This document shows, in pieces, positions 1-64,000 of a stretch of 64,000 nucleotides of DNA. This DNA is from Oscillospiraceae bacterium. Its GTDB lineage: Bacteria; Bacillota; Clostridia; Oscillospirales; Acutalibacteraceae. Position numbers and translations under genes: made by a program. How positions within the stretch are numbered: position 1 is the first letter of the stretch; the number at the start of each line of letters is the position of its first letter. The DNA is taken from the NCBI GenBank assembly GCA_910574935.1, contig CAJTCU010000002.1, forward strand, positions 248,001 to 312,000, read 5' to 3'. The notes beneath the pieces are model-generated. The model was not told the origin of the DNA. It did not search any database and saw only the letters and a program-made list of their open reading frames with translations.

Positions 1-463
1 CCGCCAGATTCAAGAACTGGTCGAAGGGGTCCGTGTCTGGGTGGAAAGCCAGTTTTTCCACCGCCTCGGCGGCAAGCCGTTTCAGCTCCCGCTGGGACTC
101 CTTCAGGGCGCGCTCCTGGCTGTGCTCCGCCTGGGCCCGGGCCTGGGCTATGATATGCTGGGCCTGCTCCTTTGCCTGGGCCAGCTGGGCCTCGGCAGAT
201 TCCTGCACAGCCAGCTGGGCCTTTTGCCGGGCCTGGCGCACCTCTTCGTCGGCCTGGTCCAGCTTCTGCTGGTACTTGGTCTTAATCTCCTCGGCGGCTT
301 CCAGCTTGGTGGCGGCCTGCTGCTCCAGCTCGCGGTAGTGGTCCTCCCGCTTTTGCATAAAGCTTTTTACAGGCTTGAAGAGCAGAAAGTACAGCCCGCC
401 CACCAAAATAGCCAGGTTCATCCAGTGCAGCAGAATCTGCTGCCAATCAATATTCAGAGGCAT
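1..463 (-). CDS. atpF: ATP synthase F0 subunit b (AtpF), 3' end cut by window edge
   Basis: Peripheral-stalk subunit b of the F1F0 ATP synthase. The minus-strand reading frame begins with ATG at 463 (MPLNIDWQQILLHWMN...), gives one N-terminal hydrophobic segment (about residues 8-27), then a long charged, Ala/Gln/Glu-rich coiled coil (KREDHYRELEQQ onward), which is the typical b-subunit layout. About 154 residues are visible before the frame runs off the left edge, so the C-terminus is missing. An AAAGGCGG ribosome binding site precedes the start. It follows atpE by 14 bases in the order atpB-atpE-atpF, the standard F0 order. The family call rests on context plus helix architecture, because b subunits have weak sequence conservation. 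Confidence 0.9.
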   Translation of the reverse strand, partial: MPLNIDWQQILLHWMNLAILVGGLYFLLFKPVKSFMQKREDHYRELEQQAATKLEAAEEIKTKYQQKLDQADEEVRQARQKAQLAVQESAEAQLAQAKEQAQHIIAQARAQAEHSQERALKESQRELKRLAAEAVEKLAFHPDTDPFDQFLNLA

Positions 464-477
464 ATCTACACCCGCCT

Positions 478-846
478 TTATAGTACGAAAATAATGAGGA
501 TGACCACCAGCAGGGCGTAAATAATGGCGGTCTCAATAAACACCAGGCCCAGCATCATGGTGGTACGGATCTTGCCCTCTGCTTCGGGCTGGCGGGCAAT
601 GCTCTCCGAGGCCTTGGCAGTAGCCAGGCCCATGCCCACCCCGCCGCCGGCCGCGGCAATACCCACGGCAATGGCGGCGGCCAGCGCCTTCAGGCCAATG
701 GTGTTTCCGGCCTCCTCGGCGGCCTCTTCAGCGGCCGGGGCCTGGTCGGACCCGGCGGCTAGGGCGGGCACGCCCAGGGCGAACAGGATGGACAGCGCCA
801 AAATAATAGCGCAGAGAATTCTTCTATGGCGAAAAAGTTTTTTCAT
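478..846 (-). CDS. atpE: ATP synthase F0 subunit c with N-terminal signal-like extension
   Basis: Ring-forming proteolipid c subunit. The core (about residues 48-122) has the two-helix hairpin: a Gly/Ala-rich helix with GGGVGMGLATAK, the polar loop ARQPEAEG and a second helix with the ion-binding carboxylate in GLVFIETAIIYAL. The start at 846 (MKKLFRHRR...) was chosen because an AAAGGAAG site lies upstream; a longer frame to 900 lacks support. Unusually, the core is preceded by about 45 residues that look like a cleavable signal peptide (basic start, hydrophobic stretch, ALAAG) and an acidic Ala/Glu linker, giving 122 aa instead of the usual 70-90. The first-helix position that is Gln in sodium-dependent rings is Met here, which hints at proton coupling (inference). 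Confidence 0.93.
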   Translation of the reverse strand: MKKLFRHRRILCAIILALSILFALGVPALAAGSDQAPAAEEAAEEAGNTIGLKALAAAIAVGIAAAGGGVGMGLATAKASESIARQPEAEGKIRTTMMLGLVFIETAIIYALLVVILIIFVL

Positions 847-941
847 GAGAGGATGCTTCCTTTCCAGTGAAATTTGTGAGAATATCCATGGTATAATCAA
901 ATCCAGTTTTTAGGATCTCGCCTGTCAAGGCAAGGAAATCT

Positions 942-1769
942 TTACTGTCCGCCGGCCTGGCCCTTCTTGGCCTTAGGATGGGCGGGCTCACTGACCTCGC
1001 CGTAATACAGCGCGGTCAGCATGGTGAGCACGTAGGTCTGAATAAGAGCATGCAAAAGGGTGAACAGCACCCCCACCACCACCGGCAGCACAAAGCTGAG
1101 GGTGACAAAATAATACACAAGCTCTGTCACCAGCAAACCGCTGAGCAACGCGCCAAATAGGCGGAAGCTCATGGAAATGGGCAGGGAGAATTCCTTTAGG
1201 GTTTTGCCAATGCCCTTTACCCCGTTGCCCGCCACACCCCCGGAGAGGATGATCAGGTACGAGAGCACCCCCAGGGCAATGGCGGCGTTTACGTCTGACA
1301 AGGGCGCGGGCAGGGTAATGGCATGGCCCGCCGTGGTAGTGGCCTGAATGCCCAAGAGCTCAAACAGGGTACCCACAAAGATGTATGCCCCAACCCCAAA
1401 AATATAGGCCCCCAAAAAGCCGTTGCGATGGGGGCTGTTTGTTTTGGCCATATGGTCGAACAACCCCACCGCCTCTTCCAGCGCCAGCTGGAACTTTCCC
1501 GGCGCCAGCCGGAACCTTGGGATAACGAAGATTCGGATACACGCGGCGGCCGCCAGCAAAATGGCCGTTACGGTAAAAGCGGAGATTAACCCTGGGTTCA
1601 CGGCTTTTCCGCCCAAAAAGTGGATCTGGTTGGTATTGTGCAGCACGGCGTCCCGCATAGCCTCCTGCACGCTTTCAGACCGGCTGCCGGTACCCACCGC
1701 CACCGAGCCCACAAGCAAAAGCAAAACCACCGCAAGCCACAGAACCAAACCTTTTTTGTGTTGCTTCAT
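942..1769 (-). CDS. atpB: ATP synthase F0 subunit a
   Basis: Stator subunit a that carries ions to the c ring. Several membrane helices are visible. The essential helix-4 arginine is present in the motif SFRLFGALLSG, and the last helices contain LLHALIQTYVLTMLTALYYGEV, typical of the family. The start at 1769 (MKQHKK) is preferred over 1790 because the upstream ATGGAGGAAAGG is itself the ribosome binding site. The first about 30 residues form an additional hydrophobic, signal-like segment. It is the first gene of the atp operon here; no atpI precedes it. A sigma-A promoter lies at 1901-1929. Confidence 0.95.
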   Translation of the reverse strand: MKQHKKGLVLWLAVVLLLLVGSVAVGTGSRSESVQEAMRDAVLHNTNQIHFLGGKAVNPGLISAFTVTAILLAAAACIRIFVIPRFRLAPGKFQLALEEAVGLFDHMAKTNSPHRNGFLGAYIFGVGAYIFVGTLFELLGIQATTTAGHAITLPAPLSDVNAAIALGVLSYLIILSGGVAGNGVKGIGKTLKEFSLPISMSFRLFGALLSGLLVTELVYYFVTLSFVLPVVVGVLFTLLHALIQTYVLTMLTALYYGEVSEPAHPKAKKGQAGGQ

Positions 1770-1900
1770 CGCGCACTTCCTTTCCTCCATAAAAATTATA
1801 AAATGCTTCTGACGGTGTTCGAACCCGCATTCAAAACCGGAAACCGCAGGAGCAAAAACATTTCTCGGTTGTGAATACAGGTTCTATCAACATCATGCAG

Positions 1901-1929
1901 ATTATAGCAATTTTCATGGGCAATGTCAA
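1901..1929 (-). promoter_or_regulatory. Sigma-A promoter of the atp operon
   Basis: Read on the minus strand: TTGACA (1929-1924), 17-base spacer, TATAAT (1906-1901). Both hexamers match consensus exactly. The transcript would have an untranslated leader of about 125 bases before atpB. Confidence 0.85.
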
Positions 1930-2008
1930 GTTCGCCGGGGTAAAGGAGGACGGTGAAAAATTCACAATTTATATATATTTTGACAAAACTCCAGGGTTAC
2001 CCTTTGGC

Positions 2009-2037
2009 AAAAAAGCGGCTCCAAGGGGCCGCTTTTT
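2009..2037 (-). terminator. Intrinsic terminator after the YitT-family gene
   Basis: GC-rich stem (GCGGC...GCCGC core, 2015-2032) flanked by A and T runs, placed directly after the stop codon of the minus-strand gene. The A/T symmetry could also let it work on the other strand. Confidence 0.8.
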
Positions 2038-2946
2038 CTATGAATTTTCCTTGCTGCCATGGAACAGGTCCGCCACCTCACTAATAGTTACATAGGCGTT
2101 TTTATCAATATGTTTCACAGCGTTTTTTAGCTTTACTACCTGGAACTGATTCACCACCACATAGAGGATGGTCCTTGGCTGGTCCGAGTAAAACCCGTGG
2201 GCGTCTATCAAGGTAACGCCTGTGCCAAACTCTTCTGAAATGGATTTCGCGATCTCCTGGGGCTGGGTGGTAATAATCATGGCCGACTTAGAGCTATCCA
2301 GACCGTCCACAATAAAATCCACGGTTTTTGAGCCCGCCGCATAGGTGACAATGGAGTAAAGGGGCAGAATCCAGCTGTCCACAGCAATACCGCAGACAAT
2401 GTACAAGACCACGTTATAGATCAGTACAAAGGTACCTACCGAAAGGCCCAGCCCCTTGGCAAAGATCACTGCCACTACCTCGATACCATCCATGGCTCCC
2501 CCAAACCGGATGGCCAGACCGCTGCCAATGCCGGAGATTATTCCGCCGAACAGGGCGCACAAAAACAGATCGGTGCCAGCCAAAGGCGACGCAAACCGAA
2601 CATCCACAGGAAACACGTCTGTTATTAACCAGGCAAATACCGCGTACACCGACACCGTGAAAATGGCGTACACTGAAAAAACCGCCCCCTGCTTTTTTAG
2701 GCCGTAAAGGAACAGGGGCACGTTAAGCACAATGAGGAAAAAGGAGAGGGAGAGATATTCCGGGGTCAGTTGAGAGAGCAGGATGGACGTGCCGGAAATC
2801 CCGCTGTCATACAGCTGCACTGGCGCGATAAAAATGGTGACTCCAATGGCGTTCACCACCCCCGCCAGGAACAGAAAAACAAAGTTCAGGGGCTCCATCT
2901 GGCCCAGCAGGGCTGCCGTCCGGCCTCTTAACTTAACCAATTCCAT
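2038..2946 (-). CDS. YitT family membrane protein (DUF161 + DUF2179)
   Basis: Predicted integral membrane protein of 302 aa. About five or six hydrophobic segments span residues 20-215 (for example NFVFLFLAGVVNAIGVTIF and LFLCALFGGIISGIGSGLAI), with the conserved RFGGAMDGIEV motif of the family near residue 148. A soluble C-terminal domain follows (about 225-300; AMIITTQPQEIAKSISEEFGTGVTLIDAHG), matching DUF2179. The biochemical function of YitT proteins is not established; transport has been suggested. It stands alone, with its own promoter-like hexamers upstream (TTGCGC, 17 bases, TATACT on the minus strand near 2980-3015) and a terminator directly after it. Confidence 0.85.
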   Translation of the reverse strand: MELVKLRGRTAALLGQMEPLNFVFLFLAGVVNAIGVTIFIAPVQLYDSGISGTSILLSQLTPEYLSLSFFLIVLNVPLFLYGLKKQGAVFSVYAIFTVSVYAVFAWLITDVFPVDVRFASPLAGTDLFLCALFGGIISGIGSGLAIRFGGAMDGIEVVAVIFAKGLGLSVGTFVLIYNVVLYIVCGIAVDSWILPLYSIVTYAAGSKTVDFIVDGLDSSKSAMIITTQPQEIAKSISEEFGTGVTLIDAHGFYSDQPRTILYVVVNQFQVVKLKNAVKHIDKNAYVTISEVADLFHGSKENS

Positions 2947-3063
2947 GCACTTCCCTATCAGTGAGATAACTTTATTTTTAGTATACCATAATCTTCCTAA
3001 AGGCGCAAGGAGAATTTTGGCGGGAGGAAGCCGACCACAGGCTCTTCTCCTCCCAAAAAAGAA

Positions 3064-3097
3064 ACCCTAGAGTCTGTTTTAAAACAGGCTCTAGGGT
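3064..3097 (-). terminator. Terminator of the alpha-xylosidase gene
   Basis: Near-perfect inverted repeat ACCCTAGAG-CTGTTTT / AAAACAG-CTCTAGGGT. On the minus strand it is followed by TTTCTTTTTT. It lies 25 bases after the stop codon of the GH31 gene. Confidence 0.85.
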
Positions 3098-3122
3098 CCG
3101 GGTTCTTTTCAGCTAGAAGCTT

Positions 3123-5435
3123 TTAAACTGTGAAAGTCACATCTCCCAGGCTGGGATCTACCTTTAGCAGCAAGCCCAGCTCTCCAGGCTCTGCCTGGGC
3201 GCCATTTAGATCCTGTACGCTCTCCAGGTTCCGCAGCAGTACCTGCAGGCCCGCCGCTTTGCCCTCAAAGCGCAGGGTAACCTTACCGCCCTGGTTCTTG
3301 GCGGTTACAGTGAGGAACTTCTCCCCCTTCATGTCCACCACGTCGGCCTTGGCCTCTCCCGTCAGCTGGAACAGGTGCAAGGTCAAGCCATCGCTGTAGT
3401 CGTATTCCACATCCTGGTCATTGCCTCCAAAGGGGATGATGCTGTTCTCCCGGGCCATTAGGGGCAGGCTCATAAAGTCGTGGACCTCATGCAGCCAACG
3501 GCCGCCTTCTACCACTTGGTTGCTAAGGATGTTGGTCCACTTGCCCGCGGGCAGGTAATAGTCCACATCCCCCTCTTTGCTGAACACCGGGGCCACCAGC
3601 AGTCTCTCGCCCAGCATGTACTGGCGGTCCAGGCTGTCGCAGGGAATGTCCTCCGGGAACTCCAGCAGCATGGCCCGCATCATGGGCACGCCTGTGGTAT
3701 TGGTTTCTACAGCGCTGGTATACAGGTAGGGCATTAGAGAACACTTCAGGTTGGTGAACTTGCGCACCACGTCCACGGACTCTTCGTCAAACAGCCACGG
3801 CACCCGGTAAGAGCCGCCCCCGTGCAGCCGGGAATGGGTAGAGAGCAGCCCAAAGGCCGCCCAACGCTTGTACACGTCGGCGGGCGCGGTGCCCTCGAAG
3901 CCGCTGATGTCGTGGCTCCAGAAACCAAAGCCCGAGAGGCACAGGGAAAGCCCCGCCCGTAGGCTCTCGCTCATGGAGAGGTAGTTGGAGGAGCAGTCGC
4001 CGCCCCAGTGTACCGGGAACTTCTGTCCCCCGGCGGTGGCGCTGCGGGCGAACAGGCAGGCCTCGTTATGGCCCTTATACTCCTCCAAAAGCTCGAACAC
4101 GCACTTGTTATACAGATAGGTGTAATAGTTGTGCATCAGCACCGGGTCGCTGCCGTCGTAGTAGACGCAGTCCGTGGGAATACGCTCGCCGAAGTCGGTC
4201 TTAAAGCAGTCTACGCCCATCTCCAGCAGAGCCCGCAGCTTTCCCTGGTACCACTTCCAGGCGGCAGGGTTGGTAAAGTCCACCAGGCCCATGCCCGCCT
4301 GCCACAGGTCCCACTGCCACACATCGCCGTTGGGGCGCTTGAGCAGGTAGCCCTGCTCCATGGCCTCCTTGAACAGCGGCGACTTCTGGCCAATATAGGA
4401 GTTGATCCACACGCAGATTTTCAGCCCCCGCTCCTTTAGGCGCTTCAGCATCCCCGGGGCGTCCTTGAACATCTTGGGGTCGAACTTAAAGTTGCACCAC
4501 TCGTTTTCCGCCATCCAGTAGCAGTCAAAGTGGAACACATGCAGGGGCAGCTTCCGCTCCTCCATGCCGCCTACAAACTCATTGACCGTCTCCTCATCAT
4601 AATTGGTGGTAAAAGAAGTGGAAAGCCACAAACCAAAGGTCCAGGCTGGGGGCAGGGCAGGACGGCCGGTCAGGGCGGTGTAGTTGGAAAGCACGGTCTT
4701 GGCGTCGCCTCCGCCAATAACCATAAAGTCCAGGCACTCGCCAGGCACCGAGAACTGAGCCCTGGTCACCACCTCGGAGCAGAGCTCATAGCTGACCTCC
4801 GCGCTGGAATTGACAAACACGCCATAACCCCGATTGGTCAGGTAGAAGGGGATGTTCTTGTACGCAATCTCCGAACAGGTTCCGCCGTCCTCCTGCCACA
4901 TATCCACAATCTGGCCGTTCTTCACAAAGGGCGTGAAGCGCTCGCCCAGGCCGTAGATTTTCTCGCCAATGGAGAGGTCCAGCTGGGCCCGCATATAGGG
5001 GCCCTGGGGGGTGCTCATGTAACTGATCATAGCATGGCCAAACCGGTCGCCCACCCGGGTTAGGGGCTTACCCTCGTAAAAATACTGGAAGCTGGCGGGG
5101 TTCAGGGTAATTTTCAGCTGGGTTTTACCGCTGGTAACGGTAAGCCCGCCCTCCCACTCCTCCACTTCCAGGGGGAGTTCTTCCATATCCAGCTCAAACT
5201 GGGGGACCTTTTTGGCCCCGCCCATAAAATGCCAAGCCTGGGTTCGGATAATGTCCGCCCGGGGGGAGCTAATAAACATTTCCAGCACAGGCCCGCCCAT
5301 GCCCCGCATGTCTTGGGGATAAGGCACGCTATACAGATACAGCCGGCTGCCCTCTACCCGGGCTTCGCGAATTTGGACACAGTCATAATTATCCACGCCA
5401 GGCATGTTCAGCCAATAACCTTTGGTAAATTTCAT
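3123..5435 (-). CDS. yicI: GH31 alpha-xylosidase (YicI type)
   Basis: Releases alpha-linked xylose from the ends of xyloglucan-type oligosaccharides such as isoprimeverose. At 770 aa it matches the length of Escherichia coli YicI. Catalytic motifs are intact: the nucleophile Asp in CFKTDFGERIP (about residue 411) and the acid/base Asp in VHWGGDCSSNY (about residue 479). The substrate-pocket segment WLSTSFTTNYDEETVNEF and the N-terminal beta domain with YGLGERFTPFVKNGQ are also typical. No signal peptide, so it acts on imported oligosaccharides. AGAAAGGAAC precedes the ATG. It is a single-gene unit with its own terminator; a TATAAT box lies near 5502-5507 on the minus strand with no strong -35. 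Confidence 0.93.
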   Translation of the reverse strand: MKFTKGYWLNMPGVDNYDCVQIREARVEGSRLYLYSVPYPQDMRGMGGPVLEMFISSPRADIIRTQAWHFMGGAKKVPQFELDMEELPLEVEEWEGGLTVTSGKTQLKITLNPASFQYFYEGKPLTRVGDRFGHAMISYMSTPQGPYMRAQLDLSIGEKIYGLGERFTPFVKNGQIVDMWQEDGGTCSEIAYKNIPFYLTNRGYGVFVNSSAEVSYELCSEVVTRAQFSVPGECLDFMVIGGGDAKTVLSNYTALTGRPALPPAWTFGLWLSTSFTTNYDEETVNEFVGGMEERKLPLHVFHFDCYWMAENEWCNFKFDPKMFKDAPGMLKRLKERGLKICVWINSYIGQKSPLFKEAMEQGYLLKRPNGDVWQWDLWQAGMGLVDFTNPAAWKWYQGKLRALLEMGVDCFKTDFGERIPTDCVYYDGSDPVLMHNYYTYLYNKCVFELLEEYKGHNEACLFARSATAGGQKFPVHWGGDCSSNYLSMSESLRAGLSLCLSGFGFWSHDISGFEGTAPADVYKRWAAFGLLSTHSRLHGGGSYRVPWLFDEESVDVVRKFTNLKCSLMPYLYTSAVETNTTGVPMMRAMLLEFPEDIPCDSLDRQYMLGERLLVAPVFSKEGDVDYYLPAGKWTNILSNQVVEGGRWLHEVHDFMSLPLMARENSIIPFGGNDQDVEYDYSDGLTLHLFQLTGEAKADVVDMKGEKFLTVTAKNQGGKVTLRFEGKAAGLQVLLRNLESVQDLNGAQAEPGELGLLLKVDPSLGDVTFTV

Positions 5436-5709
5436 TTTTAAGTTCCTTTCTGTTAAAAAACTTTATCGCTTTCGCTGGCAAGAACTGATTACTGACATTA
5501 TACCATTCCTATTTGCAAAAAGGAAGAGAAAACAGGAAATTTCCCAATTTTTTATTTTGCTTTTGAGGCTCCGGCTGAAACGGTGGGGCAAGAGAAAACT
5601 TTGCCTTTTGCCGCATCCAAAAACAACGCGTACAGGCAGATTATCCGCCCAATTTTCATATATATTTAGCGAAATCCCGCCAAACACGAAGCAAAAGGAG
5701 TGGACAGAC

Positions 5710-6399
5710 ATGTTTTTCGCCAACTTAATCGACCTTTTCTCCCATATCTTTTACCTGCTGCTCCACGTTACCGGCACGGGCAGCTTTCCCCGGGCCCTCT
5801 CCTCCAGCCGGGAAAAGGCTTGTCTAGAAGAGTTTTCCCGGGGCAGCCAGGCCGCCCGCCGGGAACTGATTGAGCACAACCTGCGGCTGGTGGCCCATAT
5901 TGTAAAGAAGTACTATGTCAACGGCAACGACCAGGAGGATTTAATTTCTGTGGGCACCATTGGACTTATCAAGGCTGTGGATACTTTTGACCCTCATAAA
6001 GGGATCCGGCTTTCCAGTTATGCTTCTAAGTGTATTGAAAATGAAATCCTTATGTTCTTCCGCACTGGTAAAAAGTCCGCCCAGGATGTGTCCATTAACG
6101 AGCCTATTGACACAGACAAGGACGGCAATGCCCTGACCCTGATGGACACGATGGCCACGGATGACACGATGATCGACGACATAGACACCCGCATGAAGTC
6201 CCGCCGCCTTTACGACTACCTCCCCTCTTTAGAGCCCCGGGAGCGCAGCGTGATCTGCATGCGCTACGGCCTAGGAGGCCGCAAGCCTCTGCCCCAGCGG
6301 GAGGTGGCGGATAAACTGAAGATTTCCCGCTCTTATGTGTCCCGCATTGAGAAGCGGGCCCTGGAAAAGCTCCGGCTGCAATTTGAGCAGGAAGGGTAG
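5710..6399 (+). CDS. sigK: Sporulation sigma factor sigma-K (pro-sigma-K)
   Basis: Late mother-cell RNA polymerase sigma factor, 229 aa. The N-terminus (MFFANLIDLFSHIFYLLLHVTG, then FPRALSSSREK) has the hydrophobic pro-sequence that SpoIVFB removes in Bacillus, followed by region 2 (LIEHNLRLVAHIVKKYY, EDLISVGTIGLIKAVDTFD, YASKCIENEILM) and region 4 (LEPRERSVICMRYGL, ISRSYVSRIEKRALEKL). The start at 5710 follows AAAGGAG; the open frame extends upstream to 5422 without support. The gene is uninterrupted: no skin-like insertion element as in Bacillus subtilis. It shows the host can form endospores. The leader holds an AT-rich CATATATA-type element near 5660, but no promoter can be called with confidence. 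Confidence 0.95.
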   Translation: MFFANLIDLFSHIFYLLLHVTGTGSFPRALSSSREKACLEEFSRGSQAARRELIEHNLRLVAHIVKKYYVNGNDQEDLISVGTIGLIKAVDTFDPHKGIRLSSYASKCIENEILMFFRTGKKSAQDVSINEPIDTDKDGNALTLMDTMATDDTMIDDIDTRMKSRRLYDYLPSLEPRERSVICMRYGLGGRKPLPQREVADKLKISRSYVSRIEKRALEKLRLQFEQEG

Positions 6400-6437
6400 A
6401 CAATTCCCCCATTCTATGCTACACTGTAGACACAGTG
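6397..6437 (+). promoter_or_regulatory. Promoter and candidate operator of the araD-like operon
   Basis: TAGACA (6397-6402), 17-base spacer, TACACT (6420-6425). The -35 hexamer overlaps the sigK stop codon. A perfect inverted repeat CACTGT-AGAC-ACAGTG (6422-6437) overlaps the -10 and start-site region, the usual position for a repressor site. The regulator is unknown. Confidence 0.55.
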
Positions 6438-6477
6438 AACACAAAAACGAAGGAATCCCCACTTTAAGGAGGATATT

Positions 6478-7206
6478 ATGCTGGAAGAACTGAAAAAGAA
6501 AGTCTGCGACGCAAATTTGATGCTGCCCAAATATGGACTGGTAACCTTTACCTGGGGCAATGTGTCCGGCATTGACCGGGAAAAAGGGCTAATGGTTATC
6601 AAGCCCTCTGGGGTCGAGTATGACGGCATGTCTCCTGAGGACATGGTCGTAGTGGACCTCCATTCCGGAGAGCGCGTGGAGGGCAAATGGAAGCCCTCCA
6701 GCGACACGGACACCCACCTGGCCCTGTACCGGGCTTTTCCAAACGTCGGCGGCATTGTGCACACCCACAGCCGGTGGGCCACCACCTTTGCCCAGGCAGG
6801 GCTCTCTATTCCCGCTATGGGCACCACCCAGGGGGACTATTTCTACGGCGACATCCCATGTACTCGCCGGATGACCTCCTGGGAGATTGGCGGCGCCTAT
6901 GAGATGGAGACCGGCTGCGTCATTGTAGAGACGTTCCGGGGTACGGACCCCATGACCATCCCCGGGGTGCTGGTACACAGCCATGGGCCCTTCGCCTGGG
7001 GTACAGACCCTGTAAACGCGGTTCACAACGCGGTGGTGATGGAAGAGGTGGCCTTTATGGATTGGCATACGAAAGTGTTGAATCCCCATGCCGGTCGGAT
7101 GCAGCAGGAGCTGCTGGATAAGCATTACCTGCGCAAACACGGAGAAAACGCCTATTACGGCCAGGACGCCCAACCCCAGGAAGCGAAGGAGCAAGCCCAT
7201 GATTAA
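6478..7206 (+). CDS. araD: L-ribulose-5-phosphate 4-epimerase family (AraD/UlaF)
   Basis: Class II aldolase-fold epimerase that interconverts L-ribulose 5-phosphate and D-xylulose 5-phosphate, feeding pentoses into the pentose phosphate pathway. At 242 aa it is close to AraD (231). Visible motifs are [46 protein letters not shown] (zinc-binding HTHS) and [12 protein letters not shown] (zinc-binding HSH). AAGGAGGATATT precedes the ATG. The stop overlaps the start of the next gene by eight bases, so the two are co-translated. Araf-specific GH127 nearby suits arabinose as the source, but UlaF (ascorbate route) cannot be excluded because the downstream gene resembles UlaE-type epimerases. Confidence 0.88.
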
Positions 7207-7981
7207 ACTTGGCGTATGCACGGGCCTGGAGAACGCCCCTCTTTTGGCAAAGGCCGGTTTTGACTACATTGAGACTGCTCTAAATGCTCTGGCCGCCCTA
7301 AGCGAGGCGGACTTTGACCAAAGGAAACGCTCTCTGGCCCAAAGCGGCCTGTCTTGTGAAGCCGTAAACTGTATGCTGCCCGGGACCCTGGCTGTGGTAG
7401 GGCCCCAGGTAGACCGGGAACCGCTGACCAACTACCTAAAGCTGGCCTTTGCCCGGGCCCAGGCCCTGGGGGTAGAGCAGGTGGTGTTCGGTTCTGGAGG
7501 CAGCCGGGGTGTGCCGGCTGGAGCTTCCCACTGGCAGGCCTGGAAACAGCTGGCCGATTTTCTGTCTCTGGCCAGCCCCCTGGCGGCGGAACGCGGGCTG
7601 AAAATTGCCATAGAGCCCCTGTCCCGGCAGGAGTGCAACATCATTAACCACGTTTCCGAAGCCTTGGCTCTGGCCGCGCTTTTAGACCTGCCCCAAGTGG
7701 GGGTGCTGGGCGACACCTACCACATGGCCCAAAACGACGAGCCCCTAGGGGCCCTGGCTCAACCCGGCAGCCGCCTGTGGCACCTGCACATTGCCTGCCC
7801 TCAGGGCCGCGCTTTCCCCAAAGTTGGAGACCCGGCCCATCAGCGGGGAGAATATCAGAAGCTGTTCGCCATTTTAAAGGAGTCCGGCTACACCGGGCGG
7901 GTCAGCGTGGAAGGGAACAGCCAAGACTTTAATTCCGACATACAGGCCAGTTTTGCTCTTTTGGACCCGCTGCGGCGGTAA
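7199..7981 (+). CDS. Xylose-isomerase-like TIM-barrel sugar epimerase/isomerase
   Basis: 260-aa AP endonuclease 2/xylose isomerase-like TIM barrel, the fold of UlaE (L-xylulose-5-phosphate 3-epimerase) and of D-tagatose 3-epimerase. The four metal-binding positions can be placed: Glu in [11 protein letters not shown], Asp in VLGDTYHM, His in LWHLHIA and Glu in GRVSVEGN. The start at 7199 overlaps the araD stop; an open frame continues upstream only inside araD. The pairing with an AraD/UlaF homolog suggests a two-step isomerisation of a ketopentose phosphate. Substrate cannot be fixed from sequence. A hairpin terminator follows at 8011-8043. Confidence 0.8.
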
Positions 7982-8010
7982 TGGCCTAGAACGTCCCAAG
8001 GGAATATAAG

Positions 8011-8043
8011 AGGGAGACCGGATTCACCCCGGCCTCCCTTTTT
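8011..8043 (+). terminator. Intrinsic terminator after the araD-like operon
   Basis: Stem AGGGAG-CCGG...CCGG-CTCCCT followed by a T run at 8039-8043. It lies between the convergent ends of the plus-strand epimerase gene and minus-strand kdgK. Confidence 0.8.
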
Positions 8044-8047
8044 ATAT

Positions 8048-9124
8048 CTACCGGCGAATGTCCCCGCCGCTATTCCCCAGGCCCCGCAGGGTCTCTAGGT
8101 CCTCCATCAGGCAGGCGTCCCCTGCAATGCTGTGCTTCAGCACGCTGGCGGCCACGGCAAAATTTACCGCCTCCTGGGGCCCCAAACAATGGAACAGCGC
8201 GTAAATCAACCCCGCCGCAAAGGCGTCGCCACCGCCCACCCGGTCCAAGATCTGGAAGGTATAGCTGGGGCTCTCCACGGTTTCACCCTCCATCCATAGG
8301 TAGGCCTTTAGGCTATTTTCGCTACTGTTAGGTGCTTCCCGCACGTGTCGGGCTATGCAGCGCAGGTTTGGGTAGCGCTCCGCAAATTTTTCAAACACCT
8401 CCGTCTGGGCCACACGGTCCGGCCGCATGGGCAGGCCATCCTTTACATCCCCTTCCCCCAAATTTTCCGGGTCTTTCCACAGGTGATAGGGCTCTATGCC
8501 CAGTAGCACGTCCACATAGGGCAAGCACTGGGTACAAAAGTCCCGGGCCTGGTCCCAGCTCCACAGGGCTGAACGGAAGTTGCCGTCAAAGCTGACCACC
8601 AGCCCCAGTTCCTTGGCAGCGGCCAAACAGCGCAGCACAAGCTCCGCGCATCCCCTGGAAAGGGCCGGGGTAATGCCGCTTAAGTGCAGCCAGTGGTACC
8701 CGGCCAGCAGCTTTTTTACGTCCACCTGATCCAGGTCGTACTCGGCCAGGGCGCTGTGTTTTCGGTCGTACACCACCCGGCTGGCCCGGGGGCCAAAACC
8801 CGCTTCTAAATAATACGTGCCCAACCGGTGGGTAGGGGTCTCGGCTGGGGTGGAAAGAATCACCTGCCCACAGTCCACCCCATACCGCCGCAGGTGGCCT
8901 AGGGCGGCACGCCCCAGGGGGTTGCCAGGGACCACGGTGAAAAAGCTGCTATCCACTCCCCAATTTGCCAGGGCCAGGGCGATGTTTGCCTCGCTGCCGC
9001 CGTAGTGGGCCAAAAAGCCCTCTGCCCCGGCCAGCATTCCGTGGTCCGGCGGGGTCAGGCGCAGAAGAAGTTCCCCCAGGGTGACAAATTTCCCGCCCGA
9101 AAGATTCCAAAAATCCCTCATCAT
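8048..9124 (-). CDS. kdgK: 2-keto-3-deoxygluconate kinase, PfkB family
   Basis: Phosphorylates 2-keto-3-deoxygluconate to KDPG, the substrate of the Eda aldolase encoded just upstream in the same operon. PfkB-fold features are visible: the N-terminal KFVTLGELLLRLTPP, the substrate-binding GGSEANIALALANWG, and the C-terminal anion-hole/catalytic motif DRVGGGDAFAAGLIYAL. At 358 aa it is slightly longer than the usual 310-340. The start ATG at 9124 has GAGGAACAG upstream; a second ATG follows directly. Only ten bases separate it from eda. The specific call depends mainly on the eda partner, since PfkB kinases are otherwise hard to separate. Confidence 0.85.
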   Translation of the reverse strand: MMRDFWNLSGGKFVTLGELLLRLTPPDHGMLAGAEGFLAHYGGSEANIALALANWGVDSSFFTVVPGNPLGRAALGHLRRYGVDCGQVILSTPAETPTHRLGTYYLEAGFGPRASRVVYDRKHSALAEYDLDQVDVKKLLAGYHWLHLSGITPALSRGCAELVLRCLAAAKELGLVVSFDGNFRSALWSWDQARDFCTQCLPYVDVLLGIEPYHLWKDPENLGEGDVKDGLPMRPDRVAQTEVFEKFAERYPNLRCIARHVREAPNSSENSLKAYLWMEGETVESPSYTFQILDRVGGGDAFAAGLIYALFHCLGPQEAVNFAVAASVLKHSIAGDACLMEDLETLRGLGNSGGDIRR

Positions 9125-9134
9125 CTGTTCCTCC

Positions 9135-9779
9135 TCAGTTTTTCCGGGCGCTTTCTACAATCTCCCGGGACTCCCTGCACAGCCGGGTAATTTCCTCCCA
9201 CCGGCCCTCCTCAATCAGGGAAGCCGCTACCATATAAGAGCCCCCGCAGGCCGCGATCACTGGGCTGGCCATGTACTCGGGCAAATTTTTCAGGCTGATC
9301 CCCCCTGTAGGCATTACTTGAAACTGGGGGAAAGGCGCGCTCATAGCCTGGATTTTGGCCAGCCCGCCGGACTGCTCGGCCGGGAAAAACTTAATCAGCT
9401 CCAGGCCGAACTTTAGGGCCGCGTGGTAGTCGCTGGGCGTGGTGCAGCCAGGATAAATCGGCACGCCTTTTTTCTGGGCATAAGCTACCAGCTCACTGTC
9501 AAAGCCAGGGGTAACGATAAACGCGCCCCCCGCGGCCAAAGTCTGGTCAATCTGTTCCGTGGTGGTCACAGTGCCCGCGCCCACAGTCATTTGAGGACAG
9601 GCCTCCTTCATCAGCCGGATGGCCTGCTGGGCCCCCGCCGCCCGAAAAGTAACCTCCGCCACAGGCACGTCCCCTGCGCACAGGGCTTGGGCCAGGGGCG
9701 CGGCGTCCCGCTCCGGATGGTTTAGCACAATAATAGGCACAATGCCCACCTTTGAAATCAGCTGGTCTATTTTCTTCAT
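9135..9779 (-). CDS. eda: KDPG/KHG aldolase (Eda)
   Basis: Class I aldolase that cleaves 2-keto-3-deoxy-6-phosphogluconate to pyruvate and glyceraldehyde 3-phosphate. 214 aa, typical length. The active-site features are present: EVTFRAAGA (catalytic Glu), VGAGTV, TPGFDSELV, IYPGCTTPS, and the Schiff-base Lys in LELIKFFPAEQSGG. First gene of the eda-kdgK operon. Together the two enzymes complete uronate (galacturonate, glucuronate or unsaturated pectin product) catabolism. The isomerase and dehydratase steps are not in this window. Confidence 0.93.
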   Translation of the reverse strand: MKKIDQLISKVGIVPIIVLNHPERDAAPLAQALCAGDVPVAEVTFRAAGAQQAIRLMKEACPQMTVGAGTVTTTEQIDQTLAAGGAFIVTPGFDSELVAYAQKKGVPIYPGCTTPSDYHAALKFGLELIKFFPAEQSGGLAKIQAMSAPFPQFQVMPTGGISLKNLPEYMASPVIAACGGSYMVAASLIEEGRWEEITRLCRESREIVESARKN

Positions 9780-9848
9780 AGGTTTCCCTCCAAGTATTCT
9801 CTCTGTCCCCGCTGGGCAGGCTGGCGGGGTCCGCTATTGGATATGTAC

Positions 9849-9877
9849 AGCATAACCCAGAACCCGCCCGCCGTCAA
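9849..9877 (-). promoter_or_regulatory. Promoter of eda-kdgK
   Basis: Minus strand: TTGACG (9877-9872), 17-base spacer, TATGCT (9854-9849), about 70 bases before eda. Confidence 0.6.
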
Positions 9878-9926
9878 GTATTTCTTGGCGCAGTTAAAAA
9901 ACCTTCCAAATTTCAGGCCCGCCCCC

Positions 9927-9955
9927 TTGTTCTTTTGCCTCCTTTTTGATAGAAT
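9927..9955 (+). promoter_or_regulatory. Promoter of the GH127 operon
   Basis: TTGTTC (9927-9932), 17-base spacer, TAGAAT (9950-9955), about 80 bases before the GH127 start. It is divergent from the eda promoter. Confidence 0.6.
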
Positions 9956-10034
9956 GTACCTATCCATCTGCCCCACACGCAGCTGCCGGGGCAAAACACA
10001 GGCATTGCCGTAGATGAAAATCAGGAGGTTCTAC

Positions 10035-12080
10035 ATGAACAAAAACTATTTTAGCACTCCCATAGACATAAAGGCTGTAGCCGTAGATGACCCGTTCTGG
10101 AGCGCCTTTCAGGAAACTGTCCGCCGGGAGGTAATTCCCTACCAGTGGGAGGCTCTGAACGACCGGGTAGAGGGCGCTGCCCCCAGCTACTGTATGCACA
10201 ATTTCCGGGCCGCGGCTCAACTGATGGCAGAGAAAAAGGCCAGCCCGGGCTTTCAGGAGCCCGTCTACACAGACCGGGGCTTTGAGGCCCTGCCCCAGGA
10301 CCCCGCCCATCCAGACCCGGACAAGTTTTTTGGCTATGTGTTCCAGGACACGGACTTTTCTAAATGGATTGAGGCCGTGGGCTACTCTTTAACCCAGCAC
10401 CCGGACCCCCAGCTGGAAGAAACCGCAGACCAGGCCATTGATCTGGTCTGTGCCGCCCAGCACGACAGCGGATACCTGGACACCTACTATATCCTGAATG
10501 GCATGGACCGGGCCTTTACCAATCTGAAGGACCACCACGAGCTATACTGCCTGGGCCATTTGCTAGAGGGCGCGGTCGCCTATTACCAGGCCACGGGCAA
10601 GGACAAGCTGCTAAAGGCCGCCTGCCGCTTTGCGGACTATGTAGACTCCCGGTTTGGGCCAGAGCCGGAAAAATGCCAGGGCTACCCAGGCCACGAGATT
10701 GCCGAGATGGCCCTGGTGCGGCTATATGAGGCCACCGGAGAGGAAAAGTACCTGCGTCTAAGCAAATTTTTCATCGACCAACGGGGCGCCGCGCCCAACT
10801 ACTTTTTGCAGGAGGACCAGGCCCGGGCCGCTTATGAGGACCAGCCCGCTCCAGAGGACAACACGGCCCCCTATGCCTATTACCAGGCCCACAAGCCTGT
10901 GCGCCAGCAGGAGGAAGCCTTGGGCCATGCGGTGCGGGCGGGATATCTCTATTCCGGGATGGCAGACGTGGCCAGACTGACCCAGGACCAGGAGCTGTTT
11001 GACGTCTGCCAAAGGCTTTGGGACGAGATTGTGGGAGAAAAGCTATACATTACCGGCGGCATAGGCGGCACGGTCCACGGCGAAGCCTTTTCTTACCCCT
11101 TTGACCTGCCCAACGACACCGCCTATTCCGAGACCTGCGCCGCCATTTCCCTGGCCTTTTTTGCCCGGCGGATGCTGGAAATTCAGCCAAAAGCGGAGTA
11201 TGCCGACGTGATGGAGCTGGCCATGTACAATACCGCTCTGGCCGGTATGGCCCTGGACGGCAAAAGCTTCTTCTACGTAAATCCCCTGGAAGTGAACCCC
11301 GCCGCCTGCAAAGCAGACGCCCGGCTGCGCCATGTGAAGCCCCAGCGGCAAAAGTGGTTTGGCTGCGCCTGCTGCCCGCCCAACATTGCCCGGCTGGTCA
11401 CTTCCGCGGCCCAGTACGCTTTTACCGAGAATAAGGACACCCTGTTCACCCACCTGTACATGGGGGGCGAGATTTCCAAGCAGGTGGGCGGCGCCCAGTT
11501 GCGCCTAAGCCTGGAAAGCCATCTCCCCTGGCAGGGCAAGGCTGCCATGACAGTCCATACGGCAGAGCCCCTTCCGTGCACCCTGGCTTTTCGGGTTCCG
11601 GGCTGGTGCCAGAATCCCAGCATTACCGGTCCCCAGGCCATGGAGCGGGTGGAAAAGGACGGATACGTGTACTTTACCGGCGTCTGGCAGGACGGAGACA
11701 GGGTCTGCCTGGACTTCCCTATGGAGGTGCGCCTGAACGCTGCCAATTCCCGGGTGCGGGAGGACCTGGGCCAGGTGGCAATTACCCGGGGGCCCATCTG
11801 CTATTGCCTGGAGCAGGCTGACAACGGTGAAAACCTGCATTTGTGCAGAGTAGACGCTGGCCAAATTGATAAAGCAGAACTGGAACCAGTCACTATTGGC
11901 GGACAGGAGATGACCTCTATCCATGTGCCTGGTTTCCGTCAAGATCCGCCCGCCCTGGGCGCCCCCCTGTATAACCGCTACACACCGGCAGCGGAACGCC
12001 CTGTTTGCCTAAAGTACATCCCCTACTACGCCTGGGCCAACCGGGGGTTGGGCGAGATGCGGGTTTGGGTACGGGTATAG
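10035..12080 (+). CDS. GH127 beta-L-arabinofuranosidase family (DUF1680)
   Basis: 681-aa member of the (alpha/alpha)6-barrel GH127 family, which removes beta-L-arabinofuranose residues, for example from extensin- or pectin-derived arabino-oligosaccharides. The zinc/cysteine catalytic site can be recognised: Glu and Cys in YSETCAAIS (about residue 365) and the double Cys in WFGCACCPPNIAR (about 447), corresponding to the Glu/three-Cys site of HypBA1. GYPGHEIAEMALVRLY and LYITGGIGG are also family motifs. AGGAGG precedes the ATG at 10035; the ORF is open further upstream without a ribosome site. No signal peptide, so it is intracellular. It is followed after 25 bases by an ADP-ribosylglycohydrolase-fold gene. 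Related GH146 enzymes share these motifs. Confidence 0.88.
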   Translation: MNKNYFSTPIDIKAVAVDDPFWSAFQETVRREVIPYQWEALNDRVEGAAPSYCMHNFRAAAQLMAEKKASPGFQEPVYTDRGFEALPQDPAHPDPDKFFGYVFQDTDFSKWIEAVGYSLTQHPDPQLEETADQAIDLVCAAQHDSGYLDTYYILNGMDRAFTNLKDHHELYCLGHLLEGAVAYYQATGKDKLLKAACRFADYVDSRFGPEPEKCQGYPGHEIAEMALVRLYEATGEEKYLRLSKFFIDQRGAAPNYFLQEDQARAAYEDQPAPEDNTAPYAYYQAHKPVRQQEEALGHAVRAGYLYSGMADVARLTQDQELFDVCQRLWDEIVGEKLYITGGIGGTVHGEAFSYPFDLPNDTAYSETCAAISLAFFARRMLEIQPKAEYADVMELAMYNTALAGMALDGKSFFYVNPLEVNPAACKADARLRHVKPQRQKWFGCACCPPNIARLVTSAAQYAFTENKDTLFTHLYMGGEISKQVGGAQLRLSLESHLPWQGKAAMTVHTAEPLPCTLAFRVPGWCQNPSITGPQAMERVEKDGYVYFTGVWQDGDRVCLDFPMEVRLNAANSRVREDLGQVAITRGPICYCLEQADNGENLHLCRVDAGQIDKAELEPVTIGGQEMTSIHVPGFRQDPPALGAPLYNRYTPAAERPVCLKYIPYYAWANRGLGEMRVWVRV

Positions 12081-12105
12081 GAACCATATAAAGAGGAGGC
12101 CCCTT

Positions 12106-14175
12106 ATGCAAATCCCCATTGATTATCTGGAGCGCGTTTACGCCGGCTGGTATGGCAAAATTATTGGCGTCCGCCACGGCTCCAACGTGGAAGGATGGAC
12201 CTATGAGAAGATTGCCGAGACCTACGGAGAGATAAACGGCTACCTGTTCCACTTTAAAAATTTCGCGGCGGATGACGATACCAACGGGCCTATCTTCTTT
12301 ATTCGGGCCCTGGAGGACTACGCTTGCGGCGAAAGCATCACCCCAAAGAATATGGGCGAGACCGTGCTAAACTATGTGCCCCTGGACCACAGTTTCTTTT
12401 GGCTAGGAGGCTACGGCGTCTCCACTGAGCACACCGCCCTGCTGAATCTGCTCCACGGCATTGACGCCCCCCTTTCCGGCTCGGTGGAGCTAAACGGAGC
12501 CGCTGTGGCCGAGCAGATCGGCGGGCAGATCTTCATTGATACCTGGGGCCTGGTGAACCCCTGCGACTACCGCCGGGCTGCCCGGTACGCCGCCAAAATG
12601 GCCTCGGTCACCCACGGGGGCAACGGCATATATGGGGGCATGTTTGTGGCCGCCTGCGTTAGCGCGGCCTTTGCCGAAAAAGACGTGCAGAATATTATTA
12701 AGGCCGGGCTCTCGGTCATTCCCCCAGACTGCGAGTACGCCCGCATGGCCCAGGCGGTGCGGGCCTTTTACGCCGCCCACCCAGAGGACTGGCGGCAATG
12801 CTTTGCCTATGTGCAGGAGAACTTTGGCTACCACCGCTACCCCGGGGCCTGCCATATCATTCCCAACGCCGCCGTGGTACTGCTCTCCCTTCTCTACGGA
12901 AATGGGGACTTCTCTCGATCCATTAACATCTGCAATATGTGCGGCTGGGATACAGACTGTAATGTAGCCAACGTTGGCTGTATCCTGGGTGTGGCCGTAG
13001 GGCTGGAGGGCATCCACCGGTCCTGGCGAGAGCCTATCAACGACTTTCTGGCCTGCTCCAGCGTATTGGGATGCATGAACCTTCGGGACGTGGCCAACGA
13101 CGCCCTATACCTGGCCTCTCTTGGCTACCGCCTGGCGGGGGAGCCCTATCCCGAAGCCCTGCGTCCCTTCTTAGAGGGCAGTGCGCCCCGGTTCTCTTTT
13201 GTGTTGCCGGAGAGTACCCACAGCTTCCGCACAGCAGGCTGTGACTGCGCATATGAAAATATTGCCGATACCACTGCCCTGGGGGGCCGCTGCCTACGGG
13301 CCTGGGTGCAGGCCTCCCCCACTCCCCGGCGGCTGTACAGGCAAACCTATTACCAGGCCCAGGACTTCAGCGACGACCGCTATTCCCCGGCCTTTACCCC
13401 AGAGGTGTTTCCCGGCCAGCGGGTGGTGCTTCGGGTGAAAACCCAGAGCCCTATAACCCTGCGGGCCTATGCCTATAACCTGTACTCCCAAAGCCACATT
13501 TACGGCGAAAGCGTCCAGGCAGCGGGCTGGACCACCCTGACCCTGGACCTGCCCTCTTCGGACGGGTGCATTGGTCAGGTGGGCCTGGAGCTGCCTGCTG
13601 GAGAAGCCGCCGTGGTGGATCTTGACAGCCTGGACTACCAGGGCGGCCCAGACTATGTGCTGGACTTCTCTAAGGCGGGGCTGGAGCGCTGGACTGCTTT
13701 CCACACCGAGCTAAGCCAGACCTCCACCTCCCAAGGCATTTGGAGTATTGAGAACGGCGCGGCCGTTGGCAGCTGCGCAGACCACGGGGAACTGTTTACC
13801 GGGGGCCGGAACTTTGCCGGTTACAGCGTTACGGTGGACGTTCGGCCCATGCTGGGCCGAACCCACCTGGCGCTTATCCGGGCCCAGGGGAACCTGCGGA
13901 GCTATATGGCAGGCTTTCAAGACCAGCGGCTGGTCATCATCAAAAACCAGAGAGAGCCCAAGGTTTTGGCCAGCATGGAATTCCCTTGGGAAAATGGCAG
14001 ACCCTACCAGCTGACGGTAGAGGCCAAAAGCAACCGCATCTCCCTGGCGGTAGACGGCCAGCCCTGCTTGTGGGCAGAGGACCAGGATCAGCCTTATCTG
14101 ACAGGCTGTTATGGGTTCTCGGTGCAAAAGGGCAGCCGCTGCAAAATAGAGCGGTTCACGGTTCAAAGTTGCTAA
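12106..14175 (+). CDS. ADP-ribosylglycohydrolase-fold protein with C-terminal lectin-like domains
   Basis: The first about 350 residues match the all-helical ADP-ribosylglycohydrolase fold with its metal sites: AADDDTNGPIFF near residue 55, ASVTHGGNGIYGG (about 167) and the C-terminal NMCGWDTDCNVANVG (about 283). The remaining about 330 residues are beta-rich. They include a jelly-roll-like part (about 415-510) and a concanavalin/LamG-like module (about 520-689; FAGYSVTVDVRPM, YQLTVEAKSNRISLAVDG). No signal peptide. The gene has AGAGGAGG before its ATG and sits 25 bases after the GH127 gene, so it likely works on a carbohydrate, hydrolysing an N- or O-glycosidic bond in imported plant glycan fragments, rather than in protein ADP-ribosylation. 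That function is inference. Confidence 0.75.
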   Translation: MQIPIDYLERVYAGWYGKIIGVRHGSNVEGWTYEKIAETYGEINGYLFHFKNFAADDDTNGPIFFIRALEDYACGESITPKNMGETVLNYVPLDHSFFWLGGYGVSTEHTALLNLLHGIDAPLSGSVELNGAAVAEQIGGQIFIDTWGLVNPCDYRRAARYAAKMASVTHGGNGIYGGMFVAACVSAAFAEKDVQNIIKAGLSVIPPDCEYARMAQAVRAFYAAHPEDWRQCFAYVQENFGYHRYPGACHIIPNAAVVLLSLLYGNGDFSRSINICNMCGWDTDCNVANVGCILGVAVGLEGIHRSWREPINDFLACSSVLGCMNLRDVANDALYLASLGYRLAGEPYPEALRPFLEGSAPRFSFVLPESTHSFRTAGCDCAYENIADTTALGGRCLRAWVQASPTPRRLYRQTYYQAQDFSDDRYSPAFTPEVFPGQRVVLRVKTQSPITLRAYAYNLYSQSHIYGESVQAAGWTTLTLDLPSSDGCIGQVGLELPAGEAAVVDLDSLDYQGGPDYVLDFSKAGLERWTAFHTELSQTSTSQGIWSIENGAAVGSCADHGELFTGGRNFAGYSVTVDVRPMLGRTHLALIRAQGNLRSYMAGFQDQRLVIIKNQREPKVLASMEFPWENGRPYQLTVEAKSNRISLAVDGQPCLWAEDQDQPYLTGCYGFSVQKGSRCKIERFTVQSC

Positions 14176-14472
14176 GCTGAACTGTCCCCCACCCGTTTTT
14201 CCGCTTCCTCACAGAAGGCCAGCTGGTAAAAATGAGAGACCATTCCCTAAAAACTTCGTGAAAGGTTCTTAGGGGAACTTCTTTTACAAAATTCTTCCAA
14301 ATGGGGTAAAAGCAAGCGTCTGCCAGAAAACCGCCAATCAGCCGATTACTTGGCGGAGTCCAAGGAATGGGAATTCCAATCCAGTGGGGTCCGGCTAATT
14401 TTACCGGCAGACAAGACCCTTTGAAAACACAATGCCCCAGGACTTTACTGGCGGAACCCCTTCTACCAATAT
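14176..14472. other. Non-coding gap between convergent operons
   Basis: About 300 bases without a credible gene. A frame open on the minus strand (14156-14527) encodes 123 residues, but it runs through the terminator and has no ribosome binding site. AT-richer than its surroundings, and it may be gene debris or a dispersed repeat. Confidence 0.4.
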
Positions 14473-14507
14473 AAAAAGAGAACCAGCTGCCAGCTGGTTC
14501 TCTTTTT
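14473..14507. terminator. Bidirectional terminator
   Basis: Perfect 17-base-pair stem AAAAAGAGAACCAGCTG / CAGCTGGTTCTCTTTTT with a one-base centre. It works in both directions between the plus-strand GH127 operon and the minus-strand Gfo/Idh gene. Confidence 0.9.
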
Positions 14508-14516
14508 ATATTTCCT

Positions 14517-15563
14517 TCAGTAGGCAATCTCCATCCACTGCCCTACCTTAGCAGATTTCATAGCGGTCTCGATCACCGCCAGAGTATTGTGGCCGTCTAT
14601 ACCTGTAACAATCGGCCGCCGCGCCTCTACAATAGATGCGATGAACTCATCGATGACCCCGCTTTTCAGCTGGTGGTGATTGGTACTAATATCTCCCACC
14701 GTGTACTTGACCTGAGTGCCGTCCCGCATTTCCAGGACAATATCGTCCGCATAGTCGCCGAAGATCTTCATCACTCCTTTACTGCCATAAATGGTGCTTC
14801 CGTTGTCCTCCGCCCCATAATTGGTCCAGCTAAAATGCATAATGCCCGGCAGGCCGTTCTCCATATTAAACAGGCAGACCGCGTTGTCCTCCAGCTCAAT
14901 GTACCCGCCTGTCTCGTCTCGCTTATCCAAAGTGGTCAGGGTGGTGAACACGTTTCTGATCTCCGAGTCTGTCAAAAAACGGATAAGGTCAATCTTGTGG
15001 GCCCCCAGGTCGCCCATTACGCCGAAATTGGCCTGATCTTTCTTGAAAAACCAGGTGTGGTTTCCCGCGTCTATGCTCCAGCTCTCAGGGCCGGCGTGCT
15101 TAAAATTGCACTGGAAAAACAGTAGGTCCCCAATGGCCCCTTGGTGCAGCAGCTCGTGGGCCTTTAGGTGGGCGCGGATAAGCCTTTGGTTATGGCCCAG
15201 CATCAGGGTTTTTCCCGAACGCTTTTCCGCCTCCAGCATCCGCCGGGACTCCTCTAAGCTTAAAGCCATCGGCTTTTCGCACAGTACATGCTTGCCGGCC
15301 TCCAGCGCCCGGATAGAGGCCTGGGCATGGGTCACGTTGGGTGAACAAACGCTAACCGCGTCCACGGTCTCATCTGCAAAGACCTCTTCCATGCTTTCAT
15401 AGGCCCTGCCGCCATACTGCCGGCAAAGCTCCTGGGCCCGCTGGCGGTCCGTATCAAACACTCCGGCGATTTCCGCGTTGGGGTTCGCCGCGTACTCTGG
15501 CAAATGGCGGCGCTGTCCAATGGCCCCGCCGCCGATTACCGCCACACGAACAATGGGTTTCAT
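14517..15563 (-). CDS. Gfo/Idh/MocA family NAD(P)-dependent oxidoreductase
   Basis: 348-aa oxidoreductase of the glucose-fructose oxidoreductase/inositol dehydrogenase family. The N-terminal Rossmann fold is shown by VRVAVIGGGAIGQRRHLPEY, followed by DAVSVCSPNVTHAQ and the family's catalytic Lys motif GKHVLCEKPMALS (about residue 97). The C-terminal domain carries the HTWFFKKDQANFGVMGDLGAHKIDL region with the active-site Asp/His. Such enzymes oxidise or reduce a sugar hydroxyl, often at C2 or C3. Last gene of the minus-strand locus with the ABC importer, an epimerase-like TIM barrel and a VOC protein. TAAGGAGG precedes the start. Substrate unknown. Confidence 0.88.
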   Translation of the reverse strand: MKPIVRVAVIGGGAIGQRRHLPEYAANPNAEIAGVFDTDRQRAQELCRQYGGRAYESMEEVFADETVDAVSVCSPNVTHAQASIRALEAGKHVLCEKPMALSLEESRRMLEAEKRSGKTLMLGHNQRLIRAHLKAHELLHQGAIGDLLFFQCNFKHAGPESWSIDAGNHTWFFKKDQANFGVMGDLGAHKIDLIRFLTDSEIRNVFTTLTTLDKRDETGGYIELEDNAVCLFNMENGLPGIMHFSWTNYGAEDNGSTIYGSKGVMKIFGDYADDIVLEMRDGTQVKYTVGDISTNHHQLKSGVIDEFIASIVEARRPIVTGIDGHNTLAVIETAMKSAKVGQWMEIAY

Positions 15564-15612
15564 ACTATTTTCCTCCTTACCGCATCGTGAACTACTGCCT
15601 CTGGTCCGGCCT

Positions 15613-16446
15613 TTACAGCCGCAATCCCATTTCTTCCGCCAGCCCCTTTAAGTAGCGGGTGGCCTCTATATAATCCTCTTCCTCAGTCATATGCTCCAGC
15701 ATCAGGCAGGTACGCTCCGGCAGGTTAGAGACGCATTCCAGGTAGGTCCGGTAGTCCAGCCCCCCGGTGCCTGGGCGGCACTCGTCCAGGTGGACGGTGA
15801 GCTTGCCCGAGAGGGTGATGTCCTTGGCGTGGCAGCTGCGGATATGCCCGCCCAGCTTCTGGAACCAGTCCCGAATCACCTCTCCGTTGCGGTAGTAGCG
15901 CCCGGGGCTGTTGATAATATTCACAATGTCCAGGTGTACCCCAAAGCCCGACCGGTCGATGGCCTTCATCAGCTCCAGGTAAGACTCCGGCGTGTCCGGA
16001 TACATCCAGGGCATGGGTTCTAAGGAGTAACAGGTGCTCTGGGGATTCACCCGGTCGATAATCTTCTGGGTGGTGGCCACAATCTCATCAAAAGCCTTTT
16101 GGGTAAAGTTGTCCGGGTGGGGGCCGTCCCACTGCTGGCTGTAGCTGCCCGCTATGTTCACGCAGCAGTTTGCTCCCACGTACTCCGCCAGCTCCAGCTG
16201 GTGCACGGCTTTTTCTATGGCGGCCTCCCGCTGGGCCTTGTCTGGGGACAGGGTGTTGTTCCACACCCCAATCTCACAGATCACCAAGTCCGCCTCTTTG
16301 GCGGCGTCCCGATAGCCGTCGATTTCTTTTTGAGACGCGGTGTAGTCCACAGGAAAGTACACCGCCGAATACCCAGCCTCTTTTGCCGCCTGGGCCCACT
16401 CCCCTGGGGAGCGCCAGGGCTTAAAAATAATTCCGCCAAACCGCAT
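15613..16446 (-). CDS. Xylose-isomerase-like TIM-barrel epimerase/lyase
   Basis: 277-aa sugar phosphate isomerase/epimerase-fold protein. The divalent-metal ligands can be placed: Glu in CYSLEPMPWM, Asp in GVHLDIVNIIN, His in RSCHAKDI and Glu in CLMLEHMTEE. This family includes epimerases, inosose dehydratases and enzymes acting on 3-keto-sugars. Adjacency to a Gfo/Idh oxidoreductase, with no glycoside hydrolase in the operon, makes a role on an oxidised sugar attractive (inference). Start at 16446 with GAGGAGG upstream; 12 bases separate it from the VOC gene before it. Confidence 0.82.
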   Translation of the reverse strand: MRFGGIIFKPWRSPGEWAQAAKEAGYSAVYFPVDYTASQKEIDGYRDAAKEADLVICEIGVWNNTLSPDKAQREAAIEKAVHQLELAEYVGANCCVNIAGSYSQQWDGPHPDNFTQKAFDEIVATTQKIIDRVNPQSTCYSLEPMPWMYPDTPESYLELMKAIDRSGFGVHLDIVNIINSPGRYYRNGEVIRDWFQKLGGHIRSCHAKDITLSGKLTVHLDECRPGTGGLDYRTYLECVSNLPERTCLMLEHMTEEEDYIEATRYLKGLAEEMGLRL

Positions 16447-16458
16447 AGCAGTTCCTCC

Positions 16459-16914
16459 TCAGCGCACGGGCTTGATGTTTAAGTTTACGCCCAGCCGGTC
16501 CTCGCTGTCCACAATGGTCCAGCTGCTGCCAGGATAGACGCCCAGGGTACGGTTTACATCGTAGCCGTTGGCGGCCAGAGACTCTATTACGGCGTCCCGG
16601 TCGCCACCCACCTCAAAGCCGATGTGGTGCACACCGTTGCCGTGCTTCTCCAGGAATTCCTGGAAGGAACTCTCGCCCCCGGCGGGCTGGTGCAGCTCAA
16701 TGACGAAGTTGCCCATGTCAATATTACACACCTTCAGGTCACAGCTGACGGGCTTGCCCCGGTAGGTATAATTTTCATTGCCTTCCAAGTGGCTGTCCCG
16801 GACCTCCGGCACGTCAATGCCCAGGAGGTTGGCCCAGTCCTTGGCGGCGGACTCAATGTCTTTTACAATAATGTTGATTTGGATAAAGCCTTCTTTTTTT
16901 ACGGGTGTATTCAT
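16459..16914 (-). CDS. VOC (glyoxalase/methylmalonyl-CoA epimerase-like) protein
   Basis: 151-aa single-module vicinal oxygen chelate protein, made of two beta-alpha-beta-beta-beta units: GFIQINIIVKDIESAAKDWANLLGI at the start and GNGVHHIGFEVGGDRDAVIESLAANGYDV in the second half. Metal-ligand candidates are the Gln in the first strand, Glu in FVIELHQP and His in VHHIGF. The start at 16914 (MNTPVKKEG) was chosen on family length; an open frame extends to 17106 without a ribosome binding site. A paralog with the same layout lies at 23601, beyond the LacI gene. Function is unknown; isomerase, lyase or epimerase chemistry on a keto intermediate is possible. Confidence 0.82.
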   Translation of the reverse strand: MNTPVKKEGFIQINIIVKDIESAAKDWANLLGIDVPEVRDSHLEGNENYTYRGKPVSCDLKVCNIDMGNFVIELHQPAGGESSFQEFLEKHGNGVHHIGFEVGGDRDAVIESLAANGYDVNRTLGVYPGSSWTIVDSEDRLGVNLNIKPVR

Positions 16915-17149
16915 AGTGAGGTTCCTCTCTATTGTTTTGTTTGGGGTGATACGGGCCCGCCCCCATGGGTGCGGGGGGATGCTATAAGAGGTCCATGGAG
17001 CTTCCGCAGCCCCACACCCCGCGCCAGCGCTGTGGCGGGCGCTGGACCCCCCAATGTATGCCAGCCGCAGCTGGCTCGGCTTACGTGTCCCGCCGAGGAA
17101 GCGCACAGCTTTGCGCGGTTCCGCGAAGTGGATGCAGCGTTTACGTTGT
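16915..17149. other. GC-rich structured intergenic stretch inside the transport operon
   Basis: Holds several short inverted repeats, for example CGCCAGCGCT...GGGCGCTGG (17023-17043), AGCC-GCAG-CTGGCT and GCGCACAGCTTTGCGC. It lies between the permease stop and the VOC start, on the same transcript. It may act as a processing or attenuation region. No gene and no recognised RNA family. Confidence 0.4.
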
Positions 17150-18049
17150 CTAGCCTTTTACGCTGCCCATCACCAGGCCGGTGGTAAAGTACTTTTGCAG
17201 GAAGGGATACACGCACAGCACCGGCACCATGGCCAGGAACATCTGGGCCGCGTTGGTAGTGCGGGCGTTTACCAGATTCAGGTAGGTGCCCATTTCCGCG
17301 CTGATATTGGTTACATTGCGGAAGAAGGCCTCTGGGTTGATGACCACGGTCTGTAAGTAGGTCTGCAAGGGGTAGCGGGTAGTAGAATTCATATAGATCA
17401 TGCCGTCAAACCAGCTGTTCCAGTGGTACACAAAGGAAAACAGCGTTACCGTGGCCAGGGTGGGGGTGCATACCGGCAGAATCACCCGTACCAGGGTAGA
17501 AACATGCCCCGCCCCGTCAATATAGGCGGCTTCCTCCAGTTCCTTGGGCAGGCTGCGCATATAGTTCATAACCACCAGCATGTTAAAAACATTGACCGCG
17601 CCGGGCAAAATCAGGGCAAGAAGGCTGTCCATCAGACCCGTCCACTGGACCACCAGGTAATTGGGGATCAGTCCGCCGTTAAACAAAATCGTGATGACAA
17701 AGAACCAGGAGAACACGTTCCGCGCCCGGAACTCCCTGGTAGATTTAGAGAGCGGATAGGCGGTTAAAACAATAAGAACAATGTTCAGGGCCACGCCCAG
17801 CAAAGTGCGCTGCACGGAAATGCCCAAAGAGGTGATAAACTGGCTATTGGTAAGGATGAAGGAATAGGCCGCGGTGTTAAAATCCACTGGCCAAAAAGTC
17901 ACTTGGTTGGCAGCCACAGCCACCTTGCTGGAAAAAGACATAGCCAACAGGTTGACCATGGGCAAAATGCAAACCAGCGCCATAACGGTAAGCAGCAGAT
18001 AGTCAAAGACCATAAAGACCTTCCGGGAGGGCGACGCTTTTGATTTCAT
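17150..18049 (-). CDS. Carbohydrate ABC transporter permease (LplC/YtcP type)
   Basis: Inner-membrane component of a CUT1 sugar importer, 299 aa with six predicted membrane segments (for example YLLLTVMALVCILPMVNLLAMSF at about 17-39). The cytoplasmic EAA loop that docks the ATPase reads EEAAYIDGAGHVSTLVRVILP (about residues 186-206). The GLIPNYLVV and C-terminal FTTGLVMGSVKG segments are typical of the LplC subgroup, which takes up complex-polysaccharide fragments. Paired with the LplB-type permease upstream (15 bases apart). No ATPase is encoded here, so a shared MsmK/MsmX-like ATPase elsewhere must energise it. Confidence 0.9.
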   Translation of the reverse strand: MKSKASPSRKVFMVFDYLLLTVMALVCILPMVNLLAMSFSSKVAVAANQVTFWPVDFNTAAYSFILTNSQFITSLGISVQRTLLGVALNIVLIVLTAYPLSKSTREFRARNVFSWFFVITILFNGGLIPNYLVVQWTGLMDSLLALILPGAVNVFNMLVVMNYMRSLPKELEEAAYIDGAGHVSTLVRVILPVCTPTLATVTLFSFVYHWNSWFDGMIYMNSTTRYPLQTYLQTVVINPEAFFRNVTNISAEMGTYLNLVNARTTNAAQMFLAMVPVLCVYPFLQKYFTTGLVMGSVKG

Positions 18050-18063
18050 AATTTTTTCCTCCC

Positions 18064-19011
18064 TTAGAATATCCGGTAGCCGGCAAAACGGTCGGCCATC
18101 CAGTAGGATGCGGTTACAAAGATCAGGGACACGCCGGACTTAAACAGGCCCGCGGCAGTAGAAAGGGCAAACTGGGTGCGCTCAATGCCCAGGCGGTACA
18201 CAAAGGTATCCAGAATATCTCCGGTAGAGTACACAGCGGGGCTGTAGAGGTTATAGATCTGGTCAAAGCCGCCGTTGAGAATGTCCGCCATGCTTAACAC
18301 AGTCATCAGCACAATGGTGCTAAGAATGCCGGGCAGAGTGATGTGCCAGGTCTGCTTCCAGCGGTTCGCGCCGTCGATGGAGGCGGACTCATACAGCGCC
18401 GGGTCCACACCGGTCAGGGCGGCCAGGTAGATAACGGACTTAAAGCCAAAGTTTTTCCACACGTCCGTAACCACCATGGTAATGGGGAACCAGAAGGAAT
18501 CCCCCAAGAAGAAGGGCGCCTTTGCCCCAAAAGCCTGGAAAGCCCGGCCCACAATGCCGCTGCTGGGGGAAAGGATGTCTACAAAGATACCCGAGAGGAT
18601 AATCCAGGAGAGGAAGTTGGGCAGGTACACCATGGTCTGGTAGGTGCGCTTTAGGCCAGAGCGGCTTACCTCGTTCAACAGCAGAGAAAAGGTGACGGGC
18701 ACCACAATGTTGCCAATCATCTTGGCTAAAGAGATAACAATTGTGTTGCGGATAACCGGCCAGAAATTGGGCATAGAAAACAGGTTTTGAAAGTTCTTCA
18801 GCCCCACCCATTCCGAGCCAAACAGGCCGTTGGCTGGGTTGAACTTTTGAAAAGCGATCACGGTTCCCACCATGCCGCCATAAGAATAGATGGCCACCAG
18901 AACGACGGCCGGAACCAGCATAATATAAAGGGGCAGCTCCCGCAAAAACTTGTCGGTACGCCGCTGCGGTTTTGGCGCGGCTTTCGCGCCCTGTGTGGAT
19001 TTGCTGCTCAC
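18064..19011 (-). CDS. Carbohydrate ABC transporter permease (LplB/YteP type)
   Basis: 315-aa partner permease. After a charged, Lys/Arg-rich cytoplasmic start it has LPLYIMLVPAVVLVAIYSYGG (first membrane segment), the FQKFNPANGLFGSEWVGLKNF periplasmic-type segment, and the EAA loop YESASIDGANRWKQTWHITLPG. The C-terminus AGLFKSGVSLIFVTASYWMADRFAGYRIF is typical of the family. GTG start at 19011 preceded by AAGGTGGTG. A 193-base gap with a stem-loop separates it from the substrate-binding lipoprotein gene, which likely sets the usual excess of binding protein over permease. Confidence 0.9.
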   Translation of the reverse strand: MSSKSTQGAKAAPKPQRRTDKFLRELPLYIMLVPAVVLVAIYSYGGMVGTVIAFQKFNPANGLFGSEWVGLKNFQNLFSMPNFWPVIRNTIVISLAKMIGNIVVPVTFSLLLNEVSRSGLKRTYQTMVYLPNFLSWIILSGIFVDILSPSSGIVGRAFQAFGAKAPFFLGDSFWFPITMVVTDVWKNFGFKSVIYLAALTGVDPALYESASIDGANRWKQTWHITLPGILSTIVLMTVLSMADILNGGFDQIYNLYSPAVYSTGDILDTFVYRLGIERTQFALSTAAGLFKSGVSLIFVTASYWMADRFAGYRIF

Positions 19012-19128
19012 TTTTTGTTCACCACCTTGGTATATTGGGATACATATTTGACCTGATAAATTACGAAATGAGCTTTGGAGCTAGGTTCTAAAAGAGGCCC
19101 GCGGCCTTTCTCCCCTATTTTAGCCAAC

Positions 19129-19160
19129 AGGCCCGAAGCAAATTTCTTCGCTCCGGGCCT
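19129..19160 (-). promoter_or_regulatory. Intercistronic stem-loop between binding protein and permease genes
   Basis: AGGCCCG (19129-19135) pairs with CGGGCCT (19154-19160), extended by GAAG/CTTC. No T run follows on the minus strand, so an RNA-stabilising or partial-termination element is more likely than a full terminator. Confidence 0.6.
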
Positions 19161-19204
19161 ATTGACTCATCAGTAATTAGGAGTAAATTAGGAGATTAGC
19201 GTAA

Positions 19205-20947
19205 TCATTGGGCCGGATAGAGCTTCTCCAGCTCGTCCAGAGTCTCCTGACCGCCGGCGTTCAGCCACTCGGTCACAAACTGGTCAAAGTGGTCTACAGG
19301 CTTTGTACCGGTAATAATATCGATGAACTCCTGCAAAACCATGTCGCCCAGCACAGAAGAGTTCTGCACCCAGATGTCGGGAATATCGTTGGCCATAATG
19401 TTGACCACTTCCTCCCCGGCCGCCTGATGGGCCAGGTCAATGGGCATAGAGCCATACTGGCTGATCTGCCCCCAGGTGCCGTAGGCATTGGTGTCGTCCT
19501 TCATGGGGCCGTCGCCATAGCCAAAGCCAGAGGAGTAGTTATAGTACTGCAAGGCGGTGCCGCCCAGGTCGCCGGGGTCGCCCTTTTCCAGGGCAGCCAG
19601 AACCTGCTCGGAGAACAGCTCGGTGGGGATGCCAATAAAGATGGGGCAGAAACGGTACTGCTCGTCGGCCCAGTAAGTTTGGAAGTCCTCTTCGCTGCCG
19701 CTGATGGCGGTCTTTTCGTACAGGTTCAAAATCTTGATCAGGGCCTCGGGATGCTCACATTTAGAGCTAATCATAAAGAAGTCAAAGGTCTGGTTGCTTA
19801 GAATACCCAGTTGAGGCTTTGTGCCCTCTACAGTAGGGATCTTATAGGGACGGGTAATGGTACCGTCGGCCTGGTAGGTCAGGTTGAAGGGATGCCAGTC
19901 GCCCCAGCAAGCATGATACATCATGCCAATTTTGCCCGTGGCCACGTCAGTTTCCATGCTAGCCACGTCTTTTACCACAAACTCGGGGTCAAACACTCCC
20001 GCGTCATACAGCTCTTTAGCCACAGTCAGGGCATCTTTACAGGCGGGGTCCAAATAGGAGTTGGTAATCTTTCCGTCCTCGCCCCGGTAGAAAATACCCG
20101 TTTTCTGGAAAGCGGGCACACCATAAGCCGCAAACAGGCCACACAGGGTGCCATAGTTGTTTTGCAGCACATCGCCGGCCAAACCCAAGCCAAAGGTGTC
20201 GCCGTCCACGCCGTTGCCATCCGGGTCGCCGGTGGTGAACAGCTTAGCCAGCTCTACCATCTCCTCCACTGTAGTGGGGGGCTGGGAATTAGTGTTCTCC
20301 AGCCAGTCGTCTCGAATCCATAGGTTGAAAGCCTGGTGGAAGTTATCCGTCATATAGGGATAGCCAAACATTCTGCCGTCAAAAGAAATCCCCTTAAAGC
20401 AGTCTGGGAACTGCTCCTGATAGGCTTTCACCGCATCGGTGGCATACTGCTCGTACACGTCGGTAATGTCCATTAGGTAGCCGGCGTCGTGGGCCTGCTT
20501 CAGGTAAGTGTGGTCCCCGTGGCGGAACACGTCCGGCAGGTCGCCAGAGGCCAGCAGGGTGTTCAGCTTATTATTATACGCGTCGGTACTAATATCGGCG
20601 GTAAAAGCGATCTCTATGTCGATATTCAGCTCTTCCTTAATTTTGCGGGTCCATACGTTGTCCTCAAAGGTGTCGCCGTCTTTAAACTGCTGCACCGCAG
20701 AGGACTGCATGCCCACGGTAATGGTGACGGGCTCCGCATAGGGGGTCAGGGGGCCGTCCTCGGTATTTCCGGTCTGGGAAGATTCGGGGGTAGAGGCGTC
20801 GCCGCCAGAGGTCTCGGCCGTAGAGGACGAGCTCTTATCGGCAGTGGAGCCGCTGCTGCCGGTGTCGCCGCCGCAGGCGGTCAGGCTAAACACTAGGCAC
20901 AGGGCCAGCAGCAGGGTAAGAACACGCTTGCTTAGGTTGGTTTTCAT
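19205..20947 (-). CDS. Extracellular sugar-binding lipoprotein of ABC importer (LplA/YtcQ type)
   Basis: 580-aa solute-binding protein anchored to the outer face of the membrane. A lipoprotein signal is clear: KRVLTLLLALCLVFSLTAC, with Cys25 as the lipidation site, then a Ser/Thr/Gly-rich linker (about 27-65). The mature domain is of the large family-1 type (ITVGMQSSAVQQFKDGDTFEDN..., DDWLENTNSQPPTTVEEM, GMMYHACWGDWHPF) that binds oligosaccharides. AAAGGACGG precedes the ATG. It lies 84 bases after the TolB-like gene and no promoter was seen between, so it is probably read from the LacI-controlled promoter at 22004-22032. Confidence 0.9.
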   Translation of the reverse strand: MKTNLSKRVLTLLLALCLVFSLTACGGDTGSSGSTADKSSSSTAETSGGDASTPESSQTGNTEDGPLTPYAEPVTITVGMQSSAVQQFKDGDTFEDNVWTRKIKEELNIDIEIAFTADISTDAYNNKLNTLLASGDLPDVFRHGDHTYLKQAHDAGYLMDITDVYEQYATDAVKAYQEQFPDCFKGISFDGRMFGYPYMTDNFHQAFNLWIRDDWLENTNSQPPTTVEEMVELAKLFTTGDPDGNGVDGDTFGLGLAGDVLQNNYGTLCGLFAAYGVPAFQKTGIFYRGEDGKITNSYLDPACKDALTVAKELYDAGVFDPEFVVKDVASMETDVATGKIGMMYHACWGDWHPFNLTYQADGTITRPYKIPTVEGTKPQLGILSNQTFDFFMISSKCEHPEALIKILNLYEKTAISGSEEDFQTYWADEQYRFCPIFIGIPTELFSEQVLAALEKGDPGDLGGTALQYYNYSSGFGYGDGPMKDDTNAYGTWGQISQYGSMPIDLAHQAAGEEVVNIMANDIPDIWVQNSSVLGDMVLQEFIDIITGTKPVDHFDQFVTEWLNAGGQETLDELEKLYPAQ

Positions 20948-21031
20948 TCTCTTTCCGTCCTTTCATGTTAAAGTTTTCGCCTGCCCCCCGGGAAAAGACT
21001 TTCCCCGCTTAGGATAGGACAGGCCGGAATT

Positions 21032-21967
21032 TTAGGCCTTTTCAGGCATTATCTCATAGCGGACAAACGCAAACCGCCTGCTGTCCGGAGCCCAGGAGTT
21101 CACATTGATAGTGCCCTGTCCGCCAAAGAGAGCCACAATGGTTTTCAAGGGGCCGCCTGCCGCCGGCATTAGCTTTAGCTCCACATTTTTGTGGGGCACA
21201 TGCTCGCCGGGCTCTACGTCGCCCTTGCGGTACCCCAGCGCCACCACCCACTGCCGGTCTGGGGAGATGTGGGGGAACCAGATGTTCCAGTCCTCTTCAA
21301 AGGTCATTTGGGTCTGCTCTGTACCGTCTGCTTTCATGCGGAAAGCCTGCATCAGCCCCGCGCGTACAGAGTTAAACCAAATATACTCTCCCGCGCTGTC
21401 ATATTCCGGGCCATCGTTCAGCCCCGGGGCGTCGGTCAGCCGGGTCTCTTCGCCGCCCTCTACCGGAATGGTATAGATGTCGAACTCGCCCTTTCTCTGG
21501 GCACAATAGGCCAGGGTCTTTCCGTCTGGGGACCAGCCATGCAAATAGCTGGGGGCCAGGGGCGTTACCAGCCTGGGCACTCCGCCGGAAAGAGGCACCG
21601 TATACACGCGGGACTGGCCGTCCTCTTTGGTGCCGTGGCTCACAGCAATACTCTTACCGTCTGCGGAAAGCACATGGTCGTTGTTGCAGTTTCCCACAAA
21701 ATCTGTTTCCACCAGGGTGCTTTCCTTGGTTTCCAGGTCAAAGCGATAGATACGCCCCTCGCTATTATAGGCCAGGAACTTCCCGTCGGGAGACCAATTG
21801 GGGGCCTCAATAAGATAGTCAAACTCCGCCACAGTCTCCACGCCGCCAGTCTCCATATCATATATCTGAAGAATGGATCGGTCACGAGAACGGTCCCACA
21901 GGTTCAGCTTCTCCAATTCTGCCAAGGCTTCTTTCAGCTCCTTTATGTATTCTGCCGCGCGGCCCAA
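21032..21967 (-). CDS. TolB-like beta-propeller protein
   Basis: 311-aa cytoplasmic protein built of WD40-like/PD40 repeats: [79 protein letters not shown] and [16 protein letters not shown], that is six visible blades. No signal peptide, unlike periplasmic TolB. Similar folds occur in oligogalacturonate lyase and in sugar-locus proteins of unknown role, so a catalytic function on the imported glycan is possible. Start is uncertain: TTG at 21967 has only a distant AGAGGCGG; TTG at 21925 has AAGGAG 12 bases upstream. First gene of the importer operon, directly behind an operator-bearing promoter. Confidence 0.75.
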
Positions 21968-22003
21968 AGGAGCTGGGCCGCACCCGCCTCTTGATTTGAA
22001 TAC

Positions 22004-22032
22004 AGTATAGCATGATAAACGCGCGTTTGCAA
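22004..22032 (-). promoter_or_regulatory. Promoter with LacI-type operator in the spacer (importer operon)
   Basis: Minus strand: TTGCAA (22032-22027), 17-base spacer, TATACT (22009-22004). The perfect 12-base palindrome AAACGCGCGTTT (22017-22028) fills the spacer and part of the -35, so a bound repressor would block polymerase. The same palindrome recurs at 23383-23396. Confidence 0.75.
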
Positions 22033-22134
22033 GAGGGAAAATGCGATTTAGCGATAATGCACGTGGTTTTTATAAAACTTTTGTGATAATTCTACAAACA
22101 TGATTGAAACTTCATATTTTTACCTTTTTCGACC

Positions 22135-22190
22135 TTGACAGACCAACTGGGAAAATGCTAGTATATTTGCGGGTGAATACGCGTTTATTC
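22135..22190 (+). promoter_or_regulatory. Promoter and operator-like site of the lacI-family gene
   Basis: TTGACA (22135-22140), 18-base spacer, extended -10 TGC-TAGTAT (22156-22164). Just downstream, GAATACGCGTTTATTC (22175-22190) shares the half-site CGCGTTTA with the perfect operators on either side, suggesting autoregulation. The rest of the 371-base divergent region up to 22338 holds a leader of about 165 bases and no gene. Confidence 0.6.
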
Positions 22191-22338
22191 CATATCTTTT
22201 CCCGCTTAGCTCGCTGTTCCGCTGTTGCTGTAATGCATATTTTTCCACACTGGGGTCTTTACTTTTTCACCTGTCTGTACTAAAATATAAACAGTTGTAA
22301 ACAGATCGAACAGTGTGACTTAAAGGAGAACGGCATTT

Positions 22339-23385
22339 GTGAAACGGATCAGCAGTAATGATATTGCCCGCCTGGCAGGGGTTTCTCGCAGTACGGTAAG
22401 CCGGGTGATTAACGGCTATACCAATGTACCCCCCGAAACCTACGAGCGGGTTATGAAGGTAATCAAGGAATACCATTATTATCCCCAGGTCTCTGCCCGG
22501 GCCCTTTCCGGCAAAAGTACCAATACCATTGGTCTTTTCTGGGTAGGCCGCAGCCGTCTGGCTATGGACCCACTGACCAGTTCCTATTTTATGCATGTCG
22601 TGGACGCCGCCGCCGAGCGGGGGTACCTGGTTTTGGCCAGTTTTATTGACGACCTAACAGACAGCGCCAATGTTCAGAAAGTGCGGAAGATTTATATGGA
22701 AGGCCGCATCGACGCGGGAATTTTTGTTGGCCTAAGCAATACCGAGCCCCTTGTGGACGAGCTGCTTGAGATGGACAAGATTGTGGGTATTTTTGATTAT
22801 TTCCATGAGGGCGAGGACCAGCCCCACCGGCTTTCTTCCAATTTTGAGCGGGATTCTGGCGAGGCGGTTATTGACTATCTCTATAGCTTGGGCCACAGGA
22901 AAATCGCCATTATCGACGGGGACCTCAGCCGCCTAAGCTGTATCCACCGCCATGAAAGCTACATGCGGGGCATGCTGAAGCACAGCCTTCCCCTAAAAAA
23001 CCAGTGGCTGGCCTACGGCGGTATTGTAGAAGAGACCGGCTATCCCGCCGCCAAGCAACTGCTGGAAAACAGCCTGGACGATTTGCCTACCGCCATCTGT
23101 GCCAATAATGACGGTGTGGCTTTTGGGGTGTACCGCGCCTGTGCTGGGCTGGGGCTGCGTATTCCCCAGGACATCTCTGTGGTTGGCATGGACGCCCGCC
23201 CCGAGGGCAAAACCGCTTCTCCCCCGCTGACCACTTATTATTACGACTTTCAGCGGCTGTTCGCGTCTCTAACCGACCGAGTCATCGACACCATTGAGGA
23301 AAAGCCCGACGTGCTTCAGGCAGATTTTATCCCCGGCCAGCTGCTGGTGCGGGAATCCACGGCCCCACCCAGAGCAGAAGCTTAA
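22339..23385 (+). CDS. LacI family transcriptional regulator
   Basis: 348-aa repressor. The N-terminal helix-turn-helix is canonical (SSNDIARLAGVSRSTVSRVING, residues 3-24), with the hinge helix around SARALSGKST (about 54-63). The C-terminal periplasmic-binding-like effector domain covers about 65-340 (GLFWVGRSRLAMDP, AIIDGDLSRLSCIHR, AICANNDGVAFG, ISVVGMDARPEG). GTG start preceded by AAAGGAGAA. It is divergent from the importer operon. The perfect palindrome TAAACGCGCGTTTA covers its own stop codon and lies before the downstream VOC-SDR genes, so it probably controls both flanks. The effector is likely a sugar or breakdown intermediate. Confidence 0.92.
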   Translation: MKRISSNDIARLAGVSRSTVSRVINGYTNVPPETYERVMKVIKEYHYYPQVSARALSGKSTNTIGLFWVGRSRLAMDPLTSSYFMHVVDAAAERGYLVLASFIDDLTDSANVQKVRKIYMEGRIDAGIFVGLSNTEPLVDELLEMDKIVGIFDYFHEGEDQPHRLSSNFERDSGEAVIDYLYSLGHRKIAIIDGDLSRLSCIHRHESYMRGMLKHSLPLKNQWLAYGGIVEETGYPAAKQLLENSLDDLPTAICANNDGVAFGVYRACAGLGLRIPQDISVVGMDARPEGKTASPPLTTYYYDFQRLFASLTDRVIDTIEEKPDVLQADFIPGQLLVRESTAPPRAEA

Positions 23386-23396
23386 ACGCGCGTTTA
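23383..23396 (+). promoter_or_regulatory. LacI-type operator before the VOC-SDR genes
   Basis: Perfect 14-base palindrome TAAACGCGCGTTTA overlapping the stop codon of the lacI-family gene, identical over 12 bases to the operator at 22017-22028. No clear promoter hexamers could be fixed in the 200 bases before 23601. Confidence 0.7.
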
Positions 23397-23600
23397 TTTC
23401 AAAAAACTCTTTTACAAATTGCCCTTTGCTGTCCCCCATTGCCATAGAACCTCTCATATTTATAAACTCAAGTAATGAAGCATCGTGCAAACAGTAAGGC
23501 TATTGGCCAGGCCCAGTTCAGATGTATTGTCAGAGACAGGCCGCGGCGCTCCATGGCTTTGTGGCTGAAAAAACATAAGAAGAAAGCGAGGAATATCGTC

Positions 23601-24062
23601 ATGGCAGGAATCATTAACAACAATCTTTTAGCGCAGGTGGGTTTTATCGTCCGGGATATTGAGGTGACCAAGAGAAAGTTTGCCGAATTTTTCGGCGTGC
23701 CTGTGCCGGACCATTTTGACGGCGGCAAATATGAAGTCACCGGCACTACGGTAGAGGGCCGGCCTGCCCCAGACGCCAACTGCTGGATGGCCTTTTTTGA
23801 CGTGGGCCCTGGCATTCAGATTGAGCTCATCCAGCCCAACGGTGTGAAGAGCACCTGGCAGGACTTTCTGGACCAGCACGGCGAGGGCATCCACCACATT
23901 GCTTTCCAGGTGAAGGGCATGGATGAGAAAATTGCCTCCTGCGAAAGCTTCGGTATGAAATGTGTGCAGCGGGGCAAGTACGGCGGTGGCAATGGCGAGT
24001 ACGCCTATATGGACTCCCACGGTGACCTGAAATGCTTGATCGAGCTGCTGGAAAACTACTAA
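23601..24062 (+). CDS. VOC (glyoxalase-like) protein, second paralog
   Basis: 153-aa vicinal oxygen chelate protein. Two repeats are visible: LLAQVGFIVRDIEVTKRKFAEFFGV and GEGIHHIAFQVKGMDEKIASCESFGM. Candidate metal ligands are Gln in the first strand, Glu in IQIELIQP, His in IHHIAF and Glu in LKCLIELLE. It shares the IELxQP...HHI(A/G)F pattern with the paralog at 16459, but the two differ at most positions, so they are probably not recent duplicates. Start at 23601, where GAGGAATATCGTC precedes ATG; the frame is open upstream to 23475. Likely member of the same regulon. Confidence 0.82.
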   Translation: MAGIINNNLLAQVGFIVRDIEVTKRKFAEFFGVPVPDHFDGGKYEVTGTTVEGRPAPDANCWMAFFDVGPGIQIELIQPNGVKSTWQDFLDQHGEGIHHIAFQVKGMDEKIASCESFGMKCVQRGKYGGGNGEYAYMDSHGDLKCLIELLENY

Positions 24063-24074
24063 GGGAGCGTGTTT

Positions 24075-24761
24075 ATGAGTAATATTATTGTAATTGGCGC
24101 ATCCCAGGGCTTGGGGCTGTGCTTGGTGCGCGGTCTTTTGTCCCAGGGCTGTCAGGTGGCGGCGGGGGTGCTAGGCGGCGGAGCCCTGGCTCCCTTACAG
24201 GCGCAATACGCCCAGCAGCTGCTGGTTTTTCCCGGGGACGTCACCCACATGGAACAGCTGACAGCGGGGGCCAAGGCCTGCCAGGACTTTTTTGGCCAAG
24301 CCGACGCGGTCTGTGTGGTGGCCGGTGTACTACTGCCCGGCGACCGGGAGAAACTTTTGCACCAGTGTGACCTGGCGGAACTAGAGGCTACTTTCCAGGT
24401 AAACGCCTTTGGACCCATCCGGGCGGCCCAGGCCTTTTTGCCCGGGCTAAAGCCCGGCGGGCGCTTTTTTGCCATTACCTCAGAGGGGGTGGGTGTAAAA
24501 AGTTGCGGCACCTGGGTGCCCTGCTACGGTCTTTCCAAAACCGCGGCCACGAAGGCCTGCGGCATTCTCAACGCCTCTTATCCAGACGCAGACTTCTACG
24601 CTGTGCACCCGGGCCGCATGAACACAGAAATGGGCCGCACCACTGCGCAGATTGAGCCTGAAGAGACCGCCGCCGCCCTATGCAAAATGCTTACCGGGCA
24701 GGTGCCCCTGCACCGGGAGAACTGGTACATTGATTACAAGGGAGAGCCTATGGAGGCATAG
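24075..24761 (+). CDS. Short-chain dehydrogenase/reductase
   Basis: 228-aa SDR. The nucleotide-binding Gly motif is GASQGLG (residues 8-14) and the catalytic residues are Ser in ITSEG and Tyr/Lys in YGLSK (about residue 155). AVHPGRMNTEMGR follows as in classical SDRs. ATG at 24075 lies eight bases after AAGGGA; a GTG six bases earlier is possible. It starts 12 bases after the VOC gene and shares its transcript. Probably reduces or oxidises a keto/hydroxy intermediate of the locus; substrate unknown. The strong terminator at 24777-24816 closes the unit. Confidence 0.85.
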   Translation: MSNIIVIGASQGLGLCLVRGLLSQGCQVAAGVLGGGALAPLQAQYAQQLLVFPGDVTHMEQLTAGAKACQDFFGQADAVCVVAGVLLPGDREKLLHQCDLAELEATFQVNAFGPIRAAQAFLPGLKPGGRFFAITSEGVGVKSCGTWVPCYGLSKTAATKACGILNASYPDADFYAVHPGRMNTEMGRTTAQIEPEETAAALCKMLTGQVPLHRENWYIDYKGEPMEA

Positions 24762-24776
24762 GACTCCCAACAATGC

Positions 24777-24816
24777 AAAAAAAGGAGCCCCGGCTTAACC
24801 CGGACGGCTCCTTTTT
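24777..24816 (+). terminator. Intrinsic terminator after the SDR gene
   Basis: AAAAAGGAGCC...GGCTCCTTTTT stem with inner CCGG/CCGG pairing and a T run. The following about 200 bases to hisB hold nothing recognisable. Confidence 0.85.
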
Positions 24817-25025
24817 GTTACTATTTTGGGGATACGGGCGGCGCAGTTTTTGCTGATACAGACCCTTTGCAGCCCGTGTACAGCGGCCCCACTGGCTGGC
24901 CACAGATCCGCTTTGCTTTCTAAATGCTCCTGTTTCCACCCAGCTAACAGTTCGTGGCAGAATCCACCTGGCCAAACATCCAAAACGTCGAAACAAAAGT
25001 TTCATCTGTTACGGGGTTATTTTGC

Positions 25026-25601
25026 CTACAGCATCCCTTTGGAGGAGAGCACGCCGGTTCCGGCGGTTTCCGCCGCGTCTTTTAAGGCATGGGCAAATGC
25101 CTTGAACATCCCCTCAATCATGTGGTGAGAGTTTGCTCCGTACTCGCACCGCAAATGCAGGGTAATGCCCGCGTGGAACGCCACGGCCCGGAAGAACTCC
25201 TGGGTCACGCAGGCGTCAAAATTTCCCACCTGAGCCTGGGGAAATTCCCCCGAAAACACCAGAAAAGGCCTACCGCTTAGGTCCACTGCACAAAAGGCCA
25301 GCGCCTCGTCCATGGGAATAAAGGCGTGGCCGTACCGCCGCAGCCCGGTCTTATCCGCCAGAGCCCGCCCCAGGGCCTGGCCCAGAACAATGCCCACATC
25401 CTCCACGGTGTGGTGGCAGTCCACTTCCAGGTCACCCCGGGCCTCTACACGCAAGCCCAGACCCCCGTGTACCGCTAAGGCGGTGAGCATATGGTCAAAA
25501 AAGCCTATACCTGTGCAAATATTATGCCCGCCCCCGCCCAGATTTAAGGTCAGGGTAATGTCCGTCTCGGCAGTCTGCCGGTGGATGCTGGCCTCTCTCA
25601 T
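25026..25601 (-). CDS. hisB: Imidazoleglycerol-phosphate dehydratase
   Basis: Dehydrates imidazole glycerol phosphate to imidazole acetol phosphate in histidine synthesis. 191 aa, monofunctional. The manganese-binding His clusters are present: GFFDHMLTALAVHG, DCHHTVEDVGI, and ANSHHMIEGMFKAFAHAL. The ATG at 25601 overlaps the hisC stop codon by four bases (ATGA), which decides the start against a longer open frame to 25778. Last gene of the visible his cluster; hisH, hisA, hisF and hisI are not in the window. Confidence 0.96.
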   Translation of the reverse strand: MREASIHRQTAETDITLTLNLGGGGHNICTGIGFFDHMLTALAVHGGLGLRVEARGDLEVDCHHTVEDVGIVLGQALGRALADKTGLRRYGHAFIPMDEALAFCAVDLSGRPFLVFSGEFPQAQVGNFDACVTQEFFRAVAFHAGITLHLRCEYGANSHHMIEGMFKAFAHALKDAAETAGTGVLSSKGML

Positions 25602-26656
25602 GGCATTTCCTCCAAAACCTTTTCGAATTTTTCTAAAAACAGCCGGTTTTCCTCTGGCGCGCCACAGGTGACACGCAGCAGCCCCCCTGTGCAGCGTACA
25701 GCCACCCCTTGGCTTAGCAGCTTTTGCTGCGCGGCGGCCGGCTCCTCCATCACCAGAGCCGCGAAGTTGGCCTGGCACGGCAGCACCACAAAAGCTCCAG
25801 GCCGTTTTACCAGCAAGGCCTCCAGCCCGATCAACAGTTCTCGACGGGAGGCAAGAATCTGCCCCAGGGCCCCTTTCAGGGCGGACCTATCCCTTAGCAC
25901 CGCCGCGCCCATCAGCTGTGAGACCGCATTCACGTTATAGGGAGATTTTGCCGCCCGCAGCACCCCGGCCAGCTTCTCCCCCGCCACGGCAAATCCCAGC
26001 CGCAGGGCCGCCATGCCTATGGCTTTGGAGCAGGTACGCAGAATGATCAGGTTGTCATATTTTCCCACCTCATCTAGCAGACTTTCATCGGCGAAATCCA
26101 TGTAGGCCTCGTCCAGCACCACCAGGGCCCCTACAGCGCTCACCAGCCGCCGCACCTTTTCCCGGCCCAGTACTATAGAGGTGGGGTTGCAGGGATTGCT
26201 AAAAATCAACAGCTTTACATCCTCTTGGGTACAGATGCGGATGACCTCTTCCACGTCAATGGAGAAGTCCTTCCCTTTTCTAATGGCCACGTGCCGGGCC
26301 TCGCAGAGCTTTCCCGCGTGGGCGTACATAGAGAAATCCGGCTCTAGGGTGGCAAAGGCCTGGCCCCCCAGCAGAAATGCTTGGAAAATCACAGAAATCA
26401 GCTCGTCCGAGCCATTGCCCGCCACCACCCCGGCGGGGTCCAGACCATAGTAGGCGGCAAAGGCCCGGCACAGCTCTCCAGCGGCGGGGTCGGGGTAGCG
26501 GTTAAAGTCGGCTGCGGTAATATGAGCCAGGGCCCGGCCCAGAATCTCCGGCGGCATATTTAAGAAAGACTCGTTGGCGTCCAGCCGTACACAGTTCCCG
26601 GCGTCTACCGGCTGGTAGGCGGTCAGGGACGCGGCTTTTTCGTTTAGCTTGTACAT
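25598..26656 (-). CDS. hisC: Histidinol-phosphate aminotransferase
   Basis: PLP-dependent aminotransferase that converts imidazole acetol phosphate to histidinol phosphate. 352 aa. Motifs: RLDANES at the N-terminus, AGNGSDELISVIFQAFL, LLIFSNPCNPTS, VVLDEAYMDFAD, and the PLP-binding Lys in ILRTCSKAIGMAALRLGF. ATG preceded by AAGGAGCAAGTC. It is translationally coupled to hisB by a four-base overlap. A 300-base non-coding gap separates it from the small unknown gene upstream. Confidence 0.95.
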   Translation of the reverse strand: MYKLNEKAASLTAYQPVDAGNCVRLDANESFLNMPPEILGRALAHITAADFNRYPDPAAGELCRAFAAYYGLDPAGVVAGNGSDELISVIFQAFLLGGQAFATLEPDFSMYAHAGKLCEARHVAIRKGKDFSIDVEEVIRICTQEDVKLLIFSNPCNPTSIVLGREKVRRLVSAVGALVVLDEAYMDFADESLLDEVGKYDNLIILRTCSKAIGMAALRLGFAVAGEKLAGVLRAAKSPYNVNAVSQLMGAAVLRDRSALKGALGQILASRRELLIGLEALLVKRPGAFVVLPCQANFAALVMEEPAAAQQKLLSQGVAVRCTGGLLRVTCGAPEENRLFLEKFEKVLEEMP

Positions 26657-26956
26657 GACTTGCTCCTTATTTTATAAAAATTAGCGATTTTCTACCCGGC
26701 TGCGCCTATGCGGAAAGGGCGTGCGTCCGTTTTGGCCTCCGGCGGCCAGGGACTCTGTTCCTGGATCCTGCAAGGGGCCTGTCTCGCCTGATGGCTCGGG
26801 TGCTGGTCCCTAGCGGGGACCGTCAGACAACGACCGAAGCGGGGAAGATTGCCAGTGGCAATCTTTTTGACCCGGTCGAGTCGGCAGATGAGGCCCGCTG
26901 ATACCTTCCCCACCCCTTGACCACGCAATGTTTCCTCTTGCCGCCCGGGGAATTTT
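26657..26956. other. Structured non-coding gap in the his operon
   Basis: 300 bases, GC-rich, between the small gene and hisC. It contains AAGATTGCC-AGT-GGCAATCTT with a T run on the plus strand (about 26846-26870), GGTCCC-TAGC-GGGGACC, and a longer pairing of GCGGGGAAG with CTTCCCCAC. Reading frames through it look non-protein-like. Function unknown. Confidence 0.4.
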
Positions 26957-27322
26957 TTATTCTGGCGATTCCGGCGGCTCCGGCTCGGCCTCGTTGTCCT
27001 CCTTCTCCGGCAGCTGCCCGAACTGCTGGGAAAACCCGCAGAACTCTTGCAGGCACCACACCACCGTGTCGTACACGTCCCCCACGGTATCCTCCGGCTG
27101 GTCGTAGTGCCGCACCCCCAGGCTGTCCCAAAACTTCTCCCGGAACCACCGCTTTTCCTGGGAAATCTCCACATTACTGTCATCAAAGAAAATTTTAAAC
27201 CGCCTGCGCCCCTTCTGATAGTACAGCACAGCGGCGGTCTTGCTCCCGCCAATCCACTCCAGCCGGTAACGGCCCATGTTCACCAGCTCCAGCCGCTGGA
27301 ACACCTCCTCAACCGTTTCCAT
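26957..27322 (-). CDS. Conserved-looking small protein of unknown function in the his operon
   Basis: 121-aa acidic protein that I do not recognise. [25 protein letters not shown] at the start is followed by a beta-rich segment (KTAAVLYYQKGRRRFKIFFDDSN) and a Trp/Phe-rich helical part (EKRWFREKFWDSLG, VGDVYDTVVWCLQEF), ending in a Glu/Pro-rich tail. It looks genuine: GAAAGG precedes its ATG, it overlaps the hisD stop by 14 bases, and its composition is that of a folded protein. No signal peptide or membrane segment. A role in histidine synthesis is only suggested by position. Confidence 0.7.
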   Translation of the reverse strand: METVEEVFQRLELVNMGRYRLEWIGGSKTAAVLYYQKGRRRFKIFFDDSNVEISQEKRWFREKFWDSLGVRHYDQPEDTVGDVYDTVVWCLQEFCGFSQQFGQLPEKEDNEAEPEPPESPE

Positions 27323-28610
27323 GCTTGGCCTTTCGCACCCGGATGGAATTGGCGTGAGCAGTAAGCTCCTCGGTCTCGGCCAGACAGATGATGTCGTCCG
27401 CCGCCTTTAGCAGCTGGTCCCGGGGGTAGTAGATAAAGCTGGATTTCTTGATAAAATCGTCTACCGACAGGGGCGAGAAAAACCGGGCCGTGCCTCCGGT
27501 GGGCAGCACATGGTTGGCCCCGGCGAAGTAGTCTCCCAAGGGCTCCGGGGAATAGTTTCCCAGGAATATCGAGCCCGCGTTGTCCAGTCTGCCCAGGTAC
27601 TCCATGGAATTCTCACAGCAAACTTCCAGGTGCTCGGGGGCCAGCTGGTTGGCAAAATCCACGGCCTCGTCCATATGGTCGCAGACAATCACCGCGCCGT
27701 AGCTATCCAGGGATTTTTCGATGATCCCCCGGCGGGAGAGGCCCGCCAGCTGCCGGTACAGGGCTGCTACGGTGGCCTCCGCTATAGTTTTGTCGTTGGT
27801 GATGAGGATGGCGCTGGCCATGGGGTCATGCTCGGCCTGGCTCATCAGGTCCGCGGCCAAGAACTCCGGATCGGCGGTGTGATCCGCCAAAATCAGAATC
27901 TCGCTGGGCCCGGCGATCATGTCAATATCCACCACGCCGTACAGCTGCTTTTTCGCCGTAGCCACGAAGATATTCCCCGGGCCCACGATCTTGTCCACTT
28001 TGGGCACAGTCGCGGTACCAAAAGCCAGGGCGGCCACTGCCTGGGCCCCGCCCATCAGGAACACCCTGTCTACTCCGGCGGCCAGGGCCGCAGCCATGAT
28101 GTTGGGGTCCGGGCGGCCAGTGCGCCCAGGGGGTGTGGCCATAACCACTTCCCCCACCCCAGCCACCTTGGCGGGGATCACGTTCATCAGCACCGAAGAG
28201 GGATACCCAGCGGTGCCCCCGGGCACATAGACCCCGGCCCGGTGCAGGCCCCGCACCCGCTGGCCCGTGAGGATGCCGGTCCCGGCGGCGTCAATGCGGC
28301 TCTGCTGCTTTTGACGCTGGTGGAAGTCCCAGATATTGGCGGCCGCGCGCTTTAAAGCGGCCAAAAAGGCCGGGTCGCATTGGGCGCAAAGCCGCTCCAT
28401 TTCCTCCCGGCCCAGCTCTAGGGCATCGGGGGTCCAGCCGTCGAACTTCATAGAGTACTCCTTCACAGCCTGGTCGCCGCCGGTACGCACTGTCTCAATG
28501 ATATCAGCCACAGCCTTTTCGATGGCTGGGTCGGCCCGTCCCACCCGAGACTTGAGGGCGGCGATAAAGCTTTGCCGTTCCTCTGGGGTGGCGGTAATGG
28601 TTTTTATCAT
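27309..28610 (-). CDS. hisD: Histidinol dehydrogenase
   Basis: Oxidises histidinol to histidine in two NAD-dependent steps with zinc. 433 aa. Family signatures: [74 protein letters not shown], and the C-terminal [33 protein letters not shown] with catalytic His. The start at 28610 ([11 protein letters not shown]) follows AGAGGTG; the frame is open further upstream without support. It lies about 395 bases after hisG, an unusually long gap for this operon. Confidence 0.96.
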
Positions 28611-29005
28611 GGTATATACACCTCTTATACTATTAATCCTTGGTAATTTCCAGCTTATTCTTCTGTTTTTTGTCACAGCTCCCGCTGGCTGGGGACAAAG
28701 GAGGAGGGCTCTGCCCCCCTCCTTTGTATCCTCTCCTCGCTAAAGAGGCCAGCCCCCTTGTAGAATCCCCCTCCGTCTTAGGGGGCTCTGCGCAAACAGG
28801 GACATAATTTCAGCAGAGCATTCTACAGGAAAAACAGCAAAGGATGGAACAAGCCTCCACTACGGTACCCAAGACGGAGGGAAGTTTCTTGTAAGAAGGG
28901 GTATCCCCCTTGAGGAAGAGCTAGCAAAAAATCTCTAACCGAAACAAGCCCTGTTACAGGCAAAAACAAACCGATCAGGCTCGTATTGTCAAAAGGGCCA
29001 AGCCC
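28611..29005. other. Structured intergenic region between hisG and hisD
   Basis: About 395 bases with no credible gene. It contains a strong hairpin at 28695-28727 (ACAAAGGAGGAGGGC pairing with GCCCCCCTCCTTTGT, one mismatch) and a nested set of inverted repeats at about 28757-28829 (TGTAGAAT/ATTCTACA enclosing GCTCTG/CAGAGC). A further arm CCCTCCGTCTT (about 28769) is complementary to AAGACGGAGGG (28872-28882). It may be a leader RNA, a processing site or a small mobile repeat. Confidence 0.5.
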
Positions 29006-29629
29006 CTACAGCTGCTCCTCCAGCCGCCGGGCCAAGGCCTCGATCTCCTCCTTGCGCAGCTTCATGCTAGCTGTGTTGACGATCAGCCGGGCCGATACCT
29101 CCGCCACCTGCTCAATGACCTCCAGGCCGTTCTCCCGCAGGGTGGCCCCGGTCTCTACCAGGTCCACAATGCCGTCCGCCAGCCCCACCAGGGGGGCCAG
29201 CTCTACCGAGCCCTCGATTTTAATGATCCGCACGTCCATGTCCTTCCCCTGAAAGAACCGCTTGGCCACGTTTGGGTACTTGGTGGCAATGGTCTTGCCC
29301 CGGTAGCCTTGGTAAAAGTCCCGTCCCTTGGGCGCGGCCAGGGCAAAGGCGCAGCGGCCAAAGCGCAGGTCCAAAATCTCGAAGAACTGCCCGCCGTGTT
29401 CCATAATCACGTCCTTGCCCACCACCCCCAGGTCGCAGACTCCGTGTTCCACATAGGTGATCACGTCATTGGCCTTGGCCAGCACCGCCTCCAGGCTTTC
29501 GCCCACAGGCAAAATCAGCCGGCGGCCCTTGTCCCGCAGGGCGGCGCAGTCCAGCCCCGCCCGCTCCATCACCTGGACGGTGGACTTTTCCAGCCGTCCC
29601 TTGGTCAGCGCCATACGCAGCGGCTTCAT
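29006..29629 (-). CDS. hisG: ATP phosphoribosyltransferase, short form (catalytic subunit)
   Basis: First committed enzyme of histidine synthesis, joining ATP and PRPP. 207 aa, the short form lacking the C-terminal regulatory domain, which therefore needs HisZ. Motifs: RMALTKGRLEKST, VITYVEHGVCDLGVVGKDV, IATKYPNVAKRFF, and EGSVELAPLVGLADGIVDLVETGATLRENGL at the PRPP site. The ATG at 29629 overlaps the hisZ stop by four bases, so the two subunits are translationally coupled. Confidence 0.96.
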   Translation of the reverse strand: MKPLRMALTKGRLEKSTVQVMERAGLDCAALRDKGRRLILPVGESLEAVLAKANDVITYVEHGVCDLGVVGKDVIMEHGGQFFEILDLRFGRCAFALAAPKGRDFYQGYRGKTIATKYPNVAKRFFQGKDMDVRIIKIEGSVELAPLVGLADGIVDLVETGATLRENGLEVIEQVAEVSARLIVNTASMKLRKEEIEALARRLEEQL

Positions 29630-30834
29630 AGTGCGCCCCCTTTCTTCTCTACCAAAATTTCTTGTGGATACGGGCCCACCACCCGCACCTTTGGGATGCC
29701 GGTGGCCCGGGCATACCCTATGGCCTCTTCCCGGTTCTCCCACACCGAGGCCTCGCAGCGCAGGCCCCCCTGGGTCAGCCGGGTAATCTCCTCCTGGGCT
29801 TCCAGCTCATACCCCCGCTCCCCGTGGACCAGCAGGTCCGCTGGGCCCAGCTTGGGCAGGCCGCCCTCCAGCAGCTGGGCGGCGGCATCCAGGTTCAGGG
29901 CAAACCCGGCGGCGGGCATGGCCGCGCCGAACCTTTCACACAGGCCGTCATACCGCCCTCCGGTCAGCAGCGCCCCGCCGTGCTCCTGCACATAGCCGCT
30001 GAACACCACCCCGGTGTAGTAGTCGTTGCGCTGCACCAGGCCCAGGTCCACCATCAGCCGGTCTCCCAGGCCCAGCCTGCCCAGGGCGTTGTACAAGCCG
30101 CGCATATACTTCAGGGTTTGGGCTGCGCTGCCGTCCAGCCGCCAGCTCTCGGCCTCGGCCAGCACCTCTTCCCCGCCGAAAAGCCGGGGCAGGCGGCGCA
30201 TGGCCCGGGCCTCGGGGCTGTCACCCAGAGGGGCCAGCAGCTCGTCCAGAGCGCCGTAGTTTTTCATTTCGATGGTGGCCCGTATCTCCTCCCTCTGCTG
30301 GGGAGGCAGGTCCAGCTTAGAAGCCAGCAGCTTAAAAAAGCCCGCGTGGCCCAGCTCCAGCCGGAAGCCGGGGGCCACTGCCTTTAGGGCCTCCACCGCG
30401 GCGCAGACCACCTCCAGGTCCGCCCGCAGGCCCGCAGCCCCCAGCAGTTCCACGCCCATTTGGGCAGACTCGTGGCTGCGGCCAGAGAGCTCGGGCCAGT
30501 TGCGGTAGACGTTCTGGCAGTAGTACAGCCGCACCGGAAGCCTGCGTCCATGGAGCCGGGCCCCGGCCATACGGGCAATGGGCAAGGTGGAGTCTGGCCG
30601 GAACACCAAGAGCCTGCCCCTACAGTCTGTTGCCTTGTACATTTCCTGCTGGGGAATAGCAGCCCCGGGCAGGTTGAACACGTCATAAAATTCCAGCCCA
30701 GGGGTGACTACCTCTTGGTAACCTCTGGTAGTAAAGATCTCGGTCAGCCGCCCCCGTACCCAAGACCGGGCCCGGCACTGGCCAAAGAGCACGTCCCGCA
30801 CACCCTCGGGGGTAAGCTTTCGATAAGTTTTCAT
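29626..30834 (-). CDS. hisZ: ATP phosphoribosyltransferase regulatory subunit
   Basis: Histidyl-tRNA-synthetase-like protein that forms a hetero-octamer with short HisG and carries the histidine feedback site. 402 aa. The class II synthetase core is recognisable (TPEGVRDVLFGQC, VVTPGLEFYDVF, VFRPDSTLPIARMA, LYYCQNVYRNWPELSGRSHESAQMGVELLG and the C-terminal GGALLTGGRYDGLCERFG), while the anticodon-binding domain is replaced by a short divergent tail. First gene of the his operon, 35 bases behind its promoter. Confidence 0.94.
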   Translation of the reverse strand: MKTYRKLTPEGVRDVLFGQCRARSWVRGRLTEIFTTRGYQEVVTPGLEFYDVFNLPGAAIPQQEMYKATDCRGRLLVFRPDSTLPIARMAGARLHGRRLPVRLYYCQNVYRNWPELSGRSHESAQMGVELLGAAGLRADLEVVCAAVEALKAVAPGFRLELGHAGFFKLLASKLDLPPQQREEIRATIEMKNYGALDELLAPLGDSPEARAMRRLPRLFGGEEVLAEAESWRLDGSAAQTLKYMRGLYNALGRLGLGDRLMVDLGLVQRNDYYTGVVFSGYVQEHGGALLTGGRYDGLCERFGAAMPAAGFALNLDAAAQLLEGGLPKLGPADLLVHGERGYELEAQEEITRLTQGGLRCEASVWENREEAIGYARATGIPKVRVVGPYPQEILVEKKGGAL

Positions 30835-30868
30835 GATGATAAGTCCTCCGTAACTTTATCGCGCTAAC

Positions 30869-30897
30869 ATGTTACCATAACAAACCACGTTTGTCAA
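30869..30897 (-). promoter_or_regulatory. Sigma-A promoter of the his operon
   Basis: Minus strand: TTGACA (30897-30892), 17-base spacer, TAACAT (30874-30869). The -10 lies in the palindrome TAACATGTTA (30865-30874), which could be a repressor site. Confidence 0.75.
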
Positions 30898-30960
30898 GCC
30901 GGAAAAAGCAGGAGAGTGTCCAAACGCGTTGTTTTACGCGCAAGCTCCCTGTACCCCCGC

Positions 30961-31977
30961 CTACGCCGTCCCGCTCTCTAAAATGGTCAACGCCGCCTGG
31001 TCACAATCCACTTCCGCCAGAACCCCCTGGGGCAGCACAGCCATAGGAGTGCGGTGGCCAAAATCCACATTGACTAAAACCGGCAGGTCCTCCCGGCCCA
31101 CTTCACAGCGCAGCACCCGGCTTAGGGTCTCCTGTTCCTCCTGGCTCATAGCCGGGGTAGCCAGCCCCACGCATTCGTCCAGCGCCCCGGTGGCGGCCAG
31201 GGCCCGCCAGGCGTGAAGCCCCGCCAAGCTGCTTCCGTAAGGCGTACCATTCTCTATAAATAGAATGCTTCCTTGCCACTCCTCTTTCCGGGGGAATATC
31301 TCCGTCCCCATAATCTGCTGCAAGGGGCCCAGGCATCCCCCCAGCAGCCGCCCCCGGACCTTTCCCCTGCCCTGAAGCACCTGGTACCCGGGGTTCTCTT
31401 GCCAAATGATCTCCTCCTCGGGCAGATTCCGCCATTCAATGGGGGTATAGCGGGCACAGGGCTCTATCGGACCCATGACCTCCCCGGAAAACAGCGCCCT
31501 TTCCACCGCCCGCTTGGTATACGGGTCCAGCCTTCCCGGCTGGGCAATGGGCGTCAGCAGGTTGGGTCCGTAGTAGCTCATAACCCCGGCATAGAAAAAC
31601 AGCATACCGGCCGTGGTGATGTCCGAATAGCCCATCAGAACCTTAGGGTGGGCCCGAATCACCGCCGGGTCTATATAGCGCAGCAGCCGGTAAGAGTCGT
31701 CTCCGCCCATATTGGCGATGATGCCCTGAACCTGGGGGTTTTCCATGGCCCAAAGCAGATCCTCCGCCCGGGCCCGGGGGTTCTCATACAGATACTGGCT
31801 GCCCCGCAGGGCGTGGGGCGTCTCCACCACCTTCAGGCCAAAGGCCTCTTCCAGCCGCTTTTTCCCCAGCTGATACCGCCAGAGCAGGTCCGGGTCTCCG
31901 GCACGGCCACCAGAAAGGGAGAGGGCCGCTATCGTGTCTCCCCGGCGCAGGCGCTGGGGCTTGATGAGTGTACGCAT
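30961..31977 (-). CDS. LD-carboxypeptidase family protein (peptidase S66)
   Basis: Serine peptidase of the LdcA/MccF family, which cuts L,D bonds in muropeptides during cell-wall recycling or hydrolyses microcin C-like peptide nucleotides. 338 aa. The nucleophile is in VLMGYSDITTAG (about residue 104), the Glu in SILFIENGTPYGS and the catalytic His in VNVDFGHRTPM. The start at 31977 (MRTLIKPQRLRRGD) has GAGGGAAAAT upstream, so the 17 residues of the longer frame are left out. No signal peptide, consistent with a cytoplasmic enzyme. Stands alone between polC and hisZ. Confidence 0.85.
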   Translation of the reverse strand: MRTLIKPQRLRRGDTIAALSLSGGRAGDPDLLWRYQLGKKRLEEAFGLKVVETPHALRGSQYLYENPRARAEDLLWAMENPQVQGIIANMGGDDSYRLLRYIDPAVIRAHPKVLMGYSDITTAGMLFFYAGVMSYYGPNLLTPIAQPGRLDPYTKRAVERALFSGEVMGPIEPCARYTPIEWRNLPEEEIIWQENPGYQVLQGRGKVRGRLLGGCLGPLQQIMGTEIFPRKEEWQGSILFIENGTPYGSSLAGLHAWRALAATGALDECVGLATPAMSQEEQETLSRVLRCEVGREDLPVLVNVDFGHRTPMAVLPQGVLAEVDCDQAALTILESGTA

Positions 31978-32038
31978 ATTTTCCCTCTGATATGTTTTAG
32001 AAGGCGTCCCAAACAAGTATTTATTCACAATGTTTGGG

Positions 32039-32180
32039 GTCTCGCCTGCCGATAAAACCGGCTGGGCCCGGTCAGGTTAGAACGGTCCCATTACTTGGCT
32101 TTGTCAAGTAACCGGGGCGCTTCCCCCGCCGGCTGTGGAGCGTTTTTGCCAACTCTTGGGCTCTGAGTCTCGCCTGCCGA
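32039..32180. repeat. Direct repeat pair with hairpins between ldcA-like gene and polC
   Basis: The 14-mer GTCTCGCCTGCCGA occurs at 32039-32052 and again at 32167-32180. Between them lies the hairpin TTACTTG...CAAGTAA (about 32091-32112), and just beyond is CTGTTC...GAACAG. No gene. Confidence 0.6.
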
Positions 32181-32237
32181 CAGGGCCTTTTCTGTTCCCC
32201 CGCCGGAACAGCGCGGGGTTAGTCACCCGCCACTCCC

Positions 32238-35200
32238 CTAAAACAACGTCACCTGGCTGCTCTCAGGCAGGGCGCTAAGAGCCCCTACCTCCCGGAGAAT
32301 GTCCATCACCGCGCTGCTGACCTTAGAGCGGCTTTGCAGGTCCTCTACCGAGATATATTCCTCCCCATCGCTGGCTGCCTCCCACAGACTGGCCGCCGCC
32401 GCCTCGCCTACGCCGCCCAGGCTGGAAAAGGGCAGGCGAATCTTTCCCTCCTCCACCTTAAACTGGGTGGCATGGGACTGGTACAGGTCCACGGGCAGCA
32501 GCTGGACCCCCCGGGCCATCATCTCGTTGATCTGCTGTAGGGTGTCGAACTCGCTGGCCTCTTTGGGGCTGGCCTCCCGGTTCTTCATCTTCAGGTCAAT
32601 CTCCTTCATTTTCCGGCGCACCGCCTCATGGCCCTTGCAGGCGGTAACCCCATCAAAGTCTGTGCTGCGCACTGTGAAGTAGGCAGCATAAAACTCCACC
32701 GGGGTATGCACCTTGTACCAGGCCAATCGCAGAGCCGCGATCATGTAAGCCGCCGCGTGGGCCTTGGGAAACATATACTTTATCTTATAGCAGCTGTCGA
32801 TGTACCATTGGGGCACGTCGTGCTCTTTCATGGCAGCAATATGCTCTTCAGTGAGCAGTTTGCCCGCCTTACCTTTACGGACGATCTCCATAATCTTAAA
32901 GGCCATCTTGGGCTCTAGGCCCTTGTTAAGAAGATAGACCATAATGTTATCTCGGGTGCCAATAACTTCTGAGATGGTGCAGGTGCCGTTGTGGATCAGC
33001 TCTTGGGCGTTGCCCAGCCACACGTCCGTGCCGTGGGAAAGCCCCGAAATCTGCAAAAAATCCGCGAAAGTGCGGGGCTTGGCCTCGTCCAGCATTCCCC
33101 GCACAAAGGGGGTGCCCAGCTCCGGCAAACCCAGGGTACCGGTCTTTACCCCGTCCAGGTCCTCTGGGGTCACCCCCAGGGCCGCCGGGGACTCGAACAG
33201 GCTCATCACCTTCGGGTCGCTCATGCTGACCTTCATCACCGGGATGCCCGTGTACTCCTCCAGATAGTGGTAAATGGTGGGCACATCGTGGCCCAGCTCG
33301 TCCAGCTTACATACATTGTCATGGATGGAGTGGAAGTCAAAATGGGTGGTAATATTATCGCTGTCCTGCTTGTTGGCCGGGTGCTGCACTGGGCAGAAGT
33401 CATAGACCTCCATGCCCCGGGGAATAACAATCATGCCCCCAGGGTGCTGGCCTGTGGTGCGCTTTACCCCTGTGCAGCCCATGGCCAGCCGCTTCATCTC
33501 GGCATTGTGCAGGGTGCGGCTTCGCTCCTCGGCATAGGCCTTTACATAGCCAAAGGCGGTCTTTTCCGCCACGGTGGCAATGGTGCCGGCCTTAAACACG
33601 TTGTCCCGGCCAAAGAGCACCTCGGTAAACCGGTGAGAACTGCTCTGCTGCTCGCCGGAAAAGTTCAGGTCAATGTCCGGCACCTTGTCCCCGTCAAAGC
33701 CCAAAAAGGTCTCAAAGGGGATGGTGTGGCCGTCCCGGTCCATGGCCGTGCCGCAGCGGGGGCAGTCCTTGGGGGGCAGGTCAAAGCCGGAGTCGTAGCT
33801 GCCGTCGGTAATGAACTCGCTATGCTTGCAGCTGGGGCAGACATAGTGGGGTTCCAGAGGGTTCACCTCGGAAATACCAGACATACTGGCCACAAAGCTG
33901 GAACCCACCGAGCCCCGGGAGCCCACTAAATAGCCGTGCTCTTCGCTATCCGCCACCAGCTTTTGGGCGGTCATGTACAGCACCGAGAAGCCGTGCTTGA
34001 TAATGGATCCCAGCTCCTTGTTCAGCCGGGCCTCCACAATCTCCGGCAGGGGGTCGCCGTAGCGCTCTTTGGCCCGCCGCCAGGTAATATCCACCAGCTG
34101 CTCCTGGGCCCCCTCGATGAAGGGGGGGAAGTTGCCGTTAGGCACCGGGCGCACCCGGTCCACCATATCGGCAATTTTGTTGGTGTTCTCCACCACCACC
34201 TCATAGGCCTTTTCTTTCCCCAGATAGGCGAACTCCTTCAGCATCTCCGGGGTGGTGTGCATATACAGGGGCGCCTGCTGGTCGCCGTCGGCAAAGCCGT
34301 GCATAATCACCCGGCGGTAGTCCGCATCCTTGGGGTCCTTAAAGTGCACATCACAGGTGGCCACTACGGGCTTGTGCAGCTTTTCGCCGATGCGTACAAT
34401 GGTGCGGTTATATTCCCGCAGGCCCTCTTCGTCGGTGTCGCCGTTGCGCACCATAAACATATTGTTGCCAATGGGCTGTATCTCTAAAAAGTCATAGTAC
34501 TGGGCAATCTTGCACAAGTTTTCAAAGCTCTCGCCTTTGATCATAGCTTGGAACAGCTCCCCCGCCTCACAGGCGCTGCCCACCAGCAGCCCCTCCCGGT
34601 GCTGGTTCAGCAGGCTTTTCGGGGTGCGGGGGTGGCGGTAGTAATTTTGCAGGTGGCCGTTGGAGATAAGCCTGTACAAATTTTTCAGCCCGGTGTTGTT
34701 CTTCACCAGCAGAATCATGTGGTGGCTGCGCAGCTTTTTGGGGTCGCCCCCGGCCAGGGCAGTGTTTACCTGGCCCACGGTGGCCACGCCCTGGTCCTCC
34801 TTCAGCCGCCGGATCAGGTTGGTAAAGATTTCCCCCAGCACCGCCGCGTCGTCATCCGCCCGGTGGTGGTTAAAGGGCGAGAGCTTTAGGTACTTGGCCA
34901 CAGTGTCCAGCTTGCAGTCCTTAATGTCTTTTAGCAGCGACCGGCACATAGGCACAGTGTCGATGTATGGATAGGAGAGCTTTAGCCCAGTCCGCTCTCC
35001 GCTGGCCCTGAGAAAGCCTGTATCAAACCCCGCGTTATGGGCCACCAGCACGGTTTCTTCTCCGCAGAAATCATAAAAGGCCTTTACCGCCTCCGCCTCG
35101 TTGGGGGCGTCCGCCACCATCTCGTCCGTAATGCCCGTCAGCTGGGTGATTTTGGGCGGAATAGGCCGCTCGGGGTTGACGAAGGTATCGAAACGCTCTG

Positions 35201-36572
35201 TAACCCGGCCCCCCCGCACCCGTACCGCACCAATTTCTGTAATGCGGTCCTTCTTAGCCGAAAGGCCTGTAGTCTCCAGGTCAAAGCAGATAAAGTCCCC
35301 GTCAATGGGGAACTGTTCCCCGCCCACAGCGGCGGGCACCAGGTCGTTGACAAAGTAGGCCTCCATACCGTAGATGACCTTAAAGTCCGGGTTCTCCTTG
35401 CGCACCTCAGCCTCGGCGTTCATGGCGTCGGGAAAGGCCTGGGCCACCCCGTGGTCTGTAATGGCAATGGCCCGCTGGCCCCAGCGGTGCGCCTGTTTCA
35501 CCAGGTCCCCAGCAGGGGTCATGCCGTCCAGGTCGGACATGTTGGTGTGCAGGTGCAGCTCCACCCGTTTTTCCAGGGCGTCATCCACCACCTGCACCTG
35601 GTCCACCGTGGCAATGGACCGGGGCCGCAGCACGTTTTCCCGATCATATTTGTCATATTCCAGGGCCCCACGCACCAGCAGGGAGGTCCCGTTTTTCAGC
35701 TTGTCCAGCTCTTTGCACTGGCCCGCGTCCTGAATGATCTTGAGTGTGGTGGAGTTGGTGTAATCTGTAATATCAATACTATATATTTTCTTAGACTTAT
35801 CCCGCGTGTCTTTGCTCTCAATGCTGAAAATCTCCCCCCACACCGTGGCGGTGCCCAGGTCCAGGGTCAGCTCGCTAAGGGGCAGGGGCTTGGCCTTTGG
35901 CACAGGGCCCAGCAGGGCCCTGGCGGTCTCTGGGATGATTTGGGGCAGCAGGCTTTCCCCTTCCCGCACGCTGATTTTCCGCCGGCTGGCCTGGTCCTCC
36001 ATAGCGGCCTGGTACTCTTCCATTTCCTGGGTAATTTTCGCCCTGCGCTCTTCCTCTTCCTTGTGGTGGGTCTGCTCCAGTAAGGAGCCGTCTCCCTCCT
36101 TCACTGTCAGCTTGCCGTCAAAGCGTACCGTGCAATCCACTGAAAACCAGTCTAGAATCAACTCTTCCAGTTTCTGGGCAGTACCCCGGGCGGCCAGAAG
36201 CTCATAGCCTCCGTGAGCCAGACTAACTGTAAGAGCGTTCCCCGCCAGCATGGCCTGGGCCTGGCGGAAAGTGCCGTTCAGGCTGGCCTCCTGTTCCTTC
36301 AGAGCTTCGGCCAGGTCATCCAGGCGGCCGGCGGAAAAATCCCCTGCCGGAAACCGGGGCCGCAGGTTCATCCGGGCTCCCAAGGCTCCGCCTACCTGGC
36401 GGGAAAAACGTTGCAGCTGAGAATACTCTATAAACCGACCAAACCGGGCGGAGAGCTCTATAGCCCGTGCCGCCCGGTCAACGGTAAGACGCAGAACCTC
36501 CCCCTCTAGTAAAGGGCGGGGAAACTCCTCGCCAGACAATTCATTTTGAAATATTTCGCCAATACTGTGCAA
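32238..36572 (-). CDS. polC: DNA polymerase III alpha subunit, PolC type
   Basis: Main replicative polymerase of low-GC Gram-positives. 1444 aa. Domain order: N-terminal region and OB fold (about 1-330), PHP domain starting at [17 protein letters not shown] (about 337), proofreading 3'-5' exonuclease inserted in the PHP domain ([24 protein letters not shown], about 427; [12 protein letters not shown]), zinc finger [11 protein letters not shown]...KDCPRCG, and palm with the catalytic aspartates in [12 protein letters not shown] (about 966). C-terminal [23 protein letters not shown] is typical. The start is TTG, supported by GGAGG seven bases before it. Last gene of the conserved pyrH-to-polC cluster. 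Confidence 0.97.
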   Translation of the reverse strand: [1444 protein letters not shown]

Positions 36573-36723
36573 ACCGCCGCCTCCCTAAAAAAATTCGAGC
36601 CAAATGCTTCCGCCCCCAGGCATAAGCTAAAAGTTTCGCGGTCTCCGCCGCCGGGTCTGTAAACGCTGGAGACCAACGTCCTCTTTAAAGGGCGCAGGGA
36701 CCTATTTGCCATATCCCTGTTCC

Positions 36724-37338
36724 TCATTCCCCGCAATAAGACAGGTCGCAGATGCGCAGAACGCGCCGCTCCCAACCCTCAAACTCATCGAATCCCCCCA
36801 CGGCCCCTGGCTTTCCGAAAATGCCGCAGTGGTCCATAACCTCCGGCGGCAGGCCCAGCCACAGAATGTTCCACACACTGAGCAGCCCTCCGTGGGACAC
36901 CAGTACCACTGTGTCCTCTGGGCAGGCTATGGCCTCCTCACACATTGACTCTAGCCGCTGGTACATCTCCCGCTTGGACTCCGCCCCGGGCAGGGGACGC
37001 TGGTCCACCAGCCAGCCTCTGTTTTGCTGGTGTTCCCGCTGCCACGCCTTACTTTTGCCTATAGATTCTGGCCCCCAGCAGCGCTCCCGCAGTTCCTGGC
37101 GGTACTCCACCACAACCCCCAGCTTCTTCGCCAAGGGAGCGGCCGTCTGAACAGCACGTTTCAAATCAGAGGAGAATATTTTCACTGATGTGTCCCGCAG
37201 CTCTTTGCCCAGCCTTTCGCCAATGCGCCGGGCCTGTTCCCGGCCCCATTCCGTCAGCTCCCAGTCGTTCCAACCGCCCATCATACCGCTGACATGATGC
37301 TGGGACTGGCAGTGCTGAATGGTGATAATCTGTTTCAT
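36724..37338 (-). CDS. Histidine phosphatase superfamily protein with altered RHG motif
   Basis: 204-aa phosphoglycerate-mutase-like phosphatase. The fold is indicated by GGWNDWELTEWGREQARRIGERL, KIFSSDLKRAVQTAAPLA, ELRERCWGPESIGKS and VVLVSHGGLLSVWN (second catalytic His). The hallmark RHG triad at the N-terminus reads QHC (ITIQHCQSQHH): the phospho-acceptor His stays, but the phosphate-binding Arg is Gln. It starts immediately after the stop codon of the alpha/beta hydrolase gene, whose end supplies its GGAGGGG ribosome site, so the two are coupled. Substrate unknown; low activity or a specialised subfamily is possible. Confidence 0.82.
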   Translation of the reverse strand: MKQIITIQHCQSQHHVSGMMGGWNDWELTEWGREQARRIGERLGKELRDTSVKIFSSDLKRAVQTAAPLAKKLGVVVEYRQELRERCWGPESIGKSKAWQREHQQNRGWLVDQRPLPGAESKREMYQRLESMCEEAIACPEDTVVLVSHGGLLSVWNILWLGLPPEVMDHCGIFGKPGAVGGFDEFEGWERRVLRICDLSYCGE

Positions 37339-38145
37339 CTAAAGCCCCTCCACAAACGCTTCCAGCAGCCGGTTCACTTCCTCTGGCACGTCCGTATTGG
37401 AGTTATGCCCCGCGCCCTTGAGCCACACCAGGCGGCGGTTTTCCCGCTTTTCCCACTCCCGGTTATAGCGCTTGGCCGAGCCCGCCCCGTCCTTTTCCCC
37501 GCAAAGCAGCAGCACCGGGCAGCCGGGCTCGTACCGCCTGTCCGCCTCCACCGCCTGGGCCAAAAGCCGAAAGCCGTGGTCTGCCAGCAGGCAGTACTCC
37601 TTGGGGGAAAAGCTCTCCATCATGGCTCCCATCACCTCCCGGCCATAGGGGGACCGGGCCGTGCCCTGGACTCCTACCATTTTCAGCAGCTTCCAGGGGA
37701 ACAGACGGTACATCCAGTAGGTGTGTTTCAGCATGGCCAGCTCCCAGCCGGTATAGTACTCCCGCTTTAGGGGACAGGAGTCGATGGACACAAACCCCGC
37801 CGCCCGGCCCGGGTACAGCTCCATAAACATCTGAGAGACGTACCCGCCCAGAGACTGCCCCGCCAGCACAGGCCGCTCTATCCCCTCACGGTCTAAAATC
37901 TCCCCCAGGTACCGGGCCATATCGTCCATAGAAAAATCCAGCCGGAAGGGCCGGGAATGCCCGTGGGCGGGGGCGTCCCACACCAGGCAGCCAAAGCGCC
38001 CGCCCAGGCCCTCCATCTGCTTATCAAACAGCCGGTGGTCTGCTGTAAGCCCCGGCAAAAAAACCAGCCAGGGCCTGTCCTTCTGTCCTGGGCTCACCCA
38101 GTAGTGGATCTCTCCGGAAGGGGTAGCGTACATTTTTTCTGTCAT
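37339..38145 (-). CDS. Alpha/beta-fold hydrolase
   Basis: 268-aa serine hydrolase. LVFLPGLTADHRLFDKQMEGLGGRFGCLVWDAPAHGHS is the oxyanion-hole strand and loop, VLAGQSLGGYVSQMF carries the nucleophile Ser (about residue 98), GCPVLLLCGEKDGAGS the acidic residue, and WLKGAGHNSNTDVPEEVNRLL the catalytic His. No signal peptide. The start at 38145 follows AGAGGAAAAAGT. It follows ispG by 20 bases and is coupled to the histidine phosphatase behind it; both are extra genes inside an otherwise conserved order (ispG-polC). Substrate cannot be predicted. Confidence 0.85.
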   Translation of the reverse strand: MTEKMYATPSGEIHYWVSPGQKDRPWLVFLPGLTADHRLFDKQMEGLGGRFGCLVWDAPAHGHSRPFRLDFSMDDMARYLGEILDREGIERPVLAGQSLGGYVSQMFMELYPGRAAGFVSIDSCPLKREYYTGWELAMLKHTYWMYRLFPWKLLKMVGVQGTARSPYGREVMGAMMESFSPKEYCLLADHGFRLLAQAVEADRRYEPGCPVLLLCGEKDGAGSAKRYNREWEKRENRRLVWLKGAGHNSNTDVPEEVNRLLEAFVEGL

Positions 38146-38165
38146 ACTTTTTCCTCTCATAGTTG

Positions 38166-39221
38166 CTATAGTTTGTCGATTTCCGCCAGCAGCTCATCCA
38201 GCAGCCGGTCCTCGGGAACCTTGCGCAAAACTCGCCCCTTCTTAAACAGAAGGCCTTCTCCCTTGCCCCCGGCAATGCCGATGTCTGCCTCTTTGGCCTC
38301 TCCGGGGCCATTTACCGCGCAGCCCATCACTGCCACGGTAATGTCCTTTTGGCAGGAAGCCAGGGCTGCTTCCACTTGGTTGGCCAGGGGAATCAAATGA
38401 ATACGGGTACGCCCGCAGGTGGGGCAGGCAATCAGCCTGGGCCCCCGGCGCAGACCCAGGGCCCGGAGAATGTCCGTCCCAGCGGCAATCTCTTCTGTGG
38501 GCTCCGCTGCCAGAGACACTCGAAGCGTATCGCCAATGCCCTGCTCCAGCAAACCGCCGATGCCAATGGCGGACTTCACCAGACCCATGCGGGCGGTGCC
38601 CGCGTGGGTAATGCCCAGGTGCAGGGGATACTGGCACTGCCCGGCGGCCAGCCGGTAGGCCTCCATGGTATTCTCCACCGAAGAGGCCTTCATGGACAGC
38701 ACAATGTCCCCGAAGTCGAACTGTTCCAGCAGCGAGGCGTGGTACAGGGCGCTCTCGCACAGGGCGGCGGGGGTGGGGTGGCCGTACTTGGCTAAAATAT
38801 GCTTTTCCAGCGAGCCGTCGTTGACCCCTACCCGGATGGGGACGCCCCGGCTGGCGCAGGCCTTTGCCACCGCGCGGACCCGGTCGCCTCCACCGATGTT
38901 TCCAGGGTTAATGCGGATTTTGTCAATGCCGGCGGCGGCGGATTCCAGGGCCAGCTTATAGTCAAAGTGGATGTCCGCCACCACGGGAATGGTTACCGCC
39001 CCCTTGATGGCGGGGATCAGATTTTTCACCGCGTCCATGTCCGGGATGGCGATGCGCAGAATTTGACATCCAGCCTTTTCTAAAGCCACGGCCTGGGCTA
39101 TACTGGCGGGGATGTCCGTAGACGGGGCGCTGAGCATGGACTGCACCGTAACAGCCGCACCCCCGCCAATTTTGACCCCACCCGCAATGACCTGTTTTGA
39201 AATTCTTCTCTTTCTCTGCAT
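38166..39221 (-). CDS. ispG: 4-hydroxy-3-methylbut-2-en-1-yl diphosphate synthase
   Basis: Iron-sulfur enzyme of the MEP isoprenoid pathway converting MEcPP to HMBPP. 351 aa, the short bacterial form. The TIM-barrel part has VTVQSMLSAPSTDIPAS, VVADIHFDYKLAL, KIRINPGNIGG and VRVGVNDGSLEK-type motifs. The C-terminal cluster domain has the three Cys ligands in ACPTCGRT and MGCAVNGPGEAKEADIG, with the Glu of NGPGE as fourth ligand. It belongs with dxr upstream in the same operon, the two separated only by rseP. Confidence 0.96.
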   Translation of the reverse strand: MQRKRRISKQVIAGGVKIGGGAAVTVQSMLSAPSTDIPASIAQAVALEKAGCQILRIAIPDMDAVKNLIPAIKGAVTIPVVADIHFDYKLALESAAAGIDKIRINPGNIGGGDRVRAVAKACASRGVPIRVGVNDGSLEKHILAKYGHPTPAALCESALYHASLLEQFDFGDIVLSMKASSVENTMEAYRLAAGQCQYPLHLGITHAGTARMGLVKSAIGIGGLLEQGIGDTLRVSLAAEPTEEIAAGTDILRALGLRRGPRLIACPTCGRTRIHLIPLANQVEAALASCQKDITVAVMGCAVNGPGEAKEADIGIAGGKGEGLLFKKGRVLRKVPEDRLLDELLAEIDKL

Positions 39222-39523
39222 GGGATGATCGTCCTTTTTATGTATCTCTTTTTGACAAGGCTTTGCTCTTTACATTTCTGTTCCTACTACTTCACAACCA
39301 TCGGCCTTCCGGCAACAGGCAGCGAAGAGGCTATCTCCCTCTTGAAGTGGAAAAACTGCCAGGCGGCGCGAAACCAGCAGCAGCTCCTTTGGGGCAACAG
39401 AGCCGGTATGTGGGGCAAGACAACCGCCTGCCCCTTTGCCTGAATCTGACATAGACCGCCTGTAATAAGGAGAAGCCGATGGCAATCTACACAGACAAAG
39501 TCTTTTTTGCCCTCTCCGCCCCT
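39222..39523. other. Non-coding gap between rseP and ispG
   Basis: About 300 bases in an otherwise tight operon. Two overlapping minus-strand frames (39270-39485 and 39287-39601) are open, but neither has a ribosome binding site or a protein-like pattern. Next to it lies the tandem repeat at 39524-39584. No promoter could be set with confidence. Confidence 0.4.
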
Positions 39524-39584
39524 CTGTGACAAATCGTCACCCTGTGACCAATCGTCACCCTGTGACCAATCGTCACCCTGTGAC
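39524..39584. repeat. 18-base tandem palindromic repeat at the end of rseP
   Basis: Three full copies plus a partial fourth of CTGTGACCAATCGTCACC, starting at 39524, 39542, 39560 and 39578; the first has one base change. Each junction makes the palindrome GTCAC-AGG-GTGAC on the minus strand. The rseP stop codon lies inside the last copy. Confidence 0.9.
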
Positions 39585-40649
39585 GATACGGAAAATGTCA
39601 TGGGCGGTAATCAGAATCATCAGGCCAATCAGCAAAATAAAGCCCGCTGCGTGCACATAGCCCTCGTACTTGGCCGGCACGGGCTTGTGGGTAACTCCCT
39701 CCCAGATCAAAAACAACAGGCGTCCGCCATCCAGAGCGGGCAGAGGAAGCAGATTTACAATGCCCAGGTTTACCGTGATCATAATGATCATCATCACAAT
39801 ATTGCTTACCGCCTGGCCAAAGCCCTGGCTAAGACCAGCCCCCGCCGCCTGAGAAATAGCCTGGGCCGTGCCCACCGGCCCCGCGACCTCGTTTAAACCA
39901 AAACGCCCAGTGACCAGGCCCTTCAGGCTCTCCACCACCATGCGCGCCATAGAGAAGGTGTCCGCCCCGGCCCGGCGCACCAGGCCCAAAAAGCTGCGCT
40001 GCTCTGGCTCCACATAAAATTCCAGGGCTACAGCGGTGGTCCCATCCTCCAGGGTCTGGGTGCCCATAGGGAAGCTGCCCAGGTCCACCCGCTGGCCCTC
40101 CCGCTCTACCACCATATTCACCCCTTCGGGGTCTGCCATAGCCATAGCAAAGCTAAGGTCCCTGCTGGTGTACACCGCGTAGCCATCTATCTCCACAATC
40201 CGGTCCCCCACCTGGGCCCCCGCTGCCTGGATATGAGAATTCTTTGTAAATTTCGAAAGAGTGGTGGTGGCAAAAACCTCTTCGGGAGCCAGTACCGCCA
40301 GCATAAGGACAAAGCCCAAAACAATATTAAACACGCCCCCCGCCGCCACAGTGAGGAAGCGCTTCCACACAGGTTTATTGCCAAAGGCCCGGCTATCGCC
40401 GCTCTCTTCGTCCTCGCCTTCCATGGCGCAGTATCCGCCAATGGGCAGCAGCCGCAGAGCATAGGTGGTCTCGCCCCTTTGGAAGGATAGCAGCTTTGGC
40501 CCCATGCCCAGGGCAAACTCATTTACCTTAATACCTCCGGCCTTGGCCAGCAGAAAATGGCCCAGCTCATGAAAAAAGATTACAAAGCCGAAGAGCAGCA
40601 CCCCAATGATGATTAACAGCGCCACAGTAAGGATATGCAAATTCTCCAC
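39573..40649 (-). CDS. rseP: Site-2 protease RseP/RasP (RIP metalloprotease)
   Basis: Intramembrane zinc protease that cuts anti-sigma factors and leftover signal peptides. 358 aa. The zinc-binding HELGH is in GFVIFFHELGHFLLAKAGGIKVNEFALGMGPK (about residue 27), a PDZ domain lies in the middle (AGAQVGDRIVEIDGYAVYTSRD), and the third ligand Asp is in GIVNLLPLPALDGGRLLF. Four membrane segments. The last codons and the stop come from the 18-base tandem repeat, so the extreme C-terminus (RIVTG) may have been set by repeat insertion. It sits between dxr and ispG as in many Firmicutes. Confidence 0.95.
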   Translation of the reverse strand: MENLHILTVALLIIIGVLLFGFVIFFHELGHFLLAKAGGIKVNEFALGMGPKLLSFQRGETTYALRLLPIGGYCAMEGEDEESGDSRAFGNKPVWKRFLTVAAGGVFNIVLGFVLMLAVLAPEEVFATTTLSKFTKNSHIQAAGAQVGDRIVEIDGYAVYTSRDLSFAMAMADPEGVNMVVEREGQRVDLGSFPMGTQTLEDGTTAVALEFYVEPEQRSFLGLVRRAGADTFSMARMVVESLKGLVTGRFGLNEVAGPVGTAQAISQAAGAGLSQGFGQAVSNIVMMIIMITVNLGIVNLLPLPALDGGRLLFLIWEGVTHKPVPAKYEGYVHAAGFILLIGLMILITAHDIFRIVTG

Positions 40650-40720
40650 CCCTTCATATTATATAGATATAGCTCCAAATGATGGAAACAGACGCGGTCC
40701 AGGGGTACCGGGCCCCTTTT

Positions 40721-41866
40721 TCACCTTGCCACCCATTCAGCCGCAAAAGCCTTGGCCTCCTCCTCTGCCCGCAAAATGGCCTCCAGGCTGTCCGCTGGGG
40801 CGCTGGACTGCCGCCGGGTGGCCTCCCCCACCAGCCGGGGAATGTCCATAAAGCCCATCTCCCCCCGCAAAAAGGCAGCTACCGCCACCTCGTTGGCCGC
40901 GTTCATGGCCGCCGGAGCCAGCCCGCCCCGCTCTAAAGCCTCTAAAGCAATGGCCAGACAGGGAAAAGCGGTCAGGTCCGGCTGGTAAAAGCTTAGCTTC
41001 GCCACGTGGAACAGGTCCAGCTCCGCCGCCGGGCAGGGCAGCCGTTGGGGGTAGGTAAGGGCGTACTGGATGGGCAGTCGCATATCCGGCGCGCCCAACT
41101 GGGCAATCACGGAATGATCCACAAACTCCACCATGGAGTGGATGATACTTTCCCGGTGCACCACCACCTGGATCCGGCTGGCGGGTACGCCAAACAACCA
41201 GGCGGCCTCGATCACCTCCAGGCCTTTGTTCATCAACGTGGCGGAGTCAATGGTTACTTTGGCCCCCATATTCCAGTTGGGGTGGGCCAAGGCCTGTTGG
41301 GGCGTTACCGCGGCCAGTTGCTCTGGTTTTTGCCCAAAAAACGGCCCGCCCGAGGCGGTTAGCAAAATTTTTTTTACTGGCCCGCTGCCTTGCAGGCACT
41401 GAAAAATAGCGGAATGCTCGCTGTCCACCGGCAGAATGGCCACCCCTGCCTTTTGGGCCGCGGACATCACCAGCCCGCCCCCGGCCACCAGGGTCTCCTT
41501 ATTGGCCAGGGCCACGGTCTTTTTGGCCGAGACCGCCGCCAGGGTGGGCTGTAGGCCTACCATACCCACCACCGCGTTCAGGGTGAGATCCGCCCCTGGC
41601 CAGGCGGCGGCTTCACAAAGGCCCTCCATGCCCTCCAGCACCGTGAGGGACAGGTCCCGGGTGCGCAGGCGAAAGTCCCGGGCAGCGGCTGGGTCAAACA
41701 GCGCGACAGCCCGAGGCCGAAACTCTCGGGCCTGGCGCTCCAGCAGCTCCCCATTGGAATGGGCGGCCAGCACAGCCACTTGAAACTCTTTGGGCTGGGC
41801 CCGGACCACCTCTAAGGCCTGGGTGCCGATGGAGCCGGTGGCCCCCAAAACAGACAGGGTTTTCAT
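40721..41866 (-). CDS. dxr: 1-deoxy-D-xylulose 5-phosphate reductoisomerase
   Basis: Second enzyme of the MEP pathway, forming 2-C-methylerythritol 4-phosphate with NADPH. 381 aa. The N-terminal nucleotide fold LSVLGATGSIGTQALEVV is followed by VALANKETLVAGG, the metal-binding LPVDSEHSAIFQCLQG, TASGGPFFG, and HPNWNMGAKVTIDSATLMNKGLEVIEA. All family signatures are intact. In operon order cdsA-dxr-rseP-ispG. Confidence 0.97.
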   Translation of the reverse strand: MKTLSVLGATGSIGTQALEVVRAQPKEFQVAVLAAHSNGELLERQAREFRPRAVALFDPAAARDFRLRTRDLSLTVLEGMEGLCEAAAWPGADLTLNAVVGMVGLQPTLAAVSAKKTVALANKETLVAGGGLVMSAAQKAGVAILPVDSEHSAIFQCLQGSGPVKKILLTASGGPFFGQKPEQLAAVTPQQALAHPNWNMGAKVTIDSATLMNKGLEVIEAAWLFGVPASRIQVVVHRESIIHSMVEFVDHSVIAQLGAPDMRLPIQYALTYPQRLPCPAAELDLFHVAKLSFYQPDLTAFPCLAIALEALERGGLAPAAMNAANEVAVAAFLRGEMGFMDIPRLVGEATRRQSSAPADSLEAILRAEEEAKAFAAEWVAR

Positions 41867-41946
41867 GGGGCAAAACGCTCCCCTTCCTTTTTAAAATTAT
41901 GAGGCGAAGAGGGCGGATTTATTCCCCTTTGGGGGCCGCCTCTTCC

Positions 41947-42768
41947 CTATGCCCCAGCCAGAGGCAGAAACGTTACCAATAAATACACAAACGGGGCGGT
42001 AAATATGACGCTGTCGAACCGGTCCAGCACACCGCCGTGACCTGGGATCACCTGACCGAAGTCCTTGATATGACAGCTGCGTTTGATCAGGGAAAAGCTT
42101 AGGTCGCCCAGCATGGAAATGGGGGCGCCGAACAGCCCGATGAGCCCCAGGGCTAAATAGTTCACTTCCACCTGGCCCTGGTAAAATACCGCCGAAAACC
42201 ACACCCCGCACAGCAGCATAACGGCCACGTCGGCCACCGCGCCGCCAACGGCCCCCTCCACTGTCTTTTTGGGGCTAATCTCTGGGCACAGCTTATGCCT
42301 GCCGAACAGGGTGCCCGCGAAAAAAGCCCCCACGTCCGCCACCCAAGCAGAGAGCACCGCGATGAGCACATAAAACATGCCATGCCCCCGGTTCAGCTCT
42401 CGCAGAGAGACCAGGGTGTTTAGGGCGCACGGGATAAGCACCACCATGCTGTATAGCACCGCCACCTCTTTAAAACTGGTTTCCCTGTGGTAGAGAATCA
42501 TGGCGGAAAACACCAGCAGCGTGTAGGCACAGTAGACAAAAAACTGCATCTCATCCACACAAAAGGGCATCACAGCGGCCGCCAACATGGACGGCGCGAA
42601 AAGAAACCACTTGCGCTCCATTCCCAGCGCCTTGCCCACTTCCCATACGGCGGCCAAAGAGATCACGGCCACGGCAATATTTAGCGCCAAAGGAAAAATC
42701 TGGTTGAACACCACGACCGCTGCCAAAAACAGGGTCAGGACAGCGCCTGACAAAACCCGCTGTTTCAT
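41947..42768 (-). CDS. cdsA: Phosphatidate cytidylyltransferase
   Basis: Makes CDP-diacylglycerol from phosphatidate and CTP at the membrane. About 273 aa with seven or eight hydrophobic segments. The C-terminal CDS signature is complete: DLSFSLIKRSCHIKDFGQVIPGHGGVLDRFDS. The start at 42768 (MKQRVLSGAVLTLF) agrees with the usual N-terminus of CdsA and has AAGGCGG upstream; an in-frame ATG at 42822 would add 18 residues. Located between uppS and dxr as expected. Confidence 0.94.
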   Translation of the reverse strand: MKQRVLSGAVLTLFLAAVVVFNQIFPLALNIAVAVISLAAVWEVGKALGMERKWFLFAPSMLAAAVMPFCVDEMQFFVYCAYTLLVFSAMILYHRETSFKEVAVLYSMVVLIPCALNTLVSLRELNRGHGMFYVLIAVLSAWVADVGAFFAGTLFGRHKLCPEISPKKTVEGAVGGAVADVAVMLLCGVWFSAVFYQGQVEVNYLALGLIGLFGAPISMLGDLSFSLIKRSCHIKDFGQVIPGHGGVLDRFDSVIFTAPFVYLLVTFLPLAGA

Positions 42769-42927
42769 GATGGTAAATCCCGCCTTTCCTAGCTCATAGC
42801 TAGCGAAAATTGTGCTTTTCATTTTAGTTTCATGGGGAGCGGCCTCCGGCGGCTTCTTAAGAAACGCTTGGAAAAAACCCCTTTAAGACTCTTTAAAAGC
42901 TTTTACGCCGGAGCAGAAAACTTTCCG

Positions 42928-43641
42928 CTACACATTTCCAAACCTTCTCTGCCGGGAGCAGTAGATCTCCACGGCCCGGTCCAGATCCCGGGGCTGAAAA
43001 TCCGGCCAGAGGATGTCGAAGAATACAAACTCCGCATAGGCCCCCTGCCACAACAGAAAATTTGATAAGCGCTGCTCGCCGCTGGGACGAATGATCAGGT
43101 CCACCGGGGGCTGTTCCGCTGTGTACAGGTACTGCTCAAACGCCGTCTCGGTCAGCTCTTCCGGCGCGGCCTCTCCCGCCTTTACCCTTTCGGCAAAGGC
43201 CCTGGCCGCCCGGACAATTTCCGCCCGGCCCCCATAGTTCATAGCCAGGTTCAGCACCATGCCGGTCTTTACGCCGCTGGCCTCTTCCACCTCTTTCATC
43301 AAGGCTTGTAGGTCCTGGGAAAAGCCGCTTCTGTCGCCGATGAACCGGACACGAATATTTTCCTCCATAAAGTCCCGCAGGGCCTCTTGCAGGTACTCCT
43401 TAAAAAGCCGCATTAGGGCCCCCACCTCTTCGGCAGGGCGGGACCAGTTTTCTGTGGAAAAGGTGTAAATGGTCAGGTATTGTATCCCTATCTTTGCGGC
43501 ATACCGGGTAATGGTGCGGAAGTTCTGGGCGCCGGCCCGGTGGCCCATGGTGCGGGGCTGTAGGCGCTTTTTGGCCCAGCGGCCGTTTCCGTCCATGATG
43601 ATGCCCACATGGGCAGGGGGGCTTAGCTTTTTATCTGGCAT
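42928..43641 (-). CDS. uppS: Undecaprenyl diphosphate synthase
   Basis: Cis-prenyltransferase making the C55 lipid carrier for cell-wall synthesis. 237 aa. Motifs: HVGIIMDGNGRWAKKR with the catalytic Asp, GHRAGAQNFRTITRYAAKIGIQYLTIYTFSTENW, NYGGRAEIVRAAR, and VDLIIRPSGEQRLSNFLLWQGAYAEFVFFDILWPDF. One deviation: the usual RTSGE/RTGGE reads RPSGE. Between frr and cdsA. Confidence 0.96.
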   Translation of the reverse strand: MPDKKLSPPAHVGIIMDGNGRWAKKRLQPRTMGHRAGAQNFRTITRYAAKIGIQYLTIYTFSTENWSRPAEEVGALMRLFKEYLQEALRDFMEENIRVRFIGDRSGFSQDLQALMKEVEEASGVKTGMVLNLAMNYGGRAEIVRAARAFAERVKAGEAAPEELTETAFEQYLYTAEQPPVDLIIRPSGEQRLSNFLLWQGAYAEFVFFDILWPDFQPRDLDRAVEIYCSRQRRFGNV

Positions 43642-43660
43642 GGTTTCAAGACCTCGTCTC

Positions 43661-44224
43661 CTAAATTTCCAGGATCTCCTTCTCCTTGGCCGCCGCGCAG
43701 GCGTCTACACTTTTCACGAATTTGTCCGTTAGGTCCTGGGTCTTTTTCTCCGCCTGCTTCAGGTCGTCCTCCGTGATCTCGCTCTTTTTTTTCATGTCCT
43801 TCAGCTTTTCAATGGCATCCCGGCGAATAGACCGCACCGCCACCTTGGCCTCTTCCGCCAGCTTGCTGGTCTCCTTCACCAGCTCCCGGCGGCGCTCCTC
43901 GTTCAGGGGCGGAAAAGCCAGGCGGATCATCTTTCCGTCGTTCTGGGGGTTCACCCCCAGATCCGAGGTCTGGATGGCCTTTTCAATGCCCCGCAGTACA
44001 GAGGCGTCCCAGGGCTGAATGGTGAGCACCCGAGCCTCGGTAACAGAGACCGCTGCCAACTGGTTGATGGGCGTGGGGGTATCATAGTAGTTGACCATAA
44101 TTTTATCCAGCACCGCGGGATTGGCCCGGCCGGCGCGAATAGCCGCATATTCTTCCTTCAGGTGGTCAATGGCCTTATTCATTTTGGACTCTGCTTTTTG
44201 AAAGACGTCTTTCATTTCCGCCAT
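43661..44224 (-). CDS. frr: Ribosome recycling factor
   Basis: Splits the post-termination ribosome together with EF-G. 187 aa, the family length. Typical segments: IRAGRANPAVLDKIMVNYYDTPTPINQLAAVSVTEARVLTIQPWD, GVNPQNDGKMIRLAFPPLNEERRRELVKET, and VRSIRRDAIEKLKDMKKKSEITEDDLKQAEKKTQDLTDKFV. AAAGGAATATTATC precedes the ATG. Separated from pyrH by a 287-base GC-rich gap. Confidence 0.97.
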   Translation of the reverse strand: MAEMKDVFQKAESKMNKAIDHLKEEYAAIRAGRANPAVLDKIMVNYYDTPTPINQLAAVSVTEARVLTIQPWDASVLRGIEKAIQTSDLGVNPQNDGKMIRLAFPPLNEERRRELVKETSKLAEEAKVAVRSIRRDAIEKLKDMKKKSEITEDDLKQAEKKTQDLTDKFVKSVDACAAAKEKEILEI

Positions 44225-44511
44225 GATAATATTCCTTTCTAAAATAGATGAAAATATAGTTTCTTTTTGATCGTAATATCGTACTGTTTTATTGGAGACC
44301 TACCGGGGCTTGGGTGGCGGCAGGCCTCTGTCCCGGCGGTGTTTCGCCGGTGAAAGAAAGGCATTGCTCTTGGTTCGGCACTGGCCGCGCCGGCACCGTC
44401 CCATATTTGGCACCGCCAGACACCCCGCCCAAGGGCGGGGCCCCGCGCTGGCTTTGGCCACCGCTTCGCACCTTCACCGGGCAGCGCATCCCTGCTTTCG
44501 TCCTCTTCTTG
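44225..44511. other. Structured gap between pyrH and frr
   Basis: 287 bases containing hairpins CCGGCG-GTGTTT-CGCCGG (44333-44350) and CCCCGCC-CAAG-GGCGGGG (44423-44440). No credible gene. Placement in a normally tight operon resembles the gaps at 26657 and 32039. Confidence 0.45.
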
Positions 44512-45216
44512 TCACACAATCAGCGTGCCCACGGGCTCGCCGCTCACTGCCCGCACAATGTTCTGGGGGTCCGCCATGCTGAACACCAGAAAGGGAATGC
44601 CCCGGTCCTTGCAGAAGGAAGCCGCCGTCATGTCCATTACCGCCAGGTTCCGGTTCAGCACCTCCATAAAGGTTAACTGGTCGTAGCGCTTTGCATGGGG
44701 GTTCTTCTTGGGGTCGCTGTCGTACACTCCATCTACCATGGTGGCCTTTAAGATCACGTCCGCGTCAATCTCCGCCGCCCGCAGGGCAGCGCCCGTATCC
44801 GTAGAAAAGAAGGGGTTGCCTGTGCCGCAGCCGAACACCACCACCCGGCCCTTTTCCAAGTGGCGCACCGCCCGGTTGCGGATATAGGGCTCGGCTACCT
44901 CCTGCATAGCAATGGCGGTCTGCACCCGCACATCCAGGCCCAGCTGCTCCAGGCCGTCGGCCACGCCCAGGGCATTCATCACTGTGGCCAGCATCCCAAT
45001 GTGGTCGGCCCGGGTGCGGTCCATGTTCCCGCTGCTGCGGCCCCGCCAGAAGTTTCCCCCACCCACTACAATGGCCACCTGAGCGCCCATTTCCGCAATC
45101 TGCCGGACTGGGCGGCAGATCTCCACCACGGTGTCAAAGTCGATGCCGTGCCCAGCCTGTCCGGCCAGGGCCTCTCCGCTCAGCTTTAGCAGCACACGTT
45201 TGTATTTCAGCGACAT
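44512..45216 (-). CDS. pyrH: UMP kinase
   Basis: Phosphorylates UMP to UDP; amino-acid-kinase fold, 234 aa. [15 protein letters not shown] at the N-terminus, [64 protein letters not shown] and the end EPVGTLIV are the usual landmarks. The start at 45216 (MSLKYKR) agrees with the family N-terminus and has GGAG upstream; the frame is open to 45285. First gene of the operon, with its own promoter at 45284-45312. tsf, often the gene before it, is absent here. Confidence 0.96.
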
Positions 45217-45283
45217 TGTTACCACGCTCCGTTCCGCCGCTCCAGCCGGGAGCCAGAGGGCTTTGCTATATAATTCCATGTTC

Positions 45284-45312
45284 ATTGTACATGAAAATCA
45301 TGGGTTTGTAAA
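45284..45312 (-). promoter_or_regulatory. Promoter of the pyrH operon
   Basis: Minus strand: TTTACA (45312-45307), 17-base spacer, TACAAT (45289-45284). Confidence 0.75.
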
Positions 45313-45374
45313 GCCCAAATAAATCACGTTGCGTGCCCGCCGGGCGCATCACCTAAAATATTGCCAAATTCCGG

Positions 45375-45403
45375 TTGCTTTTTCGTCCGGCTTGCGCTAT
45401 AAT
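45375..45403 (+). promoter_or_regulatory. Promoter of the aldolase gene
   Basis: TTGCTT (45375-45380), 17-base spacer, TATAAT (45398-45403), 68 bases before the fba start. Confidence 0.75.
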
Positions 45404-45470
45404 TGTTAATAGACACCGGCCCGCCGCCCTGCTGCTGGGCCCGGAAATTTCAAAACGGAGGGAATCGTCA

Positions 45471-46334
45471 ATGTTAGTTTCCGCAAAAGAAATGCTTACA
45501 AAGGCTAAGGCCGGCAAATATGCTGTGGGCCAGTTCAACATCAACAACCTGGAGTGGACAAAGGCCATTCTGCTGACCGCCCAGGAGAACAGCTCCCCTG
45601 TCATCCTCGGCGTGTCCGAGGGCGCGGGCAAGTATATGTGCGGCTTCAACACCGTGGCCGCTATGGTAAAAGCCATGATCGACACCCTGGGCATCACGGT
45701 GCCTGTGGCCCTGCACCTGGACCATGGCAGCTATGACGGGGCCCTGAAAGCTATTGAGGACGGCTTTTCCTCCGTCATGTTCGATGGTTCCCACTATGCC
45801 ATTGACGAGAACATTGAGAAAACCAAAGAGATCATCCGCATTGCCGGCGAAAAAGGCATTTCGGTAGAGGCCGAGGTGGGCGCCATTGGCGGCGAAGAGG
45901 ACGGCGTTGTGGGCGGCGGCGAAGTGGCCGACCCCGATGAGTGCAAGATGATTGCCGACCTGGGCGTGACCATGCTGGCCGCGGGCATTGGCAACATCCA
46001 TGGCGTCTACCCCGAAAACTGGCAGGGCCTGAACTTTGAGGTGCTGGAGAAGATTCAGGAGAAAACCGGTACCATGCCCCTGGTGCTCCACGGCGGCACG
46101 GGCATTCCCGAGGAGATGGTGAAAAAGGCCATCAGCCTGGGCGTCTCCAAAGTGAACGTAAACACCGAGTGCCAGCTAAGCTTTGCCGCAGCCACCCGCC
46201 AGTACATTGAGGCCGGCAAGGACCGGCAGGGCAAGGGCTTTGACCCCCGCAAGCTGCTGGCCCCAGGCTTTGAGGCCATCAAGGCTACCGTGAAGGAAAA
46301 GATGGAGCTGTTCGGCTCTGTAGGCAAAGCCTAA
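45471..46334 (+). CDS. fba: Class II fructose-bisphosphate aldolase
   Basis: Zinc-dependent aldolase of glycolysis and gluconeogenesis, 287 aa. Zinc ligands are in VALHLDHGSYDGALKAI, VEAEVGAIGGEEDG, IGNIHGVYP and PLVLHGGTGIPEEM, with the phosphate-binding region SKVNVNTECQLSFA. The N-terminus MLVSAKEMLTKAKAGKYAVGQFNINNLEW is typical. The start at 45471 follows ACGGAGGGAA. Single-gene unit with a promoter at 45375 and terminator at 46360. Tagatose- or sulfo-sugar-specific relatives share this fold, but the stand-alone housekeeping context favours FBP. Confidence 0.93.
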   Translation: MLVSAKEMLTKAKAGKYAVGQFNINNLEWTKAILLTAQENSSPVILGVSEGAGKYMCGFNTVAAMVKAMIDTLGITVPVALHLDHGSYDGALKAIEDGFSSVMFDGSHYAIDENIEKTKEIIRIAGEKGISVEAEVGAIGGEEDGVVGGGEVADPDECKMIADLGVTMLAAGIGNIHGVYPENWQGLNFEVLEKIQEKTGTMPLVLHGGTGIPEEMVKKAISLGVSKVNVNTECQLSFAAATRQYIEAGKDRQGKGFDPRKLLAPGFEAIKATVKEKMELFGSVGKA

Positions 46335-46359
46335 AAAATCTCATAAAGTCCCCCCAAAG

Positions 46360-46391
46360 CGCCGCGGGTTTTTCAACCCAGCGGCGTTTTT
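46360..46391 (+). terminator. Intrinsic terminator after fba
   Basis: CGCCGC-GGGTT...AACCC-GCGGCG stem with a four-base loop, followed by TTTTTAT. Confidence 0.88.
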
Positions 46392-46446
46392 ATATGGGAG
46401 CTGGCAAAACGTAAGAGTACAAAATTTTCCGGCAATAAAAAACCCC

Positions 46447-46496
46447 TTGACAAATACCCCCCACGGGTATATAATCAAGATACCCCCTCCGGGTAT
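46447..46496 (+). promoter_or_regulatory. csoR promoter with two CsoR-type operators
   Basis: TTGACA (46447-46452), 17-base spacer, TATAAT (46470-46475), full consensus. Two copies of ATACCC-N5-GGGTAT lie at 46454-46470, inside the spacer, and 46480-46496, at the expected transcription start, 26 bases apart. The G/C-tract pseudo-palindromes resemble known CsoR boxes and imply autorepression relieved by Cu(I). Confidence 0.85.
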
Positions 46497-46552
46497 TATG
46501 GGACCTTTTGTCTCCCTTACCGGCAGGGAATCACATCCATTGGGAGGCTCCT

Positions 46553-46849
46553 ATGTGCCAAGAATGCGACTGCCAAAAGAAAGAGCGCTCTACAGAAGAA
46601 TACCGGCGGCTGGTCAACCGGCTGAGCCGTATTGAGGGCCAGGTCCGGGGCATTCGGGGAATGCTGGAAAAGGACGCCTATTGCATTGATATTCTAGCCC
46701 AAGTGGCCGCGGTCAACGCAGCCCTAAACGCTTTTTCCCGAGAACTGCTGGCCCAGCACCTGTGCACCTGCGTGGCCGACGACCTGCGCCAGGGCAGCGA
46801 GGATAAGGTGGAAGAGCTGGCCGCAGCCCTGCAAAAACTGCTGAAATAG
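46553..46849 (+). CDS. csoR: Copper-sensing repressor CsoR
   Basis: All-helical metal-responsive repressor, 98 aa. The Cu(I) ligands have the CsoR spacing: Cys in DAYCIDIL (about residue 45), His 25 residues later in LLAQHLC and Cys four further on (CTC). RLVNRLSRIEGQVRGIRGMLE is the conserved DNA-facing helix. An additional Cys-rich N-terminus (MCQECDCQKK) is present. Start at 46553 after GGGAGG. It lies before copA on the same strand with no further operator or terminator between, so one transcript is likely. Confidence 0.94.
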   Translation: MCQECDCQKKERSTEEYRRLVNRLSRIEGQVRGIRGMLEKDAYCIDILAQVAAVNAALNAFSRELLAQHLCTCVADDLRQGSEDKVEELAAALQKLLK

Positions 46850-47082
46850 GATTTGCTTGTTTAAAGCTTCCTGGCCGGAGAGCGCTGTACTTTGTTTTGG
46901 GCACGCCTTTGTGTCCTTTTGGCCCTTGCTTTTAAGGCGGCTTATAGCTTCCGCTTATACATTACGCAGCCCTTTTAGGGCAAGATCTTCGGTCGCTGGC
47001 ATACACCGCTAGGGGAACCATCCCCTGTCTCTCCTTCTATCTGCTGTTTTTTGCTCTTCCTTAATTCTTTGGAGGTGTTTCC
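46850..47082. other. csoR-copA intergenic stretch
   Basis: 233 bases with no gene, no second ATACCC-N5-GGGTAT site and no clear promoter. It ends with the TTGGAGGTG ribosome binding site of copA. Confidence 0.4.
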
Positions 47083-49650
47083 ATGAAACAATATTCCGTT
47101 ACCGGCATGACCTGCGCCGCGTGCAGTGCCCGGGTAGAAAAGGCTGTTTCTAGCGTTCCCGGAGTCTCCAGCTGTTCGGTCAGCCTCCTCACCAACTCTA
47201 TGGGCGTGGAGGGCGCCGCAGACCCCGCCCAGGTGGTGGCCGCTGTAGAAGCCGCTGGCTACGGTGCGGCGGAAAAGGGCGCCGCAGCCCAACCTCAACA
47301 AAAAAATGAGTCCCTGGAGGATAAGGAGACCCCCCGGCTGAAAAAGCGCCTGCTGTGGTCTCTGGGTTTCCTTCTGGTACTCATGTACTTTTCCATGGGC
47401 CACATGATGTGGGGATGGCCCCTGCCCCCCGCCCTTTCCCACAACCACGTGGCCTTGGGGCTCATTCAGCTTTTGCTGACAGGCATGATTATGGTAATCA
47501 ACCAGCAGTTTTTTATTAGCGGCTTCAAAAGCCTCTGGCACCGATCCCCTAACATGGACACCCTGGTGGCCATGGGCGCGGCGGCGGCTTTTATCTACAG
47601 CACCTACGCCCTGTTTGCCATGACCTTTGCCCAGACGGGCCAGGAGGCCATGGACTGGATGATGGAGCTGTATTTTGAGTCAGCCGGAATGATTTTGGCC
47701 CTGATCACCCTGGGCAAAATGCTGGAGGCAAAAAGCAAAGGCCGCACCACCGACGCCCTGAAGAGCCTGATGAGCCTGGCCCCCAAAACCGCCTCTTTGG
47801 TACGAGAGGACGGCAGCGAGGACCGGGTGCCTGTGGAGCAGGTGCAGGCCGGGGACATCTTTGCGGTACGCCCTGGAGAAAGTGTGCCTGTGGACGGCGT
47901 GGTACTGGAGGGAACCAGCGCCCTGGACGAATCCGCCCTAACCGGGGAGAGCCTGCCTGTGGACAAAGCCCCTGGCGACCCTGTCTCCGCCGCTACCATC
48001 AATCGCTCCGGCTACCTGCGCTGCCGGGCCAGCCGGGTGGGCCAGGACACCACCCTGTCCCAGATTATCCAGATGGTCAGCGACGCGGCAGCCACCAAGG
48101 CCCCTATTGCAAAGGTGGCTGATAAGGTCTCTGGCGTGTTCGTGCCCGCGGTGATCGCCGTAGCGGCCGTTACCACTCTGGTGTGGCTGTTTTTGGGTCA
48201 GGGGGTGGGGTTTGCCCTGGCCAGGGGCATCTCGGTTTTGGTGATCAGCTGCCCCTGCGCCCTGGGCCTGGCCACACCGGTGGCTATTATGGTGGGCAGC
48301 GGTCTGGGGGCTAAAAACGGCATTCTCTTCAAAACTGCTGTTTCCCTGGAAGCCGCCGGGCGCACACAAATTGTGGTGCTAGATAAAACCGGCACCATTA
48401 CCAGCGGCCGGCCTGCCGTAACAGATATTGTACCCGTTCCCGGCATGGAGGAAGAGACCCTGCTGTGCGCCGCCGCCAGCCTGGAGGAGCCCTCTGAACA
48501 CCCCCTGGCCTCCGCCATTGTGGAAGAAGCCAAAAGGCGGCAGCTGCCCGTGACCCAGGCGGCAGCGTTCCAGGCAGTGCACGGCCGGGGCGTACAGGGA
48601 GAGATGGGCGGCCAGGTCTTTTTGGGGGGCAACCAAGCCATGATGGAGGAGGCCGGCGTGGACCTAAGCGGTCTGGCCCCCCAGGCCCAGGCCCTTTCGG
48701 CAGAAGGGAAAACCCCCATGTTCTTTGCCGCCGCTGGGCGGGCTTTGGGGCTTATCGCTGTGGCAGATCCTATAAAGGAGGACAGCCCAGAGGCCATTCG
48801 CCAGCTGCAAGCCATGGGGATGCGGGTGGTCATGCTTACCGGGGACAATGTCCGTACCGCCCAGGCCATTGGTAAGCAGGCAGGGGTGGACCAGGTCATT
48901 GCCGGAGTACTGCCCGACGGCAAAGAGGCCGTAGTCCGCGGACTGAAGGAACAGGGCAAGGTGGCCATGGTGGGAGACGGGATCAACGACGCCCCGGCCC
49001 TGACCCGGGCAGACCTGGGCATCGCCATTGGCGCGGGCACGGACGTGGCCATAGACGCGGCAGATGTGGTTCTGATGAAGAGCCGCCTGCTGGACGTTCC
49101 CGCCGCCATTCGCCTGAGCCGGGCCGCTCTGCGGAATATCCACCAAAACCTGTTCTGGGCCTTTTTTTACAACACCGTGGGCATTCCCCTGGCAATGGGG
49201 CTGTTCATCCCCTTTGGCCTAACTCTAAACCCCATGTTTGGAGCGGCGGCCATGAGCCTTTCCAGCTTCTGCGTAGTAAGCAACGCCCTGCGGCTGAACT
49301 GGTTTAAGCTGTACGACGGGCGGCGAGACCACAAAGGGGCCCAGCGCTCTTATCATTATAATAGTATAGACCAGGCCCCCGGTCATTCCATCCAGAAAGA
49401 CAGCCAGGAAGATTCTATCATTTTAAAGGAGGATCACGCAATGACAAAAACCCTGAAGATTGAAGGTATGATGTGCGGCCACTGTGAGGCCCGGGTAAAG
49501 AAGGCCCTGGAGGCCCTGCCCCAGGTGGAAAGCGCCCAGGTCAGCCACGAAACCGGCACCGCGGCGGTAACCCTGAACGACAGCCTGGAGGACAGCGCCC
49601 TGAAAGAGGCCGTGGAGGCCCAGGACTACAGAGTACTAGGCATAGAATAA
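47083..49650 (+). CDS. copA: Copper-exporting P1B-type ATPase with C-terminal CopZ-like domain
   Basis: Cu(I) efflux pump, 855 aa. N-terminal HMA domain with GMTCAACSARVEK (residues 6-18), membrane helices, actuator ALTGESLPVDK, the metal-site CPC in ISCPCALGLATPVAIMVG (about 388), phosphorylation site VVLDKTGTITSGRP, the SEHPLA His-Pro motif, and MVGDGINDAPALTRADLGIAIG. After the last membrane helices (NALRLNWFKLYDG, about 745) an about 40-residue polar linker leads in frame into a second complete HMA domain (about 787-855; IEGMMCGHCEARVKKALE). Normally that domain is the separate chaperone CopZ. It carries its own ribosome site and ATG (see 49441). Confidence 0.95.
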   Translation: MKQYSVTGMTCAACSARVEKAVSSVPGVSSCSVSLLTNSMGVEGAADPAQVVAAVEAAGYGAAEKGAAAQPQQKNESLEDKETPRLKKRLLWSLGFLLVLMYFSMGHMMWGWPLPPALSHNHVALGLIQLLLTGMIMVINQQFFISGFKSLWHRSPNMDTLVAMGAAAAFIYSTYALFAMTFAQTGQEAMDWMMELYFESAGMILALITLGKMLEAKSKGRTTDALKSLMSLAPKTASLVREDGSEDRVPVEQVQAGDIFAVRPGESVPVDGVVLEGTSALDESALTGESLPVDKAPGDPVSAATINRSGYLRCRASRVGQDTTLSQIIQMVSDAAATKAPIAKVADKVSGVFVPAVIAVAAVTTLVWLFLGQGVGFALARGISVLVISCPCALGLATPVAIMVGSGLGAKNGILFKTAVSLEAAGRTQIVVLDKTGTITSGRPAVTDIVPVPGMEEETLLCAAASLEEPSEHPLASAIVEEAKRRQLPVTQAAAFQAVHGRGVQGEMGGQVFLGGNQAMMEEAGVDLSGLAPQAQALSAEGKTPMFFAAAGRALGLIAVADPIKEDSPEAIRQLQAMGMRVVMLTGDNVRTAQAIGKQAGVDQVIAGVLPDGKEAVVRGLKEQGKVAMVGDGINDAPALTRADLGIAIGAGTDVAIDAADVVLMKSRLLDVPAAIRLSRAALRNIHQNLFWAFFYNTVGIPLAMGLFIPFGLTLNPMFGAAAMSLSSFCVVSNALRLNWFKLYDGRRDHKGAQRSYHYNSIDQAPGHSIQKDSQEDSIILKEDHAMTKTLKIEGMMCGHCEARVKKALEALPQVESAQVSHETGTAAVTLNDSLEDSALKEAVEAQDYRVLGIE
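49441..49650 (+). CDS. copZ: CopZ-like copper chaperone, internal start inside copA
   Basis: A 69-aa HMA domain (MTKTLKIEGMMCGHCEARVKK...) that reads in the same frame as the 3' end of copA. The ATG is preceded eight bases upstream by a perfect AAAGGAGG, a far better site than chance predicts inside coding sequence. Two products are therefore likely: a CopA-CopZ fusion and free CopZ, which binds Cu(I) through MxCxxC and delivers it to CopA. An alternative is a sequencing or assembly loss of the copA stop codon, with copZ normally separate. Confidence 0.65.
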   Translation: MTKTLKIEGMMCGHCEARVKKALEALPQVESAQVSHETGTAAVTLNDSLEDSALKEAVEAQDYRVLGIE

Positions 49651-49654
49651 AGCA

Positions 49655-49687
49655 AACAGCCCCCAGGCAAAGCGCCCGGGGGCTGTT
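49655..49687 (+). terminator. Intrinsic terminator after copA
   Basis: AACAGCCCCC-GG...CC-GGGGGCTGTT stem followed by CTATTTTAT. Confidence 0.85.
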
Positions 49688-49708
49688 CTATTTTATGGAA
49701 TCCCTCTT

Positions 49709-50524
49709 TTAGCGCCCACCTGGGCAGCCGCCACAGCCGCCCTCGTTCACGTCCCCCACCCGAGGCGGGAAAAACTCGCTGGTGGGAAAATCAATGCGCC
49801 GGAACAGCTCGCAGGGATTGTCTGTGGTGGTCACACACTCTTTCTCTGGCACACAAAAGTCGTAGGCGGGAATCAGCATCTGCACACTGCGCACGATCTG
49901 CACAATGGTGAACAGGCCAATGGTTACGTACACATTGTTCCGCTGGGGCGCGGAATCAAATTCTCCCCCGTAGCGCTGGCAAATACTCTCGGGGATGCGG
50001 CAATAGGGCTCGTTGCGGCAGGAGCAGTCGCACAGTTTGGCCGAAAGGGCCACCGGCTCGGCCACCTGCACCGTGGCTTTGGGCAGGGAACGGGCGTCGT
50101 CAATGGGTTCGGGCTCCTCAGCGCACTGGGTAGAAGAAAAAATCTTCACGTTGCCCTCACTGCCGTATAGCACCACTTTTTTGTTAAACACAGCCACACC
50201 GCTGACCGGCGCCGGGCAGGCAGCCGGCCCCCCAAAGAGCTCTACGGTGACGTCAAAGAAAAATGTCATGTTTACCGAATAAAAGCCCTTATTAAACGGG
50301 ATGGGCTGTAGGTCGGTATAGACCGTAATCACCGAAACGTCCTTGATGCGCACATTGGTTGCGGCGTCGATCATGGGCTGGCGGGCCGCAGGAAACAGGA
50401 CCCGAAGGTCTTCGAGACAGTCCTTGGCACTACAGGAATCATAGATTCTCATAGCCTCAATACACACAGCCTCTTTAAAGCAATCCCGGCTCTCGAACTC
50501 GGGCAGGCTTTCGTTATCCGGCAT
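49709..50524 (-). CDS. Cysteine-rich protein of unknown function, possibly spore-associated
   Basis: 271-aa soluble protein without signal peptide or membrane segment. It has 16 or more Cys residues, several in pairs or short motifs (IYDSCSAKDCLEDLRVLF, LCDCSCRNEPYCR, ending EGGCGGCPGGR). The middle is beta-rich (VSVITVYTDLQPIPFNKGFYSVNMTFFFDVTVELF). I recognise it only as the kind of conserved clostridial protein left unnamed. AAAGGAGGAG precedes the ATG. A sigma-K-like promoter lies upstream (50568-50594), which together with the Cys-rich make-up suggests a spore-coat role; that is inference. Confidence 0.75.
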   Translation of the reverse strand: MPDNESLPEFESRDCFKEAVCIEAMRIYDSCSAKDCLEDLRVLFPAARQPMIDAATNVRIKDVSVITVYTDLQPIPFNKGFYSVNMTFFFDVTVELFGGPAACPAPVSGVAVFNKKVVLYGSEGNVKIFSSTQCAEEPEPIDDARSLPKATVQVAEPVALSAKLCDCSCRNEPYCRIPESICQRYGGEFDSAPQRNNVYVTIGLFTIVQIVRSVQMLIPAYDFCVPEKECVTTTDNPCELFRRIDFPTSEFFPPRVGDVNEGGCGGCPGGR

Positions 50525-50567
50525 AGTATCTCCTCCTTTTGGGGTGATTTCCCCTGGTTCTTATTGC

Positions 50568-50594
50568 TATAATATGTGGCTGCGGGGGATTTGT
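50568..50594 (-). promoter_or_regulatory. Candidate sigma-K promoter
   Basis: Minus strand: AC (50594-50593), 16-base spacer, CATATTATA (50576-50568), matching the published Bacillus sigma-K pattern AC-N16/17-CATANNNTA. No sigma-A -35 fits this -10. Confidence 0.4.
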
Positions 50595-50607
50595 GCGTAG
50601 CCGCCGC

Positions 50608-50686
50608 TTGACACCGCCTGTCCCCCATGGTATATTCAAGGCAGAGAATTGTTTTTCTTGACAATATTAGTTCTATATGGTACTAT
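50608..50686 (+). promoter_or_regulatory. Two tandem sigma-A promoters of the marR-type gene
   Basis: P1: TTGACA (50608-50613), 17-base spacer, TATATT (50631-50636). P2: TTGACA (50658-50663), 17-base spacer, TACTAT (50681-50686). P2 would start transcription at about 50693, at the ribosome binding site itself. Confidence 0.75.
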
Positions 50687-50695
50687 ATTTAGGAG

Positions 50696-51202
50696 GTGAT
50701 CCTCATCGAAACCAGAACCGGGTTTCTCATTTCGCAGGTCAAGCGGCTGCAAGACCGGGTTTTTCAGCGGCTTTTAGCCCGGAGCGGCGTGTCCGAGTTT
50801 AGCGGCCCCCAGGGGCCGATTCTCTATGTACTTTGGCAGCAGGACGCTGTGCCCATCTCTACCCTGGTGCAAAAAACCGGGCTGGCAAAAAACACCTTAA
50901 CGACCATGCTGGGACATATGGAAAGCGCCGGGCTCATCGCCCGCCGCCCCTCCCCCAACGACCGGCGGCAGGTACTGGTTTTTGTAACCCCCAGGGCCCG
51001 GGGGCTGCAAGAGACCTATGACCAGCTCTCTCAAGAGATGAACCGGCTATTTTACCAGGGCATGACCCAAGAAGACGCCGCCCTGCTGGACGGTCTCTTA
51101 GACCAGGTTTTGGCCAATCTGGAGACCTGCGAAACAGAGCTCCGGCAGCAAAAGATGAAAGGTGATTCGCATGGCAAAAATAAACGGCTCCCTGGGCAAT
51201 GA
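50696..51202 (+). CDS. MarR family transcriptional regulator
   Basis: About 168-aa winged-helix regulator. The fold is shown by FLISQVKRLQDRVFQRLL, SGPQGPILYVLWQQD, the recognition helix VPISTLVQKTGLAKNTLTTMLGHMESAGLI, and the wing RRPSPNDRRQVLVFVTPRG-like segment. The start is odd: the GTG at 50696 shares its first base with a perfect AGGAGGTGATC ribosome site, and the next in-frame triplet at a good distance is ATC (50705). Either a rare start codon or leaderless translation from P2 may be used. The end overlaps the flavin-reductase gene by 32 bases, so the pair is one operon and the regulator probably controls it. Confidence 0.85.
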   Translation: MILIETRTGFLISQVKRLQDRVFQRLLARSGVSEFSGPQGPILYVLWQQDAVPISTLVQKTGLAKNTLTTMLGHMESAGLIARRPSPNDRRQVLVFVTPRARGLQETYDQLSQEMNRLFYQGMTQEDAALLDGLLDQVLANLETCETELRQQKMKGDSHGKNKRLPGQ

Positions 51203-51800
51203 TTTCTGCCCCCAGGCCCTGTTCCTCTATGGCAACTACGAAGAAAACGGCACGCCCCATTTTGGGCTGTTCTGCTGGTTTAGCTACTGCTGGCTGGGAG
51301 AGGGCAACGGCAAACTGGGGACAATGGCCTGCATTGGCGAAGAAAAAACCACCAAGGACCTGATCCGCAAAACCGGCGTGTTCTCCGCCAACCTGGTTAC
51401 AGAGCCCCTATTGCCCTTGGCCGATTACTACGGCTGCACCAGCGGCCGGGATGTGCCCGAAAAAATGACACACCTGCCCACCGTGGAGCCCGGCCGGGTG
51501 CTAAAAGTACCCACTATTGTGGAAAGTCCCGTATCCTTTGAGTTAAGGGTGCTAAAGGAAGAGTCCCTGGCCAGAGGGCGTCTGGGAGACAATGGCCAAG
51601 AGGCAAACAGCACGCTTTTTTTGTGCGAGATAGCCAACGTGCTAATAGACCAGCGGCTGACAGACAAGGCCTTGCCCTTTATAGACCGGCTGCGGCTGGC
51701 CGCGCCTGTGGTCGCCCCAGGAGAAGAGCGGTATATGAACCTCTTTGGCCAGGACCTGGGTGGTTGGGGCCAGCCGGGAAGCCCGTATCAGCAAAAATAG
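51171..51800 (+). CDS. Flavin reductase-like FMN-binding protein
   Basis: 209-aa protein of the flavin reductase/flavoredoxin domain family. Visible features are GKLGTMACIGEEKTTKDLIRKTGVFSANLVTE (FMN-binding core), CTSGRDVPEKM and the C-terminal NVLIDQRLTDKALPFIDRLRLAAPVV. Likely an FMN-dependent reductase with a redox or detoxification role under MarR control. ATG at 51171 after AAAGGTGATTCGC, overlapping the end of the regulator gene. A stem-loop terminator follows. Confidence 0.82.
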   Translation: MAKINGSLGNDFCPQALFLYGNYEENGTPHFGLFCWFSYCWLGEGNGKLGTMACIGEEKTTKDLIRKTGVFSANLVTEPLLPLADYYGCTSGRDVPEKMTHLPTVEPGRVLKVPTIVESPVSFELRVLKEESLARGRLGDNGQEANSTLFLCEIANVLIDQRLTDKALPFIDRLRLAAPVVAPGEERYMNLFGQDLGGWGQPGSPYQQK

Positions 51801-51808
51801 AGTAAAAC

Positions 51809-51850
51809 CAAACGCCCCCGGCGGGATTTTCCTCCTTCCGGGGGCGTTTG
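51809..51850 (+). terminator. Stem-loop terminator after the flavin reductase gene
   Basis: CAAACGCCCCCGG pairs with CCGGGGGCGTTTG across a 16-base loop. The T run after it is poor. Confidence 0.7.
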
Positions 51851-51918
51851 ATTATGTATTGAATTACGTCCTTATTTTAGCTTACTTTTGATTCTTTATA
51901 AGAAAAATAATTCTTTTG

Positions 51919-51947
51919 TTGATTTTTACCAATAAATGGTATATAAT
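51919..51947 (+). promoter_or_regulatory. Promoter of the secreted-protein gene
   Basis: TTGATT (51919-51924), 17-base spacer, TATAAT (51942-51947), in an AT-rich stretch about 70 bases before the start codon. Confidence 0.75.
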
Positions 51948-52013
51948 AAATTTGTACTCAGGGTGGATTCACAGCATGCCCATGAAGTACAAAGTAATTA
52001 GGAGGTTACAATC

Positions 52014-53192
52014 ATGAAGCGTTTTGTTTCTATGCTCTTGGCCGTGCTGCTCATTGCCGCCGTGCCCAGTGTTGCTTTCGCAAAAACTGACGACGCAGCG
52101 GAAAAACGGCGCTATTATGAGGATTTTATCGCTAAGGCGGAGCAGGCCCTGCGGGAAGAAATGGAAGCCGCCGGCTACACCGAGATTAAGACCACTGCCG
52201 CCGAGGTACTGAAAAAAGCCAAAATCGACCCCAAGGTCAGCGCCTTGGCCTATTCCGACCTGGAAAACGCCAGCCCGGCCCAAAAAGAGAAGATTCTGGC
52301 CGCCCGCCGCAAGATCATCTTCCAGGTTGACAGCTGGTACGACGATATGGGCGGGGTGTATTCCGCAAAAATTGACCCCAAAAGCAAGACCTGGAAATCC
52401 AGCCCCCGGTTTAGCGAGCTGTTCCCCGGCTGGGACGTGCCCACCGAGGAGGCGACCGAGCCCGTAAAGACCAGCCAAGAGGAATTGAAGGCTACGCTGG
52501 AGAAGGACCTAGCCGAGCAGGGCTACACTAAGGTCGCGCCCATAACCAAGCAATCCTCTTTGGCCAGCATCGATGTAGCCCCCAAGACCCGGGCCTTGGC
52601 CTATGCGGACTTTGAAAAGGCTACCCCTGCCCAGCAGGAAAAGATTCTGGCCGCGCGGAATGAGGTTATTTTCAGCGCGGAAGGATGGTATGATGACCAG
52701 GGCGGCGTGTATGCCGTTAACGTGAATGAGGAGTCAAAAACCTATCAAGAGGTGCCGAAGTTTAGTGAGCTTTTCCCCGATTGGGATGTACCTACAGAAC
52801 CAGATGTGGATATAGGTGAAACCGCCATTCCCACATCTAGCGATACCTTTACCACCCGGTTTAACGGTACAGTTTCTGTGCCCAAATATGAGGAGGGCGT
52901 AATCTCCGGATATTTCTATACTACAGGAACTATCAGAGGGGTCACTGGCGAGTTTTACGAAACTGTTTTAAGCTTGCAGAACTGCACCACTATTAATTTA
53001 GGTTTAACAGATCTATCGGGTCCAACTCCCAAATCATTGGCCTGGCACAAAAATGCAAGAGCCGGTGAAAGATACCATTATACGGTCAATGGTAACACGG
53101 TTACTTGGTGCGGTTTCCGTACAAGCGTATATAATATTTCAAACGCTTCCGCCAGAATCCGTCTAGATGGAAAAAACGTTCCGCTTGGCTAA
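52014..53192 (+). CDS. Secreted protein with a duplicated domain of unknown function
   Basis: 392 aa with a clear signal peptide (MKRFVSMLLAVLLIAAVPSVAFA, cleavage near residue 23). Residues about 28-145 and 150-262 are two copies of one domain: both contain a helix (EEMEAAGY / EKDLAEQGY), SALAYSDLENASPAQKEKILAAR against RALAYADFEKATPAQQEKILAAR, WYDDMGGVYS against WYDDQGGVYA, and end FSELFPGWDVPTE / FSELFPDWDVPTE. A different C-terminal region (about 275-392) is beta-rich, Ser/Thr/Asn-rich and AT-richer, so it may have a separate origin. I do not recognise the family. No LPXTG or lipobox, so it is probably released. ATG preceded by TTAGGAGG. Confidence 0.8.
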   Translation: MKRFVSMLLAVLLIAAVPSVAFAKTDDAAEKRRYYEDFIAKAEQALREEMEAAGYTEIKTTAAEVLKKAKIDPKVSALAYSDLENASPAQKEKILAARRKIIFQVDSWYDDMGGVYSAKIDPKSKTWKSSPRFSELFPGWDVPTEEATEPVKTSQEELKATLEKDLAEQGYTKVAPITKQSSLASIDVAPKTRALAYADFEKATPAQQEKILAARNEVIFSAEGWYDDQGGVYAVNVNEESKTYQEVPKFSELFPDWDVPTEPDVDIGETAIPTSSDTFTTRFNGTVSVPKYEEGVISGYFYTTGTIRGVTGEFYETVLSLQNCTTINLGLTDLSGPTPKSLAWHKNARAGERYHYTVNGNTVTWCGFRTSVYNISNASARIRLDGKNVPLG

Positions 53193-53238
53193 ATCATTAG
53201 CCCAGTAACTACATGTTGTGAATCCACCCAAGTACATC

Positions 53239-53274
53239 AACAGCCCAGCGGGGCCTTTCCCCCGCCGGGCTGTT
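53239..53274. terminator. Terminator between secreted-protein gene and punA
   Basis: AACAGCCC-GCGGGG...CCCCGC-GGGCTGTT stem between two convergent genes, with TTTCC after it on the plus strand. Confidence 0.75.
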
Positions 53275-53302
53275 TCCTATCTCTATTGGGCAGTGCGCCC
53301 CT

Positions 53303-54124
53303 TTAAGCCTCCCCCTGCCGTAAATATTCCCACACCAGCCGCCGGAAGCGCTCCCCCACCTGGGCGGCGGTCTCCTGCACCTCTTGGTGGTCCAGGGGCC
53401 GACCGCCCAGGCCCGCCGCCTTGTTGGTAATACAGCTGATGCCGCACACCTCCAGCCCCGCGTGGCGGGCGGCCATGGCCTCGCAGGCTGTGCTCATGCC
53501 CACCGCGTCCGCACCCAGCAGCCGGAACATGCGGACCTCTTCCGGGGTCTCGTAGTTGGGGCCCGTGGTTTGCAGGTAGACCCCCTCCTTCAACTCAAAC
53601 CCCAGCCCCGCGGCGGCATCTCGGGCCCGCTGGCACAGGACGGGAGAATATACCCCGCTCATATCCGGAAAGCGGGGGCCCAGACGGTCCTCGTTGGGGC
53701 CAATGAGGGGCGAGGGCACAAAGCTGGCGATTTGGCCAGTAATCAGCATGAGGTCTCCGGGTTCTGGGGTAATGCCCCCAGCGGCATTGGTAAGCAGCAG
53801 TTCCTTTGCCCCCAGGGCAGCCAGCACCCGTATGGGCAACACCACATCCTCCATGGAGTATCCTTCATAGTAGTGGACCCGGCCCTGCATCACCGCCGCA
53901 GGCCGCCCCTCTACCGTGCCGAACACAAAACGCCCCTGGTGGCCCGGCACGGTGGACACCGGAAACCCCGCCAGCTGGGCGTAGTCCACCTGTGCCATTA
54001 CGTCCATCTCCTCCACAAAACCCCCTAGGCCCGACCCCAACACCAGGGCTGTTTGGGGCACAAAACGGGTGACCCTGCGGATGTCCTGAACGCAGGATTG
54101 GACGCGGCTATAAACATCAGACAT
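53303..54124 (-). CDS. punA: Purine-nucleoside phosphorylase (trimeric, PNP-I)
   Basis: Phosphorolyses guanosine/inosine-type nucleosides for purine salvage. 273 aa, the trimeric class. Motifs: TALVLGSGLGGFV, PGHQGRFVFG, VMQGRVHYYEGYSM, LLTNAAGGI, TTGPNYETPEEVRMFRLLGADAVGMSTACEAMAARHAGLEVCGISCITNKAAGL, the last two lining the active site. It has its own promoter and is divergent from recJ. The Bacillus equivalent is named pupG/punA. Confidence 0.93.
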   Translation of the reverse strand: MSDVYSRVQSCVQDIRRVTRFVPQTALVLGSGLGGFVEEMDVMAQVDYAQLAGFPVSTVPGHQGRFVFGTVEGRPAAVMQGRVHYYEGYSMEDVVLPIRVLAALGAKELLLTNAAGGITPEPGDLMLITGQIASFVPSPLIGPNEDRLGPRFPDMSGVYSPVLCQRARDAAAGLGFELKEGVYLQTTGPNYETPEEVRMFRLLGADAVGMSTACEAMAARHAGLEVCGISCITNKAAGLGGRPLDHQEVQETAAQVGERFRRLVWEYLRQGEA

Positions 54125-54158
54125 AAAAACACCTCTCTTCTCTAAGGTTTATAGTATT

Positions 54159-54187
54159 ATCATACAGTTTTCCCCAACGCTTGTCAA
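54159..54187 (-). promoter_or_regulatory. Promoter of punA
   Basis: Minus strand: TTGACA (54187-54182), 17-base spacer, TATGAT (54164-54159). Confidence 0.8.
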
Positions 54188-54276
54188 TGCCTGGACTTTG
54201 AGAGGTAATCCAGCGGCCAGCACCCCAGGGTACGGGCACTGGCCTGTATCGATATAATAATATTTATTATTAGCTA

Positions 54277-54305
54277 TTGCAAACCACGATAAATTGTGGT
54301 ATAGT
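54277..54305 (+). promoter_or_regulatory. Promoter of the recJ operon
   Basis: TTGCAA (54277-54282), 17-base spacer, TATAGT (54300-54305), 35 bases before the recJ start. Confidence 0.7.
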
Positions 54306-54339
54306 ATATTTATATATACATTTTGTGCGGAGGTACGCT

Positions 54340-56379
54340 TTGTTTATTCGCGAATGGGCCGTTTCGGAAGCTTCCGGCAGTTTTGCCGCCCCACCGGGCC
54401 TCTCCCCTCTACTGGCCCAGCTGCTGGAGCTGCGTGGGTTTGATACCCCGGAAAAGGTCCGGCAGCTGCTAAGTCCTCAATCTCTTTCCGACCCTTTTAC
54501 CATTAAGGGCATGGCAGGGGCAGTAAACCGCGTTCAGGAAGCCCTGAAAAATTATGAAAATATTGCGGTGTATGGCGATTATGACGCGGACGGTGTAACC
54601 GCCACCGCCATTCTCTATACCTATTTAAAGTCCGTGGGTGGGCGGGTTAGCTTTTATATCCCTCCTCGGGACGACGGCTATGGGCTGAACAAAGACGCCA
54701 TTCTCACCCTGTTTCGAGAGGGCGTAGAGTTGATTATTACAGTGGACAACGGCATTTCCGCTGTGGAAGAAATTGATTACGCCAACGAGCTGGGCCTGGA
54801 TGTGGTGGTTACAGACCACCACCTACCCCACCAACGCTTACCCAAAGCCTGCGCTCTGGTGGACCCCCACCAGCCCGGGGATGACTCCCCCTTTCGCGAA
54901 CTCTCTGGAGCCGGGCTGGCCTTTATGCTGGTAACGGCTCTTTCTCAGGGGACCGAACTGGACGCCATGGAAAAATATTCCGGCCTGGCGGCCATTGGAA
55001 CCATTGCCGACGTAGTGCCTCTTTTTGGAGAAAACCGGTCTATTGTGCGTCTGGGACTTCTCACCATGGAGAACCATGGCGCTGGCCACAGCCCCGGGCT
55101 GGAGGCTTTGCTCCGCCTGACCAAAGGAGAAATGAGCTCTACCGGCCTGGCCTTTTCCCTGGTGCCCTGTATCAACGCTACCGGCCGCATGGGATCTGCC
55201 AGCCGGGCCGTCCGTCTGCTTACCTGCCAGGACAAAGCCGCGGCCGAGGCTTTAGCTGCGGAGCTGCAAAATGACAACGCCCGCCGGAAGGACGTAGAGC
55301 AGCAGATCATTAGCCAGGTGGTGCGGTGGATAGAGAAAACACCCCAGGTCCGCCATGCCAGAATCATTGTGGCCGCTGGCCGGGGCTGGCACCACGGGGT
55401 GGTGGGCATTGTGGCGGCCCGTATTGCCGAGTACTACGGCAAGCCCTGCTTTGTACTCTCTGTAAACAACGGGGTGGCCCGGGGCAGCGGGCGCAGCATA
55501 GAAGGCTTTTCTTTGTTTGACGCCATACAGTTTTGCGCCCCGCTGCTTACCCAATACGGCGGCCACCCCATGGCCGGCGGGGTGACCATGCCCCAGGAAC
55601 ATGTGGCCAAGTTCCGGGAAATGGTAAACCAGTATGCCCAAAGCCACGCCCAGTCCATGCCTTTGCCTAAGCTAAGTCTGGACTGCTGCCTGGAGCCTCA
55701 CCAATTGACCCTGGAGAATGCCCAGGCTCTGCGGCCTTTAGAGCCCTTTGGCTGCGGAAACGCCCAGCCGGTTTTCGGTGTTTTTGGCGTAACCATTCAA
55801 GACCTCCTTCCGTTGGGGGCTGGCCACAGCCACACAAAGCTGGTCTGTGCCAAAGACGGCTGCACGTTTCAATGCCTGCGCTTCGGTGTAGCGCCCAAAG
55901 ATTTTTCGTATCCAGTAGGGGCTGTTGTCGACCTGGCCCTAAATATGGACCTGAATACCTACCGGGGAGTGGAACAGCTTAGCCTAATTTTACGGGATAT
56001 TCGGCGCTCCGGCCTAGACGCCAGAGCAAATATGGACAGCTGCCAGGCCTATGAAGCTGTCCAGCGCGGAGAAAACCCACCTGCCGCCCAAGAGCTGCCC
56101 CCCAGCCGCGAGGAACTGGTAGCCATTTATAAATGTCTAAAAAGGCACCATTTATTGTGGATAGATATAGAGACCCTACTATATGAGCTGCTTTCCCAGC
56201 AGATTCTTTTAGGAAAGCTGCTGCTTTCTCTAGACATTTTTCAAGAGCGCGGTTTGGCTATATTTCAATTCGACCGCAACCGGCTGCGTGCCGAACTTTT
56301 TAAGACCAATGAAAAGGTGGATATTATGTCCTCTCCGCTGCTACAGTTAGGCGACAAAGAGAATGCGGAGCCGGTATAA
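54340..56379 (+). CDS. recJ: Single-stranded-DNA-specific exonuclease RecJ
   Basis: 5'-3' exonuclease of recombination and repair, 679 aa. DHH domain: VYGDYDADGVTATAILYTYL (about residue 78), ITVDNGISAVEE, VVVTDHHLPHQRLP, and SGAGLAFML. DHHA1 domain: AGRGWHHGVVGIVAARIAEYYGKPCFVL and GSGRSIEGFSLFDA with GGHPMAGG. The C-terminal OB region is PFGCGNAQPVFG onward, plus about 120 extra residues typical of Gram-positive forms. TTG start at 54340, six bases after GGAGG; the longer frame to 54277 is rejected because it begins in the promoter's -35. Confidence 0.94.
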   Translation: MFIREWAVSEASGSFAAPPGLSPLLAQLLELRGFDTPEKVRQLLSPQSLSDPFTIKGMAGAVNRVQEALKNYENIAVYGDYDADGVTATAILYTYLKSVGGRVSFYIPPRDDGYGLNKDAILTLFREGVELIITVDNGISAVEEIDYANELGLDVVVTDHHLPHQRLPKACALVDPHQPGDDSPFRELSGAGLAFMLVTALSQGTELDAMEKYSGLAAIGTIADVVPLFGENRSIVRLGLLTMENHGAGHSPGLEALLRLTKGEMSSTGLAFSLVPCINATGRMGSASRAVRLLTCQDKAAAEALAAELQNDNARRKDVEQQIISQVVRWIEKTPQVRHARIIVAAGRGWHHGVVGIVAARIAEYYGKPCFVLSVNNGVARGSGRSIEGFSLFDAIQFCAPLLTQYGGHPMAGGVTMPQEHVAKFREMVNQYAQSHAQSMPLPKLSLDCCLEPHQLTLENAQALRPLEPFGCGNAQPVFGVFGVTIQDLLPLGAGHSHTKLVCAKDGCTFQCLRFGVAPKDFSYPVGAVVDLALNMDLNTYRGVEQLSLILRDIRRSGLDARANMDSCQAYEAVQRGENPPAAQELPPSREELVAIYKCLKRHHLLWIDIETLLYELLSQQILLGKLLLSLDIFQERGLAIFQFDRNRLRAELFKTNEKVDIMSSPLLQLGDKENAEPV

Positions 56380-56437
56380 TCGACAAAAAAGTTTTTGTAC
56401 ATCATCCCATTTATTTCCTTATCAAGGGGGCGATTTT

Positions 56438-58639
56438 ATGCCAGTCGTTCGGCAGATCAGCAGCTATGAAGAGCTACAAAGTATCGTGCAGGAAAGCGGA
56501 AAGGACTATGACCGGGTCCTCATTGGCCAGGCCTACCGGCTGGCTGACCGGATGCATCGGGACCAGAAGCGCCGCTCGGGAGAACCATATATTATTCACC
56601 CTCTATCTGTTGCCTCTATTTTGGTGGATTTAGGCATGGATACACAATCTGTTGTGTCCGGCCTGCTTCACGACGTGGTGGAGGACACGGAGTGCACCCT
56701 GGAAGAGATCTCCCAGATGTTTGGCCAGGATGTGGCTCTGCTCATTGACGGCGTGACCAAACTTGACAAAATCCCCTTCTCATCCCGAGAGGAAGAGCAA
56801 GCGGAAAATCTGCGTAAAATGCTGATGGCCATGGCCCAAGATATTCGGGTCATCATTATTAAGTTTGCGGACCGGATGCATAATCTTTCCACTTTGGAAT
56901 TTGTTTCTCCCCAAAAACAGCGGGATAAAGCCCGAGAATGCCTGGAAGTTTATGCACCCATTGCGCATCGTCTGGGCATCCGCACCGTCAAGGAAAGCAT
57001 GGAGGACGTTTCCCTAAAATACCTGGACCCCGCCGCCTACCAGGAAATCGACGACCTGTTGACCCAGCGAAGCGACACTCGAAACCAGTTCATCGACCAG
57101 CTGCGAGAGCAGATCAAAACTCGGATTCGCCCCGCAATTCCCGGTGTATTTATTGAGGGCCGTGTCAAGAGCATTTACAGTATTTACAGAAAAATGTTTA
57201 TACAGGGTAAAGATTTTGAGGAAATTTATGACATCTTTGCTATTCGCGTCATTGTGGATAGCATTGAAGATTGTTATAATGTTTTGGGCATTATCCACGA
57301 TATGTTTCAACCTTTGCCCAACCGTTTTAAAGATTATATCTCAACCCCCAAGCCTAATATGTATCAGTCCCTGCACTCCACAGTGATTACAAAGGCTGGG
57401 GTGCCTTTTGAGGTGCAGATTCGCACTTGGGAGATGCACCAAACCGCCGAGTACGGTATTGCCGCTCACTGGAAGTATAAGCTGGGCATGTCTGCCCGGC
57501 AGGCCGACAACCGTTCCTTGGATGACCGGCTGGCCTGGATCCGGCAAATGCTGGAAAATCAGGCGGACACAGAGGATGTTACCGACTTGGTACATTCCAT
57601 CAAAAGCGATCTGATCCCAGAGGAGGTTTTCGTCTTTACACCCAAAGGGGATGTGGTCAATTTGCCACAAGGGTCTAGCGTCATCGATTTTGCCTATGCA
57701 ATCCACAGCGCGGTGGGCAACCGAATGGTAGGCGCCAAGGTGGATAAAAAAATTGTCCCCTTAGATTACAAGGTGAAAACCGGCGAGATTATCGAAATAC
57801 TCACTAGCAAAGAGGTGGGCCGTGGCCCCAACCGGGACTGGCTGACCATGGTGCGCACCAGCGAGGCCAGAAGCAAGATTCGAGCCTGGTTTAAAAAGGA
57901 GCGGCGGGAAGAAAACATTGTGGAAGGCCGCAGTGAGCTGGAACGAGAGCTGCGCCGCAGCGGCGTGGCCATGACACCAGAGCTGATGCATTACATGGTA
58001 GAGAGCGTGGGCAAACGACACAATTGCAGTACCGCCGACGACCTGTATGCGGCCATTGGCTACGGCGGGATACAGCTTTGGAAGGTAATGCCCCGCGTCC
58101 GGGAAGAATACCAGAAAATGACAAAAGGATCTTCTGATCCACAAAATATTCCACCCCAACCCACCCCCTCCCGTCCGCAAAAAATAGCCAGCGGTGTGCT
58201 GGTAGAAGGACAGGACAACTGCCTTATCAAGCTTTCCCGGTGTTGCAATCCTCTGCCCGGGGACGAGATCGTGGGCTTCATCACCCGCGGCTTTGGCGTA
58301 TCCATTCACAAAAGATGCTGCCGCAACGTGCCCCAGGACCTGACCGACTGCCCGGAACCGGACCGGTGGGTGAGCGCCCACTGGGAGGGAGAGGTGAAGG
58401 ATGACTTCAAATCGACCCTGCATATTGTTGCTTTGGACCGGGCCGGGTTGCTGGCCGACGTAACCCAGCAGCTTTCAAGCATGAATATTTTCATCCATTC
58501 TCTGAACTGCCGGCAGGAAAAGGGCGGCGTAAACGCGGTGATTTCCGCTACCATTTCCATCAGCGGGCTTCCGCAGCTTCATAATATTATTGAGAAAATC
58601 TCTCGTGTCCGGGGCGTTTTCTCTATTGACAGGACTTAA
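56438..58639 (+). CDS. rel: Bifunctional (p)ppGpp synthetase/hydrolase Rel
   Basis: Makes and breaks the stringent-response alarmone. 733 aa. The HD hydrolase domain is intact (HPLSVASILVDLG, LLHDVVEDTECTLEEI, about residues 50-85; KFADRMHNLSTL), as is the synthetase domain (GRVKSIYSIYRKM, YDIFAIRVIV, PNMYQSLHSTVI, about 230-330). TGS (VFVFTPKGDVVNLPQGSSVIDFAYAIHSAVG, about 395-455) and C-terminal ACT (about 655-733) follow. Because both catalytic domains keep their motifs, this is the single Rel type of Firmicutes. Start at 56438 after AAGGGGG. Cotranscribed with recJ, as is common in clostridia. Confidence 0.95.
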   Translation: MPVVRQISSYEELQSIVQESGKDYDRVLIGQAYRLADRMHRDQKRRSGEPYIIHPLSVASILVDLGMDTQSVVSGLLHDVVEDTECTLEEISQMFGQDVALLIDGVTKLDKIPFSSREEEQAENLRKMLMAMAQDIRVIIIKFADRMHNLSTLEFVSPQKQRDKARECLEVYAPIAHRLGIRTVKESMEDVSLKYLDPAAYQEIDDLLTQRSDTRNQFIDQLREQIKTRIRPAIPGVFIEGRVKSIYSIYRKMFIQGKDFEEIYDIFAIRVIVDSIEDCYNVLGIIHDMFQPLPNRFKDYISTPKPNMYQSLHSTVITKAGVPFEVQIRTWEMHQTAEYGIAAHWKYKLGMSARQADNRSLDDRLAWIRQMLENQADTEDVTDLVHSIKSDLIPEEVFVFTPKGDVVNLPQGSSVIDFAYAIHSAVGNRMVGAKVDKKIVPLDYKVKTGEIIEILTSKEVGRGPNRDWLTMVRTSEARSKIRAWFKKERREENIVEGRSELERELRRSGVAMTPELMHYMVESVGKRHNCSTADDLYAAIGYGGIQLWKVMPRVREEYQKMTKGSSDPQNIPPQPTPSRPQKIASGVLVEGQDNCLIKLSRCCNPLPGDEIVGFITRGFGVSIHKRCCRNVPQDLTDCPEPDRWVSAHWEGEVKDDFKSTLHIVALDRAGLLADVTQQLSSMNIFIHSLNCRQEKGGVNAVISATISISGLPQLHNIIEKISRVRGVFSIDRT

Positions 58640-58700
58640 CTTTCTAAATTTTTTGGCAAATTTCACTTGTGCGTTTTCGCAGATGATTGGGGTGGTTTTT

Positions 58701-60164
58701 TTGAAGCTTTGGTTAACAGGGCATTCCTATCGGTACGAATGTGAAAATTTGTGCCGGCTCTTCTTCCCCTATAGCCCGGTGCGGGTAACCAGCCTGCCCG
58801 AACAGCCCGCGGGCGAACCCTGGGCCTGGGTGGCGGTATCCCACCAAAACAATTTTGATGCCTGCCAGGTGCGGGCCAGCGATGGCCAAACAGTGGAAAG
58901 CGCAGCCTGTCAGGCCCTAAATCTTTGCGAGTATGACGTAACCCGGCTGCTTTTTCAAACACTTTGCAAACTCACTGGCCTACAGCCCGCCTGGGGGATG
59001 CTCACCGGTGTACACCCCATCAAGCTGTTGCGTATGTGCTGCCAGGGACCAAAGGATTTTAGTTTGCAGCGGGGCTTTGATACCCTGCGCTTGAAATGGT
59101 CCGTGAGCGAGGCCAAGGCGGACTTGGCAAAACGCACACTTTCTGCCCAGCTGGAGCCTGTGTCCGCTCTCACTCCCCGGGACTTTTGCCTTTATGTCTC
59201 CATCCCTTTTTGTCCCACCCGCTGCTCCTATTGTTCCTTTGTATCACAAGATATCCAGCGGGCGGGCGCGTTGATTCCACAATATCTTGAATTACTCTCC
59301 ACTGAGCTAAGTCACGTGGGTTCTCTGGCCAAGCAGCTGGGACTTTCCCCAATTTCCATCTACATAGGCGGCGGAACGCCAACTACCTTATCCGCAGAGC
59401 AGCTTCAAAGCCTTTGCTCGGAGATCTCCCAGCACTTCGACCTTTCTCGTTGCGCCGAGTTCACTGTGGAGGCCGGACGGCCCGACACCATCACCAAAGA
59501 GAAACTGGCCACCCTGAGCAAGGCGGGGGTAACGAGAATCAGCATTAACCCCCAAAGCTTGTCCGACCAGGTCCTGAGGAATATCGGCAGAATGCACAAC
59601 GCGGCGGATGTGCAGACAGCCTTTGATTTAGCCCATACCGCTGGATTCACCAATATTAATGCAGACCTGATTGTTGGTCTGCCCGGGGACGATTATGAAG
59701 GATTTTGTAAAAGTTTAGACGGTGTTTACCAGCTGGGGGCCAACAATATTACAGTACATTCCCTGGCGCTAAAGCGCAGTGCGGAAATCGTAGTGAACCA
59801 GGAACTTTCCTCCCATAAGGGCTCTGCTTTAGCCGCACAAATGGTGGACCACTCCATTCACCAGCTCTCTTCCTGGGGGTTTGAACCCTATTATCTCTAC
59901 CGGCAGACCCGGATGGCAGGAAATTTGGAGAACACCGGGTGGGCCCTGCCAGGCACCGCATGCCGGTACAACATTTATACCATGGACGAAAGCCTTACGG
60001 TAATCGCCTGCGGCGCCGGGGCCATCAGCAAAATTAAGGACCCATTTTCCGATGCTTTAACCCGCAGCTTTAACTTTAAATATCCCTACGAATACATCTC
60101 CCGGTTCGGCGAAATACTGGAAAGAAAGGATGGCATCAAGGAGCTTTATGAGCAATTTTGCTAG
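58701..60164 (+). CDS. hemZ: Radical SAM coproporphyrinogen dehydrogenase HemZ
   Basis: Radical SAM enzyme of the HemN superfamily, HemZ type, about 487 aa. The iron-sulfur motif is YVSIPFCPTRCSYCSF (CxxxCxxC), followed by YIGGGTPTTLSAEQL, FTVEAGRPDTITKEKL, RISINPQSLSDQVLRNIGRMHN and NADLIVGLPGDD. The HemZ-specific N-terminal part (GHSYRYECENLCRLFFP, WGMLTGVHPIKLL) is present. Start is uncertain: TTG at 58701 has GGGGTGG six bases upstream and gives the usual MK-hydrophobic opening, while ATG at 58683 has no ribosome site. Whether it makes heme or acts on another porphyrinoid is open, since no other heme genes are nearby. Confidence 0.88.
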   Translation: MKLWLTGHSYRYECENLCRLFFPYSPVRVTSLPEQPAGEPWAWVAVSHQNNFDACQVRASDGQTVESAACQALNLCEYDVTRLLFQTLCKLTGLQPAWGMLTGVHPIKLLRMCCQGPKDFSLQRGFDTLRLKWSVSEAKADLAKRTLSAQLEPVSALTPRDFCLYVSIPFCPTRCSYCSFVSQDIQRAGALIPQYLELLSTELSHVGSLAKQLGLSPISIYIGGGTPTTLSAEQLQSLCSEISQHFDLSRCAEFTVEAGRPDTITKEKLATLSKAGVTRISINPQSLSDQVLRNIGRMHNAADVQTAFDLAHTAGFTNINADLIVGLPGDDYEGFCKSLDGVYQLGANNITVHSLALKRSAEIVVNQELSSHKGSALAAQMVDHSIHQLSSWGFEPYYLYRQTRMAGNLENTGWALPGTACRYNIYTMDESLTVIACGAGAISKIKDPFSDALTRSFNFKYPYEYISRFGEILERKDGIKELYEQFC

Positions 60165-61110
60165 CGGTTATATTAAGTATATTAACCATTTGGAACAGAT
60201 CAACGACGCAGCCATTGCCTCTCCCGCCAAAATGGTAGAGGAAGTGGAGGGCTCCTACCGGGAGCATTTGCGTAACATTGCCCGGAACATCACCGAGCGG
60301 CGGACGCCTGTACGCATTGTCATGCTCTCGGGGCCCAGCAGCAGCGGAAAAACCACCACGGCCCACCTGCTTCGGGACTATCTGGGAGATTTTGGCGTGC
60401 GGGCCGTAATTATTTCTCTGGACGATTTCTACTTGGGCGCGGACCGGGTCCCCCGGCTGCCGAATGGCAGCGCGGATTTTGAAACCGTAGCCGCCCTTGA
60501 TGAAAAGCGGATTTGCGCCTGCCTTCAGGATATTTTTGCCACAGGAAAATTTTCTGTGCCCCAGTACAGCTTTACTTTAGGCCGCCCGGAAGGTGAGGAC
60601 CGGCAATATGAGCTGGGGCCTAGGGACGTGGCCATTGTGGAGGGAATTCACGGGCTGAACCCCATTTTTACCCGGGACTTGCCAGAAGAGGCCTGCCTAA
60701 AGCTATATGTCAGCGTAAAGCAGCAGATTAAGGACGCCAATGGAGAAGTGATCTCCCCCTGGGACCTGCGCCTGGTCCGCCGGATTGTCCGGGACATCCA
60801 ATTTCGGAACGCCCCGGCCGAGCTGACCCTTTCCATGTGGCCCCAGGTGGTGGAGGGAGAAAACCGGTATATCCGCCCTTATCGTATGAGCGCGGACTAT
60901 ACAGTAAACTCTATTCACATTTACGAACCCTGTGTCCTGCGTACCCTGGCCATTCCCCTGCTGCGCGCCATTGCCGCGGACAGCCTCTATTATAAAAAAG
61001 CTAGAGATTTAGAGTCCCGCCTGATGCGTTTCGAGCCAATCCCCTTGGACCTGGTGCCGGATTCCTCGATGCTGCGGGAATTTTTGGGAAAGCGTCCAGA
61101 ACCCCTTTAA
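60148..61110 (+). CDS. Uridine kinase/phosphoribulokinase-like P-loop kinase
   Basis: 320-aa nucleoside-kinase-like protein. Walker A is MLSGPSSSGKTTTAHLLRDYL (about residues 58-78), with IISLDDFYLGADRVPRLPNGSADFETVAALD and VAIVEGIHGLNPIFTRDLP as in uridine kinases, and RRIVRDIQFRNAPAELTLSMWPQVVEGENRYIRPY matching the longer clostridial family. The N-terminal about 55 residues are additional. ATG at 60148 after AAGGAG, overlapping the hemZ stop by 17 bases. Uridine salvage is the likely role, but substrate is not certain. Confidence 0.85.
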   Translation: MSNFASGYIKYINHLEQINDAAIASPAKMVEEVEGSYREHLRNIARNITERRTPVRIVMLSGPSSSGKTTTAHLLRDYLGDFGVRAVIISLDDFYLGADRVPRLPNGSADFETVAALDEKRICACLQDIFATGKFSVPQYSFTLGRPEGEDRQYELGPRDVAIVEGIHGLNPIFTRDLPEEACLKLYVSVKQQIKDANGEVISPWDLRLVRRIVRDIQFRNAPAELTLSMWPQVVEGENRYIRPYRMSADYTVNSIHIYEPCVLRTLAIPLLRAIAADSLYYKKARDLESRLMRFEPIPLDLVPDSSMLREFLGKRPEPL

Positions 61111-61185
61111 TTTTAATATAGAAGGCAAAAATCCTAACGGGCAAAAAATTAAAGGATTCTTAATTATTTCGAAAGAGAAATGCGC

Positions 61186-61214
61186 TTTACATTCCCCTGT
61201 TAACTTGTTATAAT
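61186..61214 (+). promoter_or_regulatory. Promoter of the zinc-ribbon protein gene
   Basis: TTTACA (61186-61191), 17-base spacer, TATAAT (61209-61214). Confidence 0.8.
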
Positions 61215-61251
61215 AGAAACATCAAGTGAACCTAATAAAGGAGGATTTCTA

Positions 61252-61677
61252 ATGGGAATTTTTGACGACGTTGTGATAAATGCTAAGTCTGCCGCCGAGG
61301 CAGTGGGCCGCAAGGCCGGACAAATTGTGGACGTGTCCAAGCTCCGCATTGGCGCGGCCGAGGTCAACGCCGAAATCACCAAGCGCTACGAGAGCCTGGG
61401 CCAGTATGTTTACGAAAACTGCCGGAATTCTATTGCCGCCGACCCAGAGGCCCTGGGTAAAATGACAGAGATCGATGAGCTGAAAACGCAGGCTATGGCC
61501 ATTGCCAAGGAGCTGAGCGACCGCCAGAACAAGCTGGTTTGCCCTTGCTGCGGTAAGCAGTGTTCAAACACTGCCCAATATTGCAGTACATGCGGCGCTA
61601 AGCTGGCCGTGGAGGCCCCCGCCGCAGAGGAGCCGGTAGCGCCTGCCCAGCCCGAGGAGCCGGAAAACCACGAGTAA
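61252..61677 (+). CDS. Small helical protein with C-terminal zinc ribbon
   Basis: 141-aa cytoplasmic protein. Residues 1-95 are helical and coiled-coil-like (NAKSAAEAVGRKAGQIVDVSKLRIGAAEVNAEITKRYESLGQYVYEN). A four-Cys zinc ribbon follows (LVCPCCGKQCSNTAQYCSTCGAKL, about 97-120), then a Pro/Glu/Ala tail. Similar zinc-ribbon proteins are common in clostridia, function unknown. TAAAGGAGG precedes the ATG and a strong promoter lies 38 bases before it, so it is likely well expressed as a single gene. Confidence 0.85.
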   Translation: MGIFDDVVINAKSAAEAVGRKAGQIVDVSKLRIGAAEVNAEITKRYESLGQYVYENCRNSIAADPEALGKMTEIDELKTQAMAIAKELSDRQNKLVCPCCGKQCSNTAQYCSTCGAKLAVEAPAAEEPVAPAQPEEPENHE

Positions 61678-61748
61678 AAACATTCCGTGCCCTGCATAAA
61701 CGCCCTTGTTAAGGGCAAGGTTCATAAAGCTGTTTTCCAATGATTCCA

Positions 61749-61786
61749 AAAAAACCGGCATAGCCTTTTGGGCCGTGCCGGTTTTT
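61749..61786 (+). terminator. Intrinsic terminator after the zinc-ribbon gene
   Basis: AAAAACCGGCA...TGCCGGTTTTT stem with T run. A smaller hairpin GCCCTT-GTT-AAGGGC lies upstream near 61702-61716. Confidence 0.88.
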
Positions 61787-61845
61787 CATGGGGAAAGCCC
61801 GTTGAACCCCAACGCCCTTTAGGAAAAACGCCTAAAAGTGAAGTG

Positions 61846-62001
61846 CGCCCCGCTGTGGCCCGGGAGCTGGCGGCTATGGGTTCTGTGGTGCGCTGCGGGG
61901 AAATCGGCGCGGGCAATACCGCCAAGCTGGTGAACCAAATCATTGCGGCCCGCAATATTCAAGGGGCAGCAGAGGCCTTTACCCTGGGGCGGATGGCCGG
62001 C
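61846..62001 (+). pseudogene. Remnant of a tartronate-semialdehyde reductase (GarR/GlxR) gene
   Basis: The frame here reads VRPAVARELAAMGSVVRCGE, then IGAGNTAKLVNQIIAARNIQ and GAAEAFTLGRMAG, which is the junction of the Rossmann and helical domains of 2-hydroxy-3-oxopropionate reductases (family motif CGEIGAGNxxKLxNQ). The N-terminal Rossmann half and the remaining C-terminal domain are missing, and there is no ribosome binding site in front. It lies directly before glycerate kinase, the enzyme for the next step, so the fragment probably marks a lost two-gene operon. Confidence 0.75.
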
Positions 62002-62045
62002 TCCACATATGATAAAAATCATTACAACGCAGGGGAGGCATTTTT

Positions 62046-63299
62046 ATGAGAGACAGGCTTCGCCAGGACGCGGACGCCATTATTTCCGCCAGCATCCGGG
62101 GGGTTTTGCCCGACCAGGCCGTGGCCCGGGCCCTGGAGAGCTTCCACCCAGGAACGGGCAGGATCCGGCTGGTCTCTGTGGGAAAGGCAGGGTGGCAGAT
62201 GGCAAAAGCCGCTCTAGAGGCCCTGGAGTCCACCCCCTATCAGGTAGAAACCGGGATCGTGATTACCAAGTACCACCATGTCAAAAGCCCGCTCCCAGGG
62301 CTCCTCTGCCTAGAGGCCGGGCACCCGGTGCCAGACGAAAACAGCTTTGCCGCCACAGAGCGGGCCTTGGCCCTGGTGCGCGGCCTGGGGCCAGAGGACA
62401 CCGTGCTGTTTCTGCTGTCTGGGGGCGGCAGCGCCCTGTTTGAACAGCCCCTGGTTCCCGGGGAGGAACTGCAAGACATCACCGCCCAGCTGCTGGCCTG
62501 CGGCGCGGACATTGTAGAGATAAACACCCTGCGCAAGCGCCTTTCTGGGGTAAAAGGAGGCCGCTTTGCCCAGGCATGCGCCCCGGCCCGGGTGTTCAGC
62601 GTGGTCCTTAGCGACATTCTGGGCGATCCCCTGGACATGATTGCCAGCGGGCCCGCCTATCCAGACCGTTCCACCCGGGAACAAGCCCGCGCCATTGCAA
62701 AAAAATATGGCCTTGGACTTTCTTCCGCCGCCTGGGCGCTGTTGGACCAGGAAACCCCAAAGGCCCTGGACAATGTGTCCACCCAAATCACCGGCAGCGT
62801 GCGGCAGCTGTGCGCCGCAGCGGCGCAGGCCTGCGCCCAGCTGGGTTACCGGACCTTTCTGCTCACCGACCAGCTGAGCTGCCAGGCCAGAGAGGCAGGC
62901 AGCTTTTTGGCCAATATTCTGCGCACCCATGGAGGAGACGGAGAGAACTGGGCCTTCATCGCCGGAGGCGAGACCGTGGTTCGCCTTACCGGCAAAGGTC
63001 TGGGCGGGCGAAACCAGGAGCTGGCCCTGGCCGCAGCAGAAGGCATCCATGGGCTGGTAGGCGCGGCGGTGTTCTCGGTGGGCAGCGATGGCACAGACGG
63101 TCCCACCGACGCGGCCGGGGGTTATGTAGACTTTGACTCCGCGGCCCAGTTGGCGGCAAAGGGGCTTTCCATTTCCCAAGTGCTACAGGAAAATGACGCA
63201 TACCATGCCCTACAGGCCATTGGCGGCCTGATCTTTACCGGGGCCACGGGCACCAATGTAAACGACGTAGCGGTGGGGCTGTTTCGAAAAGAAATATAA
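62046..63299 (+). CDS. Glycerate 2-kinase (GckA/TtuD, MOFRL family)
   Basis: Phosphorylates D-glycerate to 2-phosphoglycerate, feeding glycolysis. 417 aa. N-terminal domain with LVSVGKAGWQMAKAAL, LEAGHPVPDENSFAATERALALV, FLLSGGGSALFEQP and INTLRKRLSGVKGGRFAQ. The C-terminal MOFRL domain has AGGETVVRLTGKGLGGRNQELALAAA and SVGSDGTDGPTDAAGGYVD. GGGGAGG precedes the ATG. The remnant of tartronate-semialdehyde reductase directly upstream supports the glycerate link. It has no obvious promoter of its own in the remnant. Confidence 0.92.
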   Translation: MRDRLRQDADAIISASIRGVLPDQAVARALESFHPGTGRIRLVSVGKAGWQMAKAALEALESTPYQVETGIVITKYHHVKSPLPGLLCLEAGHPVPDENSFAATERALALVRGLGPEDTVLFLLSGGGSALFEQPLVPGEELQDITAQLLACGADIVEINTLRKRLSGVKGGRFAQACAPARVFSVVLSDILGDPLDMIASGPAYPDRSTREQARAIAKKYGLGLSSAAWALLDQETPKALDNVSTQITGSVRQLCAAAAQACAQLGYRTFLLTDQLSCQAREAGSFLANILRTHGGDGENWAFIAGGETVVRLTGKGLGGRNQELALAAAEGIHGLVGAAVFSVGSDGTDGPTDAAGGYVDFDSAAQLAAKGLSISQVLQENDAYHALQAIGGLIFTGATGTNVNDVAVGLFRKEI

Positions 63300-63387
63300 A
63301 AAAATCGAAAGCGCTGTGTTTTTGGCCATGAAAGAAGAGGCGATCTTTTGGGGCAAAAAGACAGCGTGTTCTTTTTGCAAACGAGCC

Positions 63388-64000
63388 CTAGAGAGCGGGA
63401 CTCTCCTTTTTCCCTTTGGTTCGAAAGGAAGCTAAAAACACTGCCATACTGGCAAGGTATATGGCCATCACTGCCAGGTAGAAGGGCTTGGCCCCAATGG
63501 CGTCGAACACCATGCCGCCCAGAAGGTTTCCCAAAATGCCCGCCACCGAGGCCACGGACGTAAAAAACGCCTGGGCGCTGGCCTTGAGATGGGCGGGGGC
63601 CAGCTCATACACATAGTTTAGGGAGGAGCCCAAAAACAGGCCGTTCCCCAGACCATAGAAAGCAGAGAACACCACCATGGCTGGCAGGGAATTGGCAATG
63701 AGCCCCAGCCCCAGGCACTCCAGCGCCATAAAAAACGCGGCCCCCAACACCAGCACCCGCAAAGGCAGCCGCCGCCGCAGCCGGACCATCAGCAGCAGAA
63801 AAGGCACTTCCATAAGGGCCCGAACCGCCAAAAGCACCCCGTACTGCTGGGAGTCCACCCCGATGCTGTTCATAAAGTAGGGGATAAAATTGCCCTCGCA
63901 GGCATTGGCAATATAAAACAAAAAGCCAAACACCAAAAAGGCCACATAGGCCTGGTTTTGAAAGAGCTCCCCCAGGTTGAGGGAGTTCTTTTTTCCCAGT
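63388..64000 (-). CDS. Major facilitator superfamily transporter, 5' part cut by window edge
   Basis: C-terminal part (about 204 residues visible) of a membrane transporter. Six hydrophobic segments can be seen (VAFLVFGFLFYIANACEGNFI, YGVLLAVRALMEVPFLLLMV, VLVLGAAFFMALECLGLGLI, MVVFSAFYGLGNGLFLGSSLNYVYEL, SVAGILGNLLGGMVFDAI, FYLAVMAIYLASMAVFLASF), with the cytoplasmic RLRRRLPLR loop between helices as in MFS proteins. The layout resembles the LacY/NupG-like MFS_1 subgroup, so a sugar or nucleoside substrate is possible. The frame continues past the right edge; the N-terminal half is not visible. It converges with the glycerate kinase gene. Confidence 0.8.
   Translation of the reverse strand, partial: LGKKNSLNLGELFQNQAYVAFLVFGFLFYIANACEGNFIPYFMNSIGVDSQQYGVLLAVRALMEVPFLLLMVRLRRRLPLRVLVLGAAFFMALECLGLGLIANSLPAMVVFSAFYGLGNGLFLGSSLNYVYELAPAHLKASAQAFFTSVASVAGILGNLLGGMVFDAIGAKPFYLAVMAIYLASMAVFLASFRTKGKKESPAL

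Follow-up and report, generated by a model that had tools for sequence, protein, structure and literature searches.

A LacI-linked sugar-uptake locus of an Oscillospiraceae bacterium with two VOC genes: a possible variant of keto-glycoside or keto-acid catabolism

How might an imported sugar compound be broken down by a locus that encodes its uptake but no recognisable glycoside hydrolase? This question is raised by two units of genes on either side of a LacI-family gene, in a stretch of 64,000 nucleotides (the window) from an Oscillospiraceae bacterium:

14517-15563, minus strand: Gfo/Idh/MocA oxidoreductase (GFO; Pfam PF01408 1e-35, and PF22725)
15613-16446, minus strand: xylose-isomerase-like TIM barrel (TIM), AP_endonuc_2 (Pfam PF01261 1.6e-23)
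16459-16911, minus strand: VOC1, Glyoxalase_4 family (Pfam PF13669 5.6e-17)
17150-18049, minus strand: ABC importer permease, LplC-like (ORF, order and homology)
18064-19011, minus strand: ABC importer permease, LplB-like (ORF, order and homology)
19205-20947, minus strand: solute-binding lipoprotein, 580 aa (Pfam SBP_bac_1 1.4e-21)
21032-21967, minus strand: TolB-like propeller of the Atu1656/2ojh type, PD40 (2ojh E 3.4e-73)
22339-23385, plus strand: LacI-family regulator (Pfam PF00356 and PF13377)
23601-24062, plus strand: VOC2, Glyoxalase_4 family (Pfam PF13669 4.6e-20)
24069-24761, plus strand: SDR oxidoreductase (Pfam PF00106 2.7e-21)

Open reading frames and Pfam agreed with the gene content given in an earlier note on this DNA. 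The two permeases (17150-19011), which had no match in Pfam at E≤1e-10, were assigned from gene order and homology, and their homologues kept this order in the related loci L008, L011, L014, L017 and L027. As the earlier note had stated, neither a glycoside hydrolase nor a sugar kinase was recognised inside 14517-24761 from the ORFs and Pfam. Pfam also gave no match to PF06439 (3-keto-disaccharide hydrolase) or ThuA in the eight non-permease proteins of the locus.

Three predicted LacI operators adjoin the regulator gene:

22018-22027, no strand assigned: predicted LacI operator AACGCGCGTT, on the TolB side; the motif is also found in orthologous loci
22176-22185, no strand assigned: predicted LacI operator AATACGCGTT, in the TolB-LacI gap
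23385-23394, no strand assigned: predicted LacI operator AACGCGCGTT, at the LacI end, upstream of VOC2

The pattern AAYRCGYRTTTA had four matches at three places in the 64 kb, all adjoining LacI, against 0.05 expected from shuffled sequences, which bears out the operators that had been proposed there. The form AAYRCGYRTT had three matches in the window against 0.60 expected, a number reached in 2 of 100 shuffles; its sites flank LacI, TolB and VOC2, and are absent from the rest of the window. The motif was present in all ten loci with a LacI of at least 270 bits (the window, L008, L014, L017, L021, L028, L029, L114, L120 and L121), and a site was seen in one of the 19 other loci searched. The site upstream of VOC2 was found likewise in L008 and L021, and a stricter form of the operator, AAACACGTGTT, is confined to this locus in two Anaerocolumna genomes. 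The two units therefore share a predicted operator that has been conserved along with the regulator, as befits a local LacI regulon, and the linkage kept in relatives supports the suggestion that one LacI serves both units. Judged from sequence, the locus is a regulon of its own under one LacI and one predicted operator, despite an adjoining GH127 gene.

This GH127 gene is one of several carbohydrate-related genes on the far side of the GFO gene:

3123-9779: KDPG aldolase, PfkB kinase, second TIM barrel, class II aldolase and GH31, beyond GH127
10014-12080, plus strand: GH127, convergent with the locus and ending 2.4 kb from it
12106-14175, plus strand: ADP-ribosylglycohydrolase-like gene, convergent with the locus

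The products of 10014-14175 could do the cutting, leaving the keto enzymes to process the freed sugar. The short distance to GH127 is consistent with such a division of labour, and so is L085, in which the FMN_dh, Gfo/Idh, TIM, VOC1 and VOC2 genes have a GH127 homologue (837 bits) in their vicinity. However, no operator lies near the window's GH127; in eight of the nine genomes with close-homologue loci, the GH127 homologues lie about 64 kb or more from the locus, or on a separate contig; and GH127 above 100 bits was seen in only one of 80 TIM loci. We therefore did not count GH127 as a member of the unit, and consider a dependence on these hydrolases improbable. Conserved linkage to one hydrolase, which according to the earlier note would speak against its proposal, was not found, the nearest GH127 homologue in those eight genomes being about 64 kb away. 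The C-terminal part of the ADP-ribosylglycohydrolase-like protein was also tried as a PF06439 domain, and did not qualify.

Genes in the relatives were called from ORFs and homology, with no trained gene finder, and most neighbours were identified from their cluster or by inspection, Pfam being applied to selected ones; on this basis, no glycoside hydrolase was recognised in the operator-bearing units of the window and its relatives. Operator-linked units did contain PF06439 genes in L021 and, after TIM, in L028, a ThuA gene in L114 and an FMN dehydrogenase gene in L029, and these additional members support a keto-sugar route. The conserved co-occurrence of the gene set expected by the earlier note was found, and the hydrolase-free keto route that it had put forward gained support, except for its elimination step (see below). 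GH88 and GH29 genes lie within 5 kb of the L029 unit, convergent with it and lacking the operator, and a GH2 gene lies at 6 kb from L028.

Orthologues of the Gfo/Idh (442-448 bits) were present in L008, L011 and L015, and were not found in L027, L028, or L014 and L017, the two Anaerocolumna loci. From this distribution the Gfo/Idh is predicted to be dispensable for the unit, and the minimal regulon, as seen in Anaerocolumna, comprises the importer, propeller, two VOCs, TIM and SDR. In L120, the LacI, VOC2, SDR and operator are all as in the window, with no TIM or VOC1 seen. L021 is probably misassembled, as it has a short TolB, lacks importer genes and carries a VOC1 ORF whose start resembles the binding protein.

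Two more distant candidates, from Rhizobiales plasmids, were not accepted as carriers of the same core. Consecutive PF06439, Gfo/Idh and TolB-like genes lie on the A. larrymoorei Ti plasmid, 5.5 kb from a TIM-barrel gene and a VOC2 homologue, but this TIM barrel shows no recognisable relationship to that of the window (23.5 bits), and a plasmid search with the window TIM gave no Agrobacterium or Qingshengfaniella among the matches listed. The R. leguminosarum locus L088 has a related TIM (40%), but its two VOC genes are distant at best (33 and 10 bits).

We then considered the reactions that the TIM barrel could perform. Its metal quartet E143-D173-H206-E251 is invariant in a 55-row alignment, and these residues sit at the ends of β5-β8 in an AlphaFold model (pLDDT 97). 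In 3-keto-glycoside eliminases, a catalytic His stands two residues after the β5 metal ligand (PMC10628242), whereas the window protein has Met at this position (E143-P144-M145), and M145 is invariant in the 55 rows. The TIM barrel hence has the β5-β8 metal ligands of the CGE/OGE β-eliminases and lacks their catalytic His. A Foldseek search with the model scored 5tnv, Art22, 3tva, tagatose epimerase, YcjR and AtHYD alike; since this returns the generic superfamily alone, the fold does not choose the reaction. A VOC gene accompanies TIM in 30 of the 80 loci (two in 19), which rules out an invariable association, and in 7 of the 15 closest ones (>400 bits, at least 5 kb of upstream sequence). 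Elsewhere, TIM is paired in some loci with an FMN dehydrogenase or GH3.

The propeller had been likened to oligogalacturonate lyase (PL22), a comparison that did not hold. Its profile matched 2ojh at 2.6e-115 against 2e-5 for the PL22 structure 3c5m; 2ojh was first in the Foldseek search (TMt 0.89), while PL22 structures ranked 36, 37 and 49 (TM 0.49-0.50), and no PL22 Pfam family matched at E≤0.1. Many other propellers are as near as PL22, and we rejected this assignment. These observations bear on the possibility that the Gfo/Idh makes a 3-keto-glycoside whose aglycone is then lost by elimination, catalysed by the TIM barrel or by a PL22-like propeller. DgpA1 and DgpA were the second and third PDB matches of the Gfo/Idh, amid generic Gfo/Idh proteins, the β5 Glu ligand is as in CGEs, and YcjR and AtHYD were among the many fold matches. 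Against these stand the Met in place of the catalytic His in all 55 TIM homologues and the low PL22 ranks. The TIM quartet looks epimerase-like; the elimination reading is not supported, and seems to us quite unlikely.

In VOC2, Q12, E75, H98 and E148 are invariant over 26 rows, and from the VOC superfamily pattern we take these to be metal ligands. The alignment indicated that VOC1 does not keep the last ligand (Glu), so that the four-ligand pattern holds for VOC2 alone. The closest PDB entry to both profiles was 3gm5 (VOC2, 8e-58). Of 20 chosen genomes, 12 had two VOC-profile matches no more than 9 kb apart, as had the bacterium's own, and the pair appears to recur as such in sugar loci elsewhere among bacteria. 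Among the matches listed from the open-licence PMC literature, none described a sugar locus with a VOC pair. As both proteins belong to the Glyoxalase_4 family, they might be glyoxalases that protect the cell from reactive carbonyls during sugar uptake. We regard this as very improbable: they lie under the local regulator and adjoin sugar uptake genes, the genome's only two VOC2-profile matches at 1e-5 are both at this locus, and the best family model is that of methylmalonyl-CoA epimerase (TIGR03081). The scores for this model (42.6 and 49.2 bits) are far under its cut-off of 114.95, and this assignment was rejected as well.

The nature of the substrate is hinted at by neighbouring genes, including the two GH88 genes near L029, which suggest an acidic sugar. 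If the pathway were one for sugar acids (uronides or aldonides), the imported compound would be an acidic oligosaccharide, and TIM, VOC and SDR would turn a keto-uronate or keto-aldonate towards 2-keto-3-deoxygluconate, the ketones not being 3-keto-glycosides; KduI and KduD are the model for such a keto-uronate route. In the PDB, the binding protein comes closest to the alginate-binding proteins AlgQ2 and AlgQ1 (66 bits). MR/MLE genes were seen in L052, L053, L091 and L095, a mannonate dehydratase and a DkgB-like AKR (below cut-off) in L095, an altronate dehydratase family member in L026, and 13 of the 80 loci have a lactate-oxidase-family FMN dehydrogenase gene close to TIM; in the window, the KDPG aldolase and PfkB kinase are about 5 kb off. 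Because sugar-acid genes (MR/MLE, UxuA, UxaA, DkgB-like AKR, GH88) recur near the core, the keto compounds may be intermediates of an acid pathway. However, PfkB, the aldolase and the L029 GH88 genes lack the operator, and inspection by eye of the first few genes beside both Anaerocolumna loci recognised no dehydratase, sugar kinase or sugar-acid aldolase. Furthermore, KduD was absent among the best 25 of 135 families matched by the SDR, and PF06439 and ThuA suggest glycosides instead. Overall, a sugar-acid pathway seems possible but rather unlikely. Separately, a class II aldolase-like ORF was noted 9 kb from the L014 locus.

Our preferred reading, which we hold tentatively and as somewhat short of probable, is that the LacI-switched locus imports a sugar compound that is then degraded in the cytoplasm via keto-sugar intermediates. 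The gene set, the common operator, the conserved linkage, family membership and the conserved metal ligands were observed; from them we infer the reactions, the substrate and the order of steps. The LplABC-type transporter would take up a glycoside, oligosaccharide or sugar acid. An oxidoreductase (the Gfo/Idh here; the FMN dehydrogenase, possibly the SDR, in relatives) would oxidise a ring carbon, C3 being the likeliest, to a ketone whose carbonyl would acidify the adjacent C-H. The keto sugar could then be epimerised or isomerised by the metal enzymes TIM and VOC2, perhaps also by VOC1. Cleavage of the glycosidic link would take place while the sugar is a ketone: some relatives would use PF06439 or ThuA-family proteins for it, and the window locus, in which neither family gave a match, might use its TolB-like propeller, so that naming the cutting enzyme here is guesswork. 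Finally, the SDR may reduce the product to a sugar usable by housekeeping genes. The reading is weakened by the lack of Gfo/Idh in both Anaerocolumna loci, by the many TIM homologues that have no VOC gene beside them, by the A. larrymoorei TIM barrel with no recognisable relationship, by L120 and by the recurring sugar-acid genes. A bolder version appears doubtful: an undescribed keto-sugar pathway across several bacterial groups, in which the paralogous VOC pair and TIM epimerise or cleave a keto-glycoside or keto-uronide and the propeller is a new glycan-cleaving enzyme, with no glycoside hydrolase.

Comparison with known systems suggests a new variant of keto-glycoside or keto-acid catabolism. 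The 3-keto-glycoside pathways, with the BT2157 3-ketotrehalose hydrolase and Caulobacter LacABC plus DUF1080 (main text of PMC9007349), resemble it in the Gfo/Idh of the four type I loci (window, L008, L011 and L015), in epimerase-like and reductase genes, and in the PF06439 of the L021 and L028 units. Unlike them, the window lacks a PF06439 match, has a TolB-like propeller, a seemingly dispensable Gfo/Idh and two VOCs; the words VOC and glyoxalase are not in that main text. The levoglucosan system LgdA-B1-B2-C (text of PMC10066097) likewise has a Gfo/Idh and an ABC importer encoded at the same locus as a TIM barrel of the PF01261 family, about 275 aa long. The window locus differs in having one TIM barrel, an SDR in place of the second Gfo/Idh, and the VOC pair; neither VOC nor glyoxalase occurs as a word in that text. 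The C-/O-glycoside eliminases (PuCGE/DgpC type and AtOGE; PMC10628242) share a metal-binding TIM barrel and a DgpA-like Gfo/Idh partner, but the window TIM lacks the catalytic His and their small second subunit was not recognised. Of two structural-genomics proteins in the PDB, 3gm5 is nearest to the VOC1 and VOC2 profiles and 2ojh to the TolB-like profile. E. coli YcjR, a 3-keto-D-glucoside 4-epimerase (6wn6), is also a TIM barrel (15% identity), and the VOC pair, propeller and LacI operator system set the window locus apart. The YcjR cluster reportedly includes a sugar ABC importer, a dehydrogenase and a reductase.

Keto-glycoside routes allow glycans to be broken down without glycoside hydrolases, and are overlooked by hydrolase-based annotation. 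The VOC1-VOC2 pair could mark such loci by sequence in Clostridia and Bacilli, and working out what the minimal regulon does would assign a role to two structural-genomics orphans, the 3gm5-like VOC and the 2ojh-like propeller.

The locus at 14517-24761 comprises ten protein genes, identified from open reading frames and Pfam matches, in two divergent units with one LacI gene between them, in a genome of 4.17 Mb (109 contigs). Its two VOC proteins probably start at ATG 16911 (VOC1) and ATG 23601 (VOC2). The nearest homologues of its xylose-isomerase-like TIM barrel lie in MAGs labelled Ruminococcaceae UBA1417, Gallacutalibacter and Neglectibacter. The units, the matches to a putative LacI site (AAYRCGYRTT) and the neighbouring genes are as follows.

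Minus unit (-), in transcription order: TolB-like propeller, solute-binding protein, two permeases, VOC1, TIM barrel, Gfo/Idh
Plus unit (+): LacI, VOC2, SDR
22018: AAYRCGYRTT before TolB
22176: AAYRCGYRTT between TolB and LacI
23385: AAYRCGYRTT before VOC2
10014-12080: GH127, convergent with the minus unit (Pfam)
12106-14175: ADP-ribosylglycohydrolase-like protein, convergent with the minus unit (Pfam)
3123-9779, beyond those two: KDPG aldolase, PfkB kinase, TIM barrel, class II aldolase, GH31

The plain motif has three matches in the window against 0.60 in shuffled sequences (three were reached by 2 of 100 shuffles), and its TTTA-extended form has four matches at three places against 0.05. 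Six matches to the extended form occur in the whole genome, four of them at this locus; since the reversed control pattern gives ten, the two outside it are what chance would give. The genome-wide count is thus unremarkable alone, but the position at the locus is striking. In two Anaerocolumna genomes (5.5 and 6.4 Mb), AAACACGTGTT was found at this locus only (four and three matches; control, none and two). Across the window and six loci of relatives (L008, L014, L017, L021, L028 and L114) there are 20 sites against two for the reversed pattern; 15 lie inside LacI-flanking stretches, as we defined them, and the remaining five near LacI or VOC2. All ten loci with a LacI scoring at least 270 bits against that of the window carry the motif, L029, L120 and L121 included, although L121, being 98% identical and of the same genus, adds little independent weight. 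Among other loci searched, a site was seen in one of 19 (L052), three of which (L011, L015 and L027) end before any LacI would be visible. The two divergent units and the LacI gene form one regulatory unit under a predicted operator.

The earlier note had described a locus free of recognisable glycoside hydrolases and sugar kinases. This holds inside 14517-24761 but not outside, because GH127, PfkB kinase and GH31 genes adjoin. These belong to a separate sugar cluster (3123-12080: GH31, class II aldolase, TIM barrel, PfkB kinase, KDPG aldolase and GH127). The GH127 protein scores 419 bits against the NCBIfam aceric acid hydrolase model, below the cut-off of 950. We rejected it as a member of the unit: homologues exist in eight of the nine genomes with close-homologue loci (missing from that of L028), where they sit on separate contigs or, in the two complete Anaerocolumna chromosomes, no nearer than about 64 kb, and L085 is the only one of 80 loci with one beside the module. 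There (4131-11833) it lies near FMN dehydrogenase, AraC, Gfo/Idh, TIM, VOC1 and VOC2 genes. The protein in tandem with the window GH127 (12106-14175) has an ADP-ribosylglycohydrolase fold fused to a domain at its C-terminus with weak similarity to DUF6250, a combination that is unusual in a sugar locus.

The complete arrangement, SDR-VOC2-LacI divergent from TolB-SBP-LplB-LplC-VOC1-(Gfo/Idh)-TIM, recurs in L008, L014 and L017, and L011, L015 and L027 match it up to their contig ends; L014, L017 and L027 have no Gfo/Idh. In L028, VOC2 sits between the permeases and the SDR is missing. In L021 a PF06439 gene replaces the SDR, but this contig looks misassembled (3056-4483: TolB short, importer genes missing, and a VOC1 reading frame that starts like the solute-binding protein). 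A second arrangement, AraC-SBP-permeases-Gfo/Idh-TIM-SDR-VOC1-VOC2, is found in Lachnospiraceae (e.g. L068, L069, L072, L075 and L077; neither SDR nor Gfo/Idh was called in L078), and the Bacilli loci L052, L053 and L114 show further ones. The distribution is patchy: the TIM barrel was found at 1e-20 in 7 of 60 relatives, and LacI at 1e-80 in two of the 29 genomes from the genus and two of the 391 from the class; both counts include the window's own genome. In L120, RraA-like and metallo-beta-lactamase-fold genes (16304-18097) follow an operator-bearing ABC unit.

A phylogeny of 57 VOC proteins taken from the loci places the window's VOC1 and VOC2 in different supported clades, each spanning the first two arrangements; three proteins labelled VOC2, in L046, L054 and L052, are placed outside the main VOC2 clade. 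Of 20 genomes, 17 had matches to the VOC2 profile at 1e-12 (32 matches), and 12 of the 20 have two matches at most 9 kb apart. We chose these genomes from the 80 loci for their TIM loci, so the counts speak for the co-occurrence of the two VOCs and not for their frequency. At 1e-5 the window's own genome has exactly two matches, both here. The pair stands apart from TIM in one genome (G067). A divergent VOC2/VOC1 pair in L113 (8165-9400) has no TIM, LacI or operator near it; the TIM of that genome is elsewhere (L022). VOC2 retains Q12, E75, H98 and E148 in 26 aligned rows, while in VOC1 the last Glu is not kept and the first ligand varies. The closest PDB entry to both profiles is 3gm5. Some VOC enzymes epimerise cyclic keto-polyols; a literature search on this reaction found no paper.

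On plasmids, more distant VOC2 homologues (31-36% identity) in Qingshengfaniella (L091), A. larrymoorei (L095) and R. indicum (L096) adjoin sugar ABC genes and an annotated sugar phosphate isomerase/epimerase, with TolB-like genes also in L091 and L095. The TIM-barrel gene of L095 belongs to PF01261 yet has no recognisable kinship with that of the window. True TIM homologues occur in R. leguminosarum L088 (40%), with two VOC-family genes 1.4 kb beyond that are only distant relatives of the window VOCs, and in R. indicum L089, with no VOC gene in view. What recurs in these bacteria is thus the theme, more than identical genes.

The predicted TIM model is confident (pLDDT 97), and E143, D173, H206 and E251 are invariant across 55 homologues; a quartet with two Glu is used by ketose epimerases. 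Foldseek with this model did not separate members of the superfamily. According to PMC10628242, the eliminase AtOGE has its catalytic His134 two residues past the beta5 ligand His132, and C-glycoside eliminases have a Glu ligand at that position plus a conserved catalytic His. The window protein shares the Glu ligand with the latter (E143), but has an invariant M145 where eliminases have the catalytic His. Because of this replacement and the two Glu of the quartet, we favour an epimerase or isomerase over elimination, the weakest part of the earlier reading.

The propeller had been likened to oligogalacturonate lyase (PL22), which did not bear out: its profile matches 2ojh (Atu1656) at E 2.6e-115 against 2e-5 for PL22, and Foldseek with its model (pLDDT 84.8) ranks 2ojh first (TMt 0.89) and PL22 36, 37 and 49. 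It belongs to the Atu1656 family, for which a literature search ('Atu1656') returned no paper. The polar residues invariant in 12 sequences (N57, N95-N96-D97-H98, H143, D185, H233, H256, Q284 and N288) look like an active or metal site. A Parabacteroides distasonis protein 61-66% identical to it (L090, 6923-7837) lies outside any sugar locus, which suggests a wider role for the family and disfavours one confined to a keto-sugar pathway.

A keto-glycoside route is suggested by the oxidation and cleavage genes of the loci. Gfo/Idh is present in the window, L008, L011 and L015, and in 13 of 80 loci TIM has an FMN dehydrogenase gene no more than 2.6 kb away, in L029 downstream of the motif. PF06439, named 3-keto-disaccharide hydrolase, belongs to the VOC2 unit in L021 and comes after TIM in L028; in L114 the SDR is followed by ThuA. 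The A. larrymoorei Ti plasmid carries PF06439, Gfo/Idh and TolB-like genes in a row, 5.5 kb past VOC/TIM-barrel/VOC genes. PMC9007349 links PF06439 to the hydrolysis of 3-ketotrehalose and proposes a link to that of 3'-ketolactose. However, no oxidoreductase other than the SDR was recognised in the two units of either Anaerocolumna locus, and L120 has the same LacI, VOC2, SDR and operator, yet no TIM or VOC1 in view. A keto-acid route would fit the sugar-acid genes that recur near the core and a solute-binding protein nearest, weakly, to AlgQ2/AlgQ1 (66 bits). It would also fit L029, where GH88 and GH29 genes lie at most 5 kb away and another GH88 at about 9 kb, a hint of unsaturated uronides, although all three are without the operator. 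In L029 (3356-6955 and 19419-20489) GH88/GH29 are convergent with the operator-bearing LacI/FMN dehydrogenase/TIM/SDR locus, the further GH88 lying beyond.

Elsewhere TIM homologues stand beside GH8, GH10, GH43 and GH1 (named by eye), GH3 and GH4 genes; the core may therefore act jointly with hydrolases in lineages other than this one. Blautia-type loci (L063, L066, L076, L079 and L080) have TIM with SDR near genes assigned by eye as GH8, GH10 and GH43-like, some adding Gfo/Idh and VOC2, and may be a pathway for a side group of xylan. Taken together, the window locus is real, separately regulated and without a recognised glycoside hydrolase, and most likely represents a variant keto-glycoside or keto-acid route whose reactions and substrate are predicted.
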